From: Bacillus sp. NP157
Lineage (GTDB): Bacteria > Pseudomonadota > Gammaproteobacteria > Xanthomonadales > Rhodanobacteraceae
Reading direction: 5' to 3'
DNA length: 64,000 bases
Assembly (NCBI GenBank): GCA_018889975.1
Contig: CP076546.1
Span: 2,480,001 to 2,544,000 of the forward strand
Shown piece by piece: positions 1-64,000 of this stretch. Both the position numbers and the translations under genes were made by a program. Under the pieces are notes generated by a model. The model ran no database searches. It had not been told where the DNA came from and saw nothing but the letters and a program-made list of their open reading frames with translations. Each line of letters opens with the position of its first letter. Positions within the stretch are counted from its first letter, which is position 1.

Positions 1-808
1 AGTAGTGCCGGCAGGGATTGAGCACGACCAGCACGATCTGCGACCAGCGCGACAGGGCCGACAGGGCCTCGAGCGTCTGTCGCGGCAACGACGACATGCC
101 GAACACCACGATCCGGCGCGCCAGCGCACGCGGCCGTTCGCTGGCCGACGACGCGGCCTTGAGGAAACGCGCGTGGACAGCGGCGCGGTGGCCATCGGCA
201 TCGGCGGGGCCCACGTCGTCCAGCAGGCGGCGCCACAGCGCCGCCTGCCAACGGTCGCCCTCCGCCATGGCCAGTTCACCGCCGCGCGCATCGCGCATCA
301 CGTCGCGGCCGGCCGCCCAGTCGTCGAGCCAGTCGGCGCGGTAGACCTGGTAGCCGTCGTAGAGGTCCGCGAGCCGCTCTGCCAGTTGGTGGCATTTGCG
401 TGCGTCCTCGCCATCGCCGAGGAAGGCGGCGAGCGGTTCGAACACCGGCTCGCGGGCGAGCGCGGGCAGCAGGCGCATCAGCCGCCAGACCAGGCGCGAC
501 TTGTCGAAGGGCGATTCGGGCGGCACGGCATCGCGACCCAGCACCGCGCGATAGGCGTCCCACAGGAAACGGCCCGGCAGCTCCACGTTCACCGACGCCG
601 CGATGCCGAGTCCGCCGTCGGCTTCGGCGCGCGCCAGTGCGAGGCGGAACCATTGGGCGATGCCATTGGACTGGACCAGCACGCGCTCGTCTTCCAGCGG
701 GCGCAACGGCGCCTGGCGTAGCCATCCGACGAGGATGTCGCGCAGGTCTTCCAGGCGATTGCCGTGCAGGACCATGAGGCCCGGCGCAATGTCGTGCGTG
801 TCGTTCAA
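1..808 (-). CDS. recC: RecC, exonuclease V subunit (partial, N-terminal part)
   Basis: This is the first ~269 residues of RecC, the Chi-recognising scaffold subunit of the RecBCD helicase-nuclease that repairs double-strand breaks; the rest lies beyond the left edge. The N-terminus reads VLHGNRLEDLRDILVGWL, and about 30 residues later LVQSNGIAQWFRLALA, which matches the conserved inactivated-helicase start of RecC (the E. coli protein has a very similar VQS-G-AQW block). I start it at TTG (806-808) because a GGAG motif lies 8 nt upstream. An in-frame ATG at 773-775 is the alternative. recB and recD would be expected further left. Identity is sure from the N-terminal motifs; the start is less sure. 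Confidence 0.85.
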   Translation of the reverse strand, partial: MNDTHDIAPGLMVLHGNRLEDLRDILVGWLRQAPLRPLEDERVLVQSNGIAQWFRLALARAEADGGLGIAASVNVELPGRFLWDAYRAVLGRDAVPPESPFDKSRLVWRLMRLLPALAREPVFEPLAAFLGDGEDARKCHQLAERLADLYDGYQVYRADWLDDWAAGRDVMRDARGGELAMAEGDRWQAALWRRLLDDVGPADADGHRAAVHARFLKAASSASERPRALARRIVVFGMSSLPRQTLEALSALSRWSQIVLVVLNPCRHY

Positions 809-878
809 GCGGCCACTCCGGCGGCAGGCTGACTGGGCCGGGCGATGATGACCGATACCGGTCTCACCCGGCGAGACC

Positions 879-1301
879 TCAGAACGGCTTGGCGACCACG
901 AGGTAGACGATGGCGAGCAACACGAGCACCGGCAGTTCGTTGCCGATGCGAAGCGCCTTTGCCGATGGCAGTGGGCCGCCCGCCATGCTGCGCTTGAGCG
1001 CCCTGCCCGACCAGATGAAGTACGCAAGCATGAGCACGACGAGCGCGAGCTTTGCATGCAACCAGGCGCCGGCGATGCCGAAATAAAGCCAGAGCACCAG
1101 GCCGAACAGGAACGCCATGCCGAACATCATGTGGCCGAAGCGATAGAGGCGGCGGCCCATGAGCTCCAGCCGCGCCTTGACCGCGGCCGGCTCAGCCTCG
1201 GCCTCCTTGATGTTGACCAGGATGCGCGGCAGGTAGAACACCGTCGCCATCCACGCGATGACGAAGACGATGTGCAGGGACTTGGTCAGCAGGTAAGCCA
1301 T
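879..1301 (-). CDS. HemJ/CopD-family four-helix membrane protein
   Basis: A 140-residue integral membrane protein of the HemJ (protoporphyrinogen IX oxidase) / CopD superfamily. It opens with LTKSLHIVFVIAWMATVFYLPR, cut here for length as LHIVFVIAWMA then FYLPR, which is the HemJ signature with the conserved His at residue 10. A second conserved region WLHAKLALV carries the Lys expected in HemJ. Four hydrophobic segments are visible and the length is normal for the family. HemJ uses the His to bind haem and oxidises protoporphyrinogen in the inner membrane. No other haem genes are adjacent, so I keep the call at family level. It stands alone between recC and a small coiled-coil gene. Confidence 0.75.
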   Translation of the reverse strand: MAYLLTKSLHIVFVIAWMATVFYLPRILVNIKEAEAEPAAVKARLELMGRRLYRFGHMMFGMAFLFGLVLWLYFGIAGAWLHAKLALVVLMLAYFIWSGRALKRSMAGGPLPSAKALRIGNELPVLVLLAIVYLVVAKPF

Positions 1302-1369
1302 CGGTGGCGCTCCCTATGAAAGACCAGAGTGTATCCCGGTCGAGCGACAGCGCGGCGCGGCAGGACGCC

Positions 1370-1765
1370 TCACGCCAGGCGCATGACCTGGGAAAGCGCT
1401 TGTGCACCCGCGAACCCCAGCGTGCTACCCAGGGCGGCCAGCGCCGTGATCATGCCCCAGAGCCGATGGCGATAACGGATGAGATCCTGGACATCACCCT
1501 CGACGACGCGCAGGCGACGATCGATATCCTTGACGTTGCAGCGGACGACGTTGACCGACTGCTCTACGCCGCCCACGCGCTCCTCCAGCCGTTCCACGCG
1601 CGTGTCGATCCGCTCGAGACGATGATCGATCCGCTGGAAGCTTTCGTTGCAACGGCGAACGTGGTCGTCGAAACGGCCGAGGAACGCATCGAAGCGGGCA
1701 TCGGAACGCGCCATGCGCTCTTGCATGGCGCTCCAGTCGGTGGCTGACAGGGTCCAGTCGGTCAT
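1370..1765 (-). CDS. Small coiled-coil protein with C-terminal membrane anchor
   Basis: A 131-residue protein I do not recognise by name. Residues ~30-95 form a heptad-patterned, charged coiled coil (RIDHRLERIDTRVERLEERV and onward), followed by one hydrophobic segment (WGMITALAALGSTLGFAGA) near the C-terminus. The layout resembles small tail-anchored coiled-coil proteins such as XhlA-like or DUF1640-like proteins, but no signature confirms either. The start at 1765 gives MTDWTLSATDW; the frame is open further upstream (to 1924) but that would overlap the neighbouring RsuA-family gene. The ribosome binding site is weak. It probably forms oligomers at the inner membrane, which is inference from sequence pattern only. 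Confidence 0.55.
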   Translation of the reverse strand: MTDWTLSATDWSAMQERMARSDARFDAFLGRFDDHVRRCNESFQRIDHRLERIDTRVERLEERVGGVEQSVNVVRCNVKDIDRRLRVVEGDVQDLIRYRHRLWGMITALAALGSTLGFAGAQALSQVMRLA

Positions 1766-1890
1766 CGGAACGGCATCCAGTGGGAAGGAACCCAAAGAAT
1801 CTCTTGTCAGGTCGACGCCGACCATCCTCCGCCGCTCAACAGAATGCGTAGGGAAACGCCGACAGGCGAACGCCTGGCCGGGATCATCCC

Positions 1891-2601
1891 TTAGAAGCGA
1901 TCGGTCGTCGGCAGGTAACGCCACTGGCCAGGCTCAAGCCGCGACATGGGGACGCGACCGACCCGGATCCGCTTGATGCCGAGCACCTCCAGGCCCACGG
2001 TTTCGCACATGCGAACCATCGTCTCGGGCGAAACACGCTTCATCGCGAAGCGCAGGTGGGACTCGTTCTGCCAGCTCACCTTGATCGGCGGAAGCGCGTA
2101 GTTGTCGAAAACCATGCCGTGGTTCAGCTGGGCAAGGCCCGCCGGCGAAAGTTCGCCAGACACCTCGACGACGAGTTCCTGCTCGATCCGGTCCAGGTCC
2201 TCCTGCAGCCGCCGTTTCACACGCCAGTCCTGGGTAAACACCAGCAGTCCGCTGGCCATGTCTGGCATCGGCAACGGCGATTCGAGCCGGGCGAAATGGC
2301 GATGCAGCAGGCGGACGCCGGAGAAGTCACCCTCCGCGTGGCTTTCCGGCCGCACCAGGGCGCGCGCCTCGTCCACCGTCATCCCGGCGGGCTTGTGCAG
2401 CACCATCGTGGCCGGCTCGGGCGGAGTCAGCTTCGCCTGGGGATCGATCTCGACGCGCTGTTCCAGCACCTTGAACTGCGGCTGTTCCACGACCACGCCA
2501 TCGACGCGGACCCAGCCACCCTCGATGTACATGTCGGCGTCGCGCCGCGAGCACTGGGCCAGCTCGGCGACACGTTTGGCGAGGCGCATGGGTTCGGTCA
2601 T
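1891..2601 (-). CDS. S4-domain RsuA/RluF-family protein with altered catalytic motif
   Basis: A 236-residue protein of the RsuA/RluB/RluE/RluF pseudouridine synthase family. It has an N-terminal S4 RNA-binding domain (MRLAKRVAELAQCSRRDADMYI, given here as RLAKRVAELAQCSRRDA) followed by the synthase fold, including VLHKPAG and the C-terminal KRIRVGRVP block. In active family members the catalytic loop reads R-L-D-x-x-T/S-x-G-L; here the matching stretch reads LPMPDMASGLLVFTQD, so Pro sits where the catalytic Asp aligns and an Asp follows one residue later. It may bind RNA without modifying it or use a shifted Asp. The start at 2601 is preferred because the upstream in-frame ATG (2637) lies against the terminator hairpin of the tRNA-Val gene. 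Confidence 0.75.
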   Translation of the reverse strand: MTEPMRLAKRVAELAQCSRRDADMYIEGGWVRVDGVVVEQPQFKVLEQRVEIDPQAKLTPPEPATMVLHKPAGMTVDEARALVRPESHAEGDFSGVRLLHRHFARLESPLPMPDMASGLLVFTQDWRVKRRLQEDLDRIEQELVVEVSGELSPAGLAQLNHGMVFDNYALPPIKVSWQNESHLRFAMKRVSPETMVRMCETVGLEVLGIKRIRVGRVPMSRLEPGQWRYLPTTDRF

Positions 2602-2637
2602 CAGCGTGGCCTGGGAGTGAGCCCTGCCGCGAGGCAA

Positions 2638-2664
2638 GAAAAAAGGAGCCTGCAGGCTCCTTTA
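2638..2664 (-). terminator. Rho-independent terminator after tRNA-Val
   Basis: On the minus strand, GGAGCCTGCAGGCTCC (2645-2660) is a perfect palindrome followed by a run of six or more T. It lies ~36 nt downstream of the CCA end of tRNA-Val and just upstream of the RsuA-family gene, so it ends the tRNA transcript. Three T on the other flank could give weak function in the plus direction too. Confidence 0.85.
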
Positions 2665-2699
2665 TCGTCGTCTTCATGCCACTTTCCTAGTGAAGAAAG

Positions 2700-2774
2700 T
2701 GGTGGGCGGTACAAGGATCGAACTTGTGACCCCTACCATGTCAAGGTAGTGCTCTACCGCTGAGCTAACCGCCC
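2700..2774 (-). tRNA. tRNA-Val (GAC)
   Basis: On the minus strand, the acceptor stem GGGCGGT pairs with ACCGCCC and is followed by an encoded ACCA end. The D arm (AGCTCAGCGGTAGAGC), the anticodon stem-loop CTACC-TTGACAT-GGTAG with anticodon GAC, and a T loop with GTTCGATCC are all present. Anticodon GAC reads GUC/GUU valine codons. It has its own terminator at 2638-2664. Confidence 0.95.
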
Positions 2775-2859
2775 GAAGAGCTGCGCAGTTTACCGATGCC
2801 GGGCGAACGGTGCAAGAGGGGTCGGGAAACGATTTTCGTCCCCCGCCCCAGGCCCCGTC

Positions 2860-4881
<2,022 letters not shown>

Positions 4882-5006
4882 GGCCGGAGATATGCGGGCG
4901 AAAGCCCCGATTCTAAAGCTGCTGCGCCTACGCGACGTGAGGCCTTCGCTGACAGATGTCGACGGCGGTTCCGGGCATTCTGGGCCCCGAACCAAGGAGC
5001 ACGCCC

Positions 5007-5522
5007 ATGCCGGCAGGACGCCAGCGCGCCTACACCCTCTTCGAGATCACCCTCGTCATCGGAATCCTCGCCCTCCTGGCGGCCATCGCGGTGCCATCCA
5101 TGGTCGACGCCGTCGGCGGCGCGCGGCTGCGGGTCGCTACCCAGGACCTGGCCGACACGCTGAACGGCGCCCGCGCCGCCGCCATCGCCCGGCAGGCACC
5201 GGTCACCGTCTGCCCGAGCCGCGACGGCCGGCACTGCACGGACACGCCCTGGCAGGGCGGATGGATCGTGCGCCAGCAAGAGACCATCCTCGGGGTCGAC
5301 GATGCCCTGCCGGCCCTGCTGCGCAGCGCCGCCCGCGATGGCCGGCCGTCCGTCACGTTCCAGGGCACCGGCATGACCCCAAACAACACCACCGTGACCC
5401 TCTGCGTGCGAAAACGGCCAGCCAGCGCGCTTTCCGTCGTGGTCAACCGCGGCGGCCGGGTGCGGATCGAACCGGCGCAGCGTGATCTCGGCGAGGCCTG
5501 CGCCAGGCGACCTGCACGATAA
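5007..5522 (+). CDS. FimT/GspH-like type IV pseudopilin
   Basis: A 171-residue prepilin-like protein with N-terminus MPAGRQRA then [20 protein letters not shown], a type III prepilin signal followed by the hydrophobic pilin helix with Glu at mature position 5. The usual Gly before the cleavage site is Ala here. The rest ([23 protein letters not shown], shortened) matches FimT/GspH, a minor pilin linked to DNA uptake in related bacteria. AAGGAG (4994-4999) sits 7 nt before the ATG. It is alone: no fimU-pilVWXE operon follows, only tRNA-Asn. Divergent from uvrB. Cys pairs near residues 70 and 78 could form a disulfide. Confidence 0.8.
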
Positions 5523-5576
5523 TCGTCATGAACGCTTGACAGGCCCCGGTCACATACACAAAATACGTGGCTCCCC

Positions 5577-5653
5577 GCCCGAATAGCTCAGCCGGTTAGA
5601 GCACTTGACTGTTAATCAGGGGGTCGTTGGTTCGAGTCCAACTTCGGGCGCCA
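5577..5653 (+). tRNA. tRNA-Asn (GTT)
   Basis: The acceptor stem GCCCGAA pairs with TTCGGGC, followed by discriminator G and an encoded CCA. The anticodon arm CTTGA-CTGTTAA-TCAGG carries anticodon GTT, and the T arm is GTTGGTTCGAGTCCAAC. It is followed directly by a terminator. No integrase gene or duplicated 3' end was found beside it, so it is not visibly used as an attachment site here. Confidence 0.96.
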
Positions 5654-5661
5654 GGTTTTTG

Positions 5662-5695
5662 AAAGGGTCTGCAGCGATGCAGGCCCTTTTCTTTT
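5662..5695 (+). terminator. Rho-independent terminator after tRNA-Asn
   Basis: Stem AAGGGTCTGCA / TGCAGGCCCTT around a GCGA loop, with one G-T pair, followed by TTCTTTT. It begins 9 nt after the CCA end of tRNA-Asn. Confidence 0.85.
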
Positions 5696-5731
5696 GTGCG
5701 CCCGGCAAACGCGTCGGGCCACTAGCAGCTT

Positions 5732-7651
5732 TCACGGCGGCGAGGCCACCGCCTCCGCGTGCGACGCTGCCCCGATCTGCGCGTCGAGGAACTGCAGCAC
5801 GCGGGCGTAGAAGTCTTCGTTGTGCGCTTCATCCGCGAGGCCATGGCCTTCGTAGGGATATTCCCGGTACAACGGCGGGTGCCCCGCTTTCGTCAGCGCG
5901 TCACGCAACGCACGCGCATGCTCCACGGGAGCCCGGCCATCCAGTGCACCGTGCCCAAGCAGCACGGGAATGGTGATCGCCGATGCGAGCTGGACCGGCG
6001 AGCGCGCCGCCAGCTCGGCCTTGTCCGTGCCAATCACCCTGTGCAGGTAGGCCGGGCCGTAGCGAAGCCGGTGGATGTCGCCCCATGTGTACATGCGGCT
6101 GAGGTCGTACACGCCGGCCATGCCGATCGCGCAGCGATACAAGCCGGGCTCGCGCGCCGCTCCCATCAGTGCCGCATAGCCGCCATAGCTACCGCCGAAA
6201 ATGCACACCCGCCGGCCATCGGCCAGGTGATGGTCGATGGCCCAGTGGGTGGCGTCGGTGACGTCGTCCTGCATCGCCGCGCCCCACTGGCGATAGCCGC
6301 GCTCGACGAATTCGCGACCGGATCCACCGGAACCCCTGAAGTTCACCCGCAGCACGGCGTAACCATGCTGCGCCAGCAATTGCACCTCGCGGTCGTAGTC
6401 CCACTCGTCCTGGATGTAATAAGGCCCGCCATGCACCAGCACGACCAGCGGCGGAGGTGTCGCGCCATTCGTGGGCAACGTGATGAATCCGCTCAGCGGC
6501 AGGCCGTCGCGCGCCTTGAAGGTAAACGCATCGGACGATGCCTGCGCCGCGGGATCGATCCACGGACGTGTGCGGAACAGCAGTTGCGCCTTGCGTGCCG
6601 TCTTGTCGAATAGATAGAACGTCCCCGGGTCGCGATCGCCATGGGTCATGACGACCAGCAACGTGCCATCGGCGTTCGCACTCTCGATACTGGCGATGCC
6701 GTCGGGGAAGGCAGCCGCGAGTGACGTCGTGACGCGCGCGTCCGGACTGGCGGGGTCGAAGAAACGCAGCACCGGACGCCCGGGCCCGAACGTCGCGCCG
6801 ATCGGCTCGACCTGGTCCAGGCTCATGAGCGTCGACAGGGGGTCGGATTCCGCATCCTTCAGAACGACCTCGCGCGAGCCGTCGGCGAAGCTGTATCGCT
6901 CCACGACGTCCGGCCCACCGCGCTGCTCGGTATCGAGGTAGGCAAACCGGTTTTCCCGATCGATGCCCGCGATGCCGACGAAAACGTGGGTCGCCTTGCT
7001 GTCGTTGAGGACGGTCCAGTCACCACCATCCTTGCGCACGTAGAGCATCTGCTCGCCGTTGTCGTCCACGCCGGAGACGAATCGCGCATGCCCCGCATGG
7101 TCGACGACGAAATCGCCCACGCCATGCGGTGCCACGGCGATCACGTCGCCCATGGCGGTGAGGTGCGTCGTGTCCAGGGTCGCCAGCGCCCAGCGCAGCT
7201 CGCCGCCCACGGTCGAGAATCGCTTGATGAGCACATGCTTGTCATCGCCGTGGATCGTGCCGACGAAGTTGTCCGGCAGGATCTTCGGGTGCGAATCATG
7301 GATGTTGAGCAGGTAAAGCCGCGGATCGACGAGCGGCATGGCATAGGTGGCATCGTGCCGATTCGCCGAGATCACCAGCTGCTCCGAACCGAGCCAGCGC
7401 AGCACCTGCACTTCGGCGCCCTTGCCCGGATTCACCTGCTGCACGGGCGCCATGGTTTTTCGATCGAGGACCGTGACCAGGGTACCGTCGCCATCGCGAT
7501 AGGCAACGGCGAGCAGCGCCCCGTCCGGCGAGATCCTGACCTGCTCGTACTGGGCTCGCTGCAGGAGCGCCTTCGTCGTCGCGTCGGCCGACACGGCGCC
7601 CGCTTGAACACTGCCGCCGAGCGCGAGGCCCAGCCACATCGCCACCCACAT
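5732..7651 (-). CDS. S9-family (prolyl oligopeptidase-type) secreted peptidase
   Basis: A 639-residue exported serine peptidase. It starts with signal peptide MWVAMWLGLALGGSVQA, followed by a beta-propeller-like region (~30-370) and a C-terminal alpha/beta hydrolase domain. The nucleophile elbow is FGGSYGGYAAL; GALDGRAP and YEGHGL supply the expected acid and His regions, so the triad looks intact. Such enzymes cleave peptides (dipeptidyl or acylaminoacyl peptidase type) in the periplasm. GGGAGG lies 7 nt upstream of the chosen ATG; an upstream in-frame extension exists but would bury the signal peptide. A second member of the family is encoded at 48857-50953. Confidence 0.88.
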   Translation of the reverse strand: MWVAMWLGLALGGSVQAGAVSADATTKALLQRAQYEQVRISPDGALLAVAYRDGDGTLVTVLDRKTMAPVQQVNPGKGAEVQVLRWLGSEQLVISANRHDATYAMPLVDPRLYLLNIHDSHPKILPDNFVGTIHGDDKHVLIKRFSTVGGELRWALATLDTTHLTAMGDVIAVAPHGVGDFVVDHAGHARFVSGVDDNGEQMLYVRKDGGDWTVLNDSKATHVFVGIAGIDRENRFAYLDTEQRGGPDVVERYSFADGSREVVLKDAESDPLSTLMSLDQVEPIGATFGPGRPVLRFFDPASPDARVTTSLAAAFPDGIASIESANADGTLLVVMTHGDRDPGTFYLFDKTARKAQLLFRTRPWIDPAAQASSDAFTFKARDGLPLSGFITLPTNGATPPPLVVLVHGGPYYIQDEWDYDREVQLLAQHGYAVLRVNFRGSGGSGREFVERGYRQWGAAMQDDVTDATHWAIDHHLADGRRVCIFGGSYGGYAALMGAAREPGLYRCAIGMAGVYDLSRMYTWGDIHRLRYGPAYLHRVIGTDKAELAARSPVQLASAITIPVLLGHGALDGRAPVEHARALRDALTKAGHPPLYREYPYEGHGLADEAHNEDFYARVLQFLDAQIGAASHAEAVASPP

Positions 7652-7806
7652 GCGAATCCCTCCCCCTGAGGTGGCGAGACTATGCGGCCTCAAGGCCTTG
7701 GGGCGCAACGGCTGGGGCTTACATGGGTTTCGGCCGACACCTACGCAAGAAACTACGTTTTGGCGATGTACGCCGCAGACGTAAGCAGCACATGATTGGC
7801 TTCTAT

Positions 7807-7818
7807 TTGTATGTACAA
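7807..7818. promoter_or_regulatory. Palindromic operator candidate and -10 upstream of brnA
   Basis: TTGTATGTACAA is a perfect 12-bp inverted repeat 26 bp before the brnA ATG, overlapping TACAAT (7814-7819), a good -10 hexamer. No well-spaced -35 is evident. BrnA-type antitoxins repress their own operons by binding short palindromes in the promoter, so this is the natural operator; that is inferred from position and symmetry. Confidence 0.55.
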
Positions 7819-7843
7819 TTTAAGCACTGCGAGGTGCGTCGAT

Positions 7844-8131
7844 ATGAAAATCAGTAAACCGCTCACGGACGCAACGGGTGAGTTGCGAAATGACCTTACG
7901 GACGCCGAGCTCGCGTCTTTCAGGCCAACACACGAGGTGCTTCCGGGAGACTTGCAGGCGCTGCTTGGCGTACGTCGCCGTGGGCCGCAGAAAGCCCCGA
8001 CGAAAGTTGCCACGACGGTGCGGCTGTCACCCGAGGTCGTCCATCACTTCAAGGCGGGTGGCCGGGGATGGCAGACTCGCCTTGACGAAGCGTTGAAGCT
8101 GTTCATCGTCGAGCACCCGTCGTTTCGCTGA
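7844..8131 (+). CDS. brnA: BrnA-type antitoxin, no BrnT toxin visible
   Basis: A 95-residue protein whose C-terminal half reads TVRLSPEVVHHFKAGGRGWQ, then TRLDEALKLFI, the ribbon-helix-helix-like DNA-binding signature of BrnA antitoxins (strand R-L, then F-K-x-G-x-G-W-Q-T-R). The N-terminal half (LTDAELASFRPTHEVLP) is the toxin-binding arm in the family. In known operons a ~90-residue BrnT RNase toxin gene lies immediately upstream and overlaps brnA. Here the upstream 190 bp to the S9 peptidase gene cannot encode it, and the downstream gene is unrelated and on the other strand. The start at 7844 follows a GAGG-like motif (7831-7834). It appears to be an orphan autoregulated repressor or antitoxin. 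Confidence 0.8.
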   Translation: MKISKPLTDATGELRNDLTDAELASFRPTHEVLPGDLQALLGVRRRGPQKAPTKVATTVRLSPEVVHHFKAGGRGWQTRLDEALKLFIVEHPSFR

Positions 8132-8133
8132 TG

Positions 8134-8364
8134 TCAGCCGCGCCACGCCGTAGCGACCCACACGATGAGCGATGCGGCAGCCATGCAACCGAGTATGACG
8201 AACCACGTTACGTGGGCACGCGCGGCGGCGGCCCAGCCATTCTTACGCCCGTACACAAAGAATGACGTGGCGCCCGCCACGACGATCACCAGCACGACGA
8301 AGACGACGCCGTACCAGTCCGTCTGGCCATCGCGCGTGAGGCTTCCGCCGACGGCGAGGATCAA
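8134..8364 (-). CDS. Small two-helix membrane protein
   Basis: A 76-residue protein with two hydrophobic helices (WYGVVFVVLVIVVAGATSFF and WFVILGCMAAASLIVWVA) joined by a basic loop. It starts at TTG (8362-8364), which overlaps the TGA of the DUF2845 gene as TTGA, so it is translationally coupled to that gene. I do not recognise the family. It ends 3 bp from the stop codon of the convergent brnA gene. Confidence 0.55.
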   Translation of the reverse strand: MILAVGGSLTRDGQTDWYGVVFVVLVIVVAGATSFFVYGRKNGWAAAARAHVTWFVILGCMAAASLIVWVATAWRG

Positions 8365-8633
8365 CGATCGAGCTGCGTGATCGACGTCACCCGGCCGTCG
8401 ATGACCTCGACCTGCACGGATTTGCCGTCCTTGAAGTACTCCAGGCGATAGCCGCGCAGTCCGCCGCGGGATGTCTCGACGGGGGTTTCGCGATCCGGCT
8501 TGCCGGCCACCTGGCGCAGGCGGCCTTCGCTGTCACCGGTGCTGACCACCTGGGAATTGACGCGCCAGGTGTCCGAGGCGATGGCCGGGATGGCGACGGC
8601 TGCGAGCAAAAGGCCGACGATGACTCGCTTCAT
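8361..8633 (-). CDS. DUF2845-like small periplasmic protein
   Basis: A 90-residue exported protein. Signal peptide MKRVIVGLLLAAVAIPAIAS is followed by DTWRVNSQVVSTGDSEGRLR and a KPDRET segment, the pattern of DUF2845/SmpA-like small envelope proteins (a beta-strand, then a V-x-x-G-x-P/K-x-R motif). AAGGAG lies 6 nt before the ATG. Its function is unknown. It forms a two-gene unit with the TTG-started membrane protein that follows it. Confidence 0.7.
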   Translation of the reverse strand: MKRVIVGLLLAAVAIPAIASDTWRVNSQVVSTGDSEGRLRQVAGKPDRETPVETSRGGLRGYRLEYFKDGKSVQVEVIDGRVTSITQLDR

Positions 8634-8752
8634 GCGTATCTCCTTGTCTGGTGTGGCGCAGATTACCTTCGGCCTGCATACCGCAACAAGTTGCGGACGC
8701 ACACAGCCCAAGGTTGCCATTCAGCCTCGTGGCGGCGATCGGCAACGCGCGT

Positions 8753-9358
8753 TCAGGGCTTCGAGACGTTCGTGTTCCCCGCCACGTACCACCGCCAGAG
8801 CAGGTCGGTGCCCTCGCGAATGCCGATACGCGCCGACCCGGGCACGTTCTCCGGCGGCGGCATGCCGTCGTCGACCACCGTGTACCCATCCCGCGCCCTG
8901 ACGAGGTCGATGCCGTTCTGCTCGCCGGTGATCCCCAACGCCTGGGTGAGCCGGGCCGGTCCGCTGCACAGGTCGCGATCACGCCGGATCTTCGGCCGGG
9001 CGGCACGCATCTGCTCGATGCCGGCGATCGGTTCGAGCGCGCGGATCAGCACGCCATTCCCTTCGTCGACATCGCCGCACACGGTGTTGCAGCACCAGTG
9101 CATGCCGTAGGTAAAGTAGACATACATGTGGCCGGGCGGCCCGAACATCACTTCGTTGCGCCGGGTCTTGCCGCGGAACGTATGCGCCGCGGGATCGATC
9201 GCGCCAACGTAGGCTTCCACTTCGACGATGCGACCGGCGCGGCCATCGGCGCACGCCAGGATCTTGTTGAGCAGCTCAGGCCCGACGACGCGCGCGTCGC
9301 GATGATAGAAGTCACGCGGGAGCACCCTGCCCGGCCAGGGCTTGCGACGTGCGGCCAT
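8753..9358 (-). CDS. mpg: DNA-3-methyladenine glycosylase (AAG/MPG family)
   Basis: A 201-residue monofunctional DNA glycosylase that removes alkylated purines (3-methyladenine, hypoxanthine) to start base excision repair. Diagnostic blocks are RIVEVEAYVG (with the catalytic Glu), DPAAHTFRGKTRRNEVMFG, and YVYFTYGMHWCCNTV (with the intercalating Tyr). The length is normal for bacterial members. Its ATG overlaps the stop of a small upstream ORF (TGATG), suggesting coupled translation. Confidence 0.93.
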   Translation of the reverse strand: MAARRKPWPGRVLPRDFYHRDARVVGPELLNKILACADGRAGRIVEVEAYVGAIDPAAHTFRGKTRRNEVMFGPPGHMYVYFTYGMHWCCNTVCGDVDEGNGVLIRALEPIAGIEQMRAARPKIRRDRDLCSGPARLTQALGITGEQNGIDLVRARDGYTVVDDGMPPPENVPGSARIGIREGTDLLWRWYVAGNTNVSKP

Positions 9359-9492
9359 CAGGTATCGAGCGCCTCGCCATCCGTGTCCGGATCGGGGCCG
9401 GGTCGATCCACCGGCTCGTGGTCATACGGCGGCGGCGAGGTGCCGGGCGGCGGCAGGTCGGTGTCGGGGACAGGGCGATGGGGTCGGGGCAT
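9358..9492 (-). CDS. Small proline-rich protein (44 aa) coupled to mpg
   Basis: A short reading frame of 44 codons starting MPRPHRPVPDTDLPPP and ending DGEALDT, rich in Pro and Asp. It has a very strong ribosome binding site (GAGGAGG, 5-6 nt before the ATG) and ends at TGATG, overlapping the mpg start by one base. The strong site and overlap argue that it is translated. No known family is recognised; its role may simply be to feed ribosomes into mpg. Confidence 0.5.
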   Translation of the reverse strand: MPRPHRPVPDTDLPPPGTSPPPYDHEPVDRPGPDPDTDGEALDT

Positions 9493-9571
9493 GGAATCCT
9501 CCTCGCGCCGCCGCGGGGGGGTGCGCGTCCCGCCATGCTACTGAAGGACGCGCGCCGCCGTCAGCCGGTGG

Positions 9572-9727
9572 TCAGAAAACGCCGAGTAGCCAGCAGACCA
9601 GGATGATGGCGAGGATGACGCCGATACCGCCGCTGGGGCCGTAACCCCACGAACGCGAGTAGCCCCAGGTGGGCAGGCCGCCGACGAGGGCGAGGAGAAG
9701 GACGATAAGCAGGATGGTGACGAGCAT
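9572..9727 (-). CDS. DUF3309-family small membrane protein
   Basis: A 51-residue protein with two hydrophobic helices around the conserved centre LPTWGYSRSWGYGPSGG, which is the DUF3309 signature. GGGAG lies 7 nt before the ATG at 9727. These proteins are widespread in Proteobacteria and of unknown function; some are linked to envelope stress. Monocistronic as far as can be seen. Confidence 0.8.
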   Translation of the reverse strand: MLVTILLIVLLLALVGGLPTWGYSRSWGYGPSGGIGVILAIILVCWLLGVF

Positions 9728-9861
9728 GGGCGTCTCCCGATAGTTAAGGGTGGACGCATCGTGGCCTTCCATGCCGTCTAGGGGCCGTGACGCCAACGGG
9801 GGGCGCCACGGTCACGTTCAGCGGGTGGCAGGGCGACCGGCGGCCGCCCTGCCCGTCGGCA

Positions 9862-11259
9862 TCAGGTACGCACGACGTAACACGGCTCGTAGGCGGTGCC
9901 GCCCGGGAGCTTCATGCGGTGCTGGTCGACGAAGGCCTTCAGCAGGTCGTCCAGCGCGCGCATGATCTCCGGCTCGCCGTCGATCACGAACGGGCCGTGT
10001 TCCGCGATGGCGCGCACGCCCTCGGGCTTCACGTTGCCGGCGACGATGCCCGAGAAGGCACGGCGCAGGTCGGCGGCGAGCTCGTGGCGCGGACGGTCAC
10101 GGTGCAGGGCGAGGCCCGACATCGCGTTGTGGGTCGGCGGGAACGGCTGCTGGAACGACAACGGGATCTCGAGCGCCCAGTTGAAGAAGAAGGCGTCCTT
10201 GTTGTCGAGGCGGTGGTTACGCACCTTCTCGATACCCGAAACCATCGCGTGGGCCACGGCCACCGGGTCGTCGATGATGATCTTGTAGTGCTCGGCCACG
10301 CTGTCACCCAGGCACAGGCGCAGGAAGCGGTCGATCTGCTCGAAATACGCGGCCGAACCGCGCGGACCGGTAAAGATCAGCGGGAACGGGATGCCCTTGT
10401 TCTTCGGCAGCAACAGGATGCCGAGCATGTACAGGATTTCTTCCGCCGTACCGACGCCACCGGGGAACACGATGATGCCGTGGCCCAGGCGAACGAACGC
10501 TTCGAGGCGCTTCTCGATGTCCGGCAGGATCACCAGGTTGTTGACGATCGGGTTCGGCGACTCGGCCGCGATGATGCCCGGCTCGGTCACGCCGATGTAG
10601 CGGTTGCCCTTGCGGCGCTGCTTGGCGTGCGCGATGGTCGCGCCCTTCATCGGGCCCTTCATCGCACCCGGGCCGCAACCCGTGCAGATGTCCAGGCTAC
10701 GCAAGCCGAGCTGGTAGCCCACGCGCTTGGTGTACTCGTACTCGTCGCGCGAGATCGAATGGCCGCCCCAACAGACCACGAGGTTCGGGTCGACCTGCGG
10801 GCGCAGGATGCGCGAGTTGCGCAGGATCTCGAACACCGCATGGGTGATGCCCACGCTGTCGTCGAGGTCGAACGCACCGGCTTCCAGCTGCGTGGAGATG
10901 TAGACGATGTCGCGCACCACGGCGACCAGCAGTTCGTTGATGCCGCGGATGAGGCGGCCATCGACGAACGCCTGCTCGGGCGCGTTCTTCAGTTCGATCT
11001 TGATGCCGCGATCTTCCTGCAGCACCTGGACGTCGAAATTGGGGTAGAGCTCGAACATCGAGCCCGGGTCGTCCGAAAGGTTGCCCGAGGTCAGCACCGC
11101 CAGCGCGCAACGGCGCAGCAACTGGTGCAGGCCCGACCCGCTGGCATCGCGCAGGCGCGCCACCTCGTTACGGGAAAGGATATCGAGGCCGCCCGCGGGC
11201 GAAACGCGTGCGCTGACCGTCTTGCCGCCGACCGGATCCCCGAAATGCTGAGCATTCAT
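9862..11259 (-). CDS. ppnN: PpnN nucleotide 5'-monophosphate nucleosidase (LOG family)
   Basis: A 465-residue homologue of E. coli PpnN (YgdH, 454 aa), which splits purine and pyrimidine nucleoside monophosphates into base and ribose 5-phosphate and is controlled by (p)ppGpp in E. coli. The LOG core shows CTGCGPGAMKGPMKGA and the catalytic PGGVGTAEEI motif; both extra N- and C-terminal PpnN domains are present. The start MNAQHFGDPVGG follows AAAGGAC. The long upstream extension in frame runs through a palindromic repeat pair and is not coding. Confidence 0.9.
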   Translation of the reverse strand: MNAQHFGDPVGGKTVSARVSPAGGLDILSRNEVARLRDASGSGLHQLLRRCALAVLTSGNLSDDPGSMFELYPNFDVQVLQEDRGIKIELKNAPEQAFVDGRLIRGINELLVAVVRDIVYISTQLEAGAFDLDDSVGITHAVFEILRNSRILRPQVDPNLVVCWGGHSISRDEYEYTKRVGYQLGLRSLDICTGCGPGAMKGPMKGATIAHAKQRRKGNRYIGVTEPGIIAAESPNPIVNNLVILPDIEKRLEAFVRLGHGIIVFPGGVGTAEEILYMLGILLLPKNKGIPFPLIFTGPRGSAAYFEQIDRFLRLCLGDSVAEHYKIIIDDPVAVAHAMVSGIEKVRNHRLDNKDAFFFNWALEIPLSFQQPFPPTHNAMSGLALHRDRPRHELAADLRRAFSGIVAGNVKPEGVRAIAEHGPFVIDGEPEIMRALDDLLKAFVDQHRMKLPGGTAYEPCYVVRT

Positions 11260-11359
11260 TGACTTACTGTCCTTTTGACCGCGAATTAGCGGCGAACCCC
11301 GCTCCAAGACGGGAGCGGACTCCCTAGGATCACGCGGGCTCTGGCGGGGGTCAAGAGCA

Positions 11360-11423
11360 TCGCGCGCGGGCGCGCTCCTACAGGGGTGTCGCCAGCCTCT
11401 GTAGGAGCGCGCCTGCGCGCGAT
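11360..11423. repeat. REP-like inverted pair
   Basis: Two opposed copies (11360-11381 minus, 11401-11422 plus) of a 22-bp element that begins GTAGGAGCGCGC and ends GCGCGCGA. They sit between ppnN and the terminator of the Oar-like gene. As RNA the pair would fold into one long hairpin. Confidence 0.85.
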
Positions 11424-11430
11424 GCCCCCC

Positions 11431-11462
11431 AAAAAAAACCGGCACCCTCACGGATGCCGGCT
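11431..11462 (-). terminator. Terminator of the Oar-like receptor gene
   Basis: On the minus strand CCGGCATCC-GTGA-GGGTGCCGG is followed by eight T (11431-11438), about 30 nt after the stop codon of the receptor gene. Confidence 0.9.
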
Positions 11463-11492
11463 CTTAAGTCCCTCAACAAGCCGAAGCCCGTC

Positions 11493-14400
11493 TTAGAACG
11501 TGTAACGCACCGTCAGCGTGGCGCTCCAACGCGAGACCGGGTTCAGCTTGGTCGCGCTGTTGTCGGTCGGGGCGTCGTAGACAGCCTTGGCACCCGGTGC
11601 GTAGTTACCCTGCGCATCGGTCGGCAGCTGGTAGATGTAGTTGCCGCTCGCGTCCACGCCGCCGAAGTTGGCCAGCGTACGGGTGTACGGGAAGCCGACG
11701 TACGACTGCTGGCCCCAATCCTTGTTCACCAGGTTCAGGAAGTTGTAGACGTCGAGGCGGACTTCACCCTTGTTGCCCTTGAAGATGCCCGGGATTTCCT
11801 GGCTCAGGCTGAGGTCGAGCTGGTTGACCCAGGACGAGACCGCATCGTTGCGACGGGCAACCTTGCCCTGGTTCTTGCGCAGGCTGCTGTTGTCCTGGAT
11901 GTAGTCGTAGAACTGGTTGACCAGCGCATCCGAAGCCGCGGCGCCGGCGGTGGTGCGGAACACCGTGCCGTCGTTGCGGGTCGGGATGTAAGCCAGGTCG
12001 CGCGAGTACGAGTCACCATTCGAGTCGTTACCGAACACCCAGCTATACGGCACGCCGGAGTGGCCGTCGTAGAACGCGCTGATGGTGGTGGCGTAGTCAC
12101 CGAAGAAGTTGTGCTGCCACGCGATCGAAGCGTTGAGGCGCTTGGCGATGTTGGTGTTGGCCGTGGAAGCCACGTCTTCGTTCGGGTTGTACCAGGCGTT
12201 GTTCGAGTAGTTCGACGAAGCCTGGCTGGACGTACCCGGGTTCACTTCCGTGGCGTGGCTGCCGGTGGCGGCAACGCTCCACGACCAGCCATTTTCCATC
12301 GGCTTGGTGAACGACAGGGTCACCGTGTCGGCGCCACCCTTGCTGGTGTTGGTCAGGTAGGTGACGGCCTGGGCGAAGCGGTTATCCGAACGGATGCGCG
12401 CGTTGTTGCCGGTAACCGCGGCGCCGACGGCGACGTTGGGGTTAGCAGCGCAGTTGGCACCCGTACCACCGCCGACCGGGGTCGAACCACCGATGCAGCC
12501 GTAATAGGTAAAGCGGCCATCCGGCATGATGCCCGACGGGTTACCGATGTTCAGGTTCTGGTAGAAGATGCCGTCCTGCACGTCCAGGTGCTGGTATTCG
12601 ATCGTACCGATGATGCCCTGCCACGGCAGCTCGCGATCGAAGGCGATCGACGACTTCCACACGCTCGGCAGCTTGAAGTTCTTGTCGACGGTATCGACGG
12701 CCATCTGCGGCTGGGTGCCGGCGCCGCTGGTGTTCTGCTGGAACGGATTGGCGCTGAACGCCGGGCACGGGATATCCGGCCCGTTGCCGAGCTTGCAGTT
12801 GCCGTTCGCCTGGCGGTTGTACGAGTAGGTGACGAGGTTGATACCGTTGTTAGCGTACGGGTTCGTCATCCACACGGTCGGCGGGTCGGACTGGAACAGG
12901 CCAACGCCACCACGCAGCTGGGTCTTGTACTCGCTGTCGAAGGTGTAGTTGAACGACAGGCGCGGCTCGACCAGCTTGCTGCCGTTAACGGTGTTGGCGT
13001 TGCTGAAGCCGTACTTCTGCTCGAACGTCGCGTTGTAGAGCGGCTTGTCGTCGGTCAGGTACTTGTTCACGCGGAAGCCGAACTGCACCGACAGGTTGTC
13101 GGTCGGCTGCCAGGTGTCCTGCAGGAAGAACGTGTTGCGACGCAGTTCCCACTGGGCGGCGACGTCGTTCAGCGAGTAACCCGGGGCCGGCTGGTACAGC
13201 GAGTAGTTCGTGTAGGCGCCGTTGGCCAGCGAACCGATGCCCGCGCCAAAGGTGTACGCGCCGAACTGGGTACGACCGAACAGGTTATAGATGCGGGTGC
13301 GCTCCCACTCGAAGCCACCCTTGACGGTGTGGTTGTCGAGGTACAGCGTGCCGGCCCACATCGCGTTGAGGTTCTTCACCGACGCGGCGTTGTAGTGCGA
13401 GAACTGGTCTTCGCCCAGGTTGATGGTCGGACCGGTGTTCTGGGCCGTACCGATGCCGCTGTTGACGCGCACGGTGACCATCGGCTGCTGGGTGTCGACC
13501 GAACGGTTCAGGCCGAAGTCGCTGTAGCCGACCTTGGCTTCCGACGAGAACACGTCGTTCCAGTCGTCGAACGACTGCAGCGTGTAGTTCTTGATGTCGG
13601 TGTTGACGGTGTACCAGTAGCTGGACAGGCCGATCGACGAGGCGCCGTTACCCTGCGGGTTGGGCTTGACTTCCTTGGTACGCGAGTACGCAAGGTTCAT
13701 GCGGTGGCCGTCGGTGATGTTCCAGTCGATCTTGGCGTTGTAGCGCTTGTCGGTCAGCGTACCGCCGTTGGCACCGAGCGAACCCGGCACCAGGCCGAGG
13801 CCCTGGGCAGCTGCGATCGTGCGATCGAGGTCAGCCTGCGACACCTTGTTGTTGGTCGAATTGGCGAGCGAGCCGTCGAGGCCGTTCACGGCGCCCGAGC
13901 TCAGGCCCGTCACTTCTTCCTTCTCGTAGCTGGCGAAGAAGAACAGCTTGTCCTTGATGATCGGACCACCGATGGTGGCGCCGGCCTTCCAGTTACGGTC
14001 GAACTCGGTGTACTCGCGGTTCGCGCCGTTGTTGATCCAGCCGGCATTGCCGACCATGCTCGAGGCGTTCTTGAAGCCGTAGTAGGCCGAACCGTGGAAC
14101 TCGTTCGTACCCGACTTGGTGACGGCGTTGATTTCCGCACCGATGGTGTCGGAGCCGACGTCGTAGTTGGCCGTCGAGATGTTGTACGAATCGATCGTGT
14201 CCATCGACACCGGCGAGCCGACGGTCGGCAGGCCCGTGCCGTTCAGGCCGAACGGGTCGCCCACGCCAAGGCCGTCGACCTTGATGCTGTTCATGCGGGC
14301 GTTCTGGCCGTTGGCCGAGATGGCGCCGGTGCCGTGGTCGACGTTGACGCGCGGGTCGAGACGGGCGATGTCGGCGATGTTGCCGCTCGGGGTCGGCGTA

Positions 14401-14858
14401 GCCTTCAGCTGCGCCTGCGAAATGTTGGTGCCCAGGCCCTTGTTCTCCGAGGAGAACTGGCCGGAAACGGCGGAAACGGTCACGGCGCCGAGGGCGGTGG
14501 CGTCAGCAGCATTGGCGGCGGAGCCCGAGGTGAGGTTCACCGCGGTGTCGGCACCGAGCTGCAGGTAGACGTTGTCCTGGCGGGCGGACGGCGTGCCGTC
14601 CTTGGTGGCGGTGACGTCGAACGGACCGCCGACGCGCAGGCCCTGGGCGGCATAACGGCCGCTGGCGTCCGTGGTCGTCGTCTTGGTGGTGCCCGACGGC
14701 TCGTGGACGATGACGACGGTGGCGTTGGCGACGGGCTGGCCGGCGCTATCAAGGACACGGCCGCTTATCGTCGACGACGTCTCCTGGGCGAAAGCCGGCG
14801 CGACGAAGAGCGACGCGATGGCCAACGGCAGGAGTTTGGCGCGGATACGCTTCTGCAT
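11493..14858 (-). CDS. Oar-like TonB-dependent receptor with carboxypeptidase-like domain
   Basis: A 1121-residue outer-membrane protein. Signal peptide MQKRIRAKLLPLAIASLFVA-PAFA is followed by a carboxypeptidase regulatory-like domain (~25-110; ISGRVLDSAGQPVANATVV and a DASGRYAAQGL strand), a plug domain with RMNSIKVDGLGVGDPFG, and a long beta-barrel ending in the aromatic terminus LTVRYTF. This is the Oar/OmpA-like TonB receptor class common in Xanthomonadales, used for large or peptide/sugar substrates; the substrate cannot be told from sequence. GAGG lies 8 nt upstream of the ATG. It has its own terminator and a ~390-bp leader. A long open frame on the opposite strand is only a GC-driven shadow. 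Confidence 0.9.
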   Translation of the reverse strand: MQKRIRAKLLPLAIASLFVAPAFAQETSSTISGRVLDSAGQPVANATVVIVHEPSGTTKTTTTDASGRYAAQGLRVGGPFDVTATKDGTPSARQDNVYLQLGADTAVNLTSGSAANAADATALGAVTVSAVSGQFSSENKGLGTNISQAQLKATPTPSGNIADIARLDPRVNVDHGTGAISANGQNARMNSIKVDGLGVGDPFGLNGTGLPTVGSPVSMDTIDSYNISTANYDVGSDTIGAEINAVTKSGTNEFHGSAYYGFKNASSMVGNAGWINNGANREYTEFDRNWKAGATIGGPIIKDKLFFFASYEKEEVTGLSSGAVNGLDGSLANSTNNKVSQADLDRTIAAAQGLGLVPGSLGANGGTLTDKRYNAKIDWNITDGHRMNLAYSRTKEVKPNPQGNGASSIGLSSYWYTVNTDIKNYTLQSFDDWNDVFSSEAKVGYSDFGLNRSVDTQQPMVTVRVNSGIGTAQNTGPTINLGEDQFSHYNAASVKNLNAMWAGTLYLDNHTVKGGFEWERTRIYNLFGRTQFGAYTFGAGIGSLANGAYTNYSLYQPAPGYSLNDVAAQWELRRNTFFLQDTWQPTDNLSVQFGFRVNKYLTDDKPLYNATFEQKYGFSNANTVNGSKLVEPRLSFNYTFDSEYKTQLRGGVGLFQSDPPTVWMTNPYANNGINLVTYSYNRQANGNCKLGNGPDIPCPAFSANPFQQNTSGAGTQPQMAVDTVDKNFKLPSVWKSSIAFDRELPWQGIIGTIEYQHLDVQDGIFYQNLNIGNPSGIMPDGRFTYYGCIGGSTPVGGGTGANCAANPNVAVGAAVTGNNARIRSDNRFAQAVTYLTNTSKGGADTVTLSFTKPMENGWSWSVAATGSHATEVNPGTSSQASSNYSNNAWYNPNEDVASTANTNIAKRLNASIAWQHNFFGDYATTISAFYDGHSGVPYSWVFGNDSNGDSYSRDLAYIPTRNDGTVFRTTAGAAASDALVNQFYDYIQDNSSLRKNQGKVARRNDAVSSWVNQLDLSLSQEIPGIFKGNKGEVRLDVYNFLNLVNKDWGQQSYVGFPYTRTLANFGGVDASGNYIYQLPTDAQGNYAPGAKAVYDAPTDNSATKLNPVSRWSATLTVRYTF

Positions 14859-15248
14859 GGAACGAACCTCACAATTTCGCGAGAAAAAAAGCTGGCAAGA
14901 CAAGACGCCGCAACGCGTCCTGCCTCCTGGAAGGCAACAACGATTCTTCGGTTTTCCCCTGACCCGAGGCGATGCCCCAGCGGTCTCGGTGGACTGTTGG
15001 TCCGTAAAGATTAGATGAAGTTTATTACATCGCCGTAACAAGTTGCGATAGGAAAAGGTCTGATCCTGCGAGGCATTCAGGCCCTTCTTAGATCGATCAA
15101 AGACTTATAAGTGCATGATCTTGCGCATCTTTGTCTCAGGCTGCGGGCCGCCGGCCTATTTTTACGACCCGTCGTAGTTCCATGACGGGTGAGACTTCAA
15201 CGTTAAGAAATGCGCGAAAACGGCCGCCCTGCCCGGCTTTCGACAGGC
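14859..15248. other. Leader/promoter region of the Oar-like gene (non-coding)
   Basis: This ~390-bp gap lies between the terminator of the upstream receptor gene and the Oar-like gene. It is AT-richer than the neighbours around 15000-15060 and holds one inverted repeat, ACCCGTC (15167-15173) with GACGGGT (15184-15190). I found no convincing Fur box, riboswitch or small gene. Confidence 0.5.
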
Positions 15249-15280
15249 AAAAAAAAGCGCCCCTCCGGAGAGGGGCGCCT
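15249..15280 (-). terminator. Terminator of the second TonB receptor gene
   Basis: On the minus strand, GCGCCCCTC-TCCG-GAGGGGCGC (15257-15278) is followed by seven to eight T. The stem is a perfect 9-bp match, 26 nt after the receptor stop codon. Confidence 0.92.
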
Positions 15281-15304
15281 CAAGGTCGTTACGGGTCGTC
15301 CGGC

Positions 15305-17761
15305 TTAGAAGAACGAAGCGCCGAAGGTCACCATGAACGTGCGCTCCTGCAGGACCGAGTAATACGGCGCCGAAGCGTAAAGCGTGGTGCCATTCACGTC
15401 CTTGATCTTGTCCGGGTTGGCGGCAAGGAAGGAAGTGACGTTGCTGGCGTAAGTGAACGCCTTGCGATCAGCCAGGTTGAACAGGTTGATCTTGATGTAC
15501 GGCTTGCGGAAGCCGGTGGAGAAGTCCGGGAAGTCCCAGCCCGCGTTGAGGTTCAGCGTGGTGTAGCCGCCGATCTTCTGCGTGTTGGACCAGTCACCCC
15601 AGCTGGCGCCCTGGTACTTGGCGTTCAACTGTGCCCAGAACGGGCCGTTCTTGAAGTTCACCGCGACGTAGCCGGAGTTCTTCGGCGAGTTCAGCAGGGT
15701 CTTGCCCTTGGTGTAGTAGATGCCGTCGCCGAGCGAATCCAGGTTCGCCTGCATCAGCGAGCGGGTGTAGTTGTAGTTCGCGTACAGCGACCAGTTCTCG
15801 TCCAGCTTGTAGCTGGCTTCGGTGTTCAGGCCGCGCATGTGCACCTTGGGCAGCTGGGTGTATACGGTGAGGCCGGTGACCTGGTCGTAGCCCGAGATCT
15901 GCTTGTTGTTGAAGTTCGACGCATAGGCATCGACGCTCGCCGAGATGCTCTCGCCGTAGAAGCGCCAGCCGAGGTCACCCGTGATCGAGGTTTCCGGCTT
16001 GTTCGGCAGCGGGTTGGCCTTGGCCGTGCCATTGCCGTAGAGGGCGTTCGACAGGATCGCGCCGTTGATCGGGGCACGGAAGGTCTTGCCCAGGCCCAGG
16101 TAGAACTGGTTCTGGTCGTTGAGCTGGTACTTGATGCCGCCGGTCGGGGTGAACTTGTGGAAGGTCTTGTCCGGGTTGGCGCTGTAGGCAGCGTTGGTCG
16201 CGGTGACCTTGCCGGCGGTGCTGATCGAACCGACCGAATCCGGGTACTCGGCGACGAAGCCGTCGCGCTTGGACCACACGTACGCCAGGCTGCCGGTGAA
16301 GGTCAGCTTGTCGGTCGGGGTCCAGTTGTCGGTGATGAAGGCCTTTTCGTTGGTCGTCGTCGTGTAGTTGATGTACGACTTCTGCGCCTGGCCGTCCGGG
16401 TAGTGGATCAGGCCGGACTTGGCCCACGTGTCGACCGGGATACCGGTTTCCGGATCCACCTGGACGAATACCTGGTCCTGCTGCTGGCGCGGACGCTCCC
16501 ACCAGAAGCCGTATTCCAGGCTGTTGTTGTCGGTGAGGTCCTGGTTGAGCTTGGCGATGACGCCCGGGCGGTACGTCGTCGAGTTGCTGAACGAGTTGAC
16601 CAGCTTGGTGCCGCTGATCTTGCCGTCGCCGTCGAGGTCGTAGTTCACCGAGTGGTAGTAGTTGCCGTTGGCCAGCGGGTTCTCGGTCACGGTGCTGCCC
16701 GAACCGCCGCCGCCGTAGCCGTACTGGAAGTACGGGACGACGCTCAGGCGCAGGCTGTCGGTGAAGGTGAACTCGCCGTCGGCGCTGGCCAGGTAGTTGC
16801 GGAACGGGTTCTGGTGCAGCGCGTAGAAGTTGCTGCTGGTGCTGCCCGGCGTGTAGACGCTGGCGTAGCTCTGCTTGTATTCCTGCGCCACCTGGGCCTT
16901 GGTCAGGCCTTCATAGTTGGTCTTCACTTCGCGGTTGTACTGCACCGAGAAGGTCACCGAGTTACGGTCGTCGATCGTCCAGACCGACTTGCCGTCGACC
17001 TTGGTGATCTTCGCCTTGCCGCGACCGCGCCACAGCTCGGTTTCGTTGTTCGAGTACGACAGCCAGGAACGGACCGGGCCGGTGTCGCCGGTGTTCAGGC
17101 GGAAGAAGGTGCGGTGGTAGCTGTTCTGGCCGAGCGACTGGCTGAAGTCCAGGCCAGCGGTGTGCGACGGGTCGACCGTCACCCACGCGATCGAACCACC
17201 GGCCGCGCCGGCGATCGGCGTGTCGTTGTCCGGGTAACCCTGCTGCACGGTGATGTCACCCATGTTCTCGGTGTCGCCGTACTCGGTCGGGTAGATCTTG
17301 TAGTTGCCGCTGTCGTTGATCGGCGCACCGTTGACCGTCACGCCCACTTCGTCGATCGGGAAGCCACGGATCGTCAGGTTGCCGTCGTTGAGGCCGGTCA
17401 CGTCATCGGTCGAGGAGACCACGCCCGGGATCGAATCGATCGCCTGGATGAAGGTCGCGCCCGGCGCGGCCTGCTTGATGGCGTCACGCGAGATGGTCGA
17501 CACCGCCTTCGGGGCGTCCTGGATGGACATCAGGCCACCGCCCAGCGACAGCGAGCTCGCACGCACCTGCACCGCGCTCATCTGCTCGGCGGCGCGACGG
17601 GTGGCGTTGTCGTTGCTCGTGTTCGACGAATTGGAAACGTTCGAACGCTGGGTGGTGGTGGCGGCCGGGGCCTGCTGGTCCTGGCTGTCCTGGGCCGCGG
17701 CACCGCCGGCGGCAAGACACAGAGTCAGGGCGATCGCTGCCGAAAGAGAGTTGCGATTCAT
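15305..17761 (-). CDS. TonB-dependent receptor
   Basis: An 818-residue outer-membrane receptor. Signal peptide MNRNSLSAAIALTLCLAAGG-AAAQ precedes a low-complexity Ser/Asn/Thr linker (~30-52), a putative TonB box (MSAVQVRA), a plug domain (SIPGVVSSTDD, LTIRGFPIDEVGVTVNGAP) and a 22-strand-type barrel ending MVTFGASFF. The plug resembles ferric-siderophore or haem receptors, but no ligand-specific motif is evident. AGGAAG lies ~8 nt before ATG 17761. An in-frame TTG is just upstream. It is monocistronic, with a strong terminator; the neighbouring Oar-like receptor is transcribed separately. Confidence 0.88.
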   Translation of the reverse strand: MNRNSLSAAIALTLCLAAGGAAAQDSQDQQAPAATTTQRSNVSNSSNTSNDNATRRAAEQMSAVQVRASSLSLGGGLMSIQDAPKAVSTISRDAIKQAAPGATFIQAIDSIPGVVSSTDDVTGLNDGNLTIRGFPIDEVGVTVNGAPINDSGNYKIYPTEYGDTENMGDITVQQGYPDNDTPIAGAAGGSIAWVTVDPSHTAGLDFSQSLGQNSYHRTFFRLNTGDTGPVRSWLSYSNNETELWRGRGKAKITKVDGKSVWTIDDRNSVTFSVQYNREVKTNYEGLTKAQVAQEYKQSYASVYTPGSTSSNFYALHQNPFRNYLASADGEFTFTDSLRLSVVPYFQYGYGGGGSGSTVTENPLANGNYYHSVNYDLDGDGKISGTKLVNSFSNSTTYRPGVIAKLNQDLTDNNSLEYGFWWERPRQQQDQVFVQVDPETGIPVDTWAKSGLIHYPDGQAQKSYINYTTTTNEKAFITDNWTPTDKLTFTGSLAYVWSKRDGFVAEYPDSVGSISTAGKVTATNAAYSANPDKTFHKFTPTGGIKYQLNDQNQFYLGLGKTFRAPINGAILSNALYGNGTAKANPLPNKPETSITGDLGWRFYGESISASVDAYASNFNNKQISGYDQVTGLTVYTQLPKVHMRGLNTEASYKLDENWSLYANYNYTRSLMQANLDSLGDGIYYTKGKTLLNSPKNSGYVAVNFKNGPFWAQLNAKYQGASWGDWSNTQKIGGYTTLNLNAGWDFPDFSTGFRKPYIKINLFNLADRKAFTYASNVTSFLAANPDKIKDVNGTTLYASAPYYSVLQERTFMVTFGASFF

Positions 17762-18175
17762 CAAATGGCTTCCTGGTGTGATGCTTAGTTTGTTGGTAAC
17801 GGGAATCGAAATATTTTTCTAATGGCGTAGCTAATTGCGATAATCACGGGACCGTTAATAATTACGATGACGCAAGAAAAAACGGTTTTCCCGGACACGC
17901 GAAATCCCCCAGTACACGTACCGGGGGAAGAAATCCTTGGTGTGGCCGCCCGCCGCGGCTGTACAAGCGGTGTTACTGCGGGAGCCCCTGCCCTGAGATA
18001 ATCAATAGGCTAGCATCACACAATGACAATTTGTCGAAACCTTGATGCTTTTTTCATGCGTGCGATTCGGCTTTTCCTACGCCGCCGAGATAATCGCGCT
18101 GCGGTGCACCATGGGAGTGCGGGGCGGTTACCGGGTGCCCCAACCTGGCAACCAAATCCGCCCATGGCTCCATCT

Positions 18176-18197
18176 GTAGGAGCGCGCCTGCGCGCGA
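18176..18197 (+). repeat. REP-like element, single copy
   Basis: An intact copy of the 22-bp element beginning GTAGGAGCGCGC. It faces the copy at 18325-18346 across ~130 bp. Confidence 0.8.
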
Positions 18198-18324
18198 CCG
18201 AACCCGCCAAACCATGGCAGATATCGAAACTCGTGGGCATGGCCGATCAGCATCCTCTGGATGCGTTGGAAAGCGTGCTTAGGAAGCGGTGAGAGGCCTT
18301 CTGGCATCACCGCTTCGTTGGCTT

Positions 18325-18346
18325 TCGCGCGCAGGCGCGCTCCTAC
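18325..18346 (-). repeat. REP-like element downstream of the OlsF-type gene
   Basis: An intact minus-oriented copy, 15 nt after the stop codon of the OlsF-type gene and thus in its 3' untranslated region. Confidence 0.8.
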
Positions 18347-18361
18347 ACGAGCGCGAGCGCG

Positions 18362-20068
18362 TCAGGTACCGAGGTAGCGGGCGCGCTTGGCGGGCTTGAG
18401 GCTCTGCAGGTCGAGCATCACCAGGCCGTCGACGCAGCCGGCGAAATCCGGGTCTTCGCCGAAGGCGAGGAACTGCACGCCCTGCGGATCGACCAGGTCG
18501 ACATACTGGCGGTACAGCACCGGCAGGGTGACGCCGAGCGCGTCGAGGCGATTCTTCAGCTTACCGAGCCCGCCGGCCGCATCCAGGCCTTCCAGCTCGG
18601 CGCGGACCGACTCCAGCGTTTCCTGCGGGATCAGGAATGGCTGGCGAGCTGCCGCCAGGCCCTGCACGCCGAAGAAGTGCTGGTGTGCCGCCGCGATCCA
18701 CTCGCGACCCTCGCGCGGGATCGCCGCCGACATGCTCACCGGACCGAACATGTAGCGGATATCCGGATGGCGCCGCAGGTAGAGGCCAATGCCCTGCCAC
18801 AGCTGGTCCAGTGCACGCGACCAGCGCCAGTACGCCGGTGCAATGAAGCTGCGGCCGAGCTCGAGGCCCTGGGCCAGGCGCGATTCAAGCGCCGGCGAAT
18901 AATCGAACAGGCTCGAGGTATAGAGCGAGCTCATGCCACGCTCGCCGATCAGCTTGGCACCGTGGCCGAAACGATACGCGCCAACGATACGCAGCGCCTT
19001 CTCGTCCCACAGCACCAGGTGCTCGTAATACGGATCGTAGGCATCGAGGTCGCGGCGCTTGCCGGTGCCCTCGCCGACGCGGCGGAAGGTCAGTTCACGC
19101 AGGCGGCCGATCTCGCGCAGTACCGCGCTATCGCTCGAACCTTGCACCAGCAAGGCCTTCTTGCCACCGCCAAGATCGGCCAGCACTTCCGCCTTCGCCA
19201 ATTCGGCGACGACGCGCTCGATCGGTTCGGGATGCGCCAGCGGGGTCTGTCCACCGAACACCAGGCCACGCTGCTGGCCGACGCGATACACGTGGCGGCG
19301 CATCAGCTTCGCAGCGCGCTCGGACGACCCGTCGCTAACCTGCTTCAATTCATCGGCATCGACCAGCTTGCCGATGCGGATGCCGAGTCGCTGCTTGCCC
19401 GAGGTCGCCTCGCGCGGAAGCATGGCGGTGCTCAGCGGCTTGGCCAGCATCGACAGGCCGTAGAACGCGACCGAATTGCGCGCATTGATATGCACGGGAA
19501 GCACGGGGATGCCGGCCTTCGCCGCGATGCGGGCGAAACCGTCCGACCACTTGCCGTCGCGCACGCCGCCGGCGCGCACCCGCGACACTTCGCCGGCGGG
19601 GAACATGACCAGCACTTCGCCCGCCTCGATGCTGCGGAACAGTGCACGCATGCGCGAGGTGGCGCCCTTGCCGAAGATGTCGACCGGCAGGAGCAGCGGG
19701 CCCATCTGCGGGACGGCGGCAAGCACTTCATTGCCCAGCACGCGGATGTCGCGGCGCACCGAGGCGATCATCTGGACCAGGGCCATCGCGTCGACCATCC
19801 CCAACGGGTGGTTGGCCACGACGATGAGCGGGCCTTCCACCGGGATGTTTTCGCGTTCGCGCTCGGTGATGCTGCAGCTGACGCCGAGGTGCTCGAGCAC
19901 GCGCTCGGCGAACTCGATGCCCTGGGTGTCTTTCAATGCATCGAGGACGCCATTGAAGCGTTCTTCATGGGCAAGCGTGCCAAGCAGCCCGGTCAGCGGC
20001 TTGCGCAGCTTCGGATGCTGGGCCAGCCATGGCAAGCGTTCCTGCAGGGTGCGGTCGATGCTCAGCAT
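18362..20068 (-). CDS. OlsF-type bifunctional acyltransferase (aminolipid synthesis)
   Basis: A 568-residue two-domain protein. The N-terminal ~270 residues are a PlsC-like lysophospholipid acyltransferase with VVANHPLGMVDAMAL (an N-H-P-x-G-x-x-D variant typical of this subgroup) and the later FPAGEVSR motif. The C-terminal ~300 residues form an OlsB/GNAT-type N-acyltransferase (LRELTFRRVGEGTG, YDPYYEHLVLWD, SLFDYSP). The same fusion in OlsF makes ornithine lipids: the GNAT half N-acylates the amino acid and the PlsC half O-acylates it. These phosphorus-free membrane lipids help under phosphate limitation or stress. The substrate amino acid is not determined. AGGGAG lies 8 nt before the ATG. 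Confidence 0.82.
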   Translation of the reverse strand: MLSIDRTLQERLPWLAQHPKLRKPLTGLLGTLAHEERFNGVLDALKDTQGIEFAERVLEHLGVSCSITERERENIPVEGPLIVVANHPLGMVDAMALVQMIASVRRDIRVLGNEVLAAVPQMGPLLLPVDIFGKGATSRMRALFRSIEAGEVLVMFPAGEVSRVRAGGVRDGKWSDGFARIAAKAGIPVLPVHINARNSVAFYGLSMLAKPLSTAMLPREATSGKQRLGIRIGKLVDADELKQVSDGSSERAAKLMRRHVYRVGQQRGLVFGGQTPLAHPEPIERVVAELAKAEVLADLGGGKKALLVQGSSDSAVLREIGRLRELTFRRVGEGTGKRRDLDAYDPYYEHLVLWDEKALRIVGAYRFGHGAKLIGERGMSSLYTSSLFDYSPALESRLAQGLELGRSFIAPAYWRWSRALDQLWQGIGLYLRRHPDIRYMFGPVSMSAAIPREGREWIAAAHQHFFGVQGLAAARQPFLIPQETLESVRAELEGLDAAGGLGKLKNRLDALGVTLPVLYRQYVDLVDPQGVQFLAFGEDPDFAGCVDGLVMLDLQSLKPAKRARYLGT

Positions 20069-20259
20069 GTTGCGGCTCCCTTGGACGTCTGACGGTGCAT
20101 ACCGTACGGGCGTGGTGCGGAGTCTCGGTTTGTCATAGCGCCTTTGAACACCCTTTCGAGGCCCCTGGATGGGGCTTTGGCCATGCCCGGCGCCGGGTCA
20201 GTCCCGGCCCCGCCCATGCTCGCGGTGAATTATGACAGCTACCCTACCGCCACGTATGT

Positions 20260-20868
20260 TCATACGGCAATGTGCAGATAAGACGATACGCCGCCCAGGA
20301 ACATTTGCACCGACAAGGCGATCAGCAACATACCCATCAGCCGCTCAAGTGCCGTGAGAACACTCTCACCGAGCCACTTGAACAGGAAGGTGGAGCTGAG
20401 CAGGATCACCGCCGTGGCCAGCCAGGCCAGGAACAGCGCGATACCCCACTCCGCCGTCCGGCCGGGCTGGGAATTGGTCAGGAGCAACAGGGCCGCCATC
20501 GCCGACGGGCCGGCCACGCCGGGGATCGCCATCGGCACGATGAAGGGCTCGCCCTCGCCCTGCTTGCCGAACACCCCGCCCTCCACGGGCGGGAAGACCA
20601 TGCGGATGCCGATCAGGAACAACACGATGCCGCCGCCAATGCTCACCGACTCCTGGCGCAGCTGGAGCAGCTTGAGAATGACCTGGCCGCCGAGCAGGAA
20701 CGCGATCAGCACGGCCAGGGCGATCAGGAGCTCGCGCACCATGACCTTGCGCCGGCGCTGCGGCGGCACGTCCTTCAGCAGGGCGAGGAAGAGCGGGATG
20801 TTGCCCAGCGGGTCCATGATCAGGAACAGCAGGATGCCCGCGGACAACGTCGTCATCTGCGTTTCCAT
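20260..20868 (-). CDS. MarC/UPF0056 family membrane protein
   Basis: A 202-residue protein with six hydrophobic helices. LFLIMDPLGNIPLFLALL and PIGTPLI-like PMAIPGVAGPSAMA are the two MarC half-repeat signatures. Function is unsettled; the original link of MarC to multiple antibiotic resistance has been withdrawn. AAGGAG lies ~9 nt before the ATG. It precedes no obvious partner; the SDR/glutaredoxin pair is transcribed the same way 49 bp upstream. Confidence 0.88.
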   Translation of the reverse strand: METQMTTLSAGILLFLIMDPLGNIPLFLALLKDVPPQRRRKVMVRELLIALAVLIAFLLGGQVILKLLQLRQESVSIGGGIVLFLIGIRMVFPPVEGGVFGKQGEGEPFIVPMAIPGVAGPSAMAALLLLTNSQPGRTAEWGIALFLAWLATAVILLSSTFLFKWLGESVLTALERLMGMLLIALSVQMFLGGVSSYLHIAV

Positions 20869-20917
20869 GGGGGGTTACTCCTTCGGTGCGCGCCCTGGGG
20901 ATCGGGCGTGCGGTAAG

Positions 20918-21691
20918 TCAGTGGGTGGGGCGGATATCGAGGACGGTGCCGCGCGCGTCGGCGCCGGCCCCGGAAAGCAGGTAGACGATGGCTTCGGCCG
21001 ACGCGGTGGGCAGCGGCTTCTCCATGGTGTTTTCGCCGTAGTAAGCGGCGCGGCGCAGGGCCGTGCGCATCGGCGGCGGCAGCAGTGCGTGGACACGCAT
21101 CGCACCGCCCTTGTGTTCGGCGTGCATCACGGCGGCCATGCGCTCGACGGCGGCCTTGGACACGCCGTAGCCGCCCCAGTGGGCACGCGAGACCCGGTCC
21201 GGGTCGTCGAGCACGAACACCACCGCGCTGTCGTCGGCGCGCCCCAGCAACGGCATGCAGGCCTGGGTCAGCGCGAACGGCGCCGAGACATTCACCTGCA
21301 TCGCGCGCAGCCAGTCGTCGGGCTTGTGCATCGCCAGCGGCGTCAGTTCGTTGAAATGCGCCGCGGCATGGACCAGCCCGTCGAGCCGGCCGAACTCCTG
21401 CTCCAGGCCATCGGCGAGGGCGGCGAAATCGTTCGGGGTGGCGCTTTCCAGGTCCAGCGGGTGGATCACCGGCTGGGTGCCGCCGAGGGCGACCAGCTCG
21501 TCATGGAAGCGTTCCAGCAGGCGCACCTTGCGGCCGGTGATCACCACCGTGCCGCCGGCGCGGACGATCGCGCGGGCGGTTTCGCCACCGAGGCCACCGG
21601 TGGCGCCGGTGACGACATAGACGCGACCGGCCAGGACGCCGGGCGCGGGCGACCAGCCTTCGGGCAGCACGGCCGACGGCAGCACGCTCAC
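20918..21691 (-). CDS. Short-chain dehydrogenase/reductase (YciK-like)
   Basis: A 257-residue classical SDR. The Rossmann motif TGATGGLGG (residues ~28-36), a CAAH-like VHAAAHF, and the catalytic YGVSK are visible. It resembles E. coli YciK, an NADP-type reductase of unknown substrate. It starts at GTG (21689-21691), overlapping the TGA of the glutaredoxin gene as GTGA, so translation is coupled. The partner glutaredoxin suggests redox or iron homeostasis, but that is only context. Confidence 0.8.
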   Translation of the reverse strand: MSVLPSAVLPEGWSPAPGVLAGRVYVVTGATGGLGGETARAIVRAGGTVVITGRKVRLLERFHDELVALGGTQPVIHPLDLESATPNDFAALADGLEQEFGRLDGLVHAAAHFNELTPLAMHKPDDWLRAMQVNVSAPFALTQACMPLLGRADDSAVVFVLDDPDRVSRAHWGGYGVSKAAVERMAAVMHAEHKGGAMRVHALLPPPMRTALRRAAYYGENTMEKPLPTASAEAIVYLLSGAGADARGTVLDIRPTH

Positions 21692-22011
21692 GTGGCGGCC
21701 CCGGCGACGTCGGCCGCCATCCGCTTCAGCTCGCCGGCGGCGTGCAGGTCTTCCACGATGTCGCAGCCACCGATGAACTCACCCAGCAGGAACAGCTGGG
21801 GGAAGGTCGGCCAGTTGGAATAATGTGGCAGGCTGGCGCGGATGCGCGGGTCGGCCACCACGTTCACCGAATGGAACGTCGCGCCGGCCGCCTGCAAGGC
21901 CTTCACCGCGCGGTCGGAGAATCCGCAGGTGGGGTATTCCGGCGTGCCTTTCATGAAAAGCACGATCGGATGTGCCGCCACGATGGCCTTGATCTCGTCT
22001 ACGACGTCCAT
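21688..22011 (-). CDS. grxD: Monothiol glutaredoxin GrxD
   Basis: A 107-residue monothiol glutaredoxin. The active site is CGFS (Cys29) inside KGTPEYPTCGFS, with WPTFPQLF and GGCDIVEDL completing the glutathione site. These proteins bind a [2Fe-2S] cluster with glutathione and take part in Fe-S delivery. It is first in a two-gene unit with the SDR and divergent from sodB, an iron-dependent enzyme, across ~108 bp. Confidence 0.95.
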   Translation of the reverse strand: MDVVDEIKAIVAAHPIVLFMKGTPEYPTCGFSDRAVKALQAAGATFHSVNVVADPRIRASLPHYSNWPTFPQLFLLGEFIGGCDIVEDLHAAGELKRMAADVAGAAT

Positions 22012-22119
22012 AGGTCGGGTTTCATCATTAGAATGCTGAATGTTTCATAGTGTAGCAGTGACGCGACCCGCGCCCTGCGCCACCCCTTTCCCCCCAGCCA
22101 TCGCTAAGGAGTCCAGACT

Positions 22120-22701
22120 ATGGCGTTCGAACTTCCCCCGCTTCCGTATGAGAAGAATGCCCTGGAGCCGCACATCTCGGCCGAGACCCTCGAGTTCCAT
22201 TACGGCAAGCACCACCAGACCTACGTCACCAATCTCAACAACCTGGTGAAAGGCACCGAGTTCGAGGGCAAGAGCCTCGAAGACATCGTCAAGACCTCGT
22301 CGGGCGGCATCTTCAACAACGCCGCACAGGTGTGGAACCACACCTTCTACTGGAACTCCATGCGCCCGGCCACGCAGCAGGTCGAGCCGCCGGCCAAGCT
22401 GGCCGACGCACTGACCAAGGCCTTCGGCTCGGTCGACACGTTCAAGGAAGAGTTCGCCAAGCAGGCCGCCGGCAACTTCGGTTCGGGCTGGACCTGGCTT
22501 GTGCAGCGCCCGGATGGCTCGCTGGCCATCGTGAACACCTCCAACGCCGCCACGCCGATCACCGGCAGCGACAAGCCGCTGTTCACGGCCGACGTGTGGG
22601 AACACGCCTACTACATCGACTACCGCAACGCCCGCCCTAAGTACCTGGAAGCGTTCTGGAACCTCGTGAACTGGGACTTCGCCGCGAAGAACCTGGCCTG
22701 A
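22120..22701 (+). CDS. sodB: Fe superoxide dismutase
   Basis: A 193-residue cytoplasmic superoxide dismutase. Metal ligands are H27, H74, D158 and H162. The signature [11 protein letters not shown] is intact. Gln70 in the [13 protein letters not shown] block is the FeSOD type rather than the MnSOD type. AAGGAG lies 8 nt before the ATG. It is monocistronic and divergent from grxD. The 3' end is followed at 12 nt by an inverted REP pair that could act as a transcript end or stabiliser. Confidence 0.97.
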
Positions 22702-22712
22702 CGCAAAACCCA

Positions 22713-22790
22713 TCGCGCGCAGGCGCGCTCCTACACGCTATCCGGTACCTGCACGGTAATCGGTACATGTAGGAGCGCGCCTGCGCGCGA
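22713..22790. repeat. REP-like inverted pair between sodB and purK
   Basis: Opposed copies at 22713-22734 (minus) and 22769-22790 (plus) separated by ~34 bp. They lie between the converging 3' ends of sodB and purK, where a bidirectional hairpin would serve both transcripts. Confidence 0.85.
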
Positions 22791-22826
22791 ATTTAGGCAT
22801 GGCGGCGCAGCCGCCGCCTCGCCCTC

Positions 22827-23981
22827 TCAGCCCAGCGCCTCGACAGCCGGCGCCACCTGCCCTTCCCGCCCCAGCCCGACACCCACCTCGCGCAACTTCT
22901 CGCGAAGGCTGCCGGCGTCCTGGGCACACACGGTGGCATGGCCGACCTTTCGGCCCGGGCGGCTTTCTTTACCGTAGTCATGCCAGTGGCCATCGGCCAC
23001 CGACAGGATCGGCGCCGGATCGGGCATCTCGCCGATCCAGTTAAGCATGGCGCTCGCCCCGCGCACGCCGGTATCGCCCAACGGCAGGCCGAGCACGGCG
23101 CGCACGTGGTTCTCGAACTGGCTGGTATGCGCGCCTTCGATCGTCCAGTGCCCCGAGTTGTGCACGCGCGGCGCCATCTCGTTGCCGAGCAGCTTGCCCT
23201 CGCAGACGAACAGCTCCAGCGCGAACACGCCGACGTAATCCAGCGCCTCGGCCACCTTGCGGGCATGCGCCGTGGCGGCCTGCTCCAGCGCGTCCGTGGT
23301 ACCCGGCGCGGGGGCCAGGCTCACCGACAGCACGCCATCGACGTGCCAGTTGCGGGTCAGCGGCCACGTGCGGAACGCACCATCGCGGCCACGCACGGCA
23401 ACCACCGAGAGTTCGCGCTCGAACGGCACGAAGGCTTCGAGGACCAGGCCGACCTGCCCGGCCGCTTCGCCGAGGGCGGCCCAGGCGGCGTCGATGTCTT
23501 CGGCGGTCTTCAGGCGGAACTGGCCCTTGCCGTCGTAGCCCAGCCGGCGGGTCTTCAGCACGGCGGGCACACCGATACGCTCCACGGCGCGGACCAGGTC
23601 CTCGCGCGTGTCCACGGCTTCGAAATCGGGGGTACCCAGGCCGCATTCGCGGAACAGGGTTTTCTCGCTCAGGCGGTCCTGGGCGACGGACAGCGCGCGC
23701 GGGTTCGGGAACACGTCGACCAGCCCGGCCAGGCGCTCGGCCGCAGCGGCAGGGACGTTCTCGAAATCGAAGGTGAGCACGTCCACCCGGCGGGCGACCT
23801 CGGCCAGCGCGGCCTCGTCGGACCAGTCGGCGACCACCAGCTCGGTGACCTGGCCGGCGCAGGCATCAGCACTGCCGTCGACGGCGAGGGTGCGGATGCC
23901 CAGCGGCGAGGCCGCCAGGGCGAGCATGCGGGCCAGCTGCCCACCGCCCAGGATGCCGACGGTCGGAAGCGTGCGGGTCAC
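22827..23981 (-). CDS. purK: PurK, N5-carboxyaminoimidazole ribonucleotide synthetase
   Basis: A 384-residue ATP-grasp enzyme of purine synthesis that joins AIR and bicarbonate to form N5-CAIR. The N-terminus has [39 protein letters not shown] and [18 protein letters not shown] are the ATP-grasp and product-binding blocks. It starts at GTG 23979-23981, overlapping the purE stop as GTGA, giving a coupled purE-purK operon in the standard order. Confidence 0.95.
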
Positions 23982-24505
23982 GTGCGCGGATCCGGGTTGT
24001 CGAGGACGGTGCGGGTCTGCTCGGCGCGGAAGGCGTCCAGCGCCTGGGCGACGACCGGATCGTGCAAGGCCAGCACCGAGGCGGCGAGCAGCGCCGCATT
24101 GGTCGCGCCGGCCCGGCCGATGGCCAGCGTCCCCACCGGGATGCCGGCCGGCATCTGCGCGATGGAAAGCAGGGAATCCATGCCATTCAATGCCTTGGAC
24201 TGCACCGGCACGCCGAAAACCGGCAGCGGCGTCTTCGCGGCGATCATCCCCGGCAGGTGGGCGGCGCCGCCGGCGCCAGCAATGATCACCTGGATGCCAC
24301 GGGCGCGGGCCGCGTCGGCGTAGTCGAACAACAGGTCGGGTGTGCGGTGGGCCGAGACCACGCGAACCTCGTGCACGATGCCCAGGCGGGCCAGCGTGGA
24401 CGAAGCGTGTTCCATCGTTTCCCAGTCCGAACGCGAACCCATGACCACGCCGATGCGCGGTGCGTTCGCCTCGATTCCGTCGTTGGAAGTCATTGGCCGG
24501 AGCAT
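23978..24505 (-). CDS. purE: PurE, N5-CAIR mutase
   Basis: A 175-residue class I PurE, which converts N5-CAIR to [18 protein letters not shown]-type sequence ([13 protein letters not shown]), VVSAHRTPD with the catalytic His, and [11 protein letters not shown] are diagnostic. Two in-frame ATGs are possible: 24505 ([10 protein letters not shown]) and 24493; neither has a clear Shine-Dalgarno sequence, so the start is uncertain by four residues. It is first in the purEK operon. Confidence 0.94.
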
Positions 24506-24560
24506 CCAAAAGCCGTTATTGTACGAACATTCGGCTCAATAAGGTTGGCCTCAAGGCCCC

Positions 24561-24851
24561 ATGGACAAGCGTCTCATCGACATCCTCTGCTGCCCTGTCA
24601 GCAAGCGCCCGCTGCGCCCCCTCACCGCCACCGAACGCGACCAGCTCAACGCCGCCATCAAGGCCGGCTCGATCGACACCGTGGCCGGCGAGAAGGTCGC
24701 CGAGCCGCTGGGCGAAGCACTCATCACCACCGATGGCCAGGTCGTCTACCGGGTGGACGACGGCATCCCCGTGATGCTGCCCGAATCCGGCATCGGCACC
24801 ACGCAATTGGCTGGGTTTGCAGCTGATACGGGTCGCGCGCACAATCCGTGA
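24561..24851 (+). CDS. Trm112/YcaR-like small protein, zinc site degenerate
   Basis: A 96-residue Trm112-family protein: MDKRLIDILCCPVSKRPL at the start and VVYRVDDGIPVMLPE at the end are the family termini. Ordinary short members have C-P-x-C near the start and a second Cys pair, binding zinc. Here the first motif reads CCPVSK, the later cysteines are missing, and there is an insertion of ~30 residues in the middle. In bacteria Trm112-like proteins can activate methyltransferases. It is divergent from purE. Confidence 0.8.
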   Translation: MDKRLIDILCCPVSKRPLRPLTATERDQLNAAIKAGSIDTVAGEKVAEPLGEALITTDGQVVYRVDDGIPVMLPESGIGTTQLAGFAADTGRAHNP

Positions 24852-24928
24852 CAAAGGTCACACTTTGAGACACCGGTTCCCGCACAATGGCTCCCTCAGG
24901 CGGGGGCCCGATTTTTCCAGGATGCGCG

Positions 24929-27214
24929 ATGAGTAACGCGAGCGAACCGTCCAATGTGGTGGATCTAAGCCAGCGCCTCGATCCGCGCAGCGAACGGGTG
25001 GGCGCGCTCCTCGCCACCGTGCGCGGCCTCGCCACCAAGCGCCTGCATGCGCTTGCAAGCAACATGTTCGAGAACATCGACGACGCCCTGTTCGACCTGG
25101 CCGAGAAGGCCGAGAACAACGCGGCGCAGACCCAGTTTTTCGACGGCATGCGCGAAGTGCGCAAGAAACGCGCGATCGTCGAGCGGACCTTCCTCGGCCA
25201 GGTCGCCCGCGACCTGGCCGATTTTTCCGCGGGTCGCACCCGCGCCCCGGAAGCCGATAACCAGACCCGCCCGCTCGCCAACATCGAGCTGAGCCTGGTC
25301 GGCGAGAACGAGCTGGAAGAGTCGCTCGCCGTCACCTCGATGGTCGGCAAGAACGAGCAGCGCCTCGCGCGCGCCCTGTTCGCCGTCAACCAGCGCCTGT
25401 CGGTGATCTGCGGCGGCAACAAGATGGACGACGCCAGCAACCCCGTCGGTCCGCAATCGCTGGCAGGCGCGTTCCGCCAGGCCCTGCGCGAGCTGATCGT
25501 CGAAGTCCGGGTAAAGCTGATCATCTACAAGCTGTTCGATCGCTATGTCCTGGCCGGCATCGACGAGCTGTACGACGACATCAACAACGAGCTGGCGGCG
25601 GCCGGCGTCCTGCCGCAGCTGCGCCACGAGATTTCCACCCGGCGCAGCGATGCGCCCGCGCCGATGGGCCCGGATTCCACCGCCACGCCGGTGGCCCACC
25701 CGACGGCGGCACCGGTGACCGACGCCGCCGCGGCCGAGTTCATGCAGTCGCTGCATGCGCTGTTTTCGGCGCGCAGGGGCATGGTCACGCCAGGTGCACA
25801 GGGTGGCGCCAGCATGGGCGGCGGCATGCCGATGCCGACGGGCCCACTGCCCAGCCCAACCGAGCTGCTCGGCGCGCTGGCACTCCTGCAGAGCCAGATC
25901 GCCGTGCTGCCCACCAGCGCCGCGCACCTGTCCAGCCAGGCCGACATGGCCCGCGACGTGGCCCAGCTGAAGGACCAACTGCTCGCCCAGATCGGCCAGC
26001 TGCGCGGCCAGCAGACCGCGCACGTCTCCGGCGTCGACGAAGACACCATCGACCTGGTCGGCATGCTCTTCGAGTTCATCCTCGAAGACCGCAACCTCCC
26101 GGCCGAAATGCAGGTGCTGCTTGCACGCCTGCAGATCCCGTACCTCAAGGTGGCCCTGCTCGACCGGCGCATGTTCGCGCACAAGTCGCACCCGGCACGC
26201 CAGTTACTCGACGCCCTGGCCGACGCCGCCAAGGGCTGGTCGCACGAGGGCGATCGCGACGGCCGCCTGTTCGACAAGGTGAAGTCGATCGTCGAGCGCC
26301 TGTTGCACGACTTCGACGACGACGTGGCGATCTTCAATCGCCTCGCCGCGGAACTGCAGGACTTCCTCGACGTGGTGCGCAAGCGCGCCGAGCTCGCCGA
26401 GCAGCGCGTGGCCGAGTCCACCCGCGGCCGTGAAAAGCTCGAGCATGCCCGCCGCCGCGCCGCCCAGGAGATCGTCACCCGCATCGGTGGCGCGAACCTG
26501 CCGCCGCTGATCTACGGCGTGCTGACCCGCGCGTGGGCCAACTACGTGGTGCTCACCCTGCTTCGCCAGGGCGAGGAATCCGCCGAGTTCCGTGAATCGC
26601 TGCGTTTCATCGACCATTTCATCGCCAGCGCGAAGCCGGTCTACGACACCGACACGCGACGCGACCTGCGCGCCCTGCTCCCGGGCATCGAGCGTTCGCT
26701 GCGCCGCGGCCTGGCCTCGGTGGCGTTCCAGGAAGCCGACACCGAACAGTTGCTGGCCCAGCTGCACGCCTTCTATCGCCAGCAGCTCGGCGAAGTCACG
26801 CCGGAACTGGACAGCGGCACCCTGGTGTCGAGCGTGATGCCGCTGCCCGAGGCCATCCAGGCCATCGAGGAGCCGGTGCTCGAGCCGGAACCGGAAGACG
26901 AAAGCGAAGCGCTGCTCGACGAAGCCTTCGACGAGCGCTACCTCTCGCAGGCGCGTGAACTCAAGGTCGGCCAGTGGCTGGAATTCACCGCCGAAGATGG
27001 CACCACCGACCGCGCGAAGCTGTCATGGGTCAGCCCGATCAGCGGCCGCTTCCTGTTCGTGAACCGCCGTGGCCTGAAGGTCGCCGACCACAGCCTTGCC
27101 GGCCTCGCCCAGGCCTTCGCGCAGGGTACGGCCCGCGTGCTCGATTCCACCCTGCTGTTCGACCGCGCGATGGATGCCATCGTCGAAAAACTGCGCACGC
27201 CCGACGCACCCTGA
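24929..27214 (+). CDS. DUF1631 family protein
   Basis: A 761-residue soluble protein of the DUF1631 family (often mislabelled thymidine phosphorylase). It starts with MSNASEPSNVVDLSQRLD after AGGA, 6 nt upstream. The N-terminal part is helical (FENIDDALFDLAEKAENNAA), there is a low-complexity Ala/Pro/Gly/Met region around residues 230-310, a second helical region (EDTIDLVGMLFEFILEDRNL), and a C-terminal small beta domain (QWLEFTAEDGTTDRAKLSWV...FVNRRG) that looks PilZ-like but lacks the RxxxR c-di-GMP motif. Its function is unknown; the C-terminal resemblance is my inference. Confidence 0.8.
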   Translation: MSNASEPSNVVDLSQRLDPRSERVGALLATVRGLATKRLHALASNMFENIDDALFDLAEKAENNAAQTQFFDGMREVRKKRAIVERTFLGQVARDLADFSAGRTRAPEADNQTRPLANIELSLVGENELEESLAVTSMVGKNEQRLARALFAVNQRLSVICGGNKMDDASNPVGPQSLAGAFRQALRELIVEVRVKLIIYKLFDRYVLAGIDELYDDINNELAAAGVLPQLRHEISTRRSDAPAPMGPDSTATPVAHPTAAPVTDAAAAEFMQSLHALFSARRGMVTPGAQGGASMGGGMPMPTGPLPSPTELLGALALLQSQIAVLPTSAAHLSSQADMARDVAQLKDQLLAQIGQLRGQQTAHVSGVDEDTIDLVGMLFEFILEDRNLPAEMQVLLARLQIPYLKVALLDRRMFAHKSHPARQLLDALADAAKGWSHEGDRDGRLFDKVKSIVERLLHDFDDDVAIFNRLAAELQDFLDVVRKRAELAEQRVAESTRGREKLEHARRRAAQEIVTRIGGANLPPLIYGVLTRAWANYVVLTLLRQGEESAEFRESLRFIDHFIASAKPVYDTDTRRDLRALLPGIERSLRRGLASVAFQEADTEQLLAQLHAFYRQQLGEVTPELDSGTLVSSVMPLPEAIQAIEEPVLEPEPEDESEALLDEAFDERYLSQARELKVGQWLEFTAEDGTTDRAKLSWVSPISGRFLFVNRRGLKVADHSLAGLAQAFAQGTARVLDSTLLFDRAMDAIVEKLRTPDAP

Positions 27215-27303
27215 CCCTTGCGGGTCGGGGCGCCCCCGACGGGTCGCCCGGCAGCATGGTCCGCTGGTAACGTAGGCGTCTTTACCGACGCCACAGCCAC
27301 CCA

Positions 27304-28170
27304 ATGACCACGACCGCTTCGCCGCAACTCGCCGACGCCCTCCCGCCATCCAGCGAGATCCTCGCCGACGTCGACCGCGCCTTCGCCGAAGACGTCGGCC
27401 CGGGCGACGCCACGGCCGACCTGCTGGACCCGAATGCCACGGCCACGGCGGTGCTCACCTGTCGCGAAGAGGCGGTGCTCTGCGGCACTGCATGGTTCGA
27501 CGCCAGCTTCCGCAAACTCGATCCCGATGTGCGCATCGAATGGCTCGCCCACGACGGCGACCGGATCGCTGCCGGGTCGGCCATCTGCCGGCTTGCCGGC
27601 AAGGCGCGCGCGCTGGTGACGGCAGAACGCTCCGCCCTCAACTTCCTGCAGCTGCTATCGGCCACGGCGACGGTCACCTCGCGCTACGTCGATGCGATCG
27701 CGGGCACGCGCACACGGGTTCTCGACACGCGCAAGACCCTGCCCGGCCTGCGTCGCGCGCAGAAGTACGCGGTGCGCTGCGGTGGCGGCACCAACCATCG
27801 CATCGGCCTGTTCGACGCGATGATGCTGAAGGAAAACCACATCATCGCCGCCGGCGGCATCCCCGCCGCCGTGCGCGCCGCCAGGTCGATCCACCCTAGC
27901 CTGCCACTGATCGTCGAAGTAGAAGGGATGGAGGAACTGGCCCAGGCCGTGGAAGCCGGTGCAGACCGCGCCCTGCTCGACAACTTCACCCCGGCGATGC
28001 TCGTCGAGGCCGTGGCCTACACCGCGGGGCGGATTCCACTGGAAGTGTCGGGCAACGTGGAAATCGACACGATCCGCGCAATCGCCGACACCGGCGTCGA
28101 TTTCATCTCCAGCGGCGCCCTGACCAAGAACGTCCGCGCCATCGACCTCTCCCTCCGCCTCGACCTGTAG
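27304..28170 (+). CDS. nadC: NadC, quinolinate phosphoribosyltransferase
   Basis: A 288-residue nicotinate-nucleotide pyrophosphorylase (carboxylating), which makes nicotinic acid mononucleotide from quinolinate and PRPP in NAD synthesis. TRKTLPGLRRAQKYAVRCGGG (split: TRKTLPGLRRAQ, KYAVRCGGG) and NHRIGLFDAMMLKENHI are the substrate-binding blocks; EVEGMEEL and LLDNF complete the barrel. The Shine-Dalgarno is weak. Its stop codon TAG is the TAG of a REP-like element, so the element forms the gene end. Confidence 0.95.
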   Translation: MTTTASPQLADALPPSSEILADVDRAFAEDVGPGDATADLLDPNATATAVLTCREEAVLCGTAWFDASFRKLDPDVRIEWLAHDGDRIAAGSAICRLAGKARALVTAERSALNFLQLLSATATVTSRYVDAIAGTRTRVLDTRKTLPGLRRAQKYAVRCGGGTNHRIGLFDAMMLKENHIIAAGGIPAAVRAARSIHPSLPLIVEVEGMEELAQAVEAGADRALLDNFTPAMLVEAVAYTAGRIPLEVSGNVEIDTIRAIADTGVDFISSGALTKNVRAIDLSLRLDL

Positions 28171-28188
28171 GAGCGCGCCTGCGCGCGA
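28167..28188 (+). repeat. REP-like element containing the nadC stop codon
   Basis: An intact 22-bp copy beginning GTAGGAGCGCGC. Its bases 2-4 (TAG, 28168-28170) are the stop codon of nadC. Confidence 0.85.
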
Positions 28189-28288
28189 TGGGTAACGGCG
28201 AAAGCGCATCAGGTATCGCCCACAACGCGCCACAGGTATCGGCGTGCATGCTCTTGTTCTCAAGGCCCAGCGGCCACACACTGGCCCT

Positions 28289-28681
28289 ATGAACTCCGTA
28301 TCCGACCTTTTCTGGCTGCTGGGCATCGCGGCGGTGATCGCCAGCTGGTACCAGCTGACGCGGGCCCGTGAAGTGGCCGTGCGCGCGGCGACGGCGCTGT
28401 GCAAGCGGCACGGGCTACAGCTGCTCGACCAGTCGGTCGGGCTGCGCGCCATTCGCCTGCAGGGTGTCGACGGCGGTCGCCGGCTGGAACGCTGCTATGC
28501 GTTCGAAGTCAGCGAGGATGGGCAAAGCCGGCAACCGGCCAGGATCTGGATGGCGGGCGACGAGGTCGCCAGCTATTCGCTACCGCATGCGGATAACCCG
28601 GAGCTGGAGACGGTCGTGGCGACCGAGACCGGCTTGCCGGGGAATGTAATTTCGCTGGCGGATCGTCGGCGGGTGCATTGA
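28289..28681 (+). CDS. DUF3301 family membrane-anchored protein
   Basis: A 130-residue protein with an N-terminal membrane helix (LFWLLGIAAVIASWY) followed by a cytoplasmic domain with CKRHGLQLLDQSVGLRAIRL and RCYAFEVSEDG, the DUF3301 pattern seen in gammaproteobacteria. Function is unknown. The start at 28289 (MNSVSDLFWLLG) places the helix at the N-terminus as in the family; the frame is open upstream to 28244. It is convergent with sspB, with one REP-like copy between them. Confidence 0.75.
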   Translation: MNSVSDLFWLLGIAAVIASWYQLTRAREVAVRAATALCKRHGLQLLDQSVGLRAIRLQGVDGGRRLERCYAFEVSEDGQSRQPARIWMAGDEVASYSLPHADNPELETVVATETGLPGNVISLADRRRVH

Positions 28682-28690
28682 GTAGGCGTT

Positions 28691-28712
28691 TCGCGCGCAG
28701 GCGCGCTCCTAC
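28691..28712 (-). repeat. REP-like element containing the sspB stop codon
   Basis: A minus-oriented intact copy. On the minus strand the TAG of its GTAGGAG start (28709-28711) ends the sspB reading frame. Confidence 0.85.
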
Positions 28713-29170
28713 TTGACGACGCGGAGGTGGGGGGCGCCGCGCTTGGGGCGATCGTCGTCGCCGCCGGTCGCCGGTGCGCTGGCGTTGTCGTCCACGGCTT
28801 CCAGGGTCGGCGCCATGCCGTCGCCTTCGGCTTCGTTTTCGTCGGCCGGGAACATCATGCCCTGGCCGTTTTCCTGCGCGTAGAGCGCCAGCACCGCGGC
28901 GATCGGGATCACGATGCTCTGGCTCACGCCGGAGAAACGGGCCTGGAAGGCGATGCGATCGTTGCCGAGATCCAGATTGGCCACGGCGCGCATGGCGAGG
29001 TTGAGCACGACCTGGCCGTTCTTGACCACGTGCGACGGCACTTTCACGCCGGGCAGGTTGGCGTCCACCAGCACGTAGGGGGTCAGGCCGTTATCGCTGA
29101 TCCAGTCGTAGATGGCGCGCAGCAGGTAGGGCCGATTGGAGGTCATGCCCGGGCTTTCGTTCGTATCCAT
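28709..29170 (-). CDS. sspB: SspB, ClpXP adaptor
   Basis: A 153-residue SspB, which delivers ssrA-tagged proteins to the ClpXP protease. RPYLLRAIYDWISDNGLTPY and the VVLNLAMRAVANLDLGND, FQARFSGVSQSIVIPI blocks make up the tag-binding domain. After an acidic flexible linker the C-terminus ends RGAPHLRVVK, the ClpX-binding tail. GAGGAT lies 8 nt before the chosen ATG; another ATG (29146) is in frame. It follows sspA by 49 bp, as in E. coli. The stop codon is provided by a REP-like element. Confidence 0.95.
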   Translation of the reverse strand: MDTNESPGMTSNRPYLLRAIYDWISDNGLTPYVLVDANLPGVKVPSHVVKNGQVVLNLAMRAVANLDLGNDRIAFQARFSGVSQSIVIPIAAVLALYAQENGQGMMFPADENEAEGDGMAPTLEAVDDNASAPATGGDDDRPKRGAPHLRVVK

Positions 29171-29219
29171 TACCACATCCTCATTTCGAGGGGAGTTTAA
29201 GGGATACGGCCGGTCAGGG

Positions 29220-29864
29220 CTAACCGGGCGCGAAATTGAAGTCCGGACGCATGTCCCGCTCCTCTGGCGTGAGGCTCCTCGCGAAGCCCTGGCTGTGGAA
29301 CAGCCGCTCGCCGTAATCCACGATCGGCTTGCCGGACGGGCCGAGGTCAACGCCCAGCCAGGGCAGCCGCCAGACCACCGGCGCCACCAGGCAATCGATG
29401 AGGCTCATCTCAGGGTTGAGGAAAAACCGCGAGGCGCGGAACAGATCCACGGAAAACAGCAGGTGTTCGCGCAGCCGCTTGCGCGCCGCATCGGCACCCC
29501 GGCCGCCTTCCAGGATGGCCTCGATTTCGGGCAGCCAGTCGTTCTCGATCCGCCAGGTCGCCAGTCGCAGGCGAGCCCGAGACAGCGGATCGATCGGCAT
29601 CAACGGAGGATGCGGGTAACGTTCGTCGAGGAATTCAGTGACGATCAGGGTGTCGTACACCGTCAGGTCGCGGTCGACCAGGGTCGGCAAGGTGCCGTAG
29701 GGGTTGAGCTCGAGCAGGTCCGGCGTGGGCACGTCCGGCTTCAGGATGATCCTGTCATACGCCACACCCTTCGCCGCCAGCACCAGGCGCGTACGGTGGC
29801 AGTGGATGTCGCTGGCGCTCGTATAAAGCGTCAGCGCCGTGCGCGAACGTGCATTCTGGACCAT
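29220..29864 (-). CDS. sspA: SspA, stringent starvation protein A
   Basis: A 214-residue glutathione-S-transferase-like protein of the SspA group, which binds RNA polymerase and aids stress and stationary-phase survival. LTLYTSASDIHCHRTRLVLA and LNPYGTLPTLVDRDLTVYDT (thioredoxin-fold half) and the helical C-terminal half with SLIDCLVAPVVWRLPW match SspA. It starts at 29864 after GGGAGGGAG. The position between petC and sspB is the order common in beta/gammaproteobacteria. Confidence 0.93.
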   Translation of the reverse strand: MVQNARSRTALTLYTSASDIHCHRTRLVLAAKGVAYDRIILKPDVPTPDLLELNPYGTLPTLVDRDLTVYDTLIVTEFLDERYPHPPLMPIDPLSRARLRLATWRIENDWLPEIEAILEGGRGADAARKRLREHLLFSVDLFRASRFFLNPEMSLIDCLVAPVVWRLPWLGVDLGPSGKPIVDYGERLFHSQGFARSLTPEERDMRPDFNFAPG

Positions 29865-29930
29865 GCTTTGGATCTCCCTCCCTGCTGCGCCGGACAACGG
29901 TGCGGCCCTGCGGCCGCGCCTAAACGGAAC

Positions 29931-29952
29931 GGGGCGACCCGTAGGTCGCCCC
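29931..29952 (-). terminator. Hairpin after the cytochrome bc1 operon
   Basis: GGGGCGACC (29931-29939) and GGTCGCCCC (29944-29952) form a perfect 9-bp stem with a CGTA loop, about 12 nt after the petC stop. The T-run on the minus side is weak (GTTCCGTTT), so it may attenuate rather than fully stop transcription into sspA. Confidence 0.6.
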
Positions 29953-29964
29953 GGGGGACATCAA

Positions 29965-30717
29965 TCAGTGATGCTCGTGGACGTCCTTCCAGTACTCATG
30001 TTTCAGAAGGTACAGCAGGAAGGTCAGGCCGGCCAAGAACAGCAGCACCCACAGGCCCACCGACTGGCGCACCAGCACGGCCGGCTCGGCCGTGTACTCG
30101 AGGAAAGCCGTAAGGTCGCGGGTCGCGGCACGGAACTCTTCCGGACTCATGCGACCCGGGGTATGCAGCTCCAGCTTCTCCACGGCGGCGTCCGCCCCGG
30201 CCTTGCCCTCGGCGTGCACGGCCACCTGCAGCCCCTGCAGCTCCCACAGCGGGTTTGGCATGGAGGCGTTCGGGAACACCGTGTTGTTCCAGCCCACCGG
30301 ACGGCTCGGGTCCAGGTAGAAGGAGTTGAGGTAGTTGAAGATGAAATCCGGACCCTTGGCACGGGCTTCGAGCGAAAGATCCGGCGGCTCCTTGCCGAAC
30401 CAGCCCTTCGCCGCATCCGCCGGCATGTGCGAGATGACGGTCTCGCCGAACTTGGCCCCGGTGAAGTTGAGGTTCTTCATCACCTCGTCTTCGGTCAGGC
30501 CCAGGTCACTGGCCAGCCGCGAATAGCGCACGTACTTCAGCGAATGGCAGCCGACGCAGTAGTTGAAGAAGAGCTTTGCGCCGCGCTGGAGCGAGGCCTT
30601 GTCCTGCACGTTGGTACCGGCCGAAGGCAGGTCGCCCTCTTCGGCGGCAAGGGCAGGCAGGGCGACGGCGGCAAGGCCCAGCGCGAGGGCGAGCGTGGAG
30701 AGATAGCGCTTAATCAT
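29965..30717 (-). CDS. petC: Cytochrome c1 of the bc1 complex
   Basis: A 250-residue cytochrome c1. It has a signal peptide (MIKRYLSTLALALGLAAVAL-PALA), haem motif CVGCH (Cys54, Cys57, His58), the axial Met region NASMPNPLWEL, and a C-terminal membrane anchor (VGLWVLLFLAGLTFLLYLL). It passes electrons from the Rieske centre to periplasmic cytochromes. Its start overlaps the end of petB by 8 nt, so all three genes form one operon. Confidence 0.97.
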   Translation of the reverse strand: MIKRYLSTLALALGLAAVALPALAAEEGDLPSAGTNVQDKASLQRGAKLFFNYCVGCHSLKYVRYSRLASDLGLTEDEVMKNLNFTGAKFGETVISHMPADAAKGWFGKEPPDLSLEARAKGPDFIFNYLNSFYLDPSRPVGWNNTVFPNASMPNPLWELQGLQVAVHAEGKAGADAAVEKLELHTPGRMSPEEFRAATRDLTAFLEYTAEPAVLVRQSVGLWVLLFLAGLTFLLYLLKHEYWKDVHEHH

Positions 30718-32011
30718 GCATCGTCACCCGTTCCGGCACCGGCCTGGTCTTCTCGAACCCGAAGTGCGTGTATACGAAGAGGAAAATGAAGAAGCCGAAG
30801 TAGCCCAGCACCATCAGCCGGCCGAACGCGTTCTCGACCGTGGTGACATCCGCCCCCGGGAACCACTCGGGGATCAGCTCGGCGGTGACGCCCGCGCCGA
30901 CCAGACCCAGGGCCAGGAAGGTGACCACCAGCACGCCCAGGGCGATGCGGAAGCCAAGGCCGCGGAAGCGCACCGAGCGAACCTCGCCGCGGTCGATCCA
31001 CGGCAGCAGGCCGAGCAGCAGGATCGCGCCGAACATGCCCAGCACGCCCCAGATCGCCGTGCCGAAGAAGGACGGGATCATGCGCAGGATGGCGTAGAAG
31101 GGGGTGAAGTACCACGACGGCTTGATGTGGCTTGGCGTGACCAGGTTGTTCGCCGGCGTGAAGTTGTCGTGCTCGAGGAACCACCCGCCGAACGTGGGCG
31201 CGAAGAAGATGATGAACGCCGCGATCATCAGGAAGAAGCCGACGCCGAAGCTGTCCTTCACCGTGTAGTACGGATGGAACGGGATGGCATCGGTCGGCTT
31301 GTCCGGCGACCAGCGATTGCCCTTGGGGCCGTGCTTCACGTCGACACCGTCGGGGTTGTTCGAACCGACCTCGTGCAGCGCCGCCAGGTGCAAGACCACC
31401 AGCAGCAACAGCACCAGCGGCAGCGCGATCACGTGCAGCGCGAAGAAGCGGTTGAGGGTGGAATCCGCCGGCAAATAGTCACCCATGATCCACTGCACCA
31501 GCGTGTCGCCGATGACGGGGATGGTGCCGAACAGCGAGATGATGACCTTCGCGCCCCAGAACGACATGTTGCCCCACGGCAGCACGTAGCCCATGAAGGC
31601 CTCGGCCATCAGCACGAGGAAGATCAGCATGCCCAGCACCCAGACCAGCTCGCGGGGCTTCTTGAACGAGCCGTACATGATGCCGCGGAACATGTGCAGG
31701 AACACCACGACGAAGAACAGCGAGGCGCCGGTGGAGTGCATGTAGCGGATCAGCCAGCCCCACTCCACGTCACGCATGATGTACTCGACCGAGTTGAAGG
31801 CTTCCGCCGCACTCGTCTTGTAGTTCATGGTGAGGAAGATGCCGGTGACGATCTGGTTGACCAGCACCAACAGGGCAAGCGAACCGAAGTAGTACCAAAG
31901 ATTGAAGTTCTTCGGTGCGTAGTACTCGGTCATGTGCTTCCGGTACATCGGCATGAAGCCCGGGGCACGTTCGTTGAACCAGTTTCCGAGGCGCGACAGT
32001 GTGTTAGCCAT
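30710..32011 (-). CDS. petB: Cytochrome b of the bc1 complex
   Basis: A 433-residue cytochrome b with eight membrane helices. Haem-binding His pairs occur in YMHSTGASLFFVVVFLHMFR and FALHVIALPLVLLLLVVLHL; the Qo-site PEWY-equivalent reads PSWYF and GYVLPWGNMSFWGA is present. It starts MANTLSRLGNWFNERAP at 32011, overlapping the Rieske stop (TGATG). It carries the quinol oxidation and reduction sites in the inner membrane. Confidence 0.97.
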   Translation of the reverse strand: MANTLSRLGNWFNERAPGFMPMYRKHMTEYYAPKNFNLWYYFGSLALLVLVNQIVTGIFLTMNYKTSAAEAFNSVEYIMRDVEWGWLIRYMHSTGASLFFVVVFLHMFRGIMYGSFKKPRELVWVLGMLIFLVLMAEAFMGYVLPWGNMSFWGAKVIISLFGTIPVIGDTLVQWIMGDYLPADSTLNRFFALHVIALPLVLLLLVVLHLAALHEVGSNNPDGVDVKHGPKGNRWSPDKPTDAIPFHPYYTVKDSFGVGFFLMIAAFIIFFAPTFGGWFLEHDNFTPANNLVTPSHIKPSWYFTPFYAILRMIPSFFGTAIWGVLGMFGAILLLGLLPWIDRGEVRSVRFRGLGFRIALGVLVVTFLALGLVGAGVTAELIPEWFPGADVTTVENAFGRLMVLGYFGFFIFLFVYTHFGFEKTRPVPERVTMHD

Positions 32012-32613
32012 CAGCTCTTGCCCTCCTGGTCCACGCCGATCTGGATGTGCGTGTCGTCGATGAAGTGGTATTTCGGCACCGCCAGGTTCTTCGGTGCCGG
32101 CACGCCACTGAACACGCGGCCGGAAAGGTCGTAGCGCGACTTGTGGCAGGGGCAGTAGAAGCCGCCCTTCCAGTTCGCGTCGAAGGGTTCCGGCTTGATG
32201 TCCGGGACGAAGTCCGGAACGCAGCCCAGGTGGGTGCACAGGCCAATGATGACCAGCCACTCAGGCTTGAGGGAACGGGTTTCGTTCTGCGCGAACTCGG
32301 GCTGCTGGCCGGCGTCGGTCGACTTCGGATCGAGCAGGCGGGGCTCGAGGCCCTTCAGCTGCGCAAGCTGCTCCGGCGTGCGATTGACGACGAAGACGGG
32401 GAGGCTGCGCCACGCGAAGGTGACCTTCTGCCCCGCTTCGATGGCGCTGATATCGACCGTGACCGGCGCTCCCGCGGCCTTGGCCCTCGCCGATGGCTCC
32501 CACGATTTGATGAAGGGCACGATCGCCGCGACCACTCCCACACCACCAACGACCACCGTCGTCGTGGTTAGGAAGCGACGGCGCCCGTGATCGACGACTT
32601 CTTCGTTCGCCAT
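32011..32613 (-). CDS. petA: Rieske iron-sulfur protein of the bc1 complex
   Basis: A 200-residue Rieske protein. The twin-arginine-type anchor GRRRFLTTTTVVVGGVG is followed by a hinge and the cluster-binding boxes CTHLGC (C126, H128, C131) and CPCHKS (C154, C156, H157). GGAGAG lies ~6 nt before the ATG at 32613; an upstream ATG at 32637 has no ribosome binding site. It is first gene of the petABC operon; a direct repeat ACGTCAG (32692-32698 and 32703-32709) lies in its promoter region. Confidence 0.96.
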   Translation of the reverse strand: MANEEVVDHGRRRFLTTTTVVVGGVGVVAAIVPFIKSWEPSARAKAAGAPVTVDISAIEAGQKVTFAWRSLPVFVVNRTPEQLAQLKGLEPRLLDPKSTDAGQQPEFAQNETRSLKPEWLVIIGLCTHLGCVPDFVPDIKPEPFDANWKGGFYCPCHKSRYDLSGRVFSGVPAPKNLAVPKYHFIDDTHIQIGVDQEGKS

Positions 32614-32781
32614 CAGGCTCTCCGGAACTAATGCCATTGAGGTTTGCGGGCCCCATCGCCGGTTCTTTCGGAAATCGGCATCCGCAAAATTACGTCAGTG
32701 TAACGTCAGCACCACCCACGTACAATAAAGTGAACATATCCCTGCCCGATGTAAAGACAGGGCCGCCACCGACCCGCCAGG

Positions 32782-33996
32782 ATGCGGAAAAACCGGTCTT
32801 CCATGAAACACGCTGCCAGCACGCTCGCCTTCGTCGCCCGCTTCGTCGTGCTTGGCCTTGCCATCGCCTTCGTGATTGGCCTGCTGTGGCCCGGCAGTGG
32901 CGCATTGCTGCGGCAGCGATTTTCCGGCCAGCAAACGACGCCGCCAGCGGCCGCCGCGGGCGCCTCCGAAGGGCCGGTTTCGTACGCCGATGCCGTCGCC
33001 AAGGCCGCGCCGTCAGTGGTAAATATCTACGCCAACAAGCTGGTGACCGAGCAGCCGAGGCAGCTCTACTCCGACCCCGTGTTGCAGCGCATCTTCAGCG
33101 TCCCTACGGGCCCGGTGCGCACGCGCCGCCAGCAGAACCTGGGCTCGGGCGTGATCGTCAGCGACGATGGTTATGTATTGACCAACAACCACGTCATCGC
33201 CAATGCCGACGACATCCAGCTGCTGCTCTACGACGGCCGCGTGGCCAGCGCCAGGGTGGTCGGCTCGGACGACGAGACTGACCTTGCCGTACTCAAGGTG
33301 GACGCAGGCAACCTGCCCGCGATCAAGATGACCGACGCCGAGACCCGGCCTCGCGTGGGCGACGTGGTGCTGGCCATCGGCAACCCCTTCGGGATCGGGC
33401 AGACCGTGACCATGGGCATCGTCAGCGCCATCGGCCGCCAGCTCAACCTGTCCAGCCTGGAAAGCCTCATCCAGACCGATGCCGCGATCAACTTCGGCAA
33501 CTCCGGCGGTGCGCTGGTCAACGCGCACGGCGAGCTGGTCGGCATCAACACCTCGCTGATCGGCCAGGCCGTGGGTGCCGAAGGCATCGGCTTCGCCATC
33601 CCCGTGCAAAGCGCGAAGGATGTACTGGAACAGATCATCAGGAGCGGCCGCGTGGTGCGCGGGTGGATCGGCGCGGACTACGGCCCGGTGCCGGTATCCG
33701 CAGAGAGCGGCCTGCCCTCCGCCGCGCGCGGCGTGGTGGTCAACGAGGTATCCCCGGGCGGACCCGCCGCGCTCGCGGGTGTCCAGCAACGTGACGTACT
33801 GCTCAAATTGGGCGATGAGGACATCCTCGACCCGTCGGACCTGCGTCGGCACGAGGCGTCGCTGAAGCCCGGCGCCGCCGTGACGCTGTCCGGCCTGCGC
33901 TACGGCCAGCCGTTCTCGCTGTCGGTGGTGCCCGTGCAACGCCCGCCCAGCGCCCCCGTCCAGGCACAGAACCCGGCGTCCGCCGGCAGCCTCTAG
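32782..33996 (+). CDS. degS: DegS/AlgW-type periplasmic serine protease
   Basis: A 404-residue HtrA-family protease anchored by one N-terminal helix (FVARFVVLGLAIAFVIGLLW). The catalytic triad is H137 (TNNHVIA), D167 (DETDLAVL) and S241 (GNSGGALV). A single PDZ domain follows (RGWIGADYG to ~380), the DegS/AlgW layout, unlike DegP with two. In relatives it senses misfolded outer-membrane proteins and cleaves the anti-sigma-E factor. Two starts are possible (32782 and 32803); neither has a strong ribosome binding site. It is divergent from petA. No sigma-E gene is in the window. Confidence 0.88.
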   Translation: MRKNRSSMKHAASTLAFVARFVVLGLAIAFVIGLLWPGSGALLRQRFSGQQTTPPAAAAGASEGPVSYADAVAKAAPSVVNIYANKLVTEQPRQLYSDPVLQRIFSVPTGPVRTRRQQNLGSGVIVSDDGYVLTNNHVIANADDIQLLLYDGRVASARVVGSDDETDLAVLKVDAGNLPAIKMTDAETRPRVGDVVLAIGNPFGIGQTVTMGIVSAIGRQLNLSSLESLIQTDAAINFGNSGGALVNAHGELVGINTSLIGQAVGAEGIGFAIPVQSAKDVLEQIIRSGRVVRGWIGADYGPVPVSAESGLPSAARGVVVNEVSPGGPAALAGVQQRDVLLKLGDEDILDPSDLRRHEASLKPGAAVTLSGLRYGQPFSLSVVPVQRPPSAPVQAQNPASAGSL

Positions 33997-34021
33997 TCCG
34001 CCGCCGCGTTCGCGACCGGCG

Positions 34022-35182
34022 TTACATCGCCCCGCGATCGGCCAGCGGAACGCCGGTCCCCGGCCGCCTCAGGCTCTCCGTATAGCGCTTGCGCAGCAAG
34101 CCCACTCGCTCGACGTAGACCTGGGTCTCGTCATAGGGCGGCACGCCGTTGTAGCGCTGTACCGCGCCGGGGCCGGCGTTATAGGCCGCTGCCGCCAGGC
34201 GCTCGTTGCCGTTGAAGTTCTGCAGCAGCAGGGCGAGATAGCGCGCGCCACCGCGGATGTTCTGCTCCGCATCGAAGGCATCGCGCACACCCATGTCGCG
34301 GGCCGTGCTCGGGATCAGCTGCATCAGTCCCTGGGCGCCAGCCACTGACAACGCCCGCGGGTTGAACGCGCTTTCCGCATGGATCACGGCACGCAGCAGC
34401 GCCTCGTCGACGTGGTAATCCACGCTCGCCGTGCGGATCACGTCGCCGTACGAGGTGAGGTTGAGCGCCACGCTGTTGAAGTCGATCCGCGAATGGACGT
34501 CGCAGGCCACGCAGGTCGCGATATAGGTAAAGAGCATCTTGACGCTCCTGCCCTCCGCCGCGGCCTGCGGGATGTTCGTGTATTCCACCCCGCCATCGGC
34601 CCGGGTGATCCGGTACACCGCGCCGCGCAAGACGCGCGAGCCACTCGGTGCGGCCGGTGCCGGACTCGCTGCCAGGTCGGTGGAGGCGGACTCCTTGTAG
34701 TCCCAGCTACCCTTCGGCGCCATCACCGGCGGCAACTCGGCCTTCGCCGCCTCGGTCTTCGCCTCGGCGTCCGTCACCACGCCGCCGACCACGCCGACCA
34801 GCGAGGTCACCGGTTCGTCGGGCCCGACCACGCCCGCGGAAACACCCTTGAACGAGGGTCGCGGCGTCGCCGCCAGGTCCACCGGTGGCGTCGGCGAACC
34901 GCCCGTGGCCGGCGCAGCACCGGACGCGGACGCCTTGCCCGGTGCAAGCACCACGTCCGGAAGCGAGCTGGCGGCCGACGGGGCATGGAACGGCCGGGCC
35001 GGACGGGCCGCCGGCGTGCTGCCGATCCGCTTGCAGTCCTTGTAGCCCGCCGCGGTGCCGGAAAAAACGGTCTCTCCCGTGCTACCGGTGCAGCGATACA
35101 GCGCCCCGGCGAACGCGGGGGCCGCCAGCACGCCCGACAGCAGGACGCAGAGCATCGCGGCCCTTTTCAGGACCGGCCCCAT
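34022..35182 (-). CDS. DUF4124 / SLT-domain lytic transglycosylase
   Basis: A 386-residue secreted protein. A signal peptide with KR n-region (MGPVLKRAAMLCVLLSGV) leads to a DUF4124 domain (GALYRCTGSTGETVFS), a Pro/Ala-rich linker (~75-190), a second strand motif YRITRADGGVEYTNIP, and a C-terminal SLT domain with catalytic Glu in HAESAFNP, followed by GAQGLMQLIPSTA and AAAYNAGPGAVQRY. It would cleave the glycan strand of peptidoglycan in the periplasm. The linker suggests it reaches across the periplasm. It ends convergent with degS. Confidence 0.88.
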   Translation of the reverse strand: MGPVLKRAAMLCVLLSGVLAAPAFAGALYRCTGSTGETVFSGTAAGYKDCKRIGSTPAARPARPFHAPSAASSLPDVVLAPGKASASGAAPATGGSPTPPVDLAATPRPSFKGVSAGVVGPDEPVTSLVGVVGGVVTDAEAKTEAAKAELPPVMAPKGSWDYKESASTDLAASPAPAAPSGSRVLRGAVYRITRADGGVEYTNIPQAAAEGRSVKMLFTYIATCVACDVHSRIDFNSVALNLTSYGDVIRTASVDYHVDEALLRAVIHAESAFNPRALSVAGAQGLMQLIPSTARDMGVRDAFDAEQNIRGGARYLALLLQNFNGNERLAAAAYNAGPGAVQRYNGVPPYDETQVYVERVGLLRKRYTESLRRPGTGVPLADRGAM

Positions 35183-35401
35183 GGCAAGGAAACGGCAGGC
35201 GTGATGGCCGGCGCTTTCCCCTGGCGTCGCGTCGTGAACCATGGCGCGATTGTCACCCAGCGCCCCGCCCCCAGCAAGCACGAAAGACGTGACGACCTTC
35301 ACGCAAGTCATTGATCTTTCGCCGCCATCTGGCGCCGCTCCCGGGTGCGGCGTAAACTGCGCGGTTCGGTAATAGGCCACGCAACACGGTACCCAAGCCC
35401 C

Positions 35402-36733
35402 ATGAGCGGCAAGCTTTTCATCAAGACCCACGGTTGCCAGATGAACGAGTACGACTCGGCCAAGATGGCCGACGTGCTGCGTGCGTCCCATGGCCTGGAG
35501 TTGACCCAGGACGAATCCGAAGCGGACGTCATCCTGGTCAACACCTGCTCCATCCGCGAGAAGGCCCAGGAAAAGGTCTTCAGCCAGCTGGGCAAGTGGA
35601 AGCAGCACAAGGCGAACGGCAAGCCCGTGCTGATCGGCGTCGGCGGCTGCGTGGCCTCGCAGGAAGGCGACGCCATCCTCAAGCGTGCCCCGTACGTGGA
35701 CCTGGTGTTCGGCCCGCAGACCCTGCACCGCCTGCCCGAGATGATCGAAGCCAACCGCAGCAGCGGCAAGGCCCAGGTCGACATCAGCTTCCCCGAGATC
35801 GAGAAGTTCGACCGCCTGCCCGAGCCACGCGCCGAGGGCCCGACCGCCTTCGTCTCGATCATGGAAGGCTGCTCGAAGTACTGCTCCTACTGCGTGGTGC
35901 CCTACACCCGCGGCGAAGAGATCAGCCGCCCGTTCGACGATGTCATCGTGGAAGTGGCCCAGCTCGCCGAGCAGGGCGTCCGCGAGGTCAACCTGCTTGG
36001 CCAGAACGTCAACGCCTACCGCGGCCCGATGCACGACGGCGACATCGCCGACCTGTCGGTGCTGATCCACGCCATCGCGCAGATCGACGGCATCGGCCGG
36101 ATCCGCTTCACCACCTCGCATCCGCTGGAGTTCTCCGACTCGCTGATCGAGGCGTACGCCAGCGTGCCGCAGCTCGCCAACTACCTGCACCTGCCCGTGC
36201 AGGCCGGTTCCGACCGCATACTCTCCGCGATGAAGCGTGGCTACACCGCGATCGAGTTCAAGCAGAAGATCCGCAAGCTGCGCGCCGTGCGCCCCGACAT
36301 CTGCATCTCGTCGGACTTCATCGTCGGCTTCCCCGGTGAAACCGAGGACGATTTCCAGAAGACGATGAAGCTGATCGACGACATCGGCTTCGACCAGAGC
36401 TTCTCGTTCATCTTCTCCTCGCGCCCGGGCACGCCAGCCGCCAACCTCGCCGACGACACCCCGGCCGACGAGAAGCATGCCCGGCTGATGCGCCTGCAGG
36501 CCGCGATCAACGAGAACGCGCGCAAGATCAACGAGGCGATGGTCGGCAGCGTCCAGCGCGTGCTGGTCGAGAAGCCGAGCCGCAAGAATCCGAACGAAAT
36601 GACCGGCCGCACCGAGAACATGCGTTTCGTGAACTTCCCCGGCCATCCGCGGATGATCGGCCAGTTTGTGGACGTGTTGATCACCGAGGCCATGAGCAAC
36701 TCGCTGCGTGGCCGCGTCCACGTCCTGATGTAG
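35402..36733 (+). CDS. miaB: MiaB, tRNA methylthiotransferase
   Basis: A 443-residue radical-SAM enzyme that adds the methylthio group to i6A37 of tRNA. The N-terminal MTTase domain has Cys12 (THGCQMN), Cys49 (NTCSIRE) and Cys83 (GGCVA); the radical SAM cluster is Cys157, Cys161 and Cys164 in [13 protein letters not shown]-terminal TRAM domain is present. It begins the miaB-phoH-ybeY-corC run. The stop codon TAG is the TAG of a REP-like element. Confidence 0.97.
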
Positions 36734-36794
36734 GAGCGCGCTTGCGCGCGATCCACGCCACCGCAACCTTGATCGCGCGCATGCGCGCTCCTAC
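36730..36794. repeat. REP-like inverted pair spanning the miaB-phoH junction
   Basis: Copies at 36730-36751 (plus, third position variant GCTTGC) and 36773-36794 (minus, centre GCATGC). The first supplies the miaB stop codon; the second ends in CTAC directly before the first ATG of phoH (36795). The whole intergenic space is therefore repeat plus ~21 bp, and the phoH ribosome binding region would lie in a hairpin. Confidence 0.85.
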
Positions 36795-37787
36795 ATGGTC
36801 TTTATGAATCCAGGCCTTTCCCAGCGTGACTTCGCCCTCGATCCCGAGGACAACACACGCCTTGCCAACCTGTGTGGCCCGCTCGATGAGCACATCCGCC
36901 AGATCGAGCTCCGGCTCGGCGTCGAGGTGGATCATCGCGGCGCGCTGTTCCGCGTCATCGGCAACGAAGCATCGGCGAAGGCCGGCGAGCAGGTCATCCG
37001 CGCGCTGTATGCCGCGACGGAAACCGAAGTGCTCACCGGCGCCGTGATCAACATCCACCTGGCCGAATCGGGCATCGATGCCCTGAACGAGCAGGCTGCC
37101 GAATCCGCGCAGGAAGTGGTGATCAAGGTGAAGCGCGGCGTGATCAAGGGTCGCGGTCCTAACCAGGCACGCTACCTGCACGCGATCACCACCCACGACA
37201 TCAACTTCGGCGTGGGCCCGGCCGGCACCGGCAAGACCTACCTCGCCGTGGCCAGCGCCATCGAGGCACTGGAAGCCAACCGCGTGCAGCGCGTGCTGCT
37301 GGTGCGCCCCGCGGTGGAAGCCGGCGAAAAGCTCGGCTTCCTGCCCGGCGACCTCAGCCAGAAGATCGATCCCTACCTGCGCCCGCTGTACGACGCGCTG
37401 TACGAAATGGTCGGTTTCGAGAAGGTCGGCAAGCTGATCGAGCGCAATGTGATCGAGATCGCGCCGCTGGCCTACATGCGTGGCCGTACGCTAAACGACT
37501 CGTACGTGATCCTCGACGAGGCGCAGAACACCACGGTCGAGCAGATGAAGATGTTCCTGACCCGCATCGGCTTCGGCTCGGTGGCGGTGATCACGGGCGA
37601 CGTCTCCCAGGTCGACCTGCCCCGCCACATCCGTTCGGGCCTGCGCCACGCCATCGAGGTGTTGCGCGGCGTGGACGGGATCAGCTTCACCTTCTTCACC
37701 TCGCGCGACGTGGTCCGCCACCCGCTGGTGGCGAAGATCGTGCGCGCCTACGAGGCGTTCGAAGACAAGCAGGACGAAGCCAAGTGA
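36795..37787 (+). CDS. ybeZ: PhoH-like ATPase (YbeZ)
   Basis: A 330-residue PhoH-family ATPase. An N-terminal KH-like region precedes Walker A GPAGTGKT (141-148) and Walker [10 protein letters not shown], with [11 protein letters not shown] as sensor. In E. coli YbeZ works with the RNase YbeY. Two starts are close: ATG 36795 (immediately after the repeat) and ATG 36804 ([10 protein letters not shown]); no clean Shine-Dalgarno is seen for either because the repeat occupies that space. Its stop overlaps the ybeY start (GTGA). Confidence 0.94.
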
Positions 37788-38254
37788 GCCAGCTGGACGT
37801 CGCGGTCGGCTACGCCACCGCCTCGCGCAAGGGTATCCCCGCCTCCGCGAGCTTCCGCCGCTGGGTGGAGGCTGCGCTCAAGGGGGCCCGTCGGCGCCGG
37901 GCCACCGAAGTGGCCATCCGCATCGTCGATGCCGACGAAGGCCAGGCGCTGAACCTGCAGTACCGCGGCCGCGACTACGCCACCAACGTGCTGTCGTTCC
38001 CCGCCGACCTGCCGCCAGGCCTCAACCTGCCGCTGATCGGCGACCTGGTGATCTGCGCCCCCGTGGTCGCCAGCGAGGCCGCCGAGCAGGGCAAGAAGGC
38101 GATCGACCACTGGGCCCACATGACCGTCCACGGCACCCTGCACCTGCTCGGCTACGACCACATCGTGGACGCCGAAGCCGAGGCCATGGAAGCCCTCGAA
38201 ACCCGCATCCTGGCCGGCCTCGGCATCCCCGACCCCTACACCGTACCCTTGTAG
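37784..38254 (+). CDS. ybeY: YbeY, endoribonuclease / 16S rRNA maturation factor
   Basis: A 156-residue YbeY. The zinc-binding motif [11 protein letters not shown] gives H116, H120 and H126; NVLSFP is the other conserved block. It takes part in 16S rRNA 3' end processing and ribosome quality control. It starts at GTG 37784, overlapping the phoH stop as GTGA. The stop codon TAG (38252-38254) lies inside a REP-like element. Confidence 0.95.
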
Positions 38255-38403
38255 GAGCGCGCCTGCGCGCGAAAAATGCCTCGTGGAAGCGCGCCCGGGC
38301 ACGAAAAACCAACGCGGGGACGCCACCCCCCTGTGTGAATCAGACAGATTATCCCCGTGGTAAGCGGCGAGGCCCCTCCCATCGCGCGCAGGCGCGCTCC
38401 TAC
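38251..38403. repeat. REP-like cluster between ybeY and corC
   Basis: An intact plus copy (38251-38272) containing the ybeY stop codon, a degenerate copy (~38283-38305, GTGGAAGCGCGC), and an intact minus copy (38382-38403). The rest of the 238-bp gap shows no gene. Confidence 0.85.
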
Positions 38404-38492
38404 ACAAAGCGGCGGGGTTTTCCCCTGAACCGTCACAAAAATTCCAGTAGACTGACCGTTCCGCCCTTCTCAGGGCAGAACCCCAAAGAGTA

Positions 38493-39344
38493 ATGAACGA
38501 CGACCCTGGTAGTACCAACGGCCCGGCTCACCGATCGTGGTGGGACCGACTGGGCCATCTGTTTTCCAGTGAGCCGCGCAACCGCGGTGAACTGATCGAG
38601 GAGCTGCGCAACGCCCAGGCCAACGGCCTCCTCTCTAACGACACCCTGACCATGGTCGAGGGCGCGATCAAGGTCACCGAACTCAGCGTCGATGACGTGA
38701 TGGTGCCGCGGGCCCAGATCGTGAGCCTGCCGATCGATGCGCCGCTGGCCGACATCCTCACCGCCGTGGTCGAGTCCGGTCACTCGCGCTTCCCCGTGCA
38801 CGGTGAAGACAAGGACGAAGTCCTCGGCATCCTGCTCGCGAAAGACCTGCTGAAGTACTTCGGCAAGGCCGAGTGCAGCGACATCCGCGCCCTGCTCCGC
38901 CCCGCGGTGCTGATCCCCGAATCCATGCGCCTGAACGTGCTGCTGGCTGAGTTCCGCCTCACGCGTAACCACATGGCGCTGGTGGTGGACGAATACGGCG
39001 GCGTCGCGGGCCTGATCACGATCGAAGACGTGCTCGAGCAGATCGTCGGCGAGATCGACGACGAACACGACGACGAAGAGGATCCCGTGCTAGTCGAGCC
39101 GCTGGAAGGCGGTGGCTTCACCGTCAGCGCGCTCACGCCGATCGCCGACTTCAACGACGAAACCGGCGCGCATTTCTCCGACGAAGAGTTCGATACGGTC
39201 GGCGGCATGATCACCTCCGAGTTCGGCCACCTGCCGGCCGTGGGTGAAGAAATCGCCGTGGGCGACTTCCTCTTCCGTGTGACGGAGGCCGACGACCGTC
39301 GCGTGCAGCAATTCCACGTCAGCCAGGCCAACGGCGCAGCGTGA
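38493..39344 (+). CDS. corC: CorC/YbeX-type CBS-domain protein
   Basis: A 283-residue cytosolic HlyC/CorC protein without the DUF21 membrane domain. Two CBS domains (VDDVMVPRAQIVSLP..., and MALVVDEYGGVAGLITIEDVLEQIVGEI, split here: LVVDEYGGVAGL, IEDVLEQIVGEI) and a C-terminal transporter-associated domain (GFTVSALTPIADFN) are in standard order. It is linked to magnesium/cobalt efflux and to ribosome functions of ybeY neighbours. AAAGAG lies just before ATG. Its TGA overlaps the GTG of the next gene. Confidence 0.92.
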   Translation: MNDDPGSTNGPAHRSWWDRLGHLFSSEPRNRGELIEELRNAQANGLLSNDTLTMVEGAIKVTELSVDDVMVPRAQIVSLPIDAPLADILTAVVESGHSRFPVHGEDKDEVLGILLAKDLLKYFGKAECSDIRALLRPAVLIPESMRLNVLLAEFRLTRNHMALVVDEYGGVAGLITIEDVLEQIVGEIDDEHDDEEDPVLVEPLEGGGFTVSALTPIADFNDETGAHFSDEEFDTVGGMITSEFGHLPAVGEEIAVGDFLFRVTEADDRRVQQFHVSQANGAA

Positions 39345-40579
39345 CGCCGATCGACCGAACCAACGGATTGCCACGCACGATGCGTCTTGCCCTGCTCTTC
39401 CTCGTCGCCCTGTTCCTCGCGCCGGCCATCGCCCGCGCGGGGATCGTTGATGCGCCCGCGTCGAACATCGAAATCTCCCTGCTCACCTATGGGCCGGGCG
39501 ATATCTATTGGGAACGCTTCGGCCATGACGCACTGGAAGTGCGCGACACCGCCAGCGGCGAAGCCATCGCCTTCAACTACGGCGTGTTCGATTTCGACCA
39601 GGACGGTTTCATCCTGAATTTCGCCCGCGGCATCATGGCCTACCGGATGGATGCGGAGACCACCGCTTCCGACGTGCAGTTCTACAAGGGCGAAGGTCGC
39701 TACGTCCGGCGCCAGGTGCTCGCGCTGGATAGCACGCAGAAAGACACCCTGCGTCAGTTCCTGCTCTGGAACATCCGCCCTGAAAACGCGGGCTACAACT
39801 ACGACTATTACCTGGACAACTGCACCACCCGGGTCCGCGATGCGCTGGACGCGGCGCTGGGCGGCGAACTGGAACGGCAGTGGCGTAGCCAGCCCGGTGG
39901 CATGACCTACCGCGAGCAGACGGCACGGCTGATGAGCAACCAGGCCTGGCTGATGCTCGGCATGGACCTCGGCCTGGGGCCGTTCGCCGACCAGCCGATG
40001 ACCTCGTGGAAGGATGCCTTCCTGCCGATGGAGCTGGAGGCACTGGTCCGCAAGACGCAGGTCCACGGCAAGCCGCTCGTGCTGCAGGACGAGACCGTCG
40101 CCGATGCCACGTTGCAGCCGCCGCCGGACAAGGCGCCCGACCTGCGCTGGCCGCTGCTGGTCGCCGGCCTGCTGCTGGCGATTCCGCTCGCGTTGCCGGC
40201 GCTGACCCGCCACCGCGTGGCTAGGGGCATCTTCGTCGCCGCGGGCACGCTGTTCACCGTCTTCGTCGGCATCGCCGGACTGTTCATGCTCGGCCTGTGG
40301 ACGCTGACCCTGCACCGCTCGGCGTGGGGCAACTTCAACCTGCTGGCGTACCAGCCGTTCGCGCTGCTGATCATCCCGGGCATCTGGCGACTGCGCCGTG
40401 CCGGCCGCCCGCTCAGCCGACTGGCATCGCGGGTCACGGGGGTGTCGTTCGCCGCCTGCGTGATCGGCATCCTGCTGCACGCGTGGCCGGACTTCCCGCA
40501 GCAGAACATGCCCTGGCTGCTGTTTGCGTTCCCGTGCTGGGCCGCCCTGTTCGCCAGCCTTTGCCGGCGGCACGATTGA
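39341..40579 (+). CDS. DUF4105 (Lnb N-terminal-like) membrane protein
   Basis: A 412-residue protein with a signal-type helix (MRLALLFLVALFLAPAIARA), a periplasmic DUF4105 domain (~35-270; YWERFGHDALEVRD, YNYDYYLDNCTTRVRD with the conserved N-C-T-T) and about five C-terminal membrane helices. The N-terminal domain resembles that of Lnb, the Gram-positive-type lipoprotein intramolecular transacylase, which cannot be assigned to this protein on sequence alone. It occupies the place where lnt (apolipoprotein N-acyltransferase) lies in E. coli. Coupled to corC by a GTGA overlap; an internal ATG at 39380 is an alternative start that gives a shorter signal peptide. Confidence 0.8.
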   Translation: MTPIDRTNGLPRTMRLALLFLVALFLAPAIARAGIVDAPASNIEISLLTYGPGDIYWERFGHDALEVRDTASGEAIAFNYGVFDFDQDGFILNFARGIMAYRMDAETTASDVQFYKGEGRYVRRQVLALDSTQKDTLRQFLLWNIRPENAGYNYDYYLDNCTTRVRDALDAALGGELERQWRSQPGGMTYREQTARLMSNQAWLMLGMDLGLGPFADQPMTSWKDAFLPMELEALVRKTQVHGKPLVLQDETVADATLQPPPDKAPDLRWPLLVAGLLLAIPLALPALTRHRVARGIFVAAGTLFTVFVGIAGLFMLGLWTLTLHRSAWGNFNLLAYQPFALLIIPGIWRLRRAGRPLSRLASRVTGVSFAACVIGILLHAWPDFPQQNMPWLLFAFPCWAALFASLCRRHD

Positions 40580-40712
40580 ACCCGTAGCGGCCGCAGGTCT
40601 CGGATCGCAATAACTTGCCCGTCACGAAACTACCGCGCCGCTACGGTATAAGACGAGGGGTCACCGACCTTGCGATTGCCGCAGGGACCCAGCCCCGGCA
40701 TCATCCCCGACC

Positions 40713-41744
40713 ATGGCCACTGTCCCCCAGATTCCCGAACCCGCCGCCGTCGCCGCAGCCGCTGCTGCCAGCGGCATGATCGTCAACTGCGTTGCCTACC
40801 GCACCAATGGCAAGCGCATCGGCGACATCTCGGTCGACGACATCAGCGAAGTGCTCAAAGAGCCGGACACCTTCGTCTGGATCGGCCTGCACGAACCCGA
40901 TGAAGCCTTGCTGCTGAAGTTGCAGGAAGAGTTCGACCTGCACGACCTCGCCATCGAGGACGCGCAGCTGGCGCACCAGCGCACCAAGATCGAAACCTAT
41001 GGCGACTCGTTGTTCATCGTCGCGCAGACCGCGCAGCTGGTCGGCGGCAACATCGCCTTCGGTGAAACGCAGATCTTCGTCGGCCGCCGCTACTTCATGA
41101 CCGTACGCCATGGCGCCTCGCTGTCCTACGCGCCGGCCCGGCGCAGTTGCGAGCAGACGCCCGAGCTCCTCGCGATGGGGCCGAGCTATGCGCTGTACGC
41201 CGTGCTCGACTTCATCGTCGACAACTTCCTGCCGATCGTGCGCGATTTCCGGCAGGAACTGCACGAGCTCGAGAACGACATTTTTGCCGAGACCTACAAC
41301 CGGCAGACGATCAAGCGCCTGTACGACATGCAGCGCGAACTGATGACACTGCGCCTGGCTGTCGCGCCGCTGCAGGACATCGTCGCCCAGCTCGTGCGCC
41401 TGCATCCGCACCTCATCCACGACGAACTGCGCGCCTATTTCCGCGACATCTACGACCATGTGTTCCGGGTCAACGAATCCATTTCCGCCATGCGCGAAAT
41501 GCTCGGCGCGGCCATCGGCGTCAATCTTTCGCTGGTGACGTTCGGCCAGAACGAAGTGATGAAGAAGCTGGCAGGCTGGGCGGCGATGCTCGCCGCGCCA
41601 ACCCTGATCACCAGTTGGTACGGCATGAACTTCGCGCACATGCCGGAGCTGGACAAGCCCTGGGCCTACCCCACGATCACCTGCGTCGTCGCATGCATCG
41701 TCGGCGGCATCTTCATCATGCTGAAGAAGAACCGCTGGTTCTAG
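40713..41744 (+). CDS. corA: CorA magnesium/cobalt transporter
   Basis: A 343-residue CorA channel. A large cytoplasmic N-terminal domain is followed by two C-terminal helices with the selectivity motif YGMNF between them (SWYGMNFAHMPELD). It forms a pentamer for Mg2+ uptake. It ends overlapping the convergent DUF6869 gene by four bases (CTAG). The proximity to corC may be functional or chance. Confidence 0.95.
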   Translation: MATVPQIPEPAAVAAAAAASGMIVNCVAYRTNGKRIGDISVDDISEVLKEPDTFVWIGLHEPDEALLLKLQEEFDLHDLAIEDAQLAHQRTKIETYGDSLFIVAQTAQLVGGNIAFGETQIFVGRRYFMTVRHGASLSYAPARRSCEQTPELLAMGPSYALYAVLDFIVDNFLPIVRDFRQELHELENDIFAETYNRQTIKRLYDMQRELMTLRLAVAPLQDIVAQLVRLHPHLIHDELRAYFRDIYDHVFRVNESISAMREMLGAAIGVNLSLVTFGQNEVMKKLAGWAAMLAAPTLITSWYGMNFAHMPELDKPWAYPTITCVVACIVGGIFIMLKKNRWF

Positions 41745-42121
41745 GCGGGCCCAAGCAGCACGGACAACCGTTTCCATAAGGCAGCGTCCACGTCGGACGA
41801 GGGCCATATGGAGGCGGCGGCCGCGCGAAAGCGACGATCGCGACGCGCCTGCAGGACGAACCGGTCGATGAACACCGGTCCGTGCTGGTTCAACAAGTCT
41901 TCCAGCGGCCCCGCACCGACGTTTGCCAGCAGCCATGCGCCATCGTCGTCGACCTTCTCCAGCACGGCGAGGACGATACGCCAGCAACGCTCGGGATCTT
42001 GCGACGTCAACTCGAGAAGCGCGGTTACTCCGGACGACGGCTTGCGCTCGCGCGTCTCGACGATCCAACGTTCCGCGATGGCATCGTCATCCCATCCCGT
42101 CCAATCGTCATACGTTTCCAT
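41741..42121 (-). CDS. DUF6869-like protein
   Basis: A 126-residue acidic, Trp-rich protein: WTGWDDDAIAERWIVETRER, SQDPERCWRIVLAVLE and GPLEDLLNQHGPVFIDRF. The D-P-E-x-x-W and G-P-L-E-D-L-L pattern fits the DUF6869 family, often found near contact-dependent or immunity genes. Here no toxin is adjacent. AAGGAT lies ~9 nt before the ATG. Its function is unknown. Confidence 0.65.
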   Translation of the reverse strand: METYDDWTGWDDDAIAERWIVETRERKPSSGVTALLELTSQDPERCWRIVLAVLEKVDDDGAWLLANVGAGPLEDLLNQHGPVFIDRFVLQARRDRRFRAAAASIWPSSDVDAALWKRLSVLLGPA

Positions 42122-42257
42122 GGACTGATCCTTACGTCGTGGCGTGGTCGAGTGCGCGGTTAGTCTACCGCCGCCCCTGTTCCACCCCAAGGCCGACAGG
42201 CATATGCTCGGGGGAGACCACCTCAATGCGCCGCGTGCGCGAAGGCTCCGGTACCCC

Positions 42258-43934
42258 ATGAAAAAGATCATCAACGATCCGCGCCAAGTCGTCCGTGAAA
42301 TGCTTGAAGGATCGGTGTTCCGCTCGCCCGGGCAGGCGCTGCTGTCGAACCAGAATGTCGTGGTACGCAAGAAACACGACGGGGACACGACGGTAGCCAT
42401 CCTTTCCGGCGGCGGTAGCGGGCATGAACCTGCGCACGCCGGGTACGTGGGCGATGGCATGCTGGCCGCGGCGATCGCGGGCGATGTGTTCACCTCGCCG
42501 AGCGTCGATGCCGTGCTGGCCGCTATCCGCGTCGTCGGCGGCACGGCCGGTGCCGTGCTCGTGGTGAAGAATTACACCGGCGACAGGCTCAACTTTGGCC
42601 TTGCCGCCGAGATCGCGCGCAGCGAAGGCATCCCGGTCGAGATCGTGACGGTGGCCGATGACGTCGCCCTGCGTGACACCGTAGCCGCCGATCGCCGTCG
42701 TGGCATCGCCGGTACCGTGCTCGTGCACAAGGTGATTGGCGCGGCGGCCGCCGCAGGGTCCAGCGTCTCGGACGTGGCCGAACTCGGTCGGCGTACGGCC
42801 GCGGGCCTGGGCTCCATGGGCGTGGCCCTCGGCTCGTGCACGGTCCCTGCCGCCGGCCACCCCGGCTTCGAACTGGGCGAGAAGGAGATCGAATACGGCC
42901 TGGGGATCCATGGCGAGCCGGGCGTGCGCAAGGGTCCGATGGCGCCGGCGGACAGCCTCGCCGACACCGTGCTCTCGACGATCCTCGACGACCTTGCCAT
43001 CGAGCGCGGACAACGCGTTGCCCTGCTGGTCAATGGGCTCGGCGCGACCCCGCCGATGGAGCTCGACATCCTCCTGCGCGGTGCCCTGCACTTCCTGCAC
43101 GAGCGCGGCATCGAGGTCGTGCGCGCGTGGTGCGGTAACTTCCTCACGGCACTGGACATGCCCGGCGCATCGCTGTCGCTGCTCAAGGTCGACGACGAGT
43201 TGCTGTCGTTGCTGGACGCCCCTGCGTCGGCACCTGCGTGGCCGGGCGGTGGCATCTTGAATGACACGCCCATCCTGCAGCTCGACATCGCACCCAGCGA
43301 CGCGCCGCCAACCGGTTCGCCGACCGCGGCGGGCGACACCGTCCGCCGCGCGGCGCATGCGGCGGCGCAGGCACTCATCGCCGCGGAGGACGAGCTTACC
43401 GACCTCGACGCCAAAGCCGGCGACGGTGATCTCGGCGCCAGCATGCGCCGCGGTGCCGAGGCCGTGCTCGCCCTGCCCGGCCATGCATGGCACACCCCGG
43501 AGATCGCCCTGCGCTCGATGGCCGACGCCATGCGCCAGGCCATCGGCGGTAGCTCGGGGCCGTTCTACGCTACGGCACTGATGCGCGCCGCCCGTGAGCT
43601 GGATGGCGTTGCCGATCCCACGCCGGTGCAGTGGCATGCCGCGCTACTGGCGGCTGCACACGCCATCGCCGATCTGGGCGGTGCGAAAGCCGGCGATCGC
43701 ACCATGCTCGATGCCCTGTATCCAGCGGCCGATGCCTACAAGGCCGCACTGGATGCGGGCATGCAGCCGTACGAGGCACTCGAAGCCTTGCATCTGGCGG
43801 CCCGGCGCGGCGCCGAGGAGACGGCAACCCTGCGGGCTAACGCTGGCCGTGCGGCATACCTCGGTGATCGCTCGATCGGCATCCCCGATGGCGGTGCCGT
43901 CGCCGTGGCCATCTGGATGGGGGCGTTGCGCTAG
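42258..43934 (+). CDS. Dihydroxyacetone kinase, DhaK-DhaL fusion
   Basis: A 558-residue ATP-dependent kinase. The DhaK part (1-~335) has GGGSGHEPAHAGYVG and GLGIHGEPGVRKG, the substrate-binding regions. A linker of ~20 residues with Pro/Ala leads to the DhaL part with DLDAKAGDGDLGASMRRGAE (Asp ligands for Mg-ATP) and GGSSGPFYATALM. It phosphorylates dihydroxyacetone or related short sugars. The fused, ATP-using form differs from the PEP-dependent DhaKLM of E. coli. No glycerol genes are near, so the physiological substrate is open. Confidence 0.9.
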   Translation: MKKIINDPRQVVREMLEGSVFRSPGQALLSNQNVVVRKKHDGDTTVAILSGGGSGHEPAHAGYVGDGMLAAAIAGDVFTSPSVDAVLAAIRVVGGTAGAVLVVKNYTGDRLNFGLAAEIARSEGIPVEIVTVADDVALRDTVAADRRRGIAGTVLVHKVIGAAAAAGSSVSDVAELGRRTAAGLGSMGVALGSCTVPAAGHPGFELGEKEIEYGLGIHGEPGVRKGPMAPADSLADTVLSTILDDLAIERGQRVALLVNGLGATPPMELDILLRGALHFLHERGIEVVRAWCGNFLTALDMPGASLSLLKVDDELLSLLDAPASAPAWPGGGILNDTPILQLDIAPSDAPPTGSPTAAGDTVRRAAHAAAQALIAAEDELTDLDAKAGDGDLGASMRRGAEAVLALPGHAWHTPEIALRSMADAMRQAIGGSSGPFYATALMRAARELDGVADPTPVQWHAALLAAAHAIADLGGAKAGDRTMLDALYPAADAYKAALDAGMQPYEALEALHLAARRGAEETATLRANAGRAAYLGDRSIGIPDGGAVAVAIWMGALR

Positions 43935-43963
43935 CACGCGCTCCCCTCTTACGATTATCCGGA

Positions 43964-43992
43964 TTGCGAGCCGCCCGAAGTTGACATACGAT
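43964..43992 (+). promoter_or_regulatory. Sigma-70 promoter of the candidate small RNA
   Basis: TTGCGA (43964-43969) and TACGAT (43987-43992) with a 17-bp spacer. Transcription would begin near 43999, right before the first hairpin of the candidate RNA. Confidence 0.55.
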
Positions 43993-43998
43993 TTCGAC

Positions 43999-44156
43999 CG
44001 GAGCCGCCATCTGGACGCTCCTAAAGGCCGCGTCGAGCCGGTGAAAGACGCGGCTCACCCTCTTCCCGTTACAAGGGAGAGCCCGAACCATGAGTGGGTA
44101 TCAAGAGTCTCCGGTGTTGCAGCAGGTAAAGGGCCCCAGTGGGGCCCTTTTTCTTT
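43999..44156 (+). ncRNA. Candidate structured small RNA downstream of dhaKL
   Basis: A stand-alone unit with a promoter, four hairpins and a terminator. Hairpin 1 pairs GGAGC (44000-44004) with GCTCC (44017-44021) and has GGA in its loop. Hairpin 2 pairs GCCGCGTC (44027-44034) with GACGCGGC (44047-44054) perfectly. Hairpin 3 pairs CTCT-CCC (44060-44067, one bulged T) with GGGAGAG (44075-44081). Hairpin 4 is the terminator. I match it to no known RNA family. The next genes on both sides are not in a position to use it as a leader, since the downstream gene is on the other strand. Confidence 0.55.
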
Positions 44157-44158
44157 GA
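44090..44158 (+). CDS. Possible 22-residue peptide within the small RNA
   Basis: A short frame, MSGYQESPVLQQ...ALFL, begins 9 nt after an AAGGGAGAG ribosome binding site and ends at TGA just past the terminator stem. The ribosome binding site is the 3' arm of hairpin 3, so its translation could be gated by folding. The last codons lie in the terminator, which is unusual for a protein gene; it may be a chance frame. Confidence 0.3.
   Translation: MSGYQESPVLQQVKGPSGALFL
44128..44156 (+). terminator. Terminator of the candidate small RNA
   Basis: AAAGGGCCCC (44128-44137), loop AGT, GGGGCCCTTT (44141-44150), then TTCTTT. A perfect 10-bp stem. Confidence 0.92.
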
Positions 44159-44162
44159 CGTG

Positions 44163-44714
44163 TTACGCCGTCGCTTGCACGAGGATCGACGTGAATGAGA
44201 CTTCGTGGGCGCCGCGACCGATCGTGGGCGAAGTAGCGCGGACGTAAGCGCTCTCCACAAGGAGGTTCACGTCGGAAGACGCCGCGTGGCTCCGGGTCAC
44301 GCTGAAATACACGGTGTAGCAACTACCGTTCGCCATACGCGCAAGCACCGGAAAATAGTTTGCATGCCGTGTCCGGTAGCAGCGCTTTCTCGAGAGCGCT
44401 CGGACCAGAGAAGGCAGTTCCTGCAAGAGGCTGTAGCGCACGCTGCAGAAGGATCTTGGGTCCGCGCTGTAGTCATAAAGATTCAACATACTGAAGTCAG
44501 GGTCAGCTCTTCCCAAGGTAAAACAGTGATGACTGAATCCGACGCGCACACGGATTGAAAGCGCTGAACGCTCCGGTCTTCCGGGCGACGCAGGCTGAAG
44601 CCTCGCTTCGTGCACAAACGAAAATGGATCGAGGTGCCGCAAATCGTGATAGCCGCCGCTGTCGCGGTGCGCGACCCACTTGTACTCAGCAAACTTCACG
44701 ACCGGCTCCGCCAT
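44163..44714 (-). CDS. Conserved-looking hypothetical protein, low GC
   Basis: A 183-residue protein of unknown function. Notable blocks are FSHHCFTLGRADPDFSMLNL, SVRYSLLQELPSLVRALSR and YTVYFSVTRSHAASSDVNLL then VESAYVRA, a pattern of alternating strands that suggests a compact alpha/beta domain; I recall similar proteins of unknown role beside mobile or toxin genes in proteobacteria but cannot name the family. It has no signal peptide or membrane helix. Base composition is visibly less GC-rich than the neighbours, suggesting acquisition. The start has no clear ribosome binding site. Confidence 0.6.
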   Translation of the reverse strand: MAEPVVKFAEYKWVAHRDSGGYHDLRHLDPFSFVHEARLQPASPGRPERSALSIRVRVGFSHHCFTLGRADPDFSMLNLYDYSADPRSFCSVRYSLLQELPSLVRALSRKRCYRTRHANYFPVLARMANGSCYTVYFSVTRSHAASSDVNLLVESAYVRATSPTIGRGAHEVSFTSILVQATA

Positions 44715-44820
44715 GATGACAGGGCATTTGGCCGCGAGTTGGACGTCGGGGTTAAGAAGCAGACGCTGAAAGCGGTGTAGGGATGGACCTATTCGTTGCA
44801 GGCCACAGGATGCGTGGTCG

Positions 44821-45375
44821 CTACTGCAGCGACCACAAGGTCTTCGGCGCTTCGCTCGGAAACGGCAAGCGATCCGTCGTCGCGGGCCAGCCGTTCTTCC
44901 GTATGAACATCGGCACGTGGCGCGCCGTCATCTCGGCCTGCATGACGGCGATCACCTGCTCGATGCCGTCGTAATCGCTGCGCACGGTCAGCCGCGGGAA
45001 GTCATCGCGCCCTGCGACGAACAAACGGTATTCGCGGCCGATGAAACGCCTGCTGGAAACGTCGCAGCAGTGGACACGGGTGACCTCACTCCAGGCCACC
45101 TTTCGCGACCAGACCCCCGGGACCCGGTACCGCAGTCCGTCGCCGAGCATCTCTAGGGTGGGAAACGCTAACAGCGGCACGAGGGCGAACAGGGCCGACA
45201 CGCCGAGTGCGGCGGACCATGTCCCGGCGCGATGAAGCCAGTCGTCCGAGGGGCGGATCTCGCCTGCCGCGATGACCACGGCGACACAGAGGACCACGAG
45301 GAATAACGCCCAGAAGACGAGCCTGTCGGCGGCGCGGAATCGACCTTCGACGTGCTCACTCACTCCCTTCTCCAC
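44821..45375 (-). CDS. Two-helix membrane protein with PH-like domain
   Basis: A 184-residue protein. Two membrane helices (LVFWALFLVVLCVAVVIAA and SAALGVSALFALVPLLAF) are followed by a bacterial PH-like domain (LGDGLRYRVPGVWSRKVAWS and onward to VIAVMQAEM). It starts at GTG 45375 with AGGAAGGA 6 nt upstream; longer in-frame starts lack such a site. Similar DUF proteins are of unknown function. It is divergent from the OafA-type gene. Confidence 0.6.
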   Translation of the reverse strand: MEKGVSEHVEGRFRAADRLVFWALFLVVLCVAVVIAAGEIRPSDDWLHRAGTWSAALGVSALFALVPLLAFPTLEMLGDGLRYRVPGVWSRKVAWSEVTRVHCCDVSSRRFIGREYRLFVAGRDDFPRLTVRSDYDGIEQVIAVMQAEMTARHVPMFIRKNGWPATTDRLPFPSEAPKTLWSLQ

Positions 45376-45538
45376 GGCATGTCCTTCCTCTGGCGGGAGG
45401 GCGATCCGAGGCCTCGCTTCCCTGGTGGGCGCCATCCTAGCTGGTTTGCGCGCGACGGCGTCGGATGGCTGGACGCACGGCGCCAATCGTCGTCCATCCT
45501 TGGCTATAGTGACGCCCAACCGGCTCGATACGGACATC

Positions 45539-47437
45539 ATGGCAACGCCCCGCCCTTACCCGGACGCACATCACCTCGCCTACCGTCCCGGCATCGACGG
45601 CATGCGTGCGATCGCCGTACTCGGCGTGGTGCTTTACCACGCCGGCTTTGGCCCACCCGGCGGCTTCGTCGGCGTCGATGTCTTCTTTGTGATCTCGGGC
45701 TTCCTGATTACGTCGCTGCTCACGCTGGAACACGCGAACACAGGCCGCATCGACCTCACCGCCTTCTACGCGAGGCGGGTGCGGCGCCTGCTCCCCGCAC
45801 TGGGCGTCGTCCTGCTCACGACGCTGGCGGCGTCCGCCATGCTGTTATCGCCCACCGGCGCGATGCCATCGATGCTGCGTTCCGCCGCTGCGTCGGCGGT
45901 ATTCGGTGCGAACATTTTCTTCCAGTACACGACGGGGGATTACTTCGGCCCGGATACCAGCCAACTGCCCTTGCTGCACCTGTGGTCACTCGGTGTGGAA
46001 GAGCAGTTCTACCTGGCCTGGCCGATCGCACTGATCGCGACGTACGCGCTGCCGCGCCGTGTGCGCGTGGCGTTGTTCGCCGTGGCCGCCATCGCATCCT
46101 TCGTGTTCGTCGAGATCGCGCTGGCGCATGGCAGCACCAGCGCGTTCTACGCCATGCCGTCGCGCTGGTGGGAACTGGCAGCCGGCGCCCTCGTCGCGTG
46201 GACGCCGGGCGCCAGCAAGCGCGCGGCAACCGTCGTCCAGTGGTTCGGGATCGCTTTCGTCGCGCTGGCGCTGGGCGTGCCTCTCCACCCCTTTCCAGGC
46301 ACGGGAGCCTTGCCGGCCGTGATTGGAGCCGCCCTCCTGCTTTACGGCAGCGCGTCGGATGGCCCGGTAGCAGGCATGCTGTCGTCCCGCGCGTTCGTGG
46401 CCGTTGGACGCATCTCTTATCCGTTGTACCTGTGGCACTGGCCGCTGCTCGCGCTGGCCGCAGTGGCCATTCCGGGGCAATCCGGCCCGTTGTTTCGCGC
46501 GGAACTGGTGGCGGCGGCGCTGCTTCTCGCCGCGGCCACGCAGCGCTGGGTCGAACGCCCGGTGCAGGCCCGGCCGCTGGCACGCAGCCGTCGCATGGTC
46601 GGCGCCACGCTGCTTGCCTGCCTAGCGACGGCGTTCGCACTGGCACAAGCGGCGGACCTGGTCGCATCGAATGCATCGCCGGACGACCTGGCGAGCCGTA
46701 TCGAGCGCGACACCCCGCCGCTCGCGCTCACCTGCGAGCGGCGATCCTACGATCCGGTCGAGCTCCCCGACGCATCGCGCTGTGCCCTGGGCGGCAAAGG
46801 GCCCGTCAACGTGGCTATCTGGGGCGACTCCCACGCGATGTCGATGCAACCCGTGGCGGCTGCCATCGCAGCGAGGGGCAACGGCAAGACCGCCATGGCC
46901 TACGCCCGTGAACTCTGTCCACCTGCGCTGGGTTATGACAACGGCGAAGCAGCACGCGTCGTCGCGCTATGCCGGTCATCCAACGAAGCGACGCTAAGCG
47001 CCATGCAGGGCATGGACACGGTGATCCTGGCGGCCCGATGGCCCGATCCGGCGACGCGAGGTTTTGGCGACGACCTGCTGGCGACGTTCGACCGTCTTTC
47101 GCCAAGTGTGCGGCGGATCATCGTCATCGGTGCGACACCCACGTTGCCTGCACGGCCTCCGCAGTGCGTGCGCGCCCATGACCTGGCGGCGTGCACGCAG
47201 AAACAGGGTGAATTCCGGGCGTCGACCGCAGCGATCCGCACGCTGTTGGCGTCGTTGCCAGCGCGCTATCCCAACGTCACGTACATCGAGCCCACGCCGT
47301 TCTTCTGCGACAAGGTGGATTGCCCACCCATCCGGGATGGCATTGGTCTTTACTTCGACAGGGACCACGTCACTGTCAGTGGCGCAACGGCATTTGCGCG
47401 AAGCGTGCTGATGATGACACGCGCCGCCGATCTCTAA
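45539..47437 (+). CDS. OafA-type acyltransferase with SGNH domain
   Basis: A 632-residue inner-membrane acyltransferase. The acyltransferase-3 domain (~10 helices, residues 15-~375) begins YRPGIDGMRAIAVLGVVLYH with the catalytic His; FVGVDVFFVISGFLIT and LWSLGVEEQFYLAWPI are family signatures. A periplasmic SGNH domain follows with GDSHAMSM (Ser nucleophile region) and DRDHVTVSG (D-x-x-H). This fused layout O-acetylates lipopolysaccharide or other glycans. The ribosome binding site is weak. It is close to the glycan cluster at 51-64 kb but not in its operon. Confidence 0.9.
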   Translation: MATPRPYPDAHHLAYRPGIDGMRAIAVLGVVLYHAGFGPPGGFVGVDVFFVISGFLITSLLTLEHANTGRIDLTAFYARRVRRLLPALGVVLLTTLAASAMLLSPTGAMPSMLRSAAASAVFGANIFFQYTTGDYFGPDTSQLPLLHLWSLGVEEQFYLAWPIALIATYALPRRVRVALFAVAAIASFVFVEIALAHGSTSAFYAMPSRWWELAAGALVAWTPGASKRAATVVQWFGIAFVALALGVPLHPFPGTGALPAVIGAALLLYGSASDGPVAGMLSSRAFVAVGRISYPLYLWHWPLLALAAVAIPGQSGPLFRAELVAAALLLAAATQRWVERPVQARPLARSRRMVGATLLACLATAFALAQAADLVASNASPDDLASRIERDTPPLALTCERRSYDPVELPDASRCALGGKGPVNVAIWGDSHAMSMQPVAAAIAARGNGKTAMAYARELCPPALGYDNGEAARVVALCRSSNEATLSAMQGMDTVILAARWPDPATRGFGDDLLATFDRLSPSVRRIIVIGATPTLPARPPQCVRAHDLAACTQKQGEFRASTAAIRTLLASLPARYPNVTYIEPTPFFCDKVDCPPIRDGIGLYFDRDHVTVSGATAFARSVLMMTRAADL

Positions 47438-47477
47438 TGGGATGAGACCGTCGGCCCGGGTGCCCGTCACGGCATGC

Positions 47478-48785
47478 TCACTCCCTCGCGGGAGGACAAC
47501 TAGCACCTGTGGCCGCTGGGCGTCGGAGGACAGTATTGCCCTCTGCAGGAGATGGGCCAGCTATTGGCGCAGGAGCCACCGTTGGCGTGACGGCATGCCG
47601 CGATAACCATGTACGCACTTTCGTCGCTCGCGTACGTCGGGGCGCCGTAACGCGATCAGTCTGGCGCACGGCTATACGCTCGATAATCCTGCTTCCGAGG
47701 CGAATGCCAGGCAATTCAATCCACCTTACCAAGAACCAGGCAGCGGCATATGAGACCAGCGGGACAACCAAGAGCAGTGCGATAGTTCGCATCTCCAATG
47801 TCCACGTGATGGCACCGACCTCTCGTAGCATGAAGCCGACGACGCCCAGGAACAGGCCGTGGACGAGGTAAACGGCATAAGAGCTCTCAGCCGCAAACGT
47901 TACGACGCGGGAATGGGCTACTCGGTGTAGCCACGCAGGCAATCGATCGTGCGTCTCCAGGAAACCAGTCACGGCCACACAGAGGTAGAGCGTCACGGCA
48001 ATCAAAGGTGACGAGACCATATGCGTTTCGATGGTCACGAGCATAGACCCAAAGAATGCAAGCCCGAGGCGCTCCTGCCATGGCCGAGCCGTGTCGATGG
48101 CATGGAACAGGAGAAATCCGGCCAGGAAGTATTCGAGTTTGATTGACAGGAACGACGGCTCGTAGAACCTCACGGTGGGCACGAAGAACAAATTCAGGGC
48201 CCATGCGATGACCATGACGGCGGCCACAGCCCTGCCGATGCCAATTCTTCGCGAGGCAACGACGATGAATGGGAAAGCCAGGTAGAACTGAGCCTCGAGG
48301 CTCAAACTCCAGTCGGGCAACGGCAGCGACGCAGTGAAGCGCGGAATGACTCCCGAGACAAATAGCGCATGCGCGACGATGCTCGCTATCGAGAAATCAT
48401 AGGAGTTGGCGTCGTAGACCCCGCCCGTCGGCCAGGCGCGTCGATTCGCTTCCTGTAGCCAGGCGAGGCCTGTGCAAATGATCGGAGCGAACACGATCGC
48501 CACGCCGATCGATACGTACAGGACCGGCGCGAGCCGGAAATAGCGCCTGATCCAGAACGAAAGACGGGCGGACGACTCATCGAGAGGTTCGCGAATCCAG
48601 CGTACCGTCGAGGTGCGCGCCATGAGAAAGCCCGAGATCATCATGAAAAGATCGACGGCATTCTTTGGACCCGGAATCGGGAACAGATAGGCTCCGCCCC
48701 AGATCTGACAATGCGCAACGACGACCCAAAACGCGGCGAGCGCCCTGAACACATTAAGAGACGCCAGATTCTTCCCTGCGGACAC
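47478..48785 (-). CDS. Acyltransferase-3 family membrane protein, low GC
   Basis: A 435-residue membrane acyltransferase without an SGNH domain. LNVFRALAAFWVVVAHCQIW gives the catalytic His; NAVDLFMMISGFLMART, RRYFRLAPVLYV and LPDWSLSLEAQFYLAFPF are signatures. The C-terminal ~60 residues are a Pro/Ala/Arg-rich cytoplasmic tail. It starts at GTG 48785 after GGGGAAG. The coding region is clearly AT-richer than flanking genes (a sampled line at 47701-47760 is about 53% GC), which points to recent acquisition. Likely acylates a surface glycan. Confidence 0.85.
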   Translation of the reverse strand: MSAGKNLASLNVFRALAAFWVVVAHCQIWGGAYLFPIPGPKNAVDLFMMISGFLMARTSTVRWIREPLDESSARLSFWIRRYFRLAPVLYVSIGVAIVFAPIICTGLAWLQEANRRAWPTGGVYDANSYDFSIASIVAHALFVSGVIPRFTASLPLPDWSLSLEAQFYLAFPFIVVASRRIGIGRAVAAVMVIAWALNLFFVPTVRFYEPSFLSIKLEYFLAGFLLFHAIDTARPWQERLGLAFFGSMLVTIETHMVSSPLIAVTLYLCVAVTGFLETHDRLPAWLHRVAHSRVVTFAAESSYAVYLVHGLFLGVVGFMLREVGAITWTLEMRTIALLLVVPLVSYAAAWFLVRWIELPGIRLGSRIIERIAVRQTDRVTAPRRTRATKVRTWLSRHAVTPTVAPAPIAGPSPAEGNTVLRRPAATGASCPPARE

Positions 48786-48816
48786 GCACTTCCCCTCGAG
48801 TCCCTTCGTCAGTCGG

Positions 48817-48850
48817 CCCAGACCCAGCGGTATCTATCGCTGGGTCTGGG
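48817..48850 (-). terminator. Perfect 13-bp hairpin after the S9 peptidase gene
   Basis: CCCAGACCCAGCG (48817-48829) pairs with CGCTGGGTCTGGG (48838-48850) around an 8-nt loop, 7 nt past the S9 stop codon. It lacks a T-run on the minus strand, so it may stabilise the 3' end or terminate imperfectly. Confidence 0.65.
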
Positions 48851-48856
48851 CTGTAT

Positions 48857-50953
48857 TTACCGCGTGCTTGAGGCTGGACCCGTCCATTGCTTCAACCACG
48901 CATTCACCGTCTCGTGCCACTGCACGCTGTTCTGCGGCTTCAGCACCCAGTGGTTCTCATCCGGGAAGTGGAGCAGCTTGCTCGGGATGCCACGGCGCTG
49001 CAGCGCGGTGAACGCGCCCATGCCCTGGGTTTCCGGGATGCGGAAGTCCTTGCCACTGTGGATGACGAGCATCGGCACGCGCCAGTCCTTTACGTGGTTG
49101 ACCGGATTGAAGCGCTCGTAGTTTTCCGGATGGTCGTACTGCGTACCGCCGTTCTCGCGTTCTTCGAACCACAGTTCTTCGGTGTCGTAGTACATGGCGC
49201 GCGCGTCGAAGACACCGTCGTGGTCGACGAAGCACTTCCACGGCTGGTTCCAGTTACCGGCCATCCAGTAGACCATGTACCCGCCGTAGCTGGCACCGAG
49301 GGCGCACGCACGGCTGCCATCGAGGAAGCTGTACTTCTGCAGCGCGGCGCTCCAGCCGTCCTTCAGGTCTTCGAGCGGCTTGCCGCCCCAGTCACCCGAG
49401 ATCGCGTCGGTGAAGGCCTGGCCGTAACCGGTGGAACCGTGGAAGTTCACCGTGACCACGGCGAAGCCCTGGCCGGCGTAGGTTTGCGCGTTCCAGCGGT
49501 AGCTCCAGCTATTGGTCATCGCACCCTGCGGGCCGCCGTGGATGATGAAGGCGACCGGATAGGTCTTGCCCTTCTTGAAACCGACAGGCTTGACGACATA
49601 GCCCTGCACGGTTTCGTTGTTCCAGCCCTTGAAGGTGAAGAACTCCGGGTCACCCACCTGGGCGGCCTTCAGGCGCTTGGCGTTGTAGTGCGTGACCTGC
49701 TTGAGGCCCTTGCCCTTCGCGTCGGCCGTGTAGAGATCGTCCGGGCGCTTGAGGTCGTTGCGGGTGAGCAGGATCTTCCTGTCGCGCAGCGAGAAGCCGG
49801 TGACGGCACCGTCGGTCACCAGCATCGTGACCTTGCCGGTGGCGGCATCGATCGCGAACAGCGGATGCTGGCCGTTGTCGTCGGTGGTGGTGTAGAGCGT
49901 CTTGCCATCGGCAGACACCTGCAGGGCACCGGCGGAGCGATCCCACGACGCATCCACCTCGTGCTTCTGGCCGCTGGCCAGGTCCATGGCCCAGATGCCG
50001 AAACGGTCGGCTTCGGAGCCCGGCACCTTCATGGCCGTGTAGTACAGCGTCTTGCCATCGGGCGACACCAGCGGGTTCGCATCCCACGCCAGGTTGTCGG
50101 CGGTGAGGTTGGCCGGGTTGGCCGAGCCGTCGGCCGGCACGCTGTAGATATCGAAGTTGGTCGACCACGGTTCGCTAGTGCCGGCGATGCGCACGTCGAA
50201 GTACACCGTCTTGCCATCGGGCGAGAAGGTGAACTCGTCTTCGCTGCCTTCCGGCTTGCTCGGCACGTCGCCATCGATGCCCTTGCTCAGCAGCACCGGC
50301 TGCGAGGGCGCGCTGGCGTCGGCGATGAACAGCTGGTTGCGGCGGCCGTCGGCCCAGGTGTCCCAGTGGCGGACGAACAGCTTGTCGTAGACGGTGCCGG
50401 TGGACTTGTCCTTCTCGCGACCGTCCAGGCGCTCCTTCGTGCAGGCCAGGTCGGAGCAGTCGGTGAAGACCGCATAGCTCAGGAGCAGCTTGGTGCCATC
50501 CGGGGAGATCTTGTAGGCCTCGACGTCCAGCGGGCCGTCCGTGACCGCATCGCCCGAGCGGATCGTCAGGGCCAGGCCCTTGCCACCCTGGCCGGCGTCG
50601 AACGCCCGGTGCATGACCTGGGCGGTGCCGTCCTTCGCCGCGACGTAATAGATCGACTTGCCATCCGGGGCCCAGCGGGCGGACGAGCCCTTTTCCACGA
50701 CCTTGACCGGCTGCGGGGGCTTGTCCAGGTCCATGACATAAAGGGAGGTGACGCCCTTGTTCGCCGCGTAATCCGTGGCCCGGACCGCGAACAAGGCATA
50801 GCGGCCATCGGGGGACAGCTGCGGATCGCCCACCCGGTCCATCATGACTAGGTCGCGGATCGAGAAGGGGTGCGAGGCAGCGCTGTCTGCGTCGGCGGCC
50901 AGGACGGGGCCGGACGCAAGCGCGAGGGCCAGCGCGGCGAACAGTAGTTTCAT
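48857..50953 (-). CDS. S9-family peptidase (dipeptidyl/acylaminoacyl peptidase type)
   Basis: A 698-residue exported serine peptidase. Signal peptide MKLLFAALALALASGPVLAA leads to a WD40-like propeller (QLSPDGRYALFAV, RWAPDGKSIYYV, FTFSPDGKTVYF, PLVSPDGKTLYY repeats) and a C-terminal hydrolase domain. The nucleophile elbow is LGASYGGYMVYW; HSGKDFRIPE and FPDENHWVLKP hold the Asp and His. It degrades oligopeptides in the periplasm. AGGGAG lies ~8 nt before the ATG. Related in fold but not a close copy of the enzyme at 5732-7651. Confidence 0.92.
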   Translation of the reverse strand: MKLLFAALALALASGPVLAADADSAASHPFSIRDLVMMDRVGDPQLSPDGRYALFAVRATDYAANKGVTSLYVMDLDKPPQPVKVVEKGSSARWAPDGKSIYYVAAKDGTAQVMHRAFDAGQGGKGLALTIRSGDAVTDGPLDVEAYKISPDGTKLLLSYAVFTDCSDLACTKERLDGREKDKSTGTVYDKLFVRHWDTWADGRRNQLFIADASAPSQPVLLSKGIDGDVPSKPEGSEDEFTFSPDGKTVYFDVRIAGTSEPWSTNFDIYSVPADGSANPANLTADNLAWDANPLVSPDGKTLYYTAMKVPGSEADRFGIWAMDLASGQKHEVDASWDRSAGALQVSADGKTLYTTTDDNGQHPLFAIDAATGKVTMLVTDGAVTGFSLRDRKILLTRNDLKRPDDLYTADAKGKGLKQVTHYNAKRLKAAQVGDPEFFTFKGWNNETVQGYVVKPVGFKKGKTYPVAFIIHGGPQGAMTNSWSYRWNAQTYAGQGFAVVTVNFHGSTGYGQAFTDAISGDWGGKPLEDLKDGWSAALQKYSFLDGSRACALGASYGGYMVYWMAGNWNQPWKCFVDHDGVFDARAMYYDTEELWFEERENGGTQYDHPENYERFNPVNHVKDWRVPMLVIHSGKDFRIPETQGMGAFTALQRRGIPSKLLHFPDENHWVLKPQNSVQWHETVNAWLKQWTGPASSTR

Positions 50954-51095
50954 GGGGGACTCCCTGACTTATTTCAGCCGGGACGGTACGGTGTCGACGG
51001 CCCCGGGCGCAAGCACCGTGCGGGTCGTGGGGGTTGCCTACGCGAGAGTTAGCCGACAGGATGCCGCCTGCGGACAAGCCAGGGGATGCAAGGAA

Positions 51096-52406
51096 GTGAG
51101 CGAACGCCAGACGATCTGGGCGCGTGAGTGGTTCGTGCCCGCCTGCGTGGCCGTGCTCGCGCTTGCCATCCGTTGGTACTACGTCCATACCGCGGTGGTG
51201 GTAAACCCCATCCGGGGTGACGCGGTGCAGTACATGATCTACGCGATCAACCTGCTGGACCACGGCGTGTTCTCGCTCCAGCGCGATGCCGTCGCCCCCG
51301 TGGCCGATGGTTTCCGCGATCCCGGCTACCCGGTGTTCCTGGCCACCGCCATGGCGGTGTTCGGGCGAGGCCCGGCGTTCTACCTCGCCATGCTCGATGC
51401 CCAGGCGATCCTCGCGGGCCTGACGGTGGGCATGGGCGCATGGCTTACCCGGCGTTTCGTCGGGCTGGGGGCGAGCGTGGCCGCTGGCTTCGGGCTGGCT
51501 GTCTGGCCGCACCTGATCACGGCGAGTGGCTACCTGTTGAGTGAGACGCTGCTCGGCTTTCTCGTCATGTCCGGGCTGGCGCTGCTCGCCCTCGCGATCG
51601 ACCGGCGATCGACGCCGTTGGCCGCGACGTCCGGGCTGGTGTTCGCCGCCACCGCATTGACCAACGCCGTACTTCTACCGCTCTTGCCTGTGTTTGCCCT
51701 TGTCGCGGCATGGAAGGATCCGGGCCGCAGGAGGCTGTGGGCCGCCCTCGCCCTGGCCGCCTTCCTCCCTTGCGCGGCATGGCTCGGCCGCAACGCTACG
51801 CTGGATGCGCCGCCGGGCGATAACCGGGTCATGATGAATTTCGTGCAGGGCTCGTGGCCGTCGTACCACGCGGCCTGGCGGGACGCCTTCATCCGCCAGG
51901 ACCCTGCGGGCACGGCCGAACTCGCCCTGATCGATACCGAATATCGCCGCATGCTGGCCGATCCGCACAGCGGATTCGGCGCGGTGGTCGAACGCCTGCG
52001 CCAGACGCCGGCGGAAAGCCTCGGCTGGTACGCGAGCAAGCCCTCGGAACTGTGGGGCTGGACCATCGGGATCGGCGCGGGGGACATCTATGTGTTCCCG
52101 ACCCAGCAATCGCCGCTGGCCGGACGCGGAATACTCCCCGTCGTGACGGGCCTTTGTTACGCGCTGACACCCTTGCTCGCCCTGCTGGCGCTCGCGGGAG
52201 CCATCGCCGCGCTCGTCGGCTGGCGCGCGTGCCACCCGGTGCTCTGGCTGATGGTGATCATGCTGCTTTTCGTCACCGCGGTGTTCACCGTGCTCCAGGC
52301 GGATGCCCGGTATGCCACGCCGTATCGATGCGTGGAATGGCTGCTTGCCGTATATGCACTGCATCGGTTCGCCGCCTTCTGGCGCCGCAAGCGCCGTGCA
52401 ACGTGA
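51096..52406 (+). CDS. GT-C type membrane glycosyltransferase (ArnT/PMT-like)
   Basis: A 436-residue polytopic protein (~10 helices) of the GT-C/PMT type. NPIRGDAVQYMIYAINLL holds an acidic residue in the first periplasmic loop, DGFRDPGYPVFLA is the R-x-P-G-Y/L-P motif typical of GT39/ArnT-like enzymes, and GYLLSETLLGFLVMSG follows. Such enzymes transfer a sugar from polyprenyl phosphate to lipid, glycan or protein in the periplasm. It starts at GTG 51096 (VSERQTIWAREW). It lies directly upstream of the two pilin genes, so pilin or cell-surface glycan is a plausible acceptor; this is inference. Confidence 0.75.
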   Translation: MSERQTIWAREWFVPACVAVLALAIRWYYVHTAVVVNPIRGDAVQYMIYAINLLDHGVFSLQRDAVAPVADGFRDPGYPVFLATAMAVFGRGPAFYLAMLDAQAILAGLTVGMGAWLTRRFVGLGASVAAGFGLAVWPHLITASGYLLSETLLGFLVMSGLALLALAIDRRSTPLAATSGLVFAATALTNAVLLPLLPVFALVAAWKDPGRRRLWAALALAAFLPCAAWLGRNATLDAPPGDNRVMMNFVQGSWPSYHAAWRDAFIRQDPAGTAELALIDTEYRRMLADPHSGFGAVVERLRQTPAESLGWYASKPSELWGWTIGIGAGDIYVFPTQQSPLAGRGILPVVTGLCYALTPLLALLALAGAIAALVGWRACHPVLWLMVIMLLFVTAVFTVLQADARYATPYRCVEWLLAVYALHRFAAFWRRKRRAT

Positions 52407-52450
52407 TGCCGGTCACACCTTGCCGGCAAGCCATTGCCGCCGCTGACCCG

Positions 52451-52466
52451 TGGTACGAATGTTGCT
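52451..52466 (+). promoter_or_regulatory. Sigma-54 promoter of the first pilin gene
   Basis: TGGTACGAATGTTGCT matches the -24/-12 consensus (TGGCACG, four bases, TTGCW) with one change, and the GG and GC doublets are exactly 12 bp apart. The transcript would begin near 52477, 24 nt before the pilin ATG, which rules out earlier in-frame starts. Confidence 0.8.
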
Positions 52467-52500
52467 GAACAGGTCCGTCACCTTCCAGGCCCTGAGCGCC

Positions 52501-52938
52501 ATGCCCATCTCGCACCGATCCCGCGGCTTCACCCTGATCGAACTCATGATTGTCGTGGCCATCATCGCGATCCTGGCCGCGATCGCCATTCCCCAGTACC
52601 GGAATTACCTGATCAAGGCGCAGGTCACCGAAGGGCTCGAACTGGCCACGGGCAGCAAGACGGCGGTCTGGGATTATTTCGCCATGACCGGGCGTTTTCC
52701 TGCGAACAATGCTTCGGCAGGCCTGATTTCCGATTCGTCGATCGCCGGCCGCTACGTGTCCAGCGTGAAGGTCACCTCGGGTGTCATCCAGGTGACCTAT
52801 TCGGGACCGCAGGCGAATACCGCCCTGGCGGGAGGCACGCTCAAGCTCTCCCCCGTCGACCAGAGCGGCAGTATCAGTTGGGCTTGCAAGCCGGTCGCGA
52901 TCGACACCCGCTTCCTACCGACCGTTTGCCGCAGCTGA
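52501..52938 (+). CDS. Type IV major-pilin-like protein (first of two)
   Basis: A 145-residue type IVa pilin. The 9-residue leader MPISHRSRG is cut before FTLIELMIVVAIIAILAAIA, with Glu5 and the standard hydrophobic spine (IPQYRNYLIKAQVTEGL). The C-terminal disulfide loop is WACKPVAIDTRFLPTVC, and the protein ends in Ser (VCRS). In Pseudomonas a C-terminal pilin Ser can be glycosylated by TfpO, though no TfpO homologue is visible here. Its mature core is clearly paralogous to the second pilin. It is driven by its own sigma-54 promoter. The ribosome binding site is only fair (CCAGG). Confidence 0.9.
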   Translation: MPISHRSRGFTLIELMIVVAIIAILAAIAIPQYRNYLIKAQVTEGLELATGSKTAVWDYFAMTGRFPANNASAGLISDSSIAGRYVSSVKVTSGVIQVTYSGPQANTALAGGTLKLSPVDQSGSISWACKPVAIDTRFLPTVCRS

Positions 52939-52950
52939 GCATGACCATTT

Positions 52951-52979
52951 GCGTCACCATGTGACACTACGCGTCACAC
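52951..52979. promoter_or_regulatory. Repeated GTCAC half-sites upstream of pilA (candidate PilR sites)
   Basis: GTCAC at 52953-52957, GTGAC at 52961-52965 and GTCAC at 52973-52977 form two overlapping inverted repeats about 125 bp upstream of the pilA -24/-12 promoter, the usual place for a sigma-54 activator. P. aeruginosa PilR binds TGTC-containing sites, and GTGTCAC occurs here on the minus strand. Assignment to PilR is inference. Confidence 0.5.
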
Positions 52980-53091
52980 AAAGTAGTCGGTAAAATTCAG
53001 CAACATACGATCCACGAACGACCTTGCCTCGCAGGCGTGACCAGCGGCACAATTCGCTTGCCGGTTATATGGCGGAATACGCACCATCGAG

Positions 53092-53108
53092 TTGGCACGC
53101 TGTATGCA
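53092..53108 (+). promoter_or_regulatory. Sigma-54 promoter of pilA
   Basis: TTGGCACGCTGTATGCA matches the -24/-12 consensus with TGGCACG exact and ATGC for TTGC; GG and GC are 12 bp apart. The transcript would start near 53119, leaving a ~129-nt leader that contains GC-rich hairpins (around 53158-53193) and the palindrome GGTTAGCTAACC (53214-53225). Confidence 0.85.
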
Positions 53109-53247
53109 CTCGATATAGCGAGCTTCCTGGACGTTCCTGACCACGATTCGTGTGAAGGGGGGACCGGCCCTTCCTAGGGGGTCCGGTACCGGGGCTCAGG
53201 GGGACACCCAATCGGTTAGCTAACCAATTCCACTAACAGGAACTGTC

Positions 53248-53700
53248 ATGAAGAACGTGCAGAAAGGCTTCACCCTGATCGAACTGATGATCGTCGTCGC
53301 GATCATCGCGATCCTCGCCGCCATCGCCATCCCGCAGTACCAGAACTACCTGATCAAGACCCAGGTCTCGGAAGGCGTGAACCTGGCTGACGGCGCCAAG
53401 ACGGCTGTGTCGGAGTACTACCAGAACTACGGCAAGTACCCGCTGAACAACGCTTCGGCTGGCCTGTCGCCGACCGGTTCGATCAAGGGCAAGTACGTGG
53501 CCTCGCTGACGCAGACCAGCGGCGTCATCTACGTCACCTTCAACGCGACCGAATCCAATACGAAGATCCAGGGCAAGAAGCTCGCCCTCTCGCCGTTCGA
53601 CAACGGCGGCGCGATCCAGTGGAACTGCCGTTCGGATGCCGGCGGCGCCACCAAGACCGACGTGCCGGACGTGTACCTGCCGACCGTTTGCCGCAAGTAA
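53248..53700 (+). CDS. pilA: PilA, type IV major pilin
   Basis: A 150-residue type IVa pilin. Leader MKNVQKG is followed by FTLIELMIVVAIIAILAAIA and IPQYQNYLIKTQVSEGV; Glu5 is present. The C-terminal disulfide is formed by WNC and TVC (Cys residues near 127 and 148), ending VCRK. AGGA lies 6 nt before the ATG. The codon choice is highly biased (AAG, GGC, CTG, ACC), as expected for an abundant protein. It has a sigma-54 promoter, a long leader and a strong terminator, and likely makes the main pilus fibre. Confidence 0.95.
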   Translation: MKNVQKGFTLIELMIVVAIIAILAAIAIPQYQNYLIKTQVSEGVNLADGAKTAVSEYYQNYGKYPLNNASAGLSPTGSIKGKYVASLTQTSGVIYVTFNATESNTKIQGKKLALSPFDNGGAIQWNCRSDAGGATKTDVPDVYLPTVCRK

Positions 53701-53720
53701 TTCCAGTCTGACTGGATAAG

Positions 53721-53747
53721 AAGGGGGCCCATTGTGGCCCCCTTTTT
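53721..53747 (+). terminator. pilA terminator, abutting the next start codon
   Basis: GGGGGCC (53723-53729) pairs with GGCCCCC (53736-53742), loop CATTGT, then TTTTT (53743-53747). The ATG of the next gene begins at 53749, so read-through transcripts carry this hairpin in place of a ribosome binding site. Confidence 0.9.
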
Positions 53748-53748
53748 C

Positions 53749-55743
53749 ATGTCGACGACGCAACGCCCGCTACTTCGGCCCCTGCTACTGGCGCTTGTCC
53801 TTGGCGCCCTGCTGCTGGCCGCCTATTTCCCGGGTTTGCGCGGTGGCTTCGTCTTCGACGATTTCGCCACCCTGCCTGCACTCGGGGCGACCGGCCCCGT
53901 GCACGATGGCGCATCCCTCGCGCGTTACCTCACCGCAGGTACCGCGGATCCCACCGGTCGCCCGCTGGCCATGGCCAGCTTCCTGCTCAACGGGCAGGAC
54001 TGGCCTACCGATCCCTATCCCTTCAAGCTGACCAACCTCGTTATCCACGTTGCCAACGCCTTGCTGCTTGGCATGCTGTTGCTCAGGCTGGAACGCAGGC
54101 TCGGCTCGCCTGCCCCGATCGCGTCGCGTAGCGCGTGGCTCGGAGCGGCGCTCTGGTCGTTGCATCCGTTCCTGGTTTCCACCGTGCTCTACGTCGTTCA
54201 GCGCGAAGCGATGCTTGCCGCGACATGTGCGTTCCTTGCGCTCCACGCATGGCTGACGGCGCGCGATGCGTTCTCGCAGCCCGGCCGTAGGGGCATTGCG
54301 TGGCTTTATTTCGGTTTCGGTGGCGCCGTCCTAGCCGGGCTCGGCTGCAAGGCGAACGCGGCAGTGATTCCGCTGCTTGCCCTGGCGATCGATGGCGTGC
54401 TGCCGACACCGCCTTCCGTGGCCGCATTGGCGTACCGGCGTCACCGGTTCGTCGTGCTCGTGCTGCCGGCGGCCGCGCTGATCCTTGGCCTGCTCTGGAT
54501 GGCGCTTCCGCCGTCGTCCGGAACCGTGCTGCCAGAACGCGGGTGGTCGATTGGCCAGCGACTGCTGACCGAGCCCCGCGTCATCGGCGATTACCTTGCA
54601 CGGCTCTGGTTCGTCCAGTCACCTGGCGGGGCGTTCTTCCACGACCAACTGACGGCGAGCCGCTCGCTGCTCGATCCCTGGCAGACCGCTGCATGCATCG
54701 CGCTGTGCGCGGCACTCATCGCCGTCGCCTTCGTGGTGCGCCGGCGCGCCCCCGCGCTTTCGATCGCGATCCTGTTCTATTTCGCCGGCCATCTGCTCGA
54801 GTCCACCTCGGTGCCGCTGGAGCTTTATTTCGAACACCGGAATTACCTGCCCGCGGCCTTGATGTTCTGGCCGCTGGCGCGCGTGGTGTCGCGGATACCC
54901 TATGCGTGGGCGCGTCTTGTCATCCCCGCGTTGATGGCCGCGTTCCTTGCGGTCGCGACGTGGCTGCAGGCTTCGCTGTGGGCCGACCCGCTTGCCCAGG
55001 CGGAAGTGTGGGCGAGCCTGCAGCCCGGGTCGGCGCGGGCCCAGGCCAACGCGATTTCGACGGAACTGTCGTCGGGGCGCCTGGGTCGCGCCCTCCTCCG
55101 GGCGGATGCCGCTTCCGCAGCCTTCCCGAACGAACCGCAGATCGCCATCAATCGACTCGATGCACATTGTGCCGCCGGCGCCGCCACATCGCACGATGTC
55201 GATTTTGCTGCCACGGCGTTCAGGACAGCGCTTCGTGATCCCGGGTCGCTAACCACGCATTACATCGAAAGCGCCATTGCCGCGCTGCAAACCTCGCATT
55301 GCGCGGCACTGGACGCACCGGCGATTGGAAAGCTCATCGAGGCCCTGGGAATGAATCCAAAGGCCAGGGCCCTCCCCGGCCGCAGGCAGGACGTGGTCCA
55401 TTTGCGAGGCGCGCTGGCCCTTCGACAAGGCGACGTGGCCACCGCGGAATCCCGTTTCGCCGAAGCCCTTGCTGAAGACCCGTCGCCACGGGTGGCACTC
55501 AATGAAGCGGCCTTGCTCGGCCGCGCGGGACAGCCAGGGGCAGGCTTGCGCCTGCTCGACCGGTTCGATCGGATGCCACCGCCCAAGCCGCTCCGGCCCC
55601 GGGATGGCATTGCGTGGGTACGCGAACGCACGTTCGTCGCCCAGGGGTTCTGGACTGGCGAGTTGCAAGCGATGCGACGGTCCCTCCGGGCTGCCCAGGA
55701 AACGGGCGGTACTGGGATAACACCCGGGGTAACGTTAAAGTGA
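53749..55743 (+). CDS. TMTC-like GT-C membrane protein with TPR-like tail (first paralogue)
   Basis: A 664-residue polytopic protein. After the first helix a periplasmic loop carries the GT-C acidic motif GGFVFDDFATLPA; then PTGRPLAMASFLLN, LTNLVIHVANALLLGMLL, VLYVVQREAMLAATCAFLAL and PLELYFEHRNYLPAALM. About 10-11 helices fill residues 8-~410, and the C-terminal ~240 residues are helical repeats (TPR-like, e.g. LRGALALRQGDVATAESRFAEAL). The architecture matches TMTC-type O-glycosyltransferases and their bacterial TPR relatives. No Shine-Dalgarno is visible because the pilA terminator lies directly upstream. A role in pilin glycosylation is inferred from position. Confidence 0.75.
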   Translation: MSTTQRPLLRPLLLALVLGALLLAAYFPGLRGGFVFDDFATLPALGATGPVHDGASLARYLTAGTADPTGRPLAMASFLLNGQDWPTDPYPFKLTNLVIHVANALLLGMLLLRLERRLGSPAPIASRSAWLGAALWSLHPFLVSTVLYVVQREAMLAATCAFLALHAWLTARDAFSQPGRRGIAWLYFGFGGAVLAGLGCKANAAVIPLLALAIDGVLPTPPSVAALAYRRHRFVVLVLPAAALILGLLWMALPPSSGTVLPERGWSIGQRLLTEPRVIGDYLARLWFVQSPGGAFFHDQLTASRSLLDPWQTAACIALCAALIAVAFVVRRRAPALSIAILFYFAGHLLESTSVPLELYFEHRNYLPAALMFWPLARVVSRIPYAWARLVIPALMAAFLAVATWLQASLWADPLAQAEVWASLQPGSARAQANAISTELSSGRLGRALLRADAASAAFPNEPQIAINRLDAHCAAGAATSHDVDFAATAFRTALRDPGSLTTHYIESAIAALQTSHCAALDAPAIGKLIEALGMNPKARALPGRRQDVVHLRGALALRQGDVATAESRFAEALAEDPSPRVALNEAALLGRAGQPGAGLRLLDRFDRMPPPKPLRPRDGIAWVRERTFVAQGFWTGELQAMRRSLRAAQETGGTGITPGVTLK

Positions 55744-55828
55744 TCGCCTGTACGCCCAGGCAACCCACCGCCTCCTGGCAGCCTGCCAATCTCCCGTGAG
55801 CGACGCCCCGCATGACCCAAGAAGAAGC

Positions 55829-57790
55829 ATGACCATGCCGCGAATCCTGGCCGCCCTGTGGTCGCGCCCCGCTTTCTGGATGGCCCTGGCCATCGCCGCC
55901 ACCGTCGCGATCTACGCCCAGGGTACCCATGGCGCGTATCTCTTCGACGACTTTCCCAACATCGTCGACAACGACGGAATCCACATAAGCGACTGGTCCG
56001 TCCCTTCGCTCGTAACGGCAGCGCTTTCATCGCCGTCGAGCGAGCTGAAACGGCCCCTTGCCTCGCTTACGTTCGCCCTGAATTTCCTCATCAGTGGCCT
56101 GGATCCGACAGCCATGAAGATCACGAACATCGTGATCCATGTGCTCAACGGCGCCGTGCTGTTCGCCCTGCTCCGCCTGCTCTTCGCAGGCGCCTCGCGT
56201 CCCGTCACGTCGAGGGACGGCGCGAACGCCGCGCTGGTCGCAAGCATCTGGCTTGTATTGCCGATCAACGTTACCGCCGTGCTGTACATCGTCCAGCGCA
56301 TGGAAAGCCTGGCAAACCTCTTCGTGCTGCTGGCCTTGTTGGGTTACGTGATCGGGCGTCGTCGCATGTCGTCCGGACGACCGGGGTTCGCGCTGGCGAC
56401 CGCCAGCCTCATCGCTGGCACGGCGATCGGCGCGCTCGCCAAGGAAACGGCAATCCTTGCGCCGCTCTATGCGATGTTCATCGAGTGGTTCGTATTCCGC
56501 TGGCGCGCATCGCCGGCCGAAGGCGACAGGATATGCCGAAGGACGGCGTGGCTGTTCGTCGTCATCCTTGTCATCCCGTTCATCGTAGGCGCAGCGCGGT
56601 TCGGTCCGGCCATGTTCGCGGACGCGACATGGGCGCCGCGCAGCTTCACCATGCCTCAGCGGCTGTGGAGCGAAGCACGCATCGTCACGCACTACATCAC
56701 GTGGAGCTTGCTGCCGCTTCCGACCGACCTCTCGTTCTACCACGATGATTTCGTCCTATCGACGGGCTGGCTTACGCCGTGGACGACGCTGGCGTGCATC
56801 GGGTTCCTCGCCCTGCTCGCCGTGGTCGCCGTTCTCGCCCGTAAGCGCTACCCGCTCGCTTCGCTCGGCATCGCCTGGTACCTCGGCTGCCACGCGCTCA
56901 CTGCAACCATCATCCCGCTCGAACTGATCTACGAGCACCGCAACTACTTCGCAAGCATCGCACTGGTGCTCATCGTCGTGGCGATGCTTCGGCGCTCGGC
57001 GAATCCCGCACGTGAGGATGAAGAACCCGTCCTCGGCTCCGCGTTGCTGCTCGGCGTCATTGGTGTCTATGCGGCATTCCTGACCACGCTCACGGCCGTG
57101 CGCTGGGATTCACCCTTGTCGCTGGCGCGCGAGCTGGCCGTGAGAGCGCCCGCGTCCCCCCGCGCGCAGTACGAACTCGGACGCGCTTACGTCATCGCGA
57201 CCCACTATCGTCCCGACTCTCCCCTTGTAAAGCCGACCTACGATGTCCTGGAACAGGCGGCGGCACTCCCGGGGTCGTCGACGCTCCCAGAGCAGGCGCT
57301 TATTTTCTTTGCAGCCAAACTGCATCAGCCCATCAAGGACGCGTGGTGGGACTCGATGGAAGCCAAGCTGCGCCGCGGCCCCATAACCATCGAAGACGAG
57401 AGCGCGATCATGTCGCTTTCCAGCTGCGATATCGAACAGTCATGCGACCTTGATAACCAGCGGATGCTGCGACTCTTCCTTGCCGCCCTCGCCCATCCAC
57501 GGCCGCGCGCCCGCCTGATCGCGTCGTATGGCGACTTCGCGTGGCGTTCCCTCGAGGACAAGCAGCTCGGCTACGAGATGACGCGGCATGCCGCCGAAGT
57601 CGAGCCTGCCGAGCCCGCATATCACATCTCTACCCTGCGCCTTGCGGCAGCAATGGGCGATGCGCCCGAGGTCAAGAAGCAATGGGATGCTCTCCAGCGA
57701 CTGAACGTCGGAAACCGCCTGGGTAGCGACCTCGCGGCCCTGGCGCCAGCCGTCCGCGAAGCAGCCGCGAGCACGGCCCGTTCCCGTTGA
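55829..57790 (+). CDS. TMTC-like GT-C membrane protein with helical-repeat tail (second paralogue)
   Basis: A 653-residue paralogue of the preceding gene. Shared motifs in the same order: GAYLFDDFPNIVDN (acidic GT-C motif), KRPLASLTFALN, ITNIVIHVLNGAVLFALL, VLYIVQRMESLANLFVLLAL, and PLELIYEHRNYFASIAL. The C-terminal region (~420-653) is soluble and helical (AQYELGRAYVIATHY, and so on), with a Cys-containing insert SSCDIEQSCD not present in the first copy. I start it at ATG 55829; GTG 55796 is in frame but has no ribosome binding site. The tandem copies likely differ in donor or acceptor. The next gene starts 58 bp later. Confidence 0.75.
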   Translation: MTMPRILAALWSRPAFWMALAIAATVAIYAQGTHGAYLFDDFPNIVDNDGIHISDWSVPSLVTAALSSPSSELKRPLASLTFALNFLISGLDPTAMKITNIVIHVLNGAVLFALLRLLFAGASRPVTSRDGANAALVASIWLVLPINVTAVLYIVQRMESLANLFVLLALLGYVIGRRRMSSGRPGFALATASLIAGTAIGALAKETAILAPLYAMFIEWFVFRWRASPAEGDRICRRTAWLFVVILVIPFIVGAARFGPAMFADATWAPRSFTMPQRLWSEARIVTHYITWSLLPLPTDLSFYHDDFVLSTGWLTPWTTLACIGFLALLAVVAVLARKRYPLASLGIAWYLGCHALTATIIPLELIYEHRNYFASIALVLIVVAMLRRSANPAREDEEPVLGSALLLGVIGVYAAFLTTLTAVRWDSPLSLARELAVRAPASPRAQYELGRAYVIATHYRPDSPLVKPTYDVLEQAAALPGSSTLPEQALIFFAAKLHQPIKDAWWDSMEAKLRRGPITIEDESAIMSLSSCDIEQSCDLDNQRMLRLFLAALAHPRPRARLIASYGDFAWRSLEDKQLGYEMTRHAAEVEPAEPAYHISTLRLAAAMGDAPEVKKQWDALQRLNVGNRLGSDLAALAPAVREAAASTARSR

Positions 57791-57848
57791 GGCATGCTGC
57801 GCTGGTAGCCCCACGTACTAATCCAGAGATAGAGAGAGACTGCCCACG

Positions 57849-59024
57849 ATGAACGCTACGCCTGCCCGGCTCGCAATCCATGGCGCCTCCCCGCGATTCC
57901 CAGAGCCCATCCATGTAGGGCGTCCCAACATAGGCGACCGCGCGAAGTTCCACGCCCTCATCGATGGCATGCTGGATCGGAAGTGGCTCACGAACGCTGG
58001 CCCCCTGGTCGAGGAATTCGAAAAGCGCGTCGCCGCGGACCTGGGCGTCGACCATTGTGTCGCTATCTGTAACGGCACCGTGGCATTGGAGATCGCTATC
58101 CGGGCGCTGGGCCTGAGTGGCGAAGTCATCGTCCCTTCCTGGACCTTCATCGCAACGGCACATGCGCTCGCGTGGCAGGGCATCAAGCCGGTTTTCGCCG
58201 ACATCGATGCGTCGACCCATAACCTTTCGCCCGCGGCCGTCGAAGCCGCCATCACGCCGGCGACCACCGGCATCATTGGCGTCCACCTTTGGGGGCGGCC
58301 GGCTCCGATCGAAGAGCTCACCGACATCGCTTCGCGGCATCGACTGAAGCTGATGTTCGATGCCGCCCATGGGTACCGGTGCACGCACAAGGGTCGACGC
58401 ATCGGTGCATTCGGTGAATGCGAAGTCCTGAGCTTCCACGCCACGAAGGTGTTCAATACGCTCGAAGGGGGCGCCATCGTCACCAACGATGCTCACCTCG
58501 CCCAACGCATGCGCTTGATGCGCAACTTCGGGTTCGCCGGCTACGACAACGTTATTCATCCGGGAACGAACGGCAAGATGGTCGAGGCGAGCGCGGCCAT
58601 GGGGCTCGTGAACCTGGAGTCGCTCGATGACTTCATTGAAGCGAACCGTGTTCGCTATTCGATCTACCGTGAACGCCTCGCCCACGTGCCGGGAATCGAG
58701 CTCGTAGAGTACGACGATGGCGAACAGAACAACTACCACTACGTGGTGGCCAGCGTGCATCCGCCGTCCAGGGCCACCCGCGATGAACTGATCGACGTCC
58801 TGCATGCCGAAAACGTCCTGGCCCGGAAGTACTTCTGGCCAGGCTGCCACGCCATGCAGCCCTATGCCGGACAACTCCACGCACCCATGTACAGCACTGA
58901 GGCGGTGGCGGCCCGGAATATCGTCCTTCCGAATGGACCGTCGCTGGGCGTCGACGATGTCCACGCAGTCTGCGACATCATCGAGATGGTCTGCACGCAC
59001 GGCATGGCTGGCGTGGAAGGTTGA
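57849..59024 (+). CDS. DegT/DnrJ/EryC1-family sugar aminotransferase
   Basis: A 391-residue PLP-dependent aminotransferase acting on nucleotide-linked keto sugars. The Schiff-base lysine is Lys200 in SFHATKVFNTLEGGA; DAAHG (171-175) contacts the cofactor and VPSWTFIATAHALAWQG is the family block. It resembles the VioA/QdtB group that makes 3- or 4-amino-dideoxy sugars, but the sugar cannot be fixed from sequence. GAGAGAG lies upstream of the ATG. Followed after 6 bp by a NeuD/PglD-type acetyltransferase, which supports an N-acylated amino sugar as product. Confidence 0.92.
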   Translation: MNATPARLAIHGASPRFPEPIHVGRPNIGDRAKFHALIDGMLDRKWLTNAGPLVEEFEKRVAADLGVDHCVAICNGTVALEIAIRALGLSGEVIVPSWTFIATAHALAWQGIKPVFADIDASTHNLSPAAVEAAITPATTGIIGVHLWGRPAPIEELTDIASRHRLKLMFDAAHGYRCTHKGRRIGAFGECEVLSFHATKVFNTLEGGAIVTNDAHLAQRMRLMRNFGFAGYDNVIHPGTNGKMVEASAAMGLVNLESLDDFIEANRVRYSIYRERLAHVPGIELVEYDDGEQNNYHYVVASVHPPSRATRDELIDVLHAENVLARKYFWPGCHAMQPYAGQLHAPMYSTEAVAARNIVLPNGPSLGVDDVHAVCDIIEMVCTHGMAGVEG

Positions 59025-59030
59025 CGAACC

Positions 59031-59687
59031 ATGGCCGCGTCGACATCCCCGCAGGAACGCCTCGCCATCTTTGGGACGGGCGGCCACGCCCGTGAGGCGG
59101 CATGGATCGCAGAATCACTTGGCTACGCCCGTGCGAATCTCGTATTCGTCGTCGATGCAGCGCATCGCACGCAATCCCGGGTCAACGGCATCGAAGTAAT
59201 CGAGGCAACCCCCGAAGCCTGCGCTGGTTGGCCATGCGTGGTCGCCGTAGGTGATCCTCGCGCACGCGCCTCGATTCGCGAGCGCTGCACGGGGCTCGGG
59301 ATGCTGGCGGCACGGCTGGTCGCACCGTCGTGCGCCTTACACGACTCCGTAGTGCTGGGCGATGGCGTGATACTCGCCCCCGGCTCAGTGATCACCGTGA
59401 ACGTATCGCTCGGCAACGACGTCCACGTTAACGTTGGCGCATCCGTGTCGCACGACGTCCGCATCGGCCGATTCACCACAGTGTCACCCGGTGCCCGCAT
59501 AGCGGGGCACGTACATATCGGCGAGTCGGTCTTCGTCGGCGTGGGCGCATCCATCATCAATGGCACGCCTGACGAGCCGCTGGAGATCGGCGATGGCGCG
59601 ATCATCGCGGCAGGCGCGTGCGTCATCGCGCCCGTGGCCCGTGGCTCGACGGTCATGGGCGTGCCGGCCCGGCCCAGGCACCCGTGA
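59031..59687 (+). CDS. NeuD/PglD-type sugar acetyltransferase
   Basis: A 218-residue enzyme. The N-terminal Rossmann-like domain (LAIFGTGGHAREAAWIAES) binds the nucleotide sugar, and the C-terminal left-handed beta-helix shows hexapeptide repeats (LGDGVILAPGSVITVNVSLG). Catalytic His is H141 in GASVSHDVRIG. Homologues acetylate the amino group of UDP-4-amino sugars (PglD, PerB). It follows the aminotransferase by 6 bp, and its TGA overlaps the GTG of the flippase gene (GTGA). Confidence 0.9.
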   Translation: MAASTSPQERLAIFGTGGHAREAAWIAESLGYARANLVFVVDAAHRTQSRVNGIEVIEATPEACAGWPCVVAVGDPRARASIRERCTGLGMLAARLVAPSCALHDSVVLGDGVILAPGSVITVNVSLGNDVHVNVGASVSHDVRIGRFTTVSPGARIAGHVHIGESVFVGVGASIINGTPDEPLEIGDGAIIAAGACVIAPVARGSTVMGVPARPRHP

Positions 59688-61156
59688 ACACAGCCCACGG
59701 CAACCGGGTGCGCAGCGCGGCGCGCTGGAGTGGCCTGGAGATCGCGCTGCGCTATGCATTCCAGCTCGTTGTCATGGTTGGCCTCGCACGGCTCGTCGAC
59801 CCGTCCGCCTTTGGTGCCGTCGCGATGGTCACCGTGTTCACGGCGCTAGGCACGGTGTTCATCGATTCGGGCACGGGCATGGCGCTGATCCAAAAACAGC
59901 GCTCCACGCCAGGCGAGGAAACGTCGACGTTCGTCCTCAACCTTGCGATTTCATTCGCTGCTTGCGGTCTGCTCATCGCACTCGCACCGACCATCGCGCG
60001 GTTTTACGATCGCCCCGACCTTGAGGCGATCTGCATCGCCATGTCGTTCGTGTTTCCGTTGAACGGCCTTGCCGTCGTTCCGGACGCCATGCTGACCCAG
60101 CAAATGCGGTTCGACCTGCGCACCCGGGTTGAAATCGCAAGCTCGCTCACCTCGGGACTGGTCGCGCTTGGCGCCGCAGCAGCCCACCTGGGTGCCTGGG
60201 CGCTCGTCTGGCAGGCACTCTCGTCGATCGGCTCGCGGACGCTCATGCTGTACGTGCTCTCTGGCTGGCGTCCGCGCGGCAGGCCGTCGCTCGCCGACAC
60301 TCACACGGTGACGTCGTTCGGCGGCTATATGCTCGTCGCCGGCCTCATTGATACCGCATACACGCGGGTGCAGGCGCTGCTTATCGGCAAGCATTTTTCC
60401 GCCGGCGATGTCGGACAGTACACGCTGGCGCAGAACACGCAGCAGGCACCTGCATCGTTCGTTGCCGCCATCCTCAACCGGCTGGGGTTGCCGCTCCTCT
60501 CGTCCATCCGCGACGACCACAAGGCCACGCGTACCGTGCTTGAAGCGGGCATGCAGATGGGCCTGTTTGGCTTTATTCCGGTCATGGCGACACTAGCCGT
60601 GCTCGCCGTCCCCATGGTGGACGTGGTCTACGGAGCTCGTTGGACCGAGGCAGGCCAGGTGCTCGCCATCCTCGCGCTCGGCTCGATTCCGTGGCCGGCA
60701 CATGTACTGAACCTCGTCGCCATGAATTCCCAGGGACGGCCGCGTCTCGTCCTCAACGTGGAAGTGGTGAAGAAATCCTTTGCCGTGATCCTCTTGCTGA
60801 CGGCAGCACCCCATGGACTCCTGGCCATCGCCTGGTCGACCGTCATCGCAAGCCTCTTTTCGTTCTTTCTCAACGCCTGGTTCGTGGGACGTCTGCTTGG
60901 CTACGGAATAAACCCCCAGGTCAAAGTCATGGCATGGTCGAGCGTCCCGGCCCTGGGCGCCGCCGCCGCCGGCTGGTGTTGCGTGCAATACATCGGCAAT
61001 GGCGCCCTCGGGCTGGCTGTCGCGTGGCTCGCGTCGGCACTGGCCACGCTCGCCATCGGAGTCGTTTGCCGACATCCGGCGCTTCCTGCCTTGCTGCGAC
61101 TGTTACCTGGGCACCGCCCTGGCCCTTCGACGGAAACCGACCATGTCGATCGATGA
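59684..61156 (+). CDS. Oligosaccharide flippase (Wzx-like, MOP superfamily)
   Basis: A 490-residue protein with about 12-14 membrane helices. It begins VNTAHGNRVRSAARWSGLEI at GTG 59684; LARLVDPSAFGAVAMVTVF and DSGTGMALIQKQ are typical of the polysaccharide biosynthesis/Wzx-like family (the WzxC/LPS flippase branch). It would move lipid-linked glycan across the inner membrane. It is coupled to the upstream acetyltransferase by GTGA and overlaps the next GT by 14 nt. Confidence 0.9.
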   Translation: MNTAHGNRVRSAARWSGLEIALRYAFQLVVMVGLARLVDPSAFGAVAMVTVFTALGTVFIDSGTGMALIQKQRSTPGEETSTFVLNLAISFAACGLLIALAPTIARFYDRPDLEAICIAMSFVFPLNGLAVVPDAMLTQQMRFDLRTRVEIASSLTSGLVALGAAAAHLGAWALVWQALSSIGSRTLMLYVLSGWRPRGRPSLADTHTVTSFGGYMLVAGLIDTAYTRVQALLIGKHFSAGDVGQYTLAQNTQQAPASFVAAILNRLGLPLLSSIRDDHKATRTVLEAGMQMGLFGFIPVMATLAVLAVPMVDVVYGARWTEAGQVLAILALGSIPWPAHVLNLVAMNSQGRPRLVLNVEVVKKSFAVILLLTAAPHGLLAIAWSTVIASLFSFFLNAWFVGRLLGYGINPQVKVMAWSSVPALGAAAAGWCCVQYIGNGALGLAVAWLASALATLAIGVVCRHPALPALLRLLPGHRPGPSTETDHVDR

Positions 61157-62282
61157 GAACCATTCATTGCGCGTCCTGCTGACGAGCACGTCCTACCCGT
61201 CAAGCGTCGATGACTGGCGCGGCGTCTTCATCCGGCACATGGTCGCGGCGCTTGCTCGCCGCGATGATCTCGCCCTCTCGGTGTGGGCGCCCCCCGGCCC
61301 TCTCCCGGCGAATGCAGCTGCCGCGACAAGCGCCGTGGAAAGGCGCATGCTCGAACAGCTCATGGCGGCCGGCGGTGTCGCCCACCTGCTTCGCAACCAC
61401 CGCCTCAGAGGCGCACGCGCGGCCCTGGCGTTGTTGCGTGGTCTCCGGCGCGTCTATCGCGCCACGCCCGTCGACGTCTACCACGTCAACTGGCTGCAGT
61501 GCCTGCTTCCACTGCCGCAGGATGGCGTGCCTTTACTGGTGACCGTGCTGGGCAACGACATGAAGTTGCTCCAGTTACCGGGCATGACCGCGCTGGTTCG
61601 CCATGCCATGCGTGGACGCCGAGTCACCATCAGCCCCAATGCCACGTGGATGCAAGCGCCGCTGCAGGAACGCTTTGGCGACATGGCGGACATCCAGCCG
61701 GTACCTTTCGGTATCGGACCGCATTGGTATGCCCTTGAGCGGACGCCTTCGCCGGACACCTCATGGCTGCTGGTCAGCCGCCTGACGAGGCGCAAGCTCG
61801 GCCCCATCTTCACGTGGGGCCAGGGCTTGTTCGGCCCGGGAACCGGCCGGACGCTCGACCTGCTTGGACCCATGCAGGAGGACATCGACATTCCCTCATG
61901 GGTGAACTACCACGGCATGGCGACGCCGGATGCCCTTCACCAGCACTGGTTTCCCCAGGCTACCGGGTTGTTGTCGCTGAGCGAGCATGACGAAGGCCGC
62001 CCGCAGGTCATGCTCGAGGCCATGGCGTCGGGCCTGCCGGTGGTCGCGTCCCGCCTGGCCGCCCATGTGGACCTGATTGCGGATGGCATCGATGGCATCA
62101 TCGTCGATGCGCCCGATGACTTCGCACGGGCCCTTGGCGTGCTGGGAGACCCTGTGGTGAACAACGCTTACGGCGCGGCGGCGCGCGACAGGATGCAGTC
62201 GCAGTTTGGTACGTGGGACGACTGCGCGGCACGCTACGTTGCGCACTACCGCCGCATGCGCGGGGAGGTCCCGCATGGCTGA
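61143..62282 (+). CDS. GT4-family glycosyltransferase
   Basis: A 379-residue GT-B glycosyltransferase. The N-terminal domain begins LRVLLTSTSYPSSVDDWRGVF and contains LLVTVLGNDMKLLQLPG; the C-terminal domain has the E-x7-E motif in SEHDEGRPQVMLEAMASGLP, typical of GT4 retaining enzymes that use nucleotide sugars in the cytosol. The start ATG 61143 lies inside the end of the flippase gene, so the genes are coupled. Donor and acceptor are unknown. Confidence 0.9.
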   Translation: MSIDENHSLRVLLTSTSYPSSVDDWRGVFIRHMVAALARRDDLALSVWAPPGPLPANAAAATSAVERRMLEQLMAAGGVAHLLRNHRLRGARAALALLRGLRRVYRATPVDVYHVNWLQCLLPLPQDGVPLLVTVLGNDMKLLQLPGMTALVRHAMRGRRVTISPNATWMQAPLQERFGDMADIQPVPFGIGPHWYALERTPSPDTSWLLVSRLTRRKLGPIFTWGQGLFGPGTGRTLDLLGPMQEDIDIPSWVNYHGMATPDALHQHWFPQATGLLSLSEHDEGRPQVMLEAMASGLPVVASRLAAHVDLIADGIDGIIVDAPDDFARALGVLGDPVVNNAYGAAARDRMQSQFGTWDDCAARYVAHYRRMRGEVPHG

Positions 62283-63177
62283 CGTTCTCGTTGTCGGAGC
62301 CAACGGCTTCATCGGGTCACATTTGCTGGCTCGCGTCCGCGCGGTCGGTCACGATGTCCGCGCCCTATGCCGGACGCAACCCATGCCTGGCGTGCCGTGG
62401 GCACGGATGGACGATGTCGCGACGAACGATCAGCTTGCCGCGGCGCTCGCCGGCGTCTCGACGGTGATCTGGGCTGCCGGTGCAAGCACCCCCGCGTCCA
62501 CCGCCCGTCGGCCGGCTGACGAAGTCGAACGCAACCTTGTTCCGCTCGTACGCTTGCTTGAATGCACCGCCAACGACCACCCCTTGCGCATGGTCTACCT
62601 GTCGACGGGCGGGGCCATCTATGGAGACATCGAAGGCCTCGCGCGCGAAAACATGGTCGTGGAACCCAAGGGGTACTACAGCGCGGGAAAGGCCGCTGCG
62701 GAGGCCTTCCTGTCCGCGTGGTCGCATCTGGGCGCCCACGAGGTCACCATCCTGCGGCCATCGAACGTGTACGGGCCGGGGCAACCGTACCGCCCAGGCT
62801 TTGGCATCATTCCCACGGCCTTCCACGCCATCCGCCATGAGGGCTCGGTCGTGGTCCGCGGCGATGGCGAAGCGGTCCGCGACTACCTCTACATCGACGA
62901 CCTTGCGAACCTGTGCGAGCGCATCCTGGCGAGGCCGCGCACGCCCGGCTGCCACACGTTCAACGCATCGAGTGCGCAGGGCACGTCACTGAACGAGCTG
63001 CTTTCGGTCGTCGAAGAAGTGACGGGGCATGAGGTGGCGCGTCGCGCCGAGCCGGCCACGGCATTCGACGTCAAGCGCATCGTGCCCGACAACCACGCGG
63101 CAACGCGCGCCTTCGGATGGCACGTCGCCACGCCGCTCCATGAGGGCGTGCGCCGGGCCTGGGAGGCATTTCGTTGA
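62275..63177 (+). CDS. NAD-dependent epimerase/dehydratase (extended SDR)
   Basis: A 300-residue nucleotide-sugar modifying enzyme. The N-terminal NAD-binding motif is VVGANGFIGSHLLA, and the catalytic pair is in GYYSAGKAAAE (Y-x-x-x-K). VYLSTGGAIYG has the catalytic Ser/Thr. It resembles UDP-glucose 4-epimerase or GDP/dTDP-sugar reductases; the substrate is not set. GGGGAGG precedes its ATG 62275 by 6 nt; it overlaps the GT4 stop by 8 nt and the GT2 start (TTGA) at its end. Confidence 0.88.
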   Translation: MADVLVVGANGFIGSHLLARVRAVGHDVRALCRTQPMPGVPWARMDDVATNDQLAAALAGVSTVIWAAGASTPASTARRPADEVERNLVPLVRLLECTANDHPLRMVYLSTGGAIYGDIEGLARENMVVEPKGYYSAGKAAAEAFLSAWSHLGAHEVTILRPSNVYGPGQPYRPGFGIIPTAFHAIRHEGSVVVRGDGEAVRDYLYIDDLANLCERILARPRTPGCHTFNASSAQGTSLNELLSVVEEVTGHEVARRAEPATAFDVKRIVPDNHAATRAFGWHVATPLHEGVRRAWEAFR

Positions 63178-64000
63178 GCGAGGGAGGGATCCTCTGCAGC
63201 GTGTGCATCGCCAACTACAACGGCGAGTCCCTGCTCGACACCTGCCTGCGCTCGGTACTCGACCAAGTCATCGATGGCGGCGTGGAAATCATCGTCCACG
63301 ACGACGCGTCCAGTGATCGCTCGCTCGAGGTGCTTGCCACGTATCCATCGGTGCGAGTCATCCGAAGCGATGCGAACGTTGGGTTTTGCGAGTCGAATAA
63401 CCGCATGGTGGCCATCAGCACCGGCCGGTTCGTGCTACTTCTGAACAACGATGCGGCCCTGGAGCCCGGCGCCCTTGCCGCACTTGCGGCGGCCGCGGCG
63501 CAATCGACCCATGGCGACATCCTGACCCTGCCCCAGCTTGACTGGGAATCCAGTCAGCTGGTCGACCTGGGATGCCAGCTCGATCCTTTCATGAACCCCG
63601 TGCCGGTCACGCAGGGCGCAGGCAGCGTGGCCATGGTCATCGGCGCGTGCATGTGGATGCCGCGAACGCTGTGGGACAAGATCGGCGGGTTTCCCAGCTG
63701 GATCGAATCCATCGCCGAAGACATGTACGTATGCTGCGCGGCGCGATACCTCGGGCACGACGTGCGCTGCATCGACGGGCCGGCTTACCGCCACATGCAG
63801 GGCAAGAGCTTCGGCGGCAATCGCGTCGGCAACGGCGGCCTCGCAACGACCTATCGGCGCCGGGCACTCAGCGAGCGCAACAAGACATGCCTTCTGGCAA
63901 TATTCACGCCCACGCCGTGGATGCTTCCCGTCCTCGCCGTCCATGCAACGACGATGCTTATCGAGGGCCTGGCGGTGAGCCTCGCACGACGCACCTTACG
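63174..64000 (+). CDS. GT2-family glycosyltransferase (partial, runs off the window)
   Basis: The first ~275 residues of a GT-A inverting glycosyltransferase. It starts at TTG (63174-63176), overlapping the epimerase TGA, with GGGAGG 7 nt upstream. The sequence reads CSVCIANYNGESLLDTCLRS, then EIIVHDDASSDRSLEVL (nucleotide-binding), FVLLLNNDAALEPGAL (metal-binding D-x-D equivalent NND) and ESIAEDMYVCCAARYLG (ED catalytic region). It resembles rhamnosyltransferase-like GT2 proteins with a possible C-terminal membrane segment (PWMLPVLAVHATTMLIEGLA). The end is not in the window. Confidence 0.88.
   Translation, partial: MSEGGILCSVCIANYNGESLLDTCLRSVLDQVIDGGVEIIVHDDASSDRSLEVLATYPSVRVIRSDANVGFCESNNRMVAISTGRFVLLLNNDAALEPGALAALAAAAAQSTHGDILTLPQLDWESSQLVDLGCQLDPFMNPVPVTQGAGSVAMVIGACMWMPRTLWDKIGGFPSWIESIAEDMYVCCAARYLGHDVRCIDGPAYRHMQGKSFGGNRVGNGGLATTYRRRALSERNKTCLLAIFTPTPWMLPVLAVHATTMLIEGLAVSLARRTL

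Follow-up and report, generated by a model that had tools for sequence, protein, structure and literature searches.

To our knowledge, few families of pilin-glycosylating enzymes are known. In human cells, TMTC enzymes put sugars on cell-adhesion proteins. Human TMTC1-4 have been described as O-mannosyltransferases with dolichyl-phosphate-mannose as the donor (excerpt of PMC7801869). Among bacteria, TfpW is the GT-C D-arabinofuranosyltransferase of group IV pilins in Pseudomonas paraeruginosa, and pilin glycosylation has been linked to protection from pilus phages and masking from antibodies (excerpts of PMC11841053 and PMC12369383).

The locus described here begins in the window (the whole 64-kb stretch of DNA that was analyzed) and carries two pilin genes followed by genes for two TMTC-like polytopic proteins, GTC_B and GTC_C. 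The preferred reading, given a probability of roughly 0.7, is that a three-component pilin glycosylation system is built into this type IV pilus locus.

Layout of the pilus locus

Open reading frames and profile matches give the order pilin1, pilin2, GTC_B, GTC_C and six sugar genes. The sugar-gene run goes on beyond the end of the window, where a methyltransferase, a second GT2 and a DPMS-like GT2 are followed by pilB, pilC and pilD. DPMS denotes here a polyprenyl-phosphate sugar synthase-like GT2, protein P0019. The features are as follows:

51096..52406, + strand: GTC_A, polytopic PMT_2-type GT-C candidate (GTG start at 51096; PMT_2 in relatives, hhalign)
52451..52466, + strand: sigma-54-like promoter match before pilin1 (one mismatch to the consensus)
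52501..52938, + strand: pilin1, ends in CRS (PF00114)
53093..53108, + strand: sigma-54-like promoter match before pilin2 (one mismatch to the consensus)
53248..53700, + strand: pilin2, ends in CRK (PF00114)
53719..53747, + strand: G+C-rich hairpin and U-run, putative intrinsic terminator or attenuator (fold z-score)
53749..55743, + strand: GTC_B, polytopic and TMTC-like, ending in a TPR domain (motifs, profile comparison)
55829..57790, + strand: GTC_C, polytopic and TMTC-like, its relatives ending in a TPR domain (motifs, profile comparison)
57849..59024, + strand: sugar aminotransferase, nearest DesI (PF01041; TIGR04427 below cut-off)
59031..59687, + strand: NeuD/PglB/VioB-type sugar acetyltransferase (TIGR03570 above cut-off)
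59684..61156, + strand: Wzx-type flippase (PF13440; NF058658 below cut-off)
61143..62282, + strand: GT4 glycosyltransferase (profile match)
62275..63177, + strand: SDR sugar epimerase/dehydratase (profile match)
63174..64000, + strand: GT2 glycosyltransferase, ending 187 bases past the window (L005:175-1188; profile match)
L005:2925-3827, minus strand: DPMS-like GT2 (P0019), past the window and adjoining pilB (family profile)

The open reading frames named in an earlier, sequence-only reading are present at the coordinates it had assigned. That reading had also described the aminotransferase, acetyltransferase, flippase, GT4, epimerase and GT2 as a coupled set, and their ends indeed overlap or nearly touch. 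Its proposal that the sugar cluster and the pilins share a function is supported, since the six sugar genes sit inside the type IV pilus locus, between pilA and pilB; the opposing case, a separate O-antigen cluster, fails for the same reason.

Both proposed pilins match PF00114, with the start of pilin1 (52501) chosen within an open frame, and pilin2 is perhaps the major pilin. The sigma-54 promoter consensus is TGGCACGNNNNTTGCW. Just two one-mismatch matches to this consensus were found in the 64 kb, each directly 5' of a pilin, and the sigma-54 sites claimed for both pilins stand as predicted matches. At up to two mismatches the window holds 10 matches versus 13 expected, so the support comes from position and not from number. 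The 60 bases at 53701-53760, in the gap between pilin2 and GTC_B, gave a fold z-score of -3.9 (0 of 200 shuffles) for the hairpin at 53719-53747, which is absent from the list of the terminator scan. Terminators have been reported in pilin-accessory cassettes (excerpt of PMC11841053).

Modification of a C-terminal Ser of the TfpO type was considered and rejected. Pilin1 ends in Ser, yet GTC-linked pilins are not enriched for it: the last residue is Ser in 3/60 class GTC-linked pilins and 10/111 pilins of the Lysobacterales-centred (genome_contigs) set, versus 6/24 controls. The Ser/Thr share of the pilin ectodomain was 0.225 in both GTC sets versus 0.201 in controls, from which no conclusion is drawn.

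The GTC family, its motifs and its neighbors

By profile comparison, the GTC proteins belong to the PMT/GT-C superfamily. In hhalign, the family matched PMT-family (PF02366) proteins at 93.1% (E 3.1e-7, 186 columns), the PMT profile being 30 uncurated rows of the most hydrophobic frames over PF02366 matches. The single alignments reached 60.9% (GTC_B only) and 87.4% (GTC_C only), and the controls 0.2% (reversed query), 0.4% (Wzx, 8 rows), 0.2% (OafA, 11 rows) and 1.2% (PilC, 15 rows). No Pfam model matched the membrane part of GTC_B or GTC_C from the window, and among GTC_B members PMT alone matched it, weakly and in 2/52. PF08409 (DUF1736) had no match in the window's GTC_B (P0004) or GTC_C (P0005) and did not appear among the families listed for each alignment of other GTC members (25 of 51); its search in 150 genomes of the phylum gave no match, with controls likewise silent, and is therefore uninformative.

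The C-terminal region carries TPR repeats, with TPR_14 in 45/52 GTC_B members and TPR_19 in 36/45 GTC_C members (E<=1). For the window proteins the TPR match was weak in GTC_B (E 0.027) and absent in GTC_C, and both have profile matches to TPR structures. A PDB sequence search (best 60 of 71 matches for GTC_B and of 98 for GTC_C) aligned the C-terminal part only, mostly with TPR or other helical-repeat proteins; none of these listed matches aligned the membrane part.

Motifs were counted in 244 GTC proteins (frames >560 residues scoring >200 bits), with loops placed from hydropathy and the membrane side inferred. The DD, R, QR, K and E-x-R-x-Y elements were each kept in at least 240 of the 244. 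In the DD motif of the first extracytoplasmic loop, D42 is present in 110/111 B-like and 132/133 C-like proteins and D43 in 108/111 and 132/133. At the position of TMTC M7 (ERxxY, EL5) the variant E-x-R-x-Y is found (E in 241, R in 244 and Y in 243), and at M5 (DW, EL4) the D is kept in 229/244, followed commonly by Q, D, G, N or H and not by W. At the position of TMTC M4 (KE(T/Q)xxT, EL3), K is present in 244/244 and E in 132/133 C-like versus 36/111 B-like proteins. GTC_B of the window reads K206-A207-N208, without the KE Glu, and GTC_C reads K216-E217-T218, with the Glu kept. In a tree of 142 rows (all class-sample proteins of the 244 set plus a random third or so of the two-copy Lysobacterales-centred (genome_contigs) loci), the Glu was lost in the Lysobacterales/Nevskia clade of GTC_B. 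GTC_C is the likelier catalytic half, because its KE is intact, and GTC_B may be its changed partner.

The sequence-only reading had counted three GT-C proteins. All three are polytopic, but GTC_A is a separate PMT_2-type protein. It matched the PMT family at 97.2% in hhalign, and PMT_2 was found in 11/16 GTC_A family members at E<=1, with 0 Pfam matches in GTC_A of the window itself. With alignments A1/A2, GTC_A showed no profile similarity to GTC_B or GTC_C (1.9% and 12.2%); a wide alignment against the pair gave 38.9%. GTC_A is accessory, some relatives having it and others not.

GTC homologues form a little-known family of membrane proteins whose link to pilins, found in many proteobacteria, goes beyond chance. 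A pilin, recognized from its length and an N-terminal motif rather than from PF00114, lies within 1 kb upstream on the same strand in 64/76 Lysobacterales-centred loci and 51/67 class-wide regions, leaving 12/76 and 16/67 with none at that distance. These denominators exclude regions with <1 kb upstream (4 of 80 and 13 of 80, respectively), and counts on stop-to-stop frames were 63/76 and 50/66. The TMTC-like genes are thus mostly beside pilins and not far from them, which answers the neighborhood question raised by the earlier reading. The family is carried by 82/274 sampled class genomes, 4 of which have no PF00114 match; regions were fetched from 80 of the 81 other than our own. The one left out, G034, has a broken copy: two pilins are intact, and the adjacent GTC and DPMS both contain stops. 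Outside the class, an upstream pilin was found in 11/16 GTC regions (L234-L249; 15 genomes), 12 of the regions coming from two families.

The second recurrent neighbor is DPMS. P0019 is nearest to AglJ, PpgS and ArnC/DPMS structures, and its activity is inferred, since all scores fall under the NCBIfam equivalog cut-offs. Across 274 class genomes, GTC and a DPMS orthologue were both found in 74, neither in 190, and one only in 8 and 2; the Fisher P of 7e-55 is indicative only, as the genomes are related, and absences are uncertain, as at most four GTC and eight P0019 first-look candidates were scored per genome. DPMS lies within 1 kb downstream of GTC on the same strand in 53/69 class regions (overlap of stop-to-stop frames permitted), and the commonest minimal cassette is pilin-GTC-DPMS. 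In the Lysobacterales-centred (genome_contigs) set it adjoins GTC in only 2/70. Eleven loci reach pilB; DPMS stands beside it, as in the window's locus, in four and not in seven (Woeseiaceae, Zhongshania, Sedimenticola and unassigned). Outside the class DPMS is in view in 2/16 GTC regions. In pilin loci of GTC-negative control genomes it was found in 0/20, with pilB-C-D in view in nine; these 20 were picked from listed pilin matches and include L208, whose contig ends in a partial GTC, and L207, with no motif pilin.

Sugar genes, proposed mechanism and alternatives

The aminotransferase scored 493 bits with TIGR04427 (DesI, dTDP-4-keto-6-deoxyglucose aminotransferase), under the cut-off of 650, and RmlB is encoded elsewhere in the same genome. 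Together with the NeuD-type acetyltransferase, it probably makes dTDP-4-acetamido-4,6-dideoxyglucose (dTDP-Qui4NAc), as predicted from these families. The best NCBIfam match of the flippase was the ‘O-glycosylation flippase’ NF058658, below its cut-off. Two loci with other cargo (L009, L029) were also looked at, covering 10 proteins.

A profile search found no Wzy_C/WaaL-type ligase domain among the locus proteins, which agrees, for enzymes of that type, with the earlier statement that no known pilin oligosaccharyltransferase is evident. PglL was sought and not found in the genome. TapV of Ralstonia was likewise set aside, being a FimV-type protein in the excerpted source, and excerpts of a paper on the Legionella pilin contained nothing pertinent.

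In the mechanism proposed, DPMS would load a sugar onto undecaprenyl phosphate, as its family suggests, and the GT4 and GT2 enzymes of this genome would extend the glycan, which is regarded as exchangeable cargo. A flippase, here Wzx, would then turn the lipid-linked sugar to the periplasm. Homology and linkage point to GTC_B/GTC_C for the last step, in which a pilin residue, Ser/Thr or some other, would receive the sugar. The pair would use the DD of the first periplasmic loop together with K-E, D and E-x-R-x-Y residues located in later loops, and the periplasmic TPR domain may hold the pilin acceptor. As far as sequence can tell, the pilin linkage and the DPMS partner are best accounted for by the earlier suggestion, in which the TMTC-like pair would be a pilin glycosylation enzyme of another kind.

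A broader generalization is put forward tentatively, at a little under even odds. A widespread bacterial TMTC-like family would attach sugars to type IV pilins, served by a polyprenyl-phosphate sugar synthase of its own, as the counterpart of human DPM1-TMTC O-mannosylation. In Lysobacterales, active (KE) and altered (KA) paralogues would form an obligate pair, and the glycan cargo would be exchangeable between constant pil-locus borders.

A division of roles would be compatible with the preferred reading and is possible, with the odds leaning against it. GTC_B/GTC_C and DPMS would add one pilin sugar. The six-gene cluster would supply either a longer glycan for that site or some other product, and GTC_A or a Wzy_C protein encoded far away would carry out its transfer. 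Thirteen loci have GTC and a divergent DPMS both in view, and none of the six sugar genes lies between them in 12 (the aminotransferase does in one), which favors such a division. GTC_A is itself PMT-type and adjoins the pilins, and Wzx suggests a lipid-linked oligosaccharide. However, three loci that contain the GT4-epimerase-GT2 trio (L011, L024 and L027) show no GTC_A in view, and the genome's three Wzy_C proteins, in which neither PglL_A nor Wzy_C_2 gave a match (E<=0.01), are encoded at a distance of ~1 Mb or more.

An unlikely alternative is that GTC_B/GTC_C and DPMS act on a polysaccharide of the cell surface, either LPS or exopolysaccharide, and that pilin proximity reflects a glycan hot spot. 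Three-component Und-P systems classically modify O antigen (excerpt of PMC11127046), the cargo holds Wzx, GT4 and GT2, with a CDP-glycerol-type transferase in L029, and OafA-like acyltransferases (a name assigned in this analysis) are nearby. Yet none of the six sugar genes is linked to GTC as tightly as the pilin gene, and many class-wide regions show, among the families sought, only GTC and DPMS by the pilin. The pilin linkage also recurs outside the class, and a TPR at the C-terminus points to a protein as the acceptor. It is very improbable that GTC_B and GTC_C are non-enzymatic TPR-bearing assembly factors comparable to TfpY/TfpZ: the cassettes of Pseudomonas group III and V pilins encode non-modifying accessory proteins (excerpt of PMC11841053) and GTC_B of the Lysobacterales/Nevskia clade has lost the KE Glu, but the near-universal motifs, the PMT homology and the co-occurrence with DPMS speak against it.

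Comparison with known systems

Pilin glycosylation by GTC_B/GTC_C, the reading preferred here, would make it possible to study human TMTC enzymes in a small model and could yield new enzymes for protein-sugar attachment. How these bacteria dress their pili becomes a testable question, requiring two genes and a mass spectrometer. The open-licence literature searched, in the excerpts it offered, held no description of the GTC family beside pilins.

TfpO/PilO, TfpM, PglS and PglL also stand beside or act on type IV pilins; they carry Wzy_C/WaaL-type domains (excerpt of PMC12645811), and this locus has none. The GtrA/GtrB/Gtr and GT136 pentofuranose systems share the combination of Und-P-sugar synthase, flippase and GT-C (excerpt of PMC11127046). 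Their acceptor is described there as O antigen, whereas the linked acceptor gene here is a pilin. TfpW resembles the present case as a GT-C protein encoded downstream of pilA with a pilin acceptor. Since this GT-C pilin enzyme is already known, the class of mechanism is not new. By its description in the excerpts, TfpW is set apart by D-Araf from a separate island, and here a TPR-fused TMTC-like family is found with a DPMS-type GT2. Human TMTC1-4, as excerpted, share with the GTC family the DD motif and, in corresponding loops, portions of the remaining loop motifs, as well as the C-terminal TPR and a polyprenyl-phosphate sugar synthase as the likely donor source. The differences are that the window proteins lack PF08409 and that GTC proteins lack DW, have E-x-R-x-Y for ERxxY and keep RxD by its Arg only. 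The predicted acceptor here is a pilin.

Gene order and sugar genes of the locus

The window covers bases 2480001-2544000 of a complete contig of 4,875,246 bases. Luteibacter and other Rhodanobacteraceae were the closest named relatives among the best 80 of 475 matches, which puts the window in the Gammaproteobacteria. The genes at its right end are as follows.

45272-47437 (+), presumed OafA-like acyltransferase-3 membrane protein
47478-48785 (-), second presumed protein of this kind, both named from their sequence
48857-50953 (-), protein that we take to be DPP/prolyl-oligopeptidase-like (our own assignment)
51096-52406 (+), GTC_A, polytopic PMT_2-type protein
52501-52938 (+), first PF00114 pilin
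53248-53700 (+), second PF00114 pilin
53749-55743 (+), GTC_B, TMTC-like polytopic protein
55829-57790 (+), GTC_C, TMTC-like polytopic protein

The sequence-only reading had placed the last five genes in this order and, directly after them, genes for a sugar aminotransferase, a NeuD/PglD-type acetyltransferase, a flippase, a GT4 enzyme, an epimerase and a GT2 enzyme. Both parts of this order were confirmed, all on one strand; the acetyltransferase is of NeuD type, the flippase of Wzx type and the epimerase an SDR, and the GT2 gene ends 187 bases beyond the window. Past the window, the opposite strand encodes a methyltransferase, a second GT2 enzyme, P0019 (here DPMS, a sugar synthase-like GT2), and then PilB (TIGR02538, score over the cut-off), PilC and PilD. 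Because pilB, pilC and pilD lie beyond the sugar genes, the latter sit inside the type IV pilus locus, between pilA and pilB, and the alternative of a separate O-antigen cluster fails. The hairpin between the second pilin and GTC_B is consistent with the terminator that PMC11841053 describes for pilin-accessory cassettes.

The DPP-like gene often adjoins the pilin cassette on the left in Rhodanobacteraceae loci, where it is mostly 68-87% identical. Both OafA-like genes lie to its left in the window, and such genes also occur near pilins in loci L018, L026, L032, L037, L039, L052 and L054. Loci L031 and L038 carry two GTC_A copies upstream of the pilins.

The closest match to the aminotransferase was DesI (493 bits against a cut-off of 650), and the acetyltransferase scored above the NeuD/PglB/VioB cut-off. 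The RmlB gene of the genome is at 2890668. By the known pathway, the two enzymes would probably yield dTDP-Qui4NAc. The genome encodes a single PF02397 initiating transferase, some 1 Mb from the locus, which therefore contains none. Among 80 loci, many of which stop early, 10 contain the GT4-epimerase-GT2 trio, 16 contain an aminotransferase homologue (E<=1e-40), and 2 contain both; nine of the 16 homologues show at least 60% identity, and some are distant DegT-type proteins. Thirteen loci have GTC and a divergent DPMS in view: none of the six sugar genes lies between them in 12, and the aminotransferase does in 1. Two of the 13 were examined for other contents, and both hold different glycan genes. 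The L009 interval has two GT4 genes; in the L029 interval an IspD-like cytidylyltransferase accompanies a CDP-glycerol-type transferase, and these L029 genes may specify an alditol-phosphate type of decoration. As far as seen, the content of the interval is exchangeable between constant borders. At L029:14894-16531 and 17082-18488, the cytidylyltransferase is joined to an SDR in one open frame beside the CDP-glycerol-type transferase, in the same pil-locus interval.

Linkage of GTC to pilins and DPMS

TMTC-like genes lying mostly far from pilins would have spoken against the sequence-only reading. They usually lie beside pilins instead, with a same-strand pilin within 1 kb upstream of GTC in 64 of the 76 named-record loci with enough upstream sequence (from the 80 loci, best 80 of 475). 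Among 274 gammaproteobacterial genomes, GTC was found in 82 (E<=1e-20), a PF00114 pilin in 194 and a P0019 orthologue in 76 (E<=1e-60). GTC and P0019 were both present in 74, both absent from 190 and discordant in 8 and 2 (Fisher 7e-55), and GTC and pilin were both present in 78, with GTC only in 4, pilin only in 116 and neither in 76 (P 3.5e-10); these P values are indicative, as the genomes are related and scoring covered just the first few candidates in each.

Eighty regions were fetched around GTC in genomes of the class. A pilin lay upstream in 51 of 67 with enough sequence, and P0019 within 1 kb downstream in 53 of 69. The usual layout was pilin(s), one or two GTC genes and DPMS, with pilB-C-D farther on in some. 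Outside the class (16 regions from 15 genomes, 12 regions being from two families), a pilin was directly upstream of GTC in 11/16 and DPMS in view in 2/16. No DPMS was found at 20 pilin loci from GTC-negative genomes, 9 of which had pilB-C-D in view. In one sampled genome (G034:C1:1405150-1407689), both GTC and DPMS contain in-frame stops while two adjoining pilins are intact; the two genes seem to have decayed jointly. L128:1967-4321 holds a broken or rearranged copy: pieces of GTC lie on either strand in the interval that separates two GTC genes.

P0019 has two hydrophobic stretches at its C-terminus, judged by eye. Its nearest NCBIfam models were AglJ, PpgS, a dolichyl-phosphate hexose transferase and ArnC, all below equivalog cut-offs, and its nearest solved structures ArnC, a dolichol monophosphate mannose synthase and sll0501. 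Overall, it is nearest to polyprenyl-phosphate sugar synthases.

Placement of the GTC proteins

The NP157 genome encodes two GTC members, GTC_B and GTC_C. The window GTC proteins matched no Pfam membrane domain and reached no NCBIfam cut-off. In a profile comparison, the membrane part of the class-wide alignment matched a set of 30 proteins taken from PF02366 hits at 93.1% probability (E 3e-7), and the GTC DD falls within one column of that family's acidic pair. Controls gave 0.2% (reversed query) and 0.2-1.2% (Wzx, OafA and PilC alignments).

TMTC motifs have been described as DD and SHKSYRP in EL1, RxD in EL2, KE(T/Q)xxT in EL3, DW in EL4, PxxP in TM9 and ERxxY in EL5 (PMC7801869). In 244 GTC proteins, the DD columns were kept in 242 (first D) and 240 (second D), R of RP in 243, QR in 244, K in 244, D in EL4 in 229, and E, R and Y of E-x-R-x-Y in 241, 244 and 243. 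Hydropathy gave 10 membrane stretches per alignment, or 11 with both combined, and placed the conserved residues in loops matching those of TMTC, probably on the periplasmic side. The DW motif is not kept in the 244 proteins, and DUF1736, a TMTC domain, was not found in the window proteins. On this evidence, GTC proteins are predicted from sequence to resemble TMTC in working, yet fall outside the TMTC classification.

A tree built by a quick method left 54 of its 139 inner branches open. The 24 rows of the GTC_B clade in this tree, from Lysobacterales and Nevskia, read KAN, KPN or KGN; the paired GTC_C rows retain KE. GTC_B may be a changed enzyme or a partner; PMT enzymes are reported to act as dimers (PMC7759382).

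Comparison with known systems

The module is real, conserved and pilin-linked, and GTC looks like an undescribed family of putative GT-C enzymes. The mechanism class is already known; the GTC family and its class-wide pairing with DPMS were not found in the open-licence literature searched. In the sequence-only reading no known pilin oligosaccharyltransferase (PilO/TfpO, PglL with Wzy_C, TfpW) had been evident, and for the WaaL-type enzymes this held: TfpO, TfpM, PglS and PglL have WaaL-type domains according to PMC12645811, whereas the locus proteins have none. Three Wzy_C proteins are encoded elsewhere in the genome, each roughly 1 Mb or more from the locus, and PglL domains were not found in them. 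TfpW has been described as a GT-C pilin arabinosyltransferase whose gene follows pilA (PMC11841053, PMC12369383). Three-component systems, composed of a polyprenyl-phosphate synthase, a flippase and a GT-C enzyme, are described as modifying O antigen (PMC11127046).
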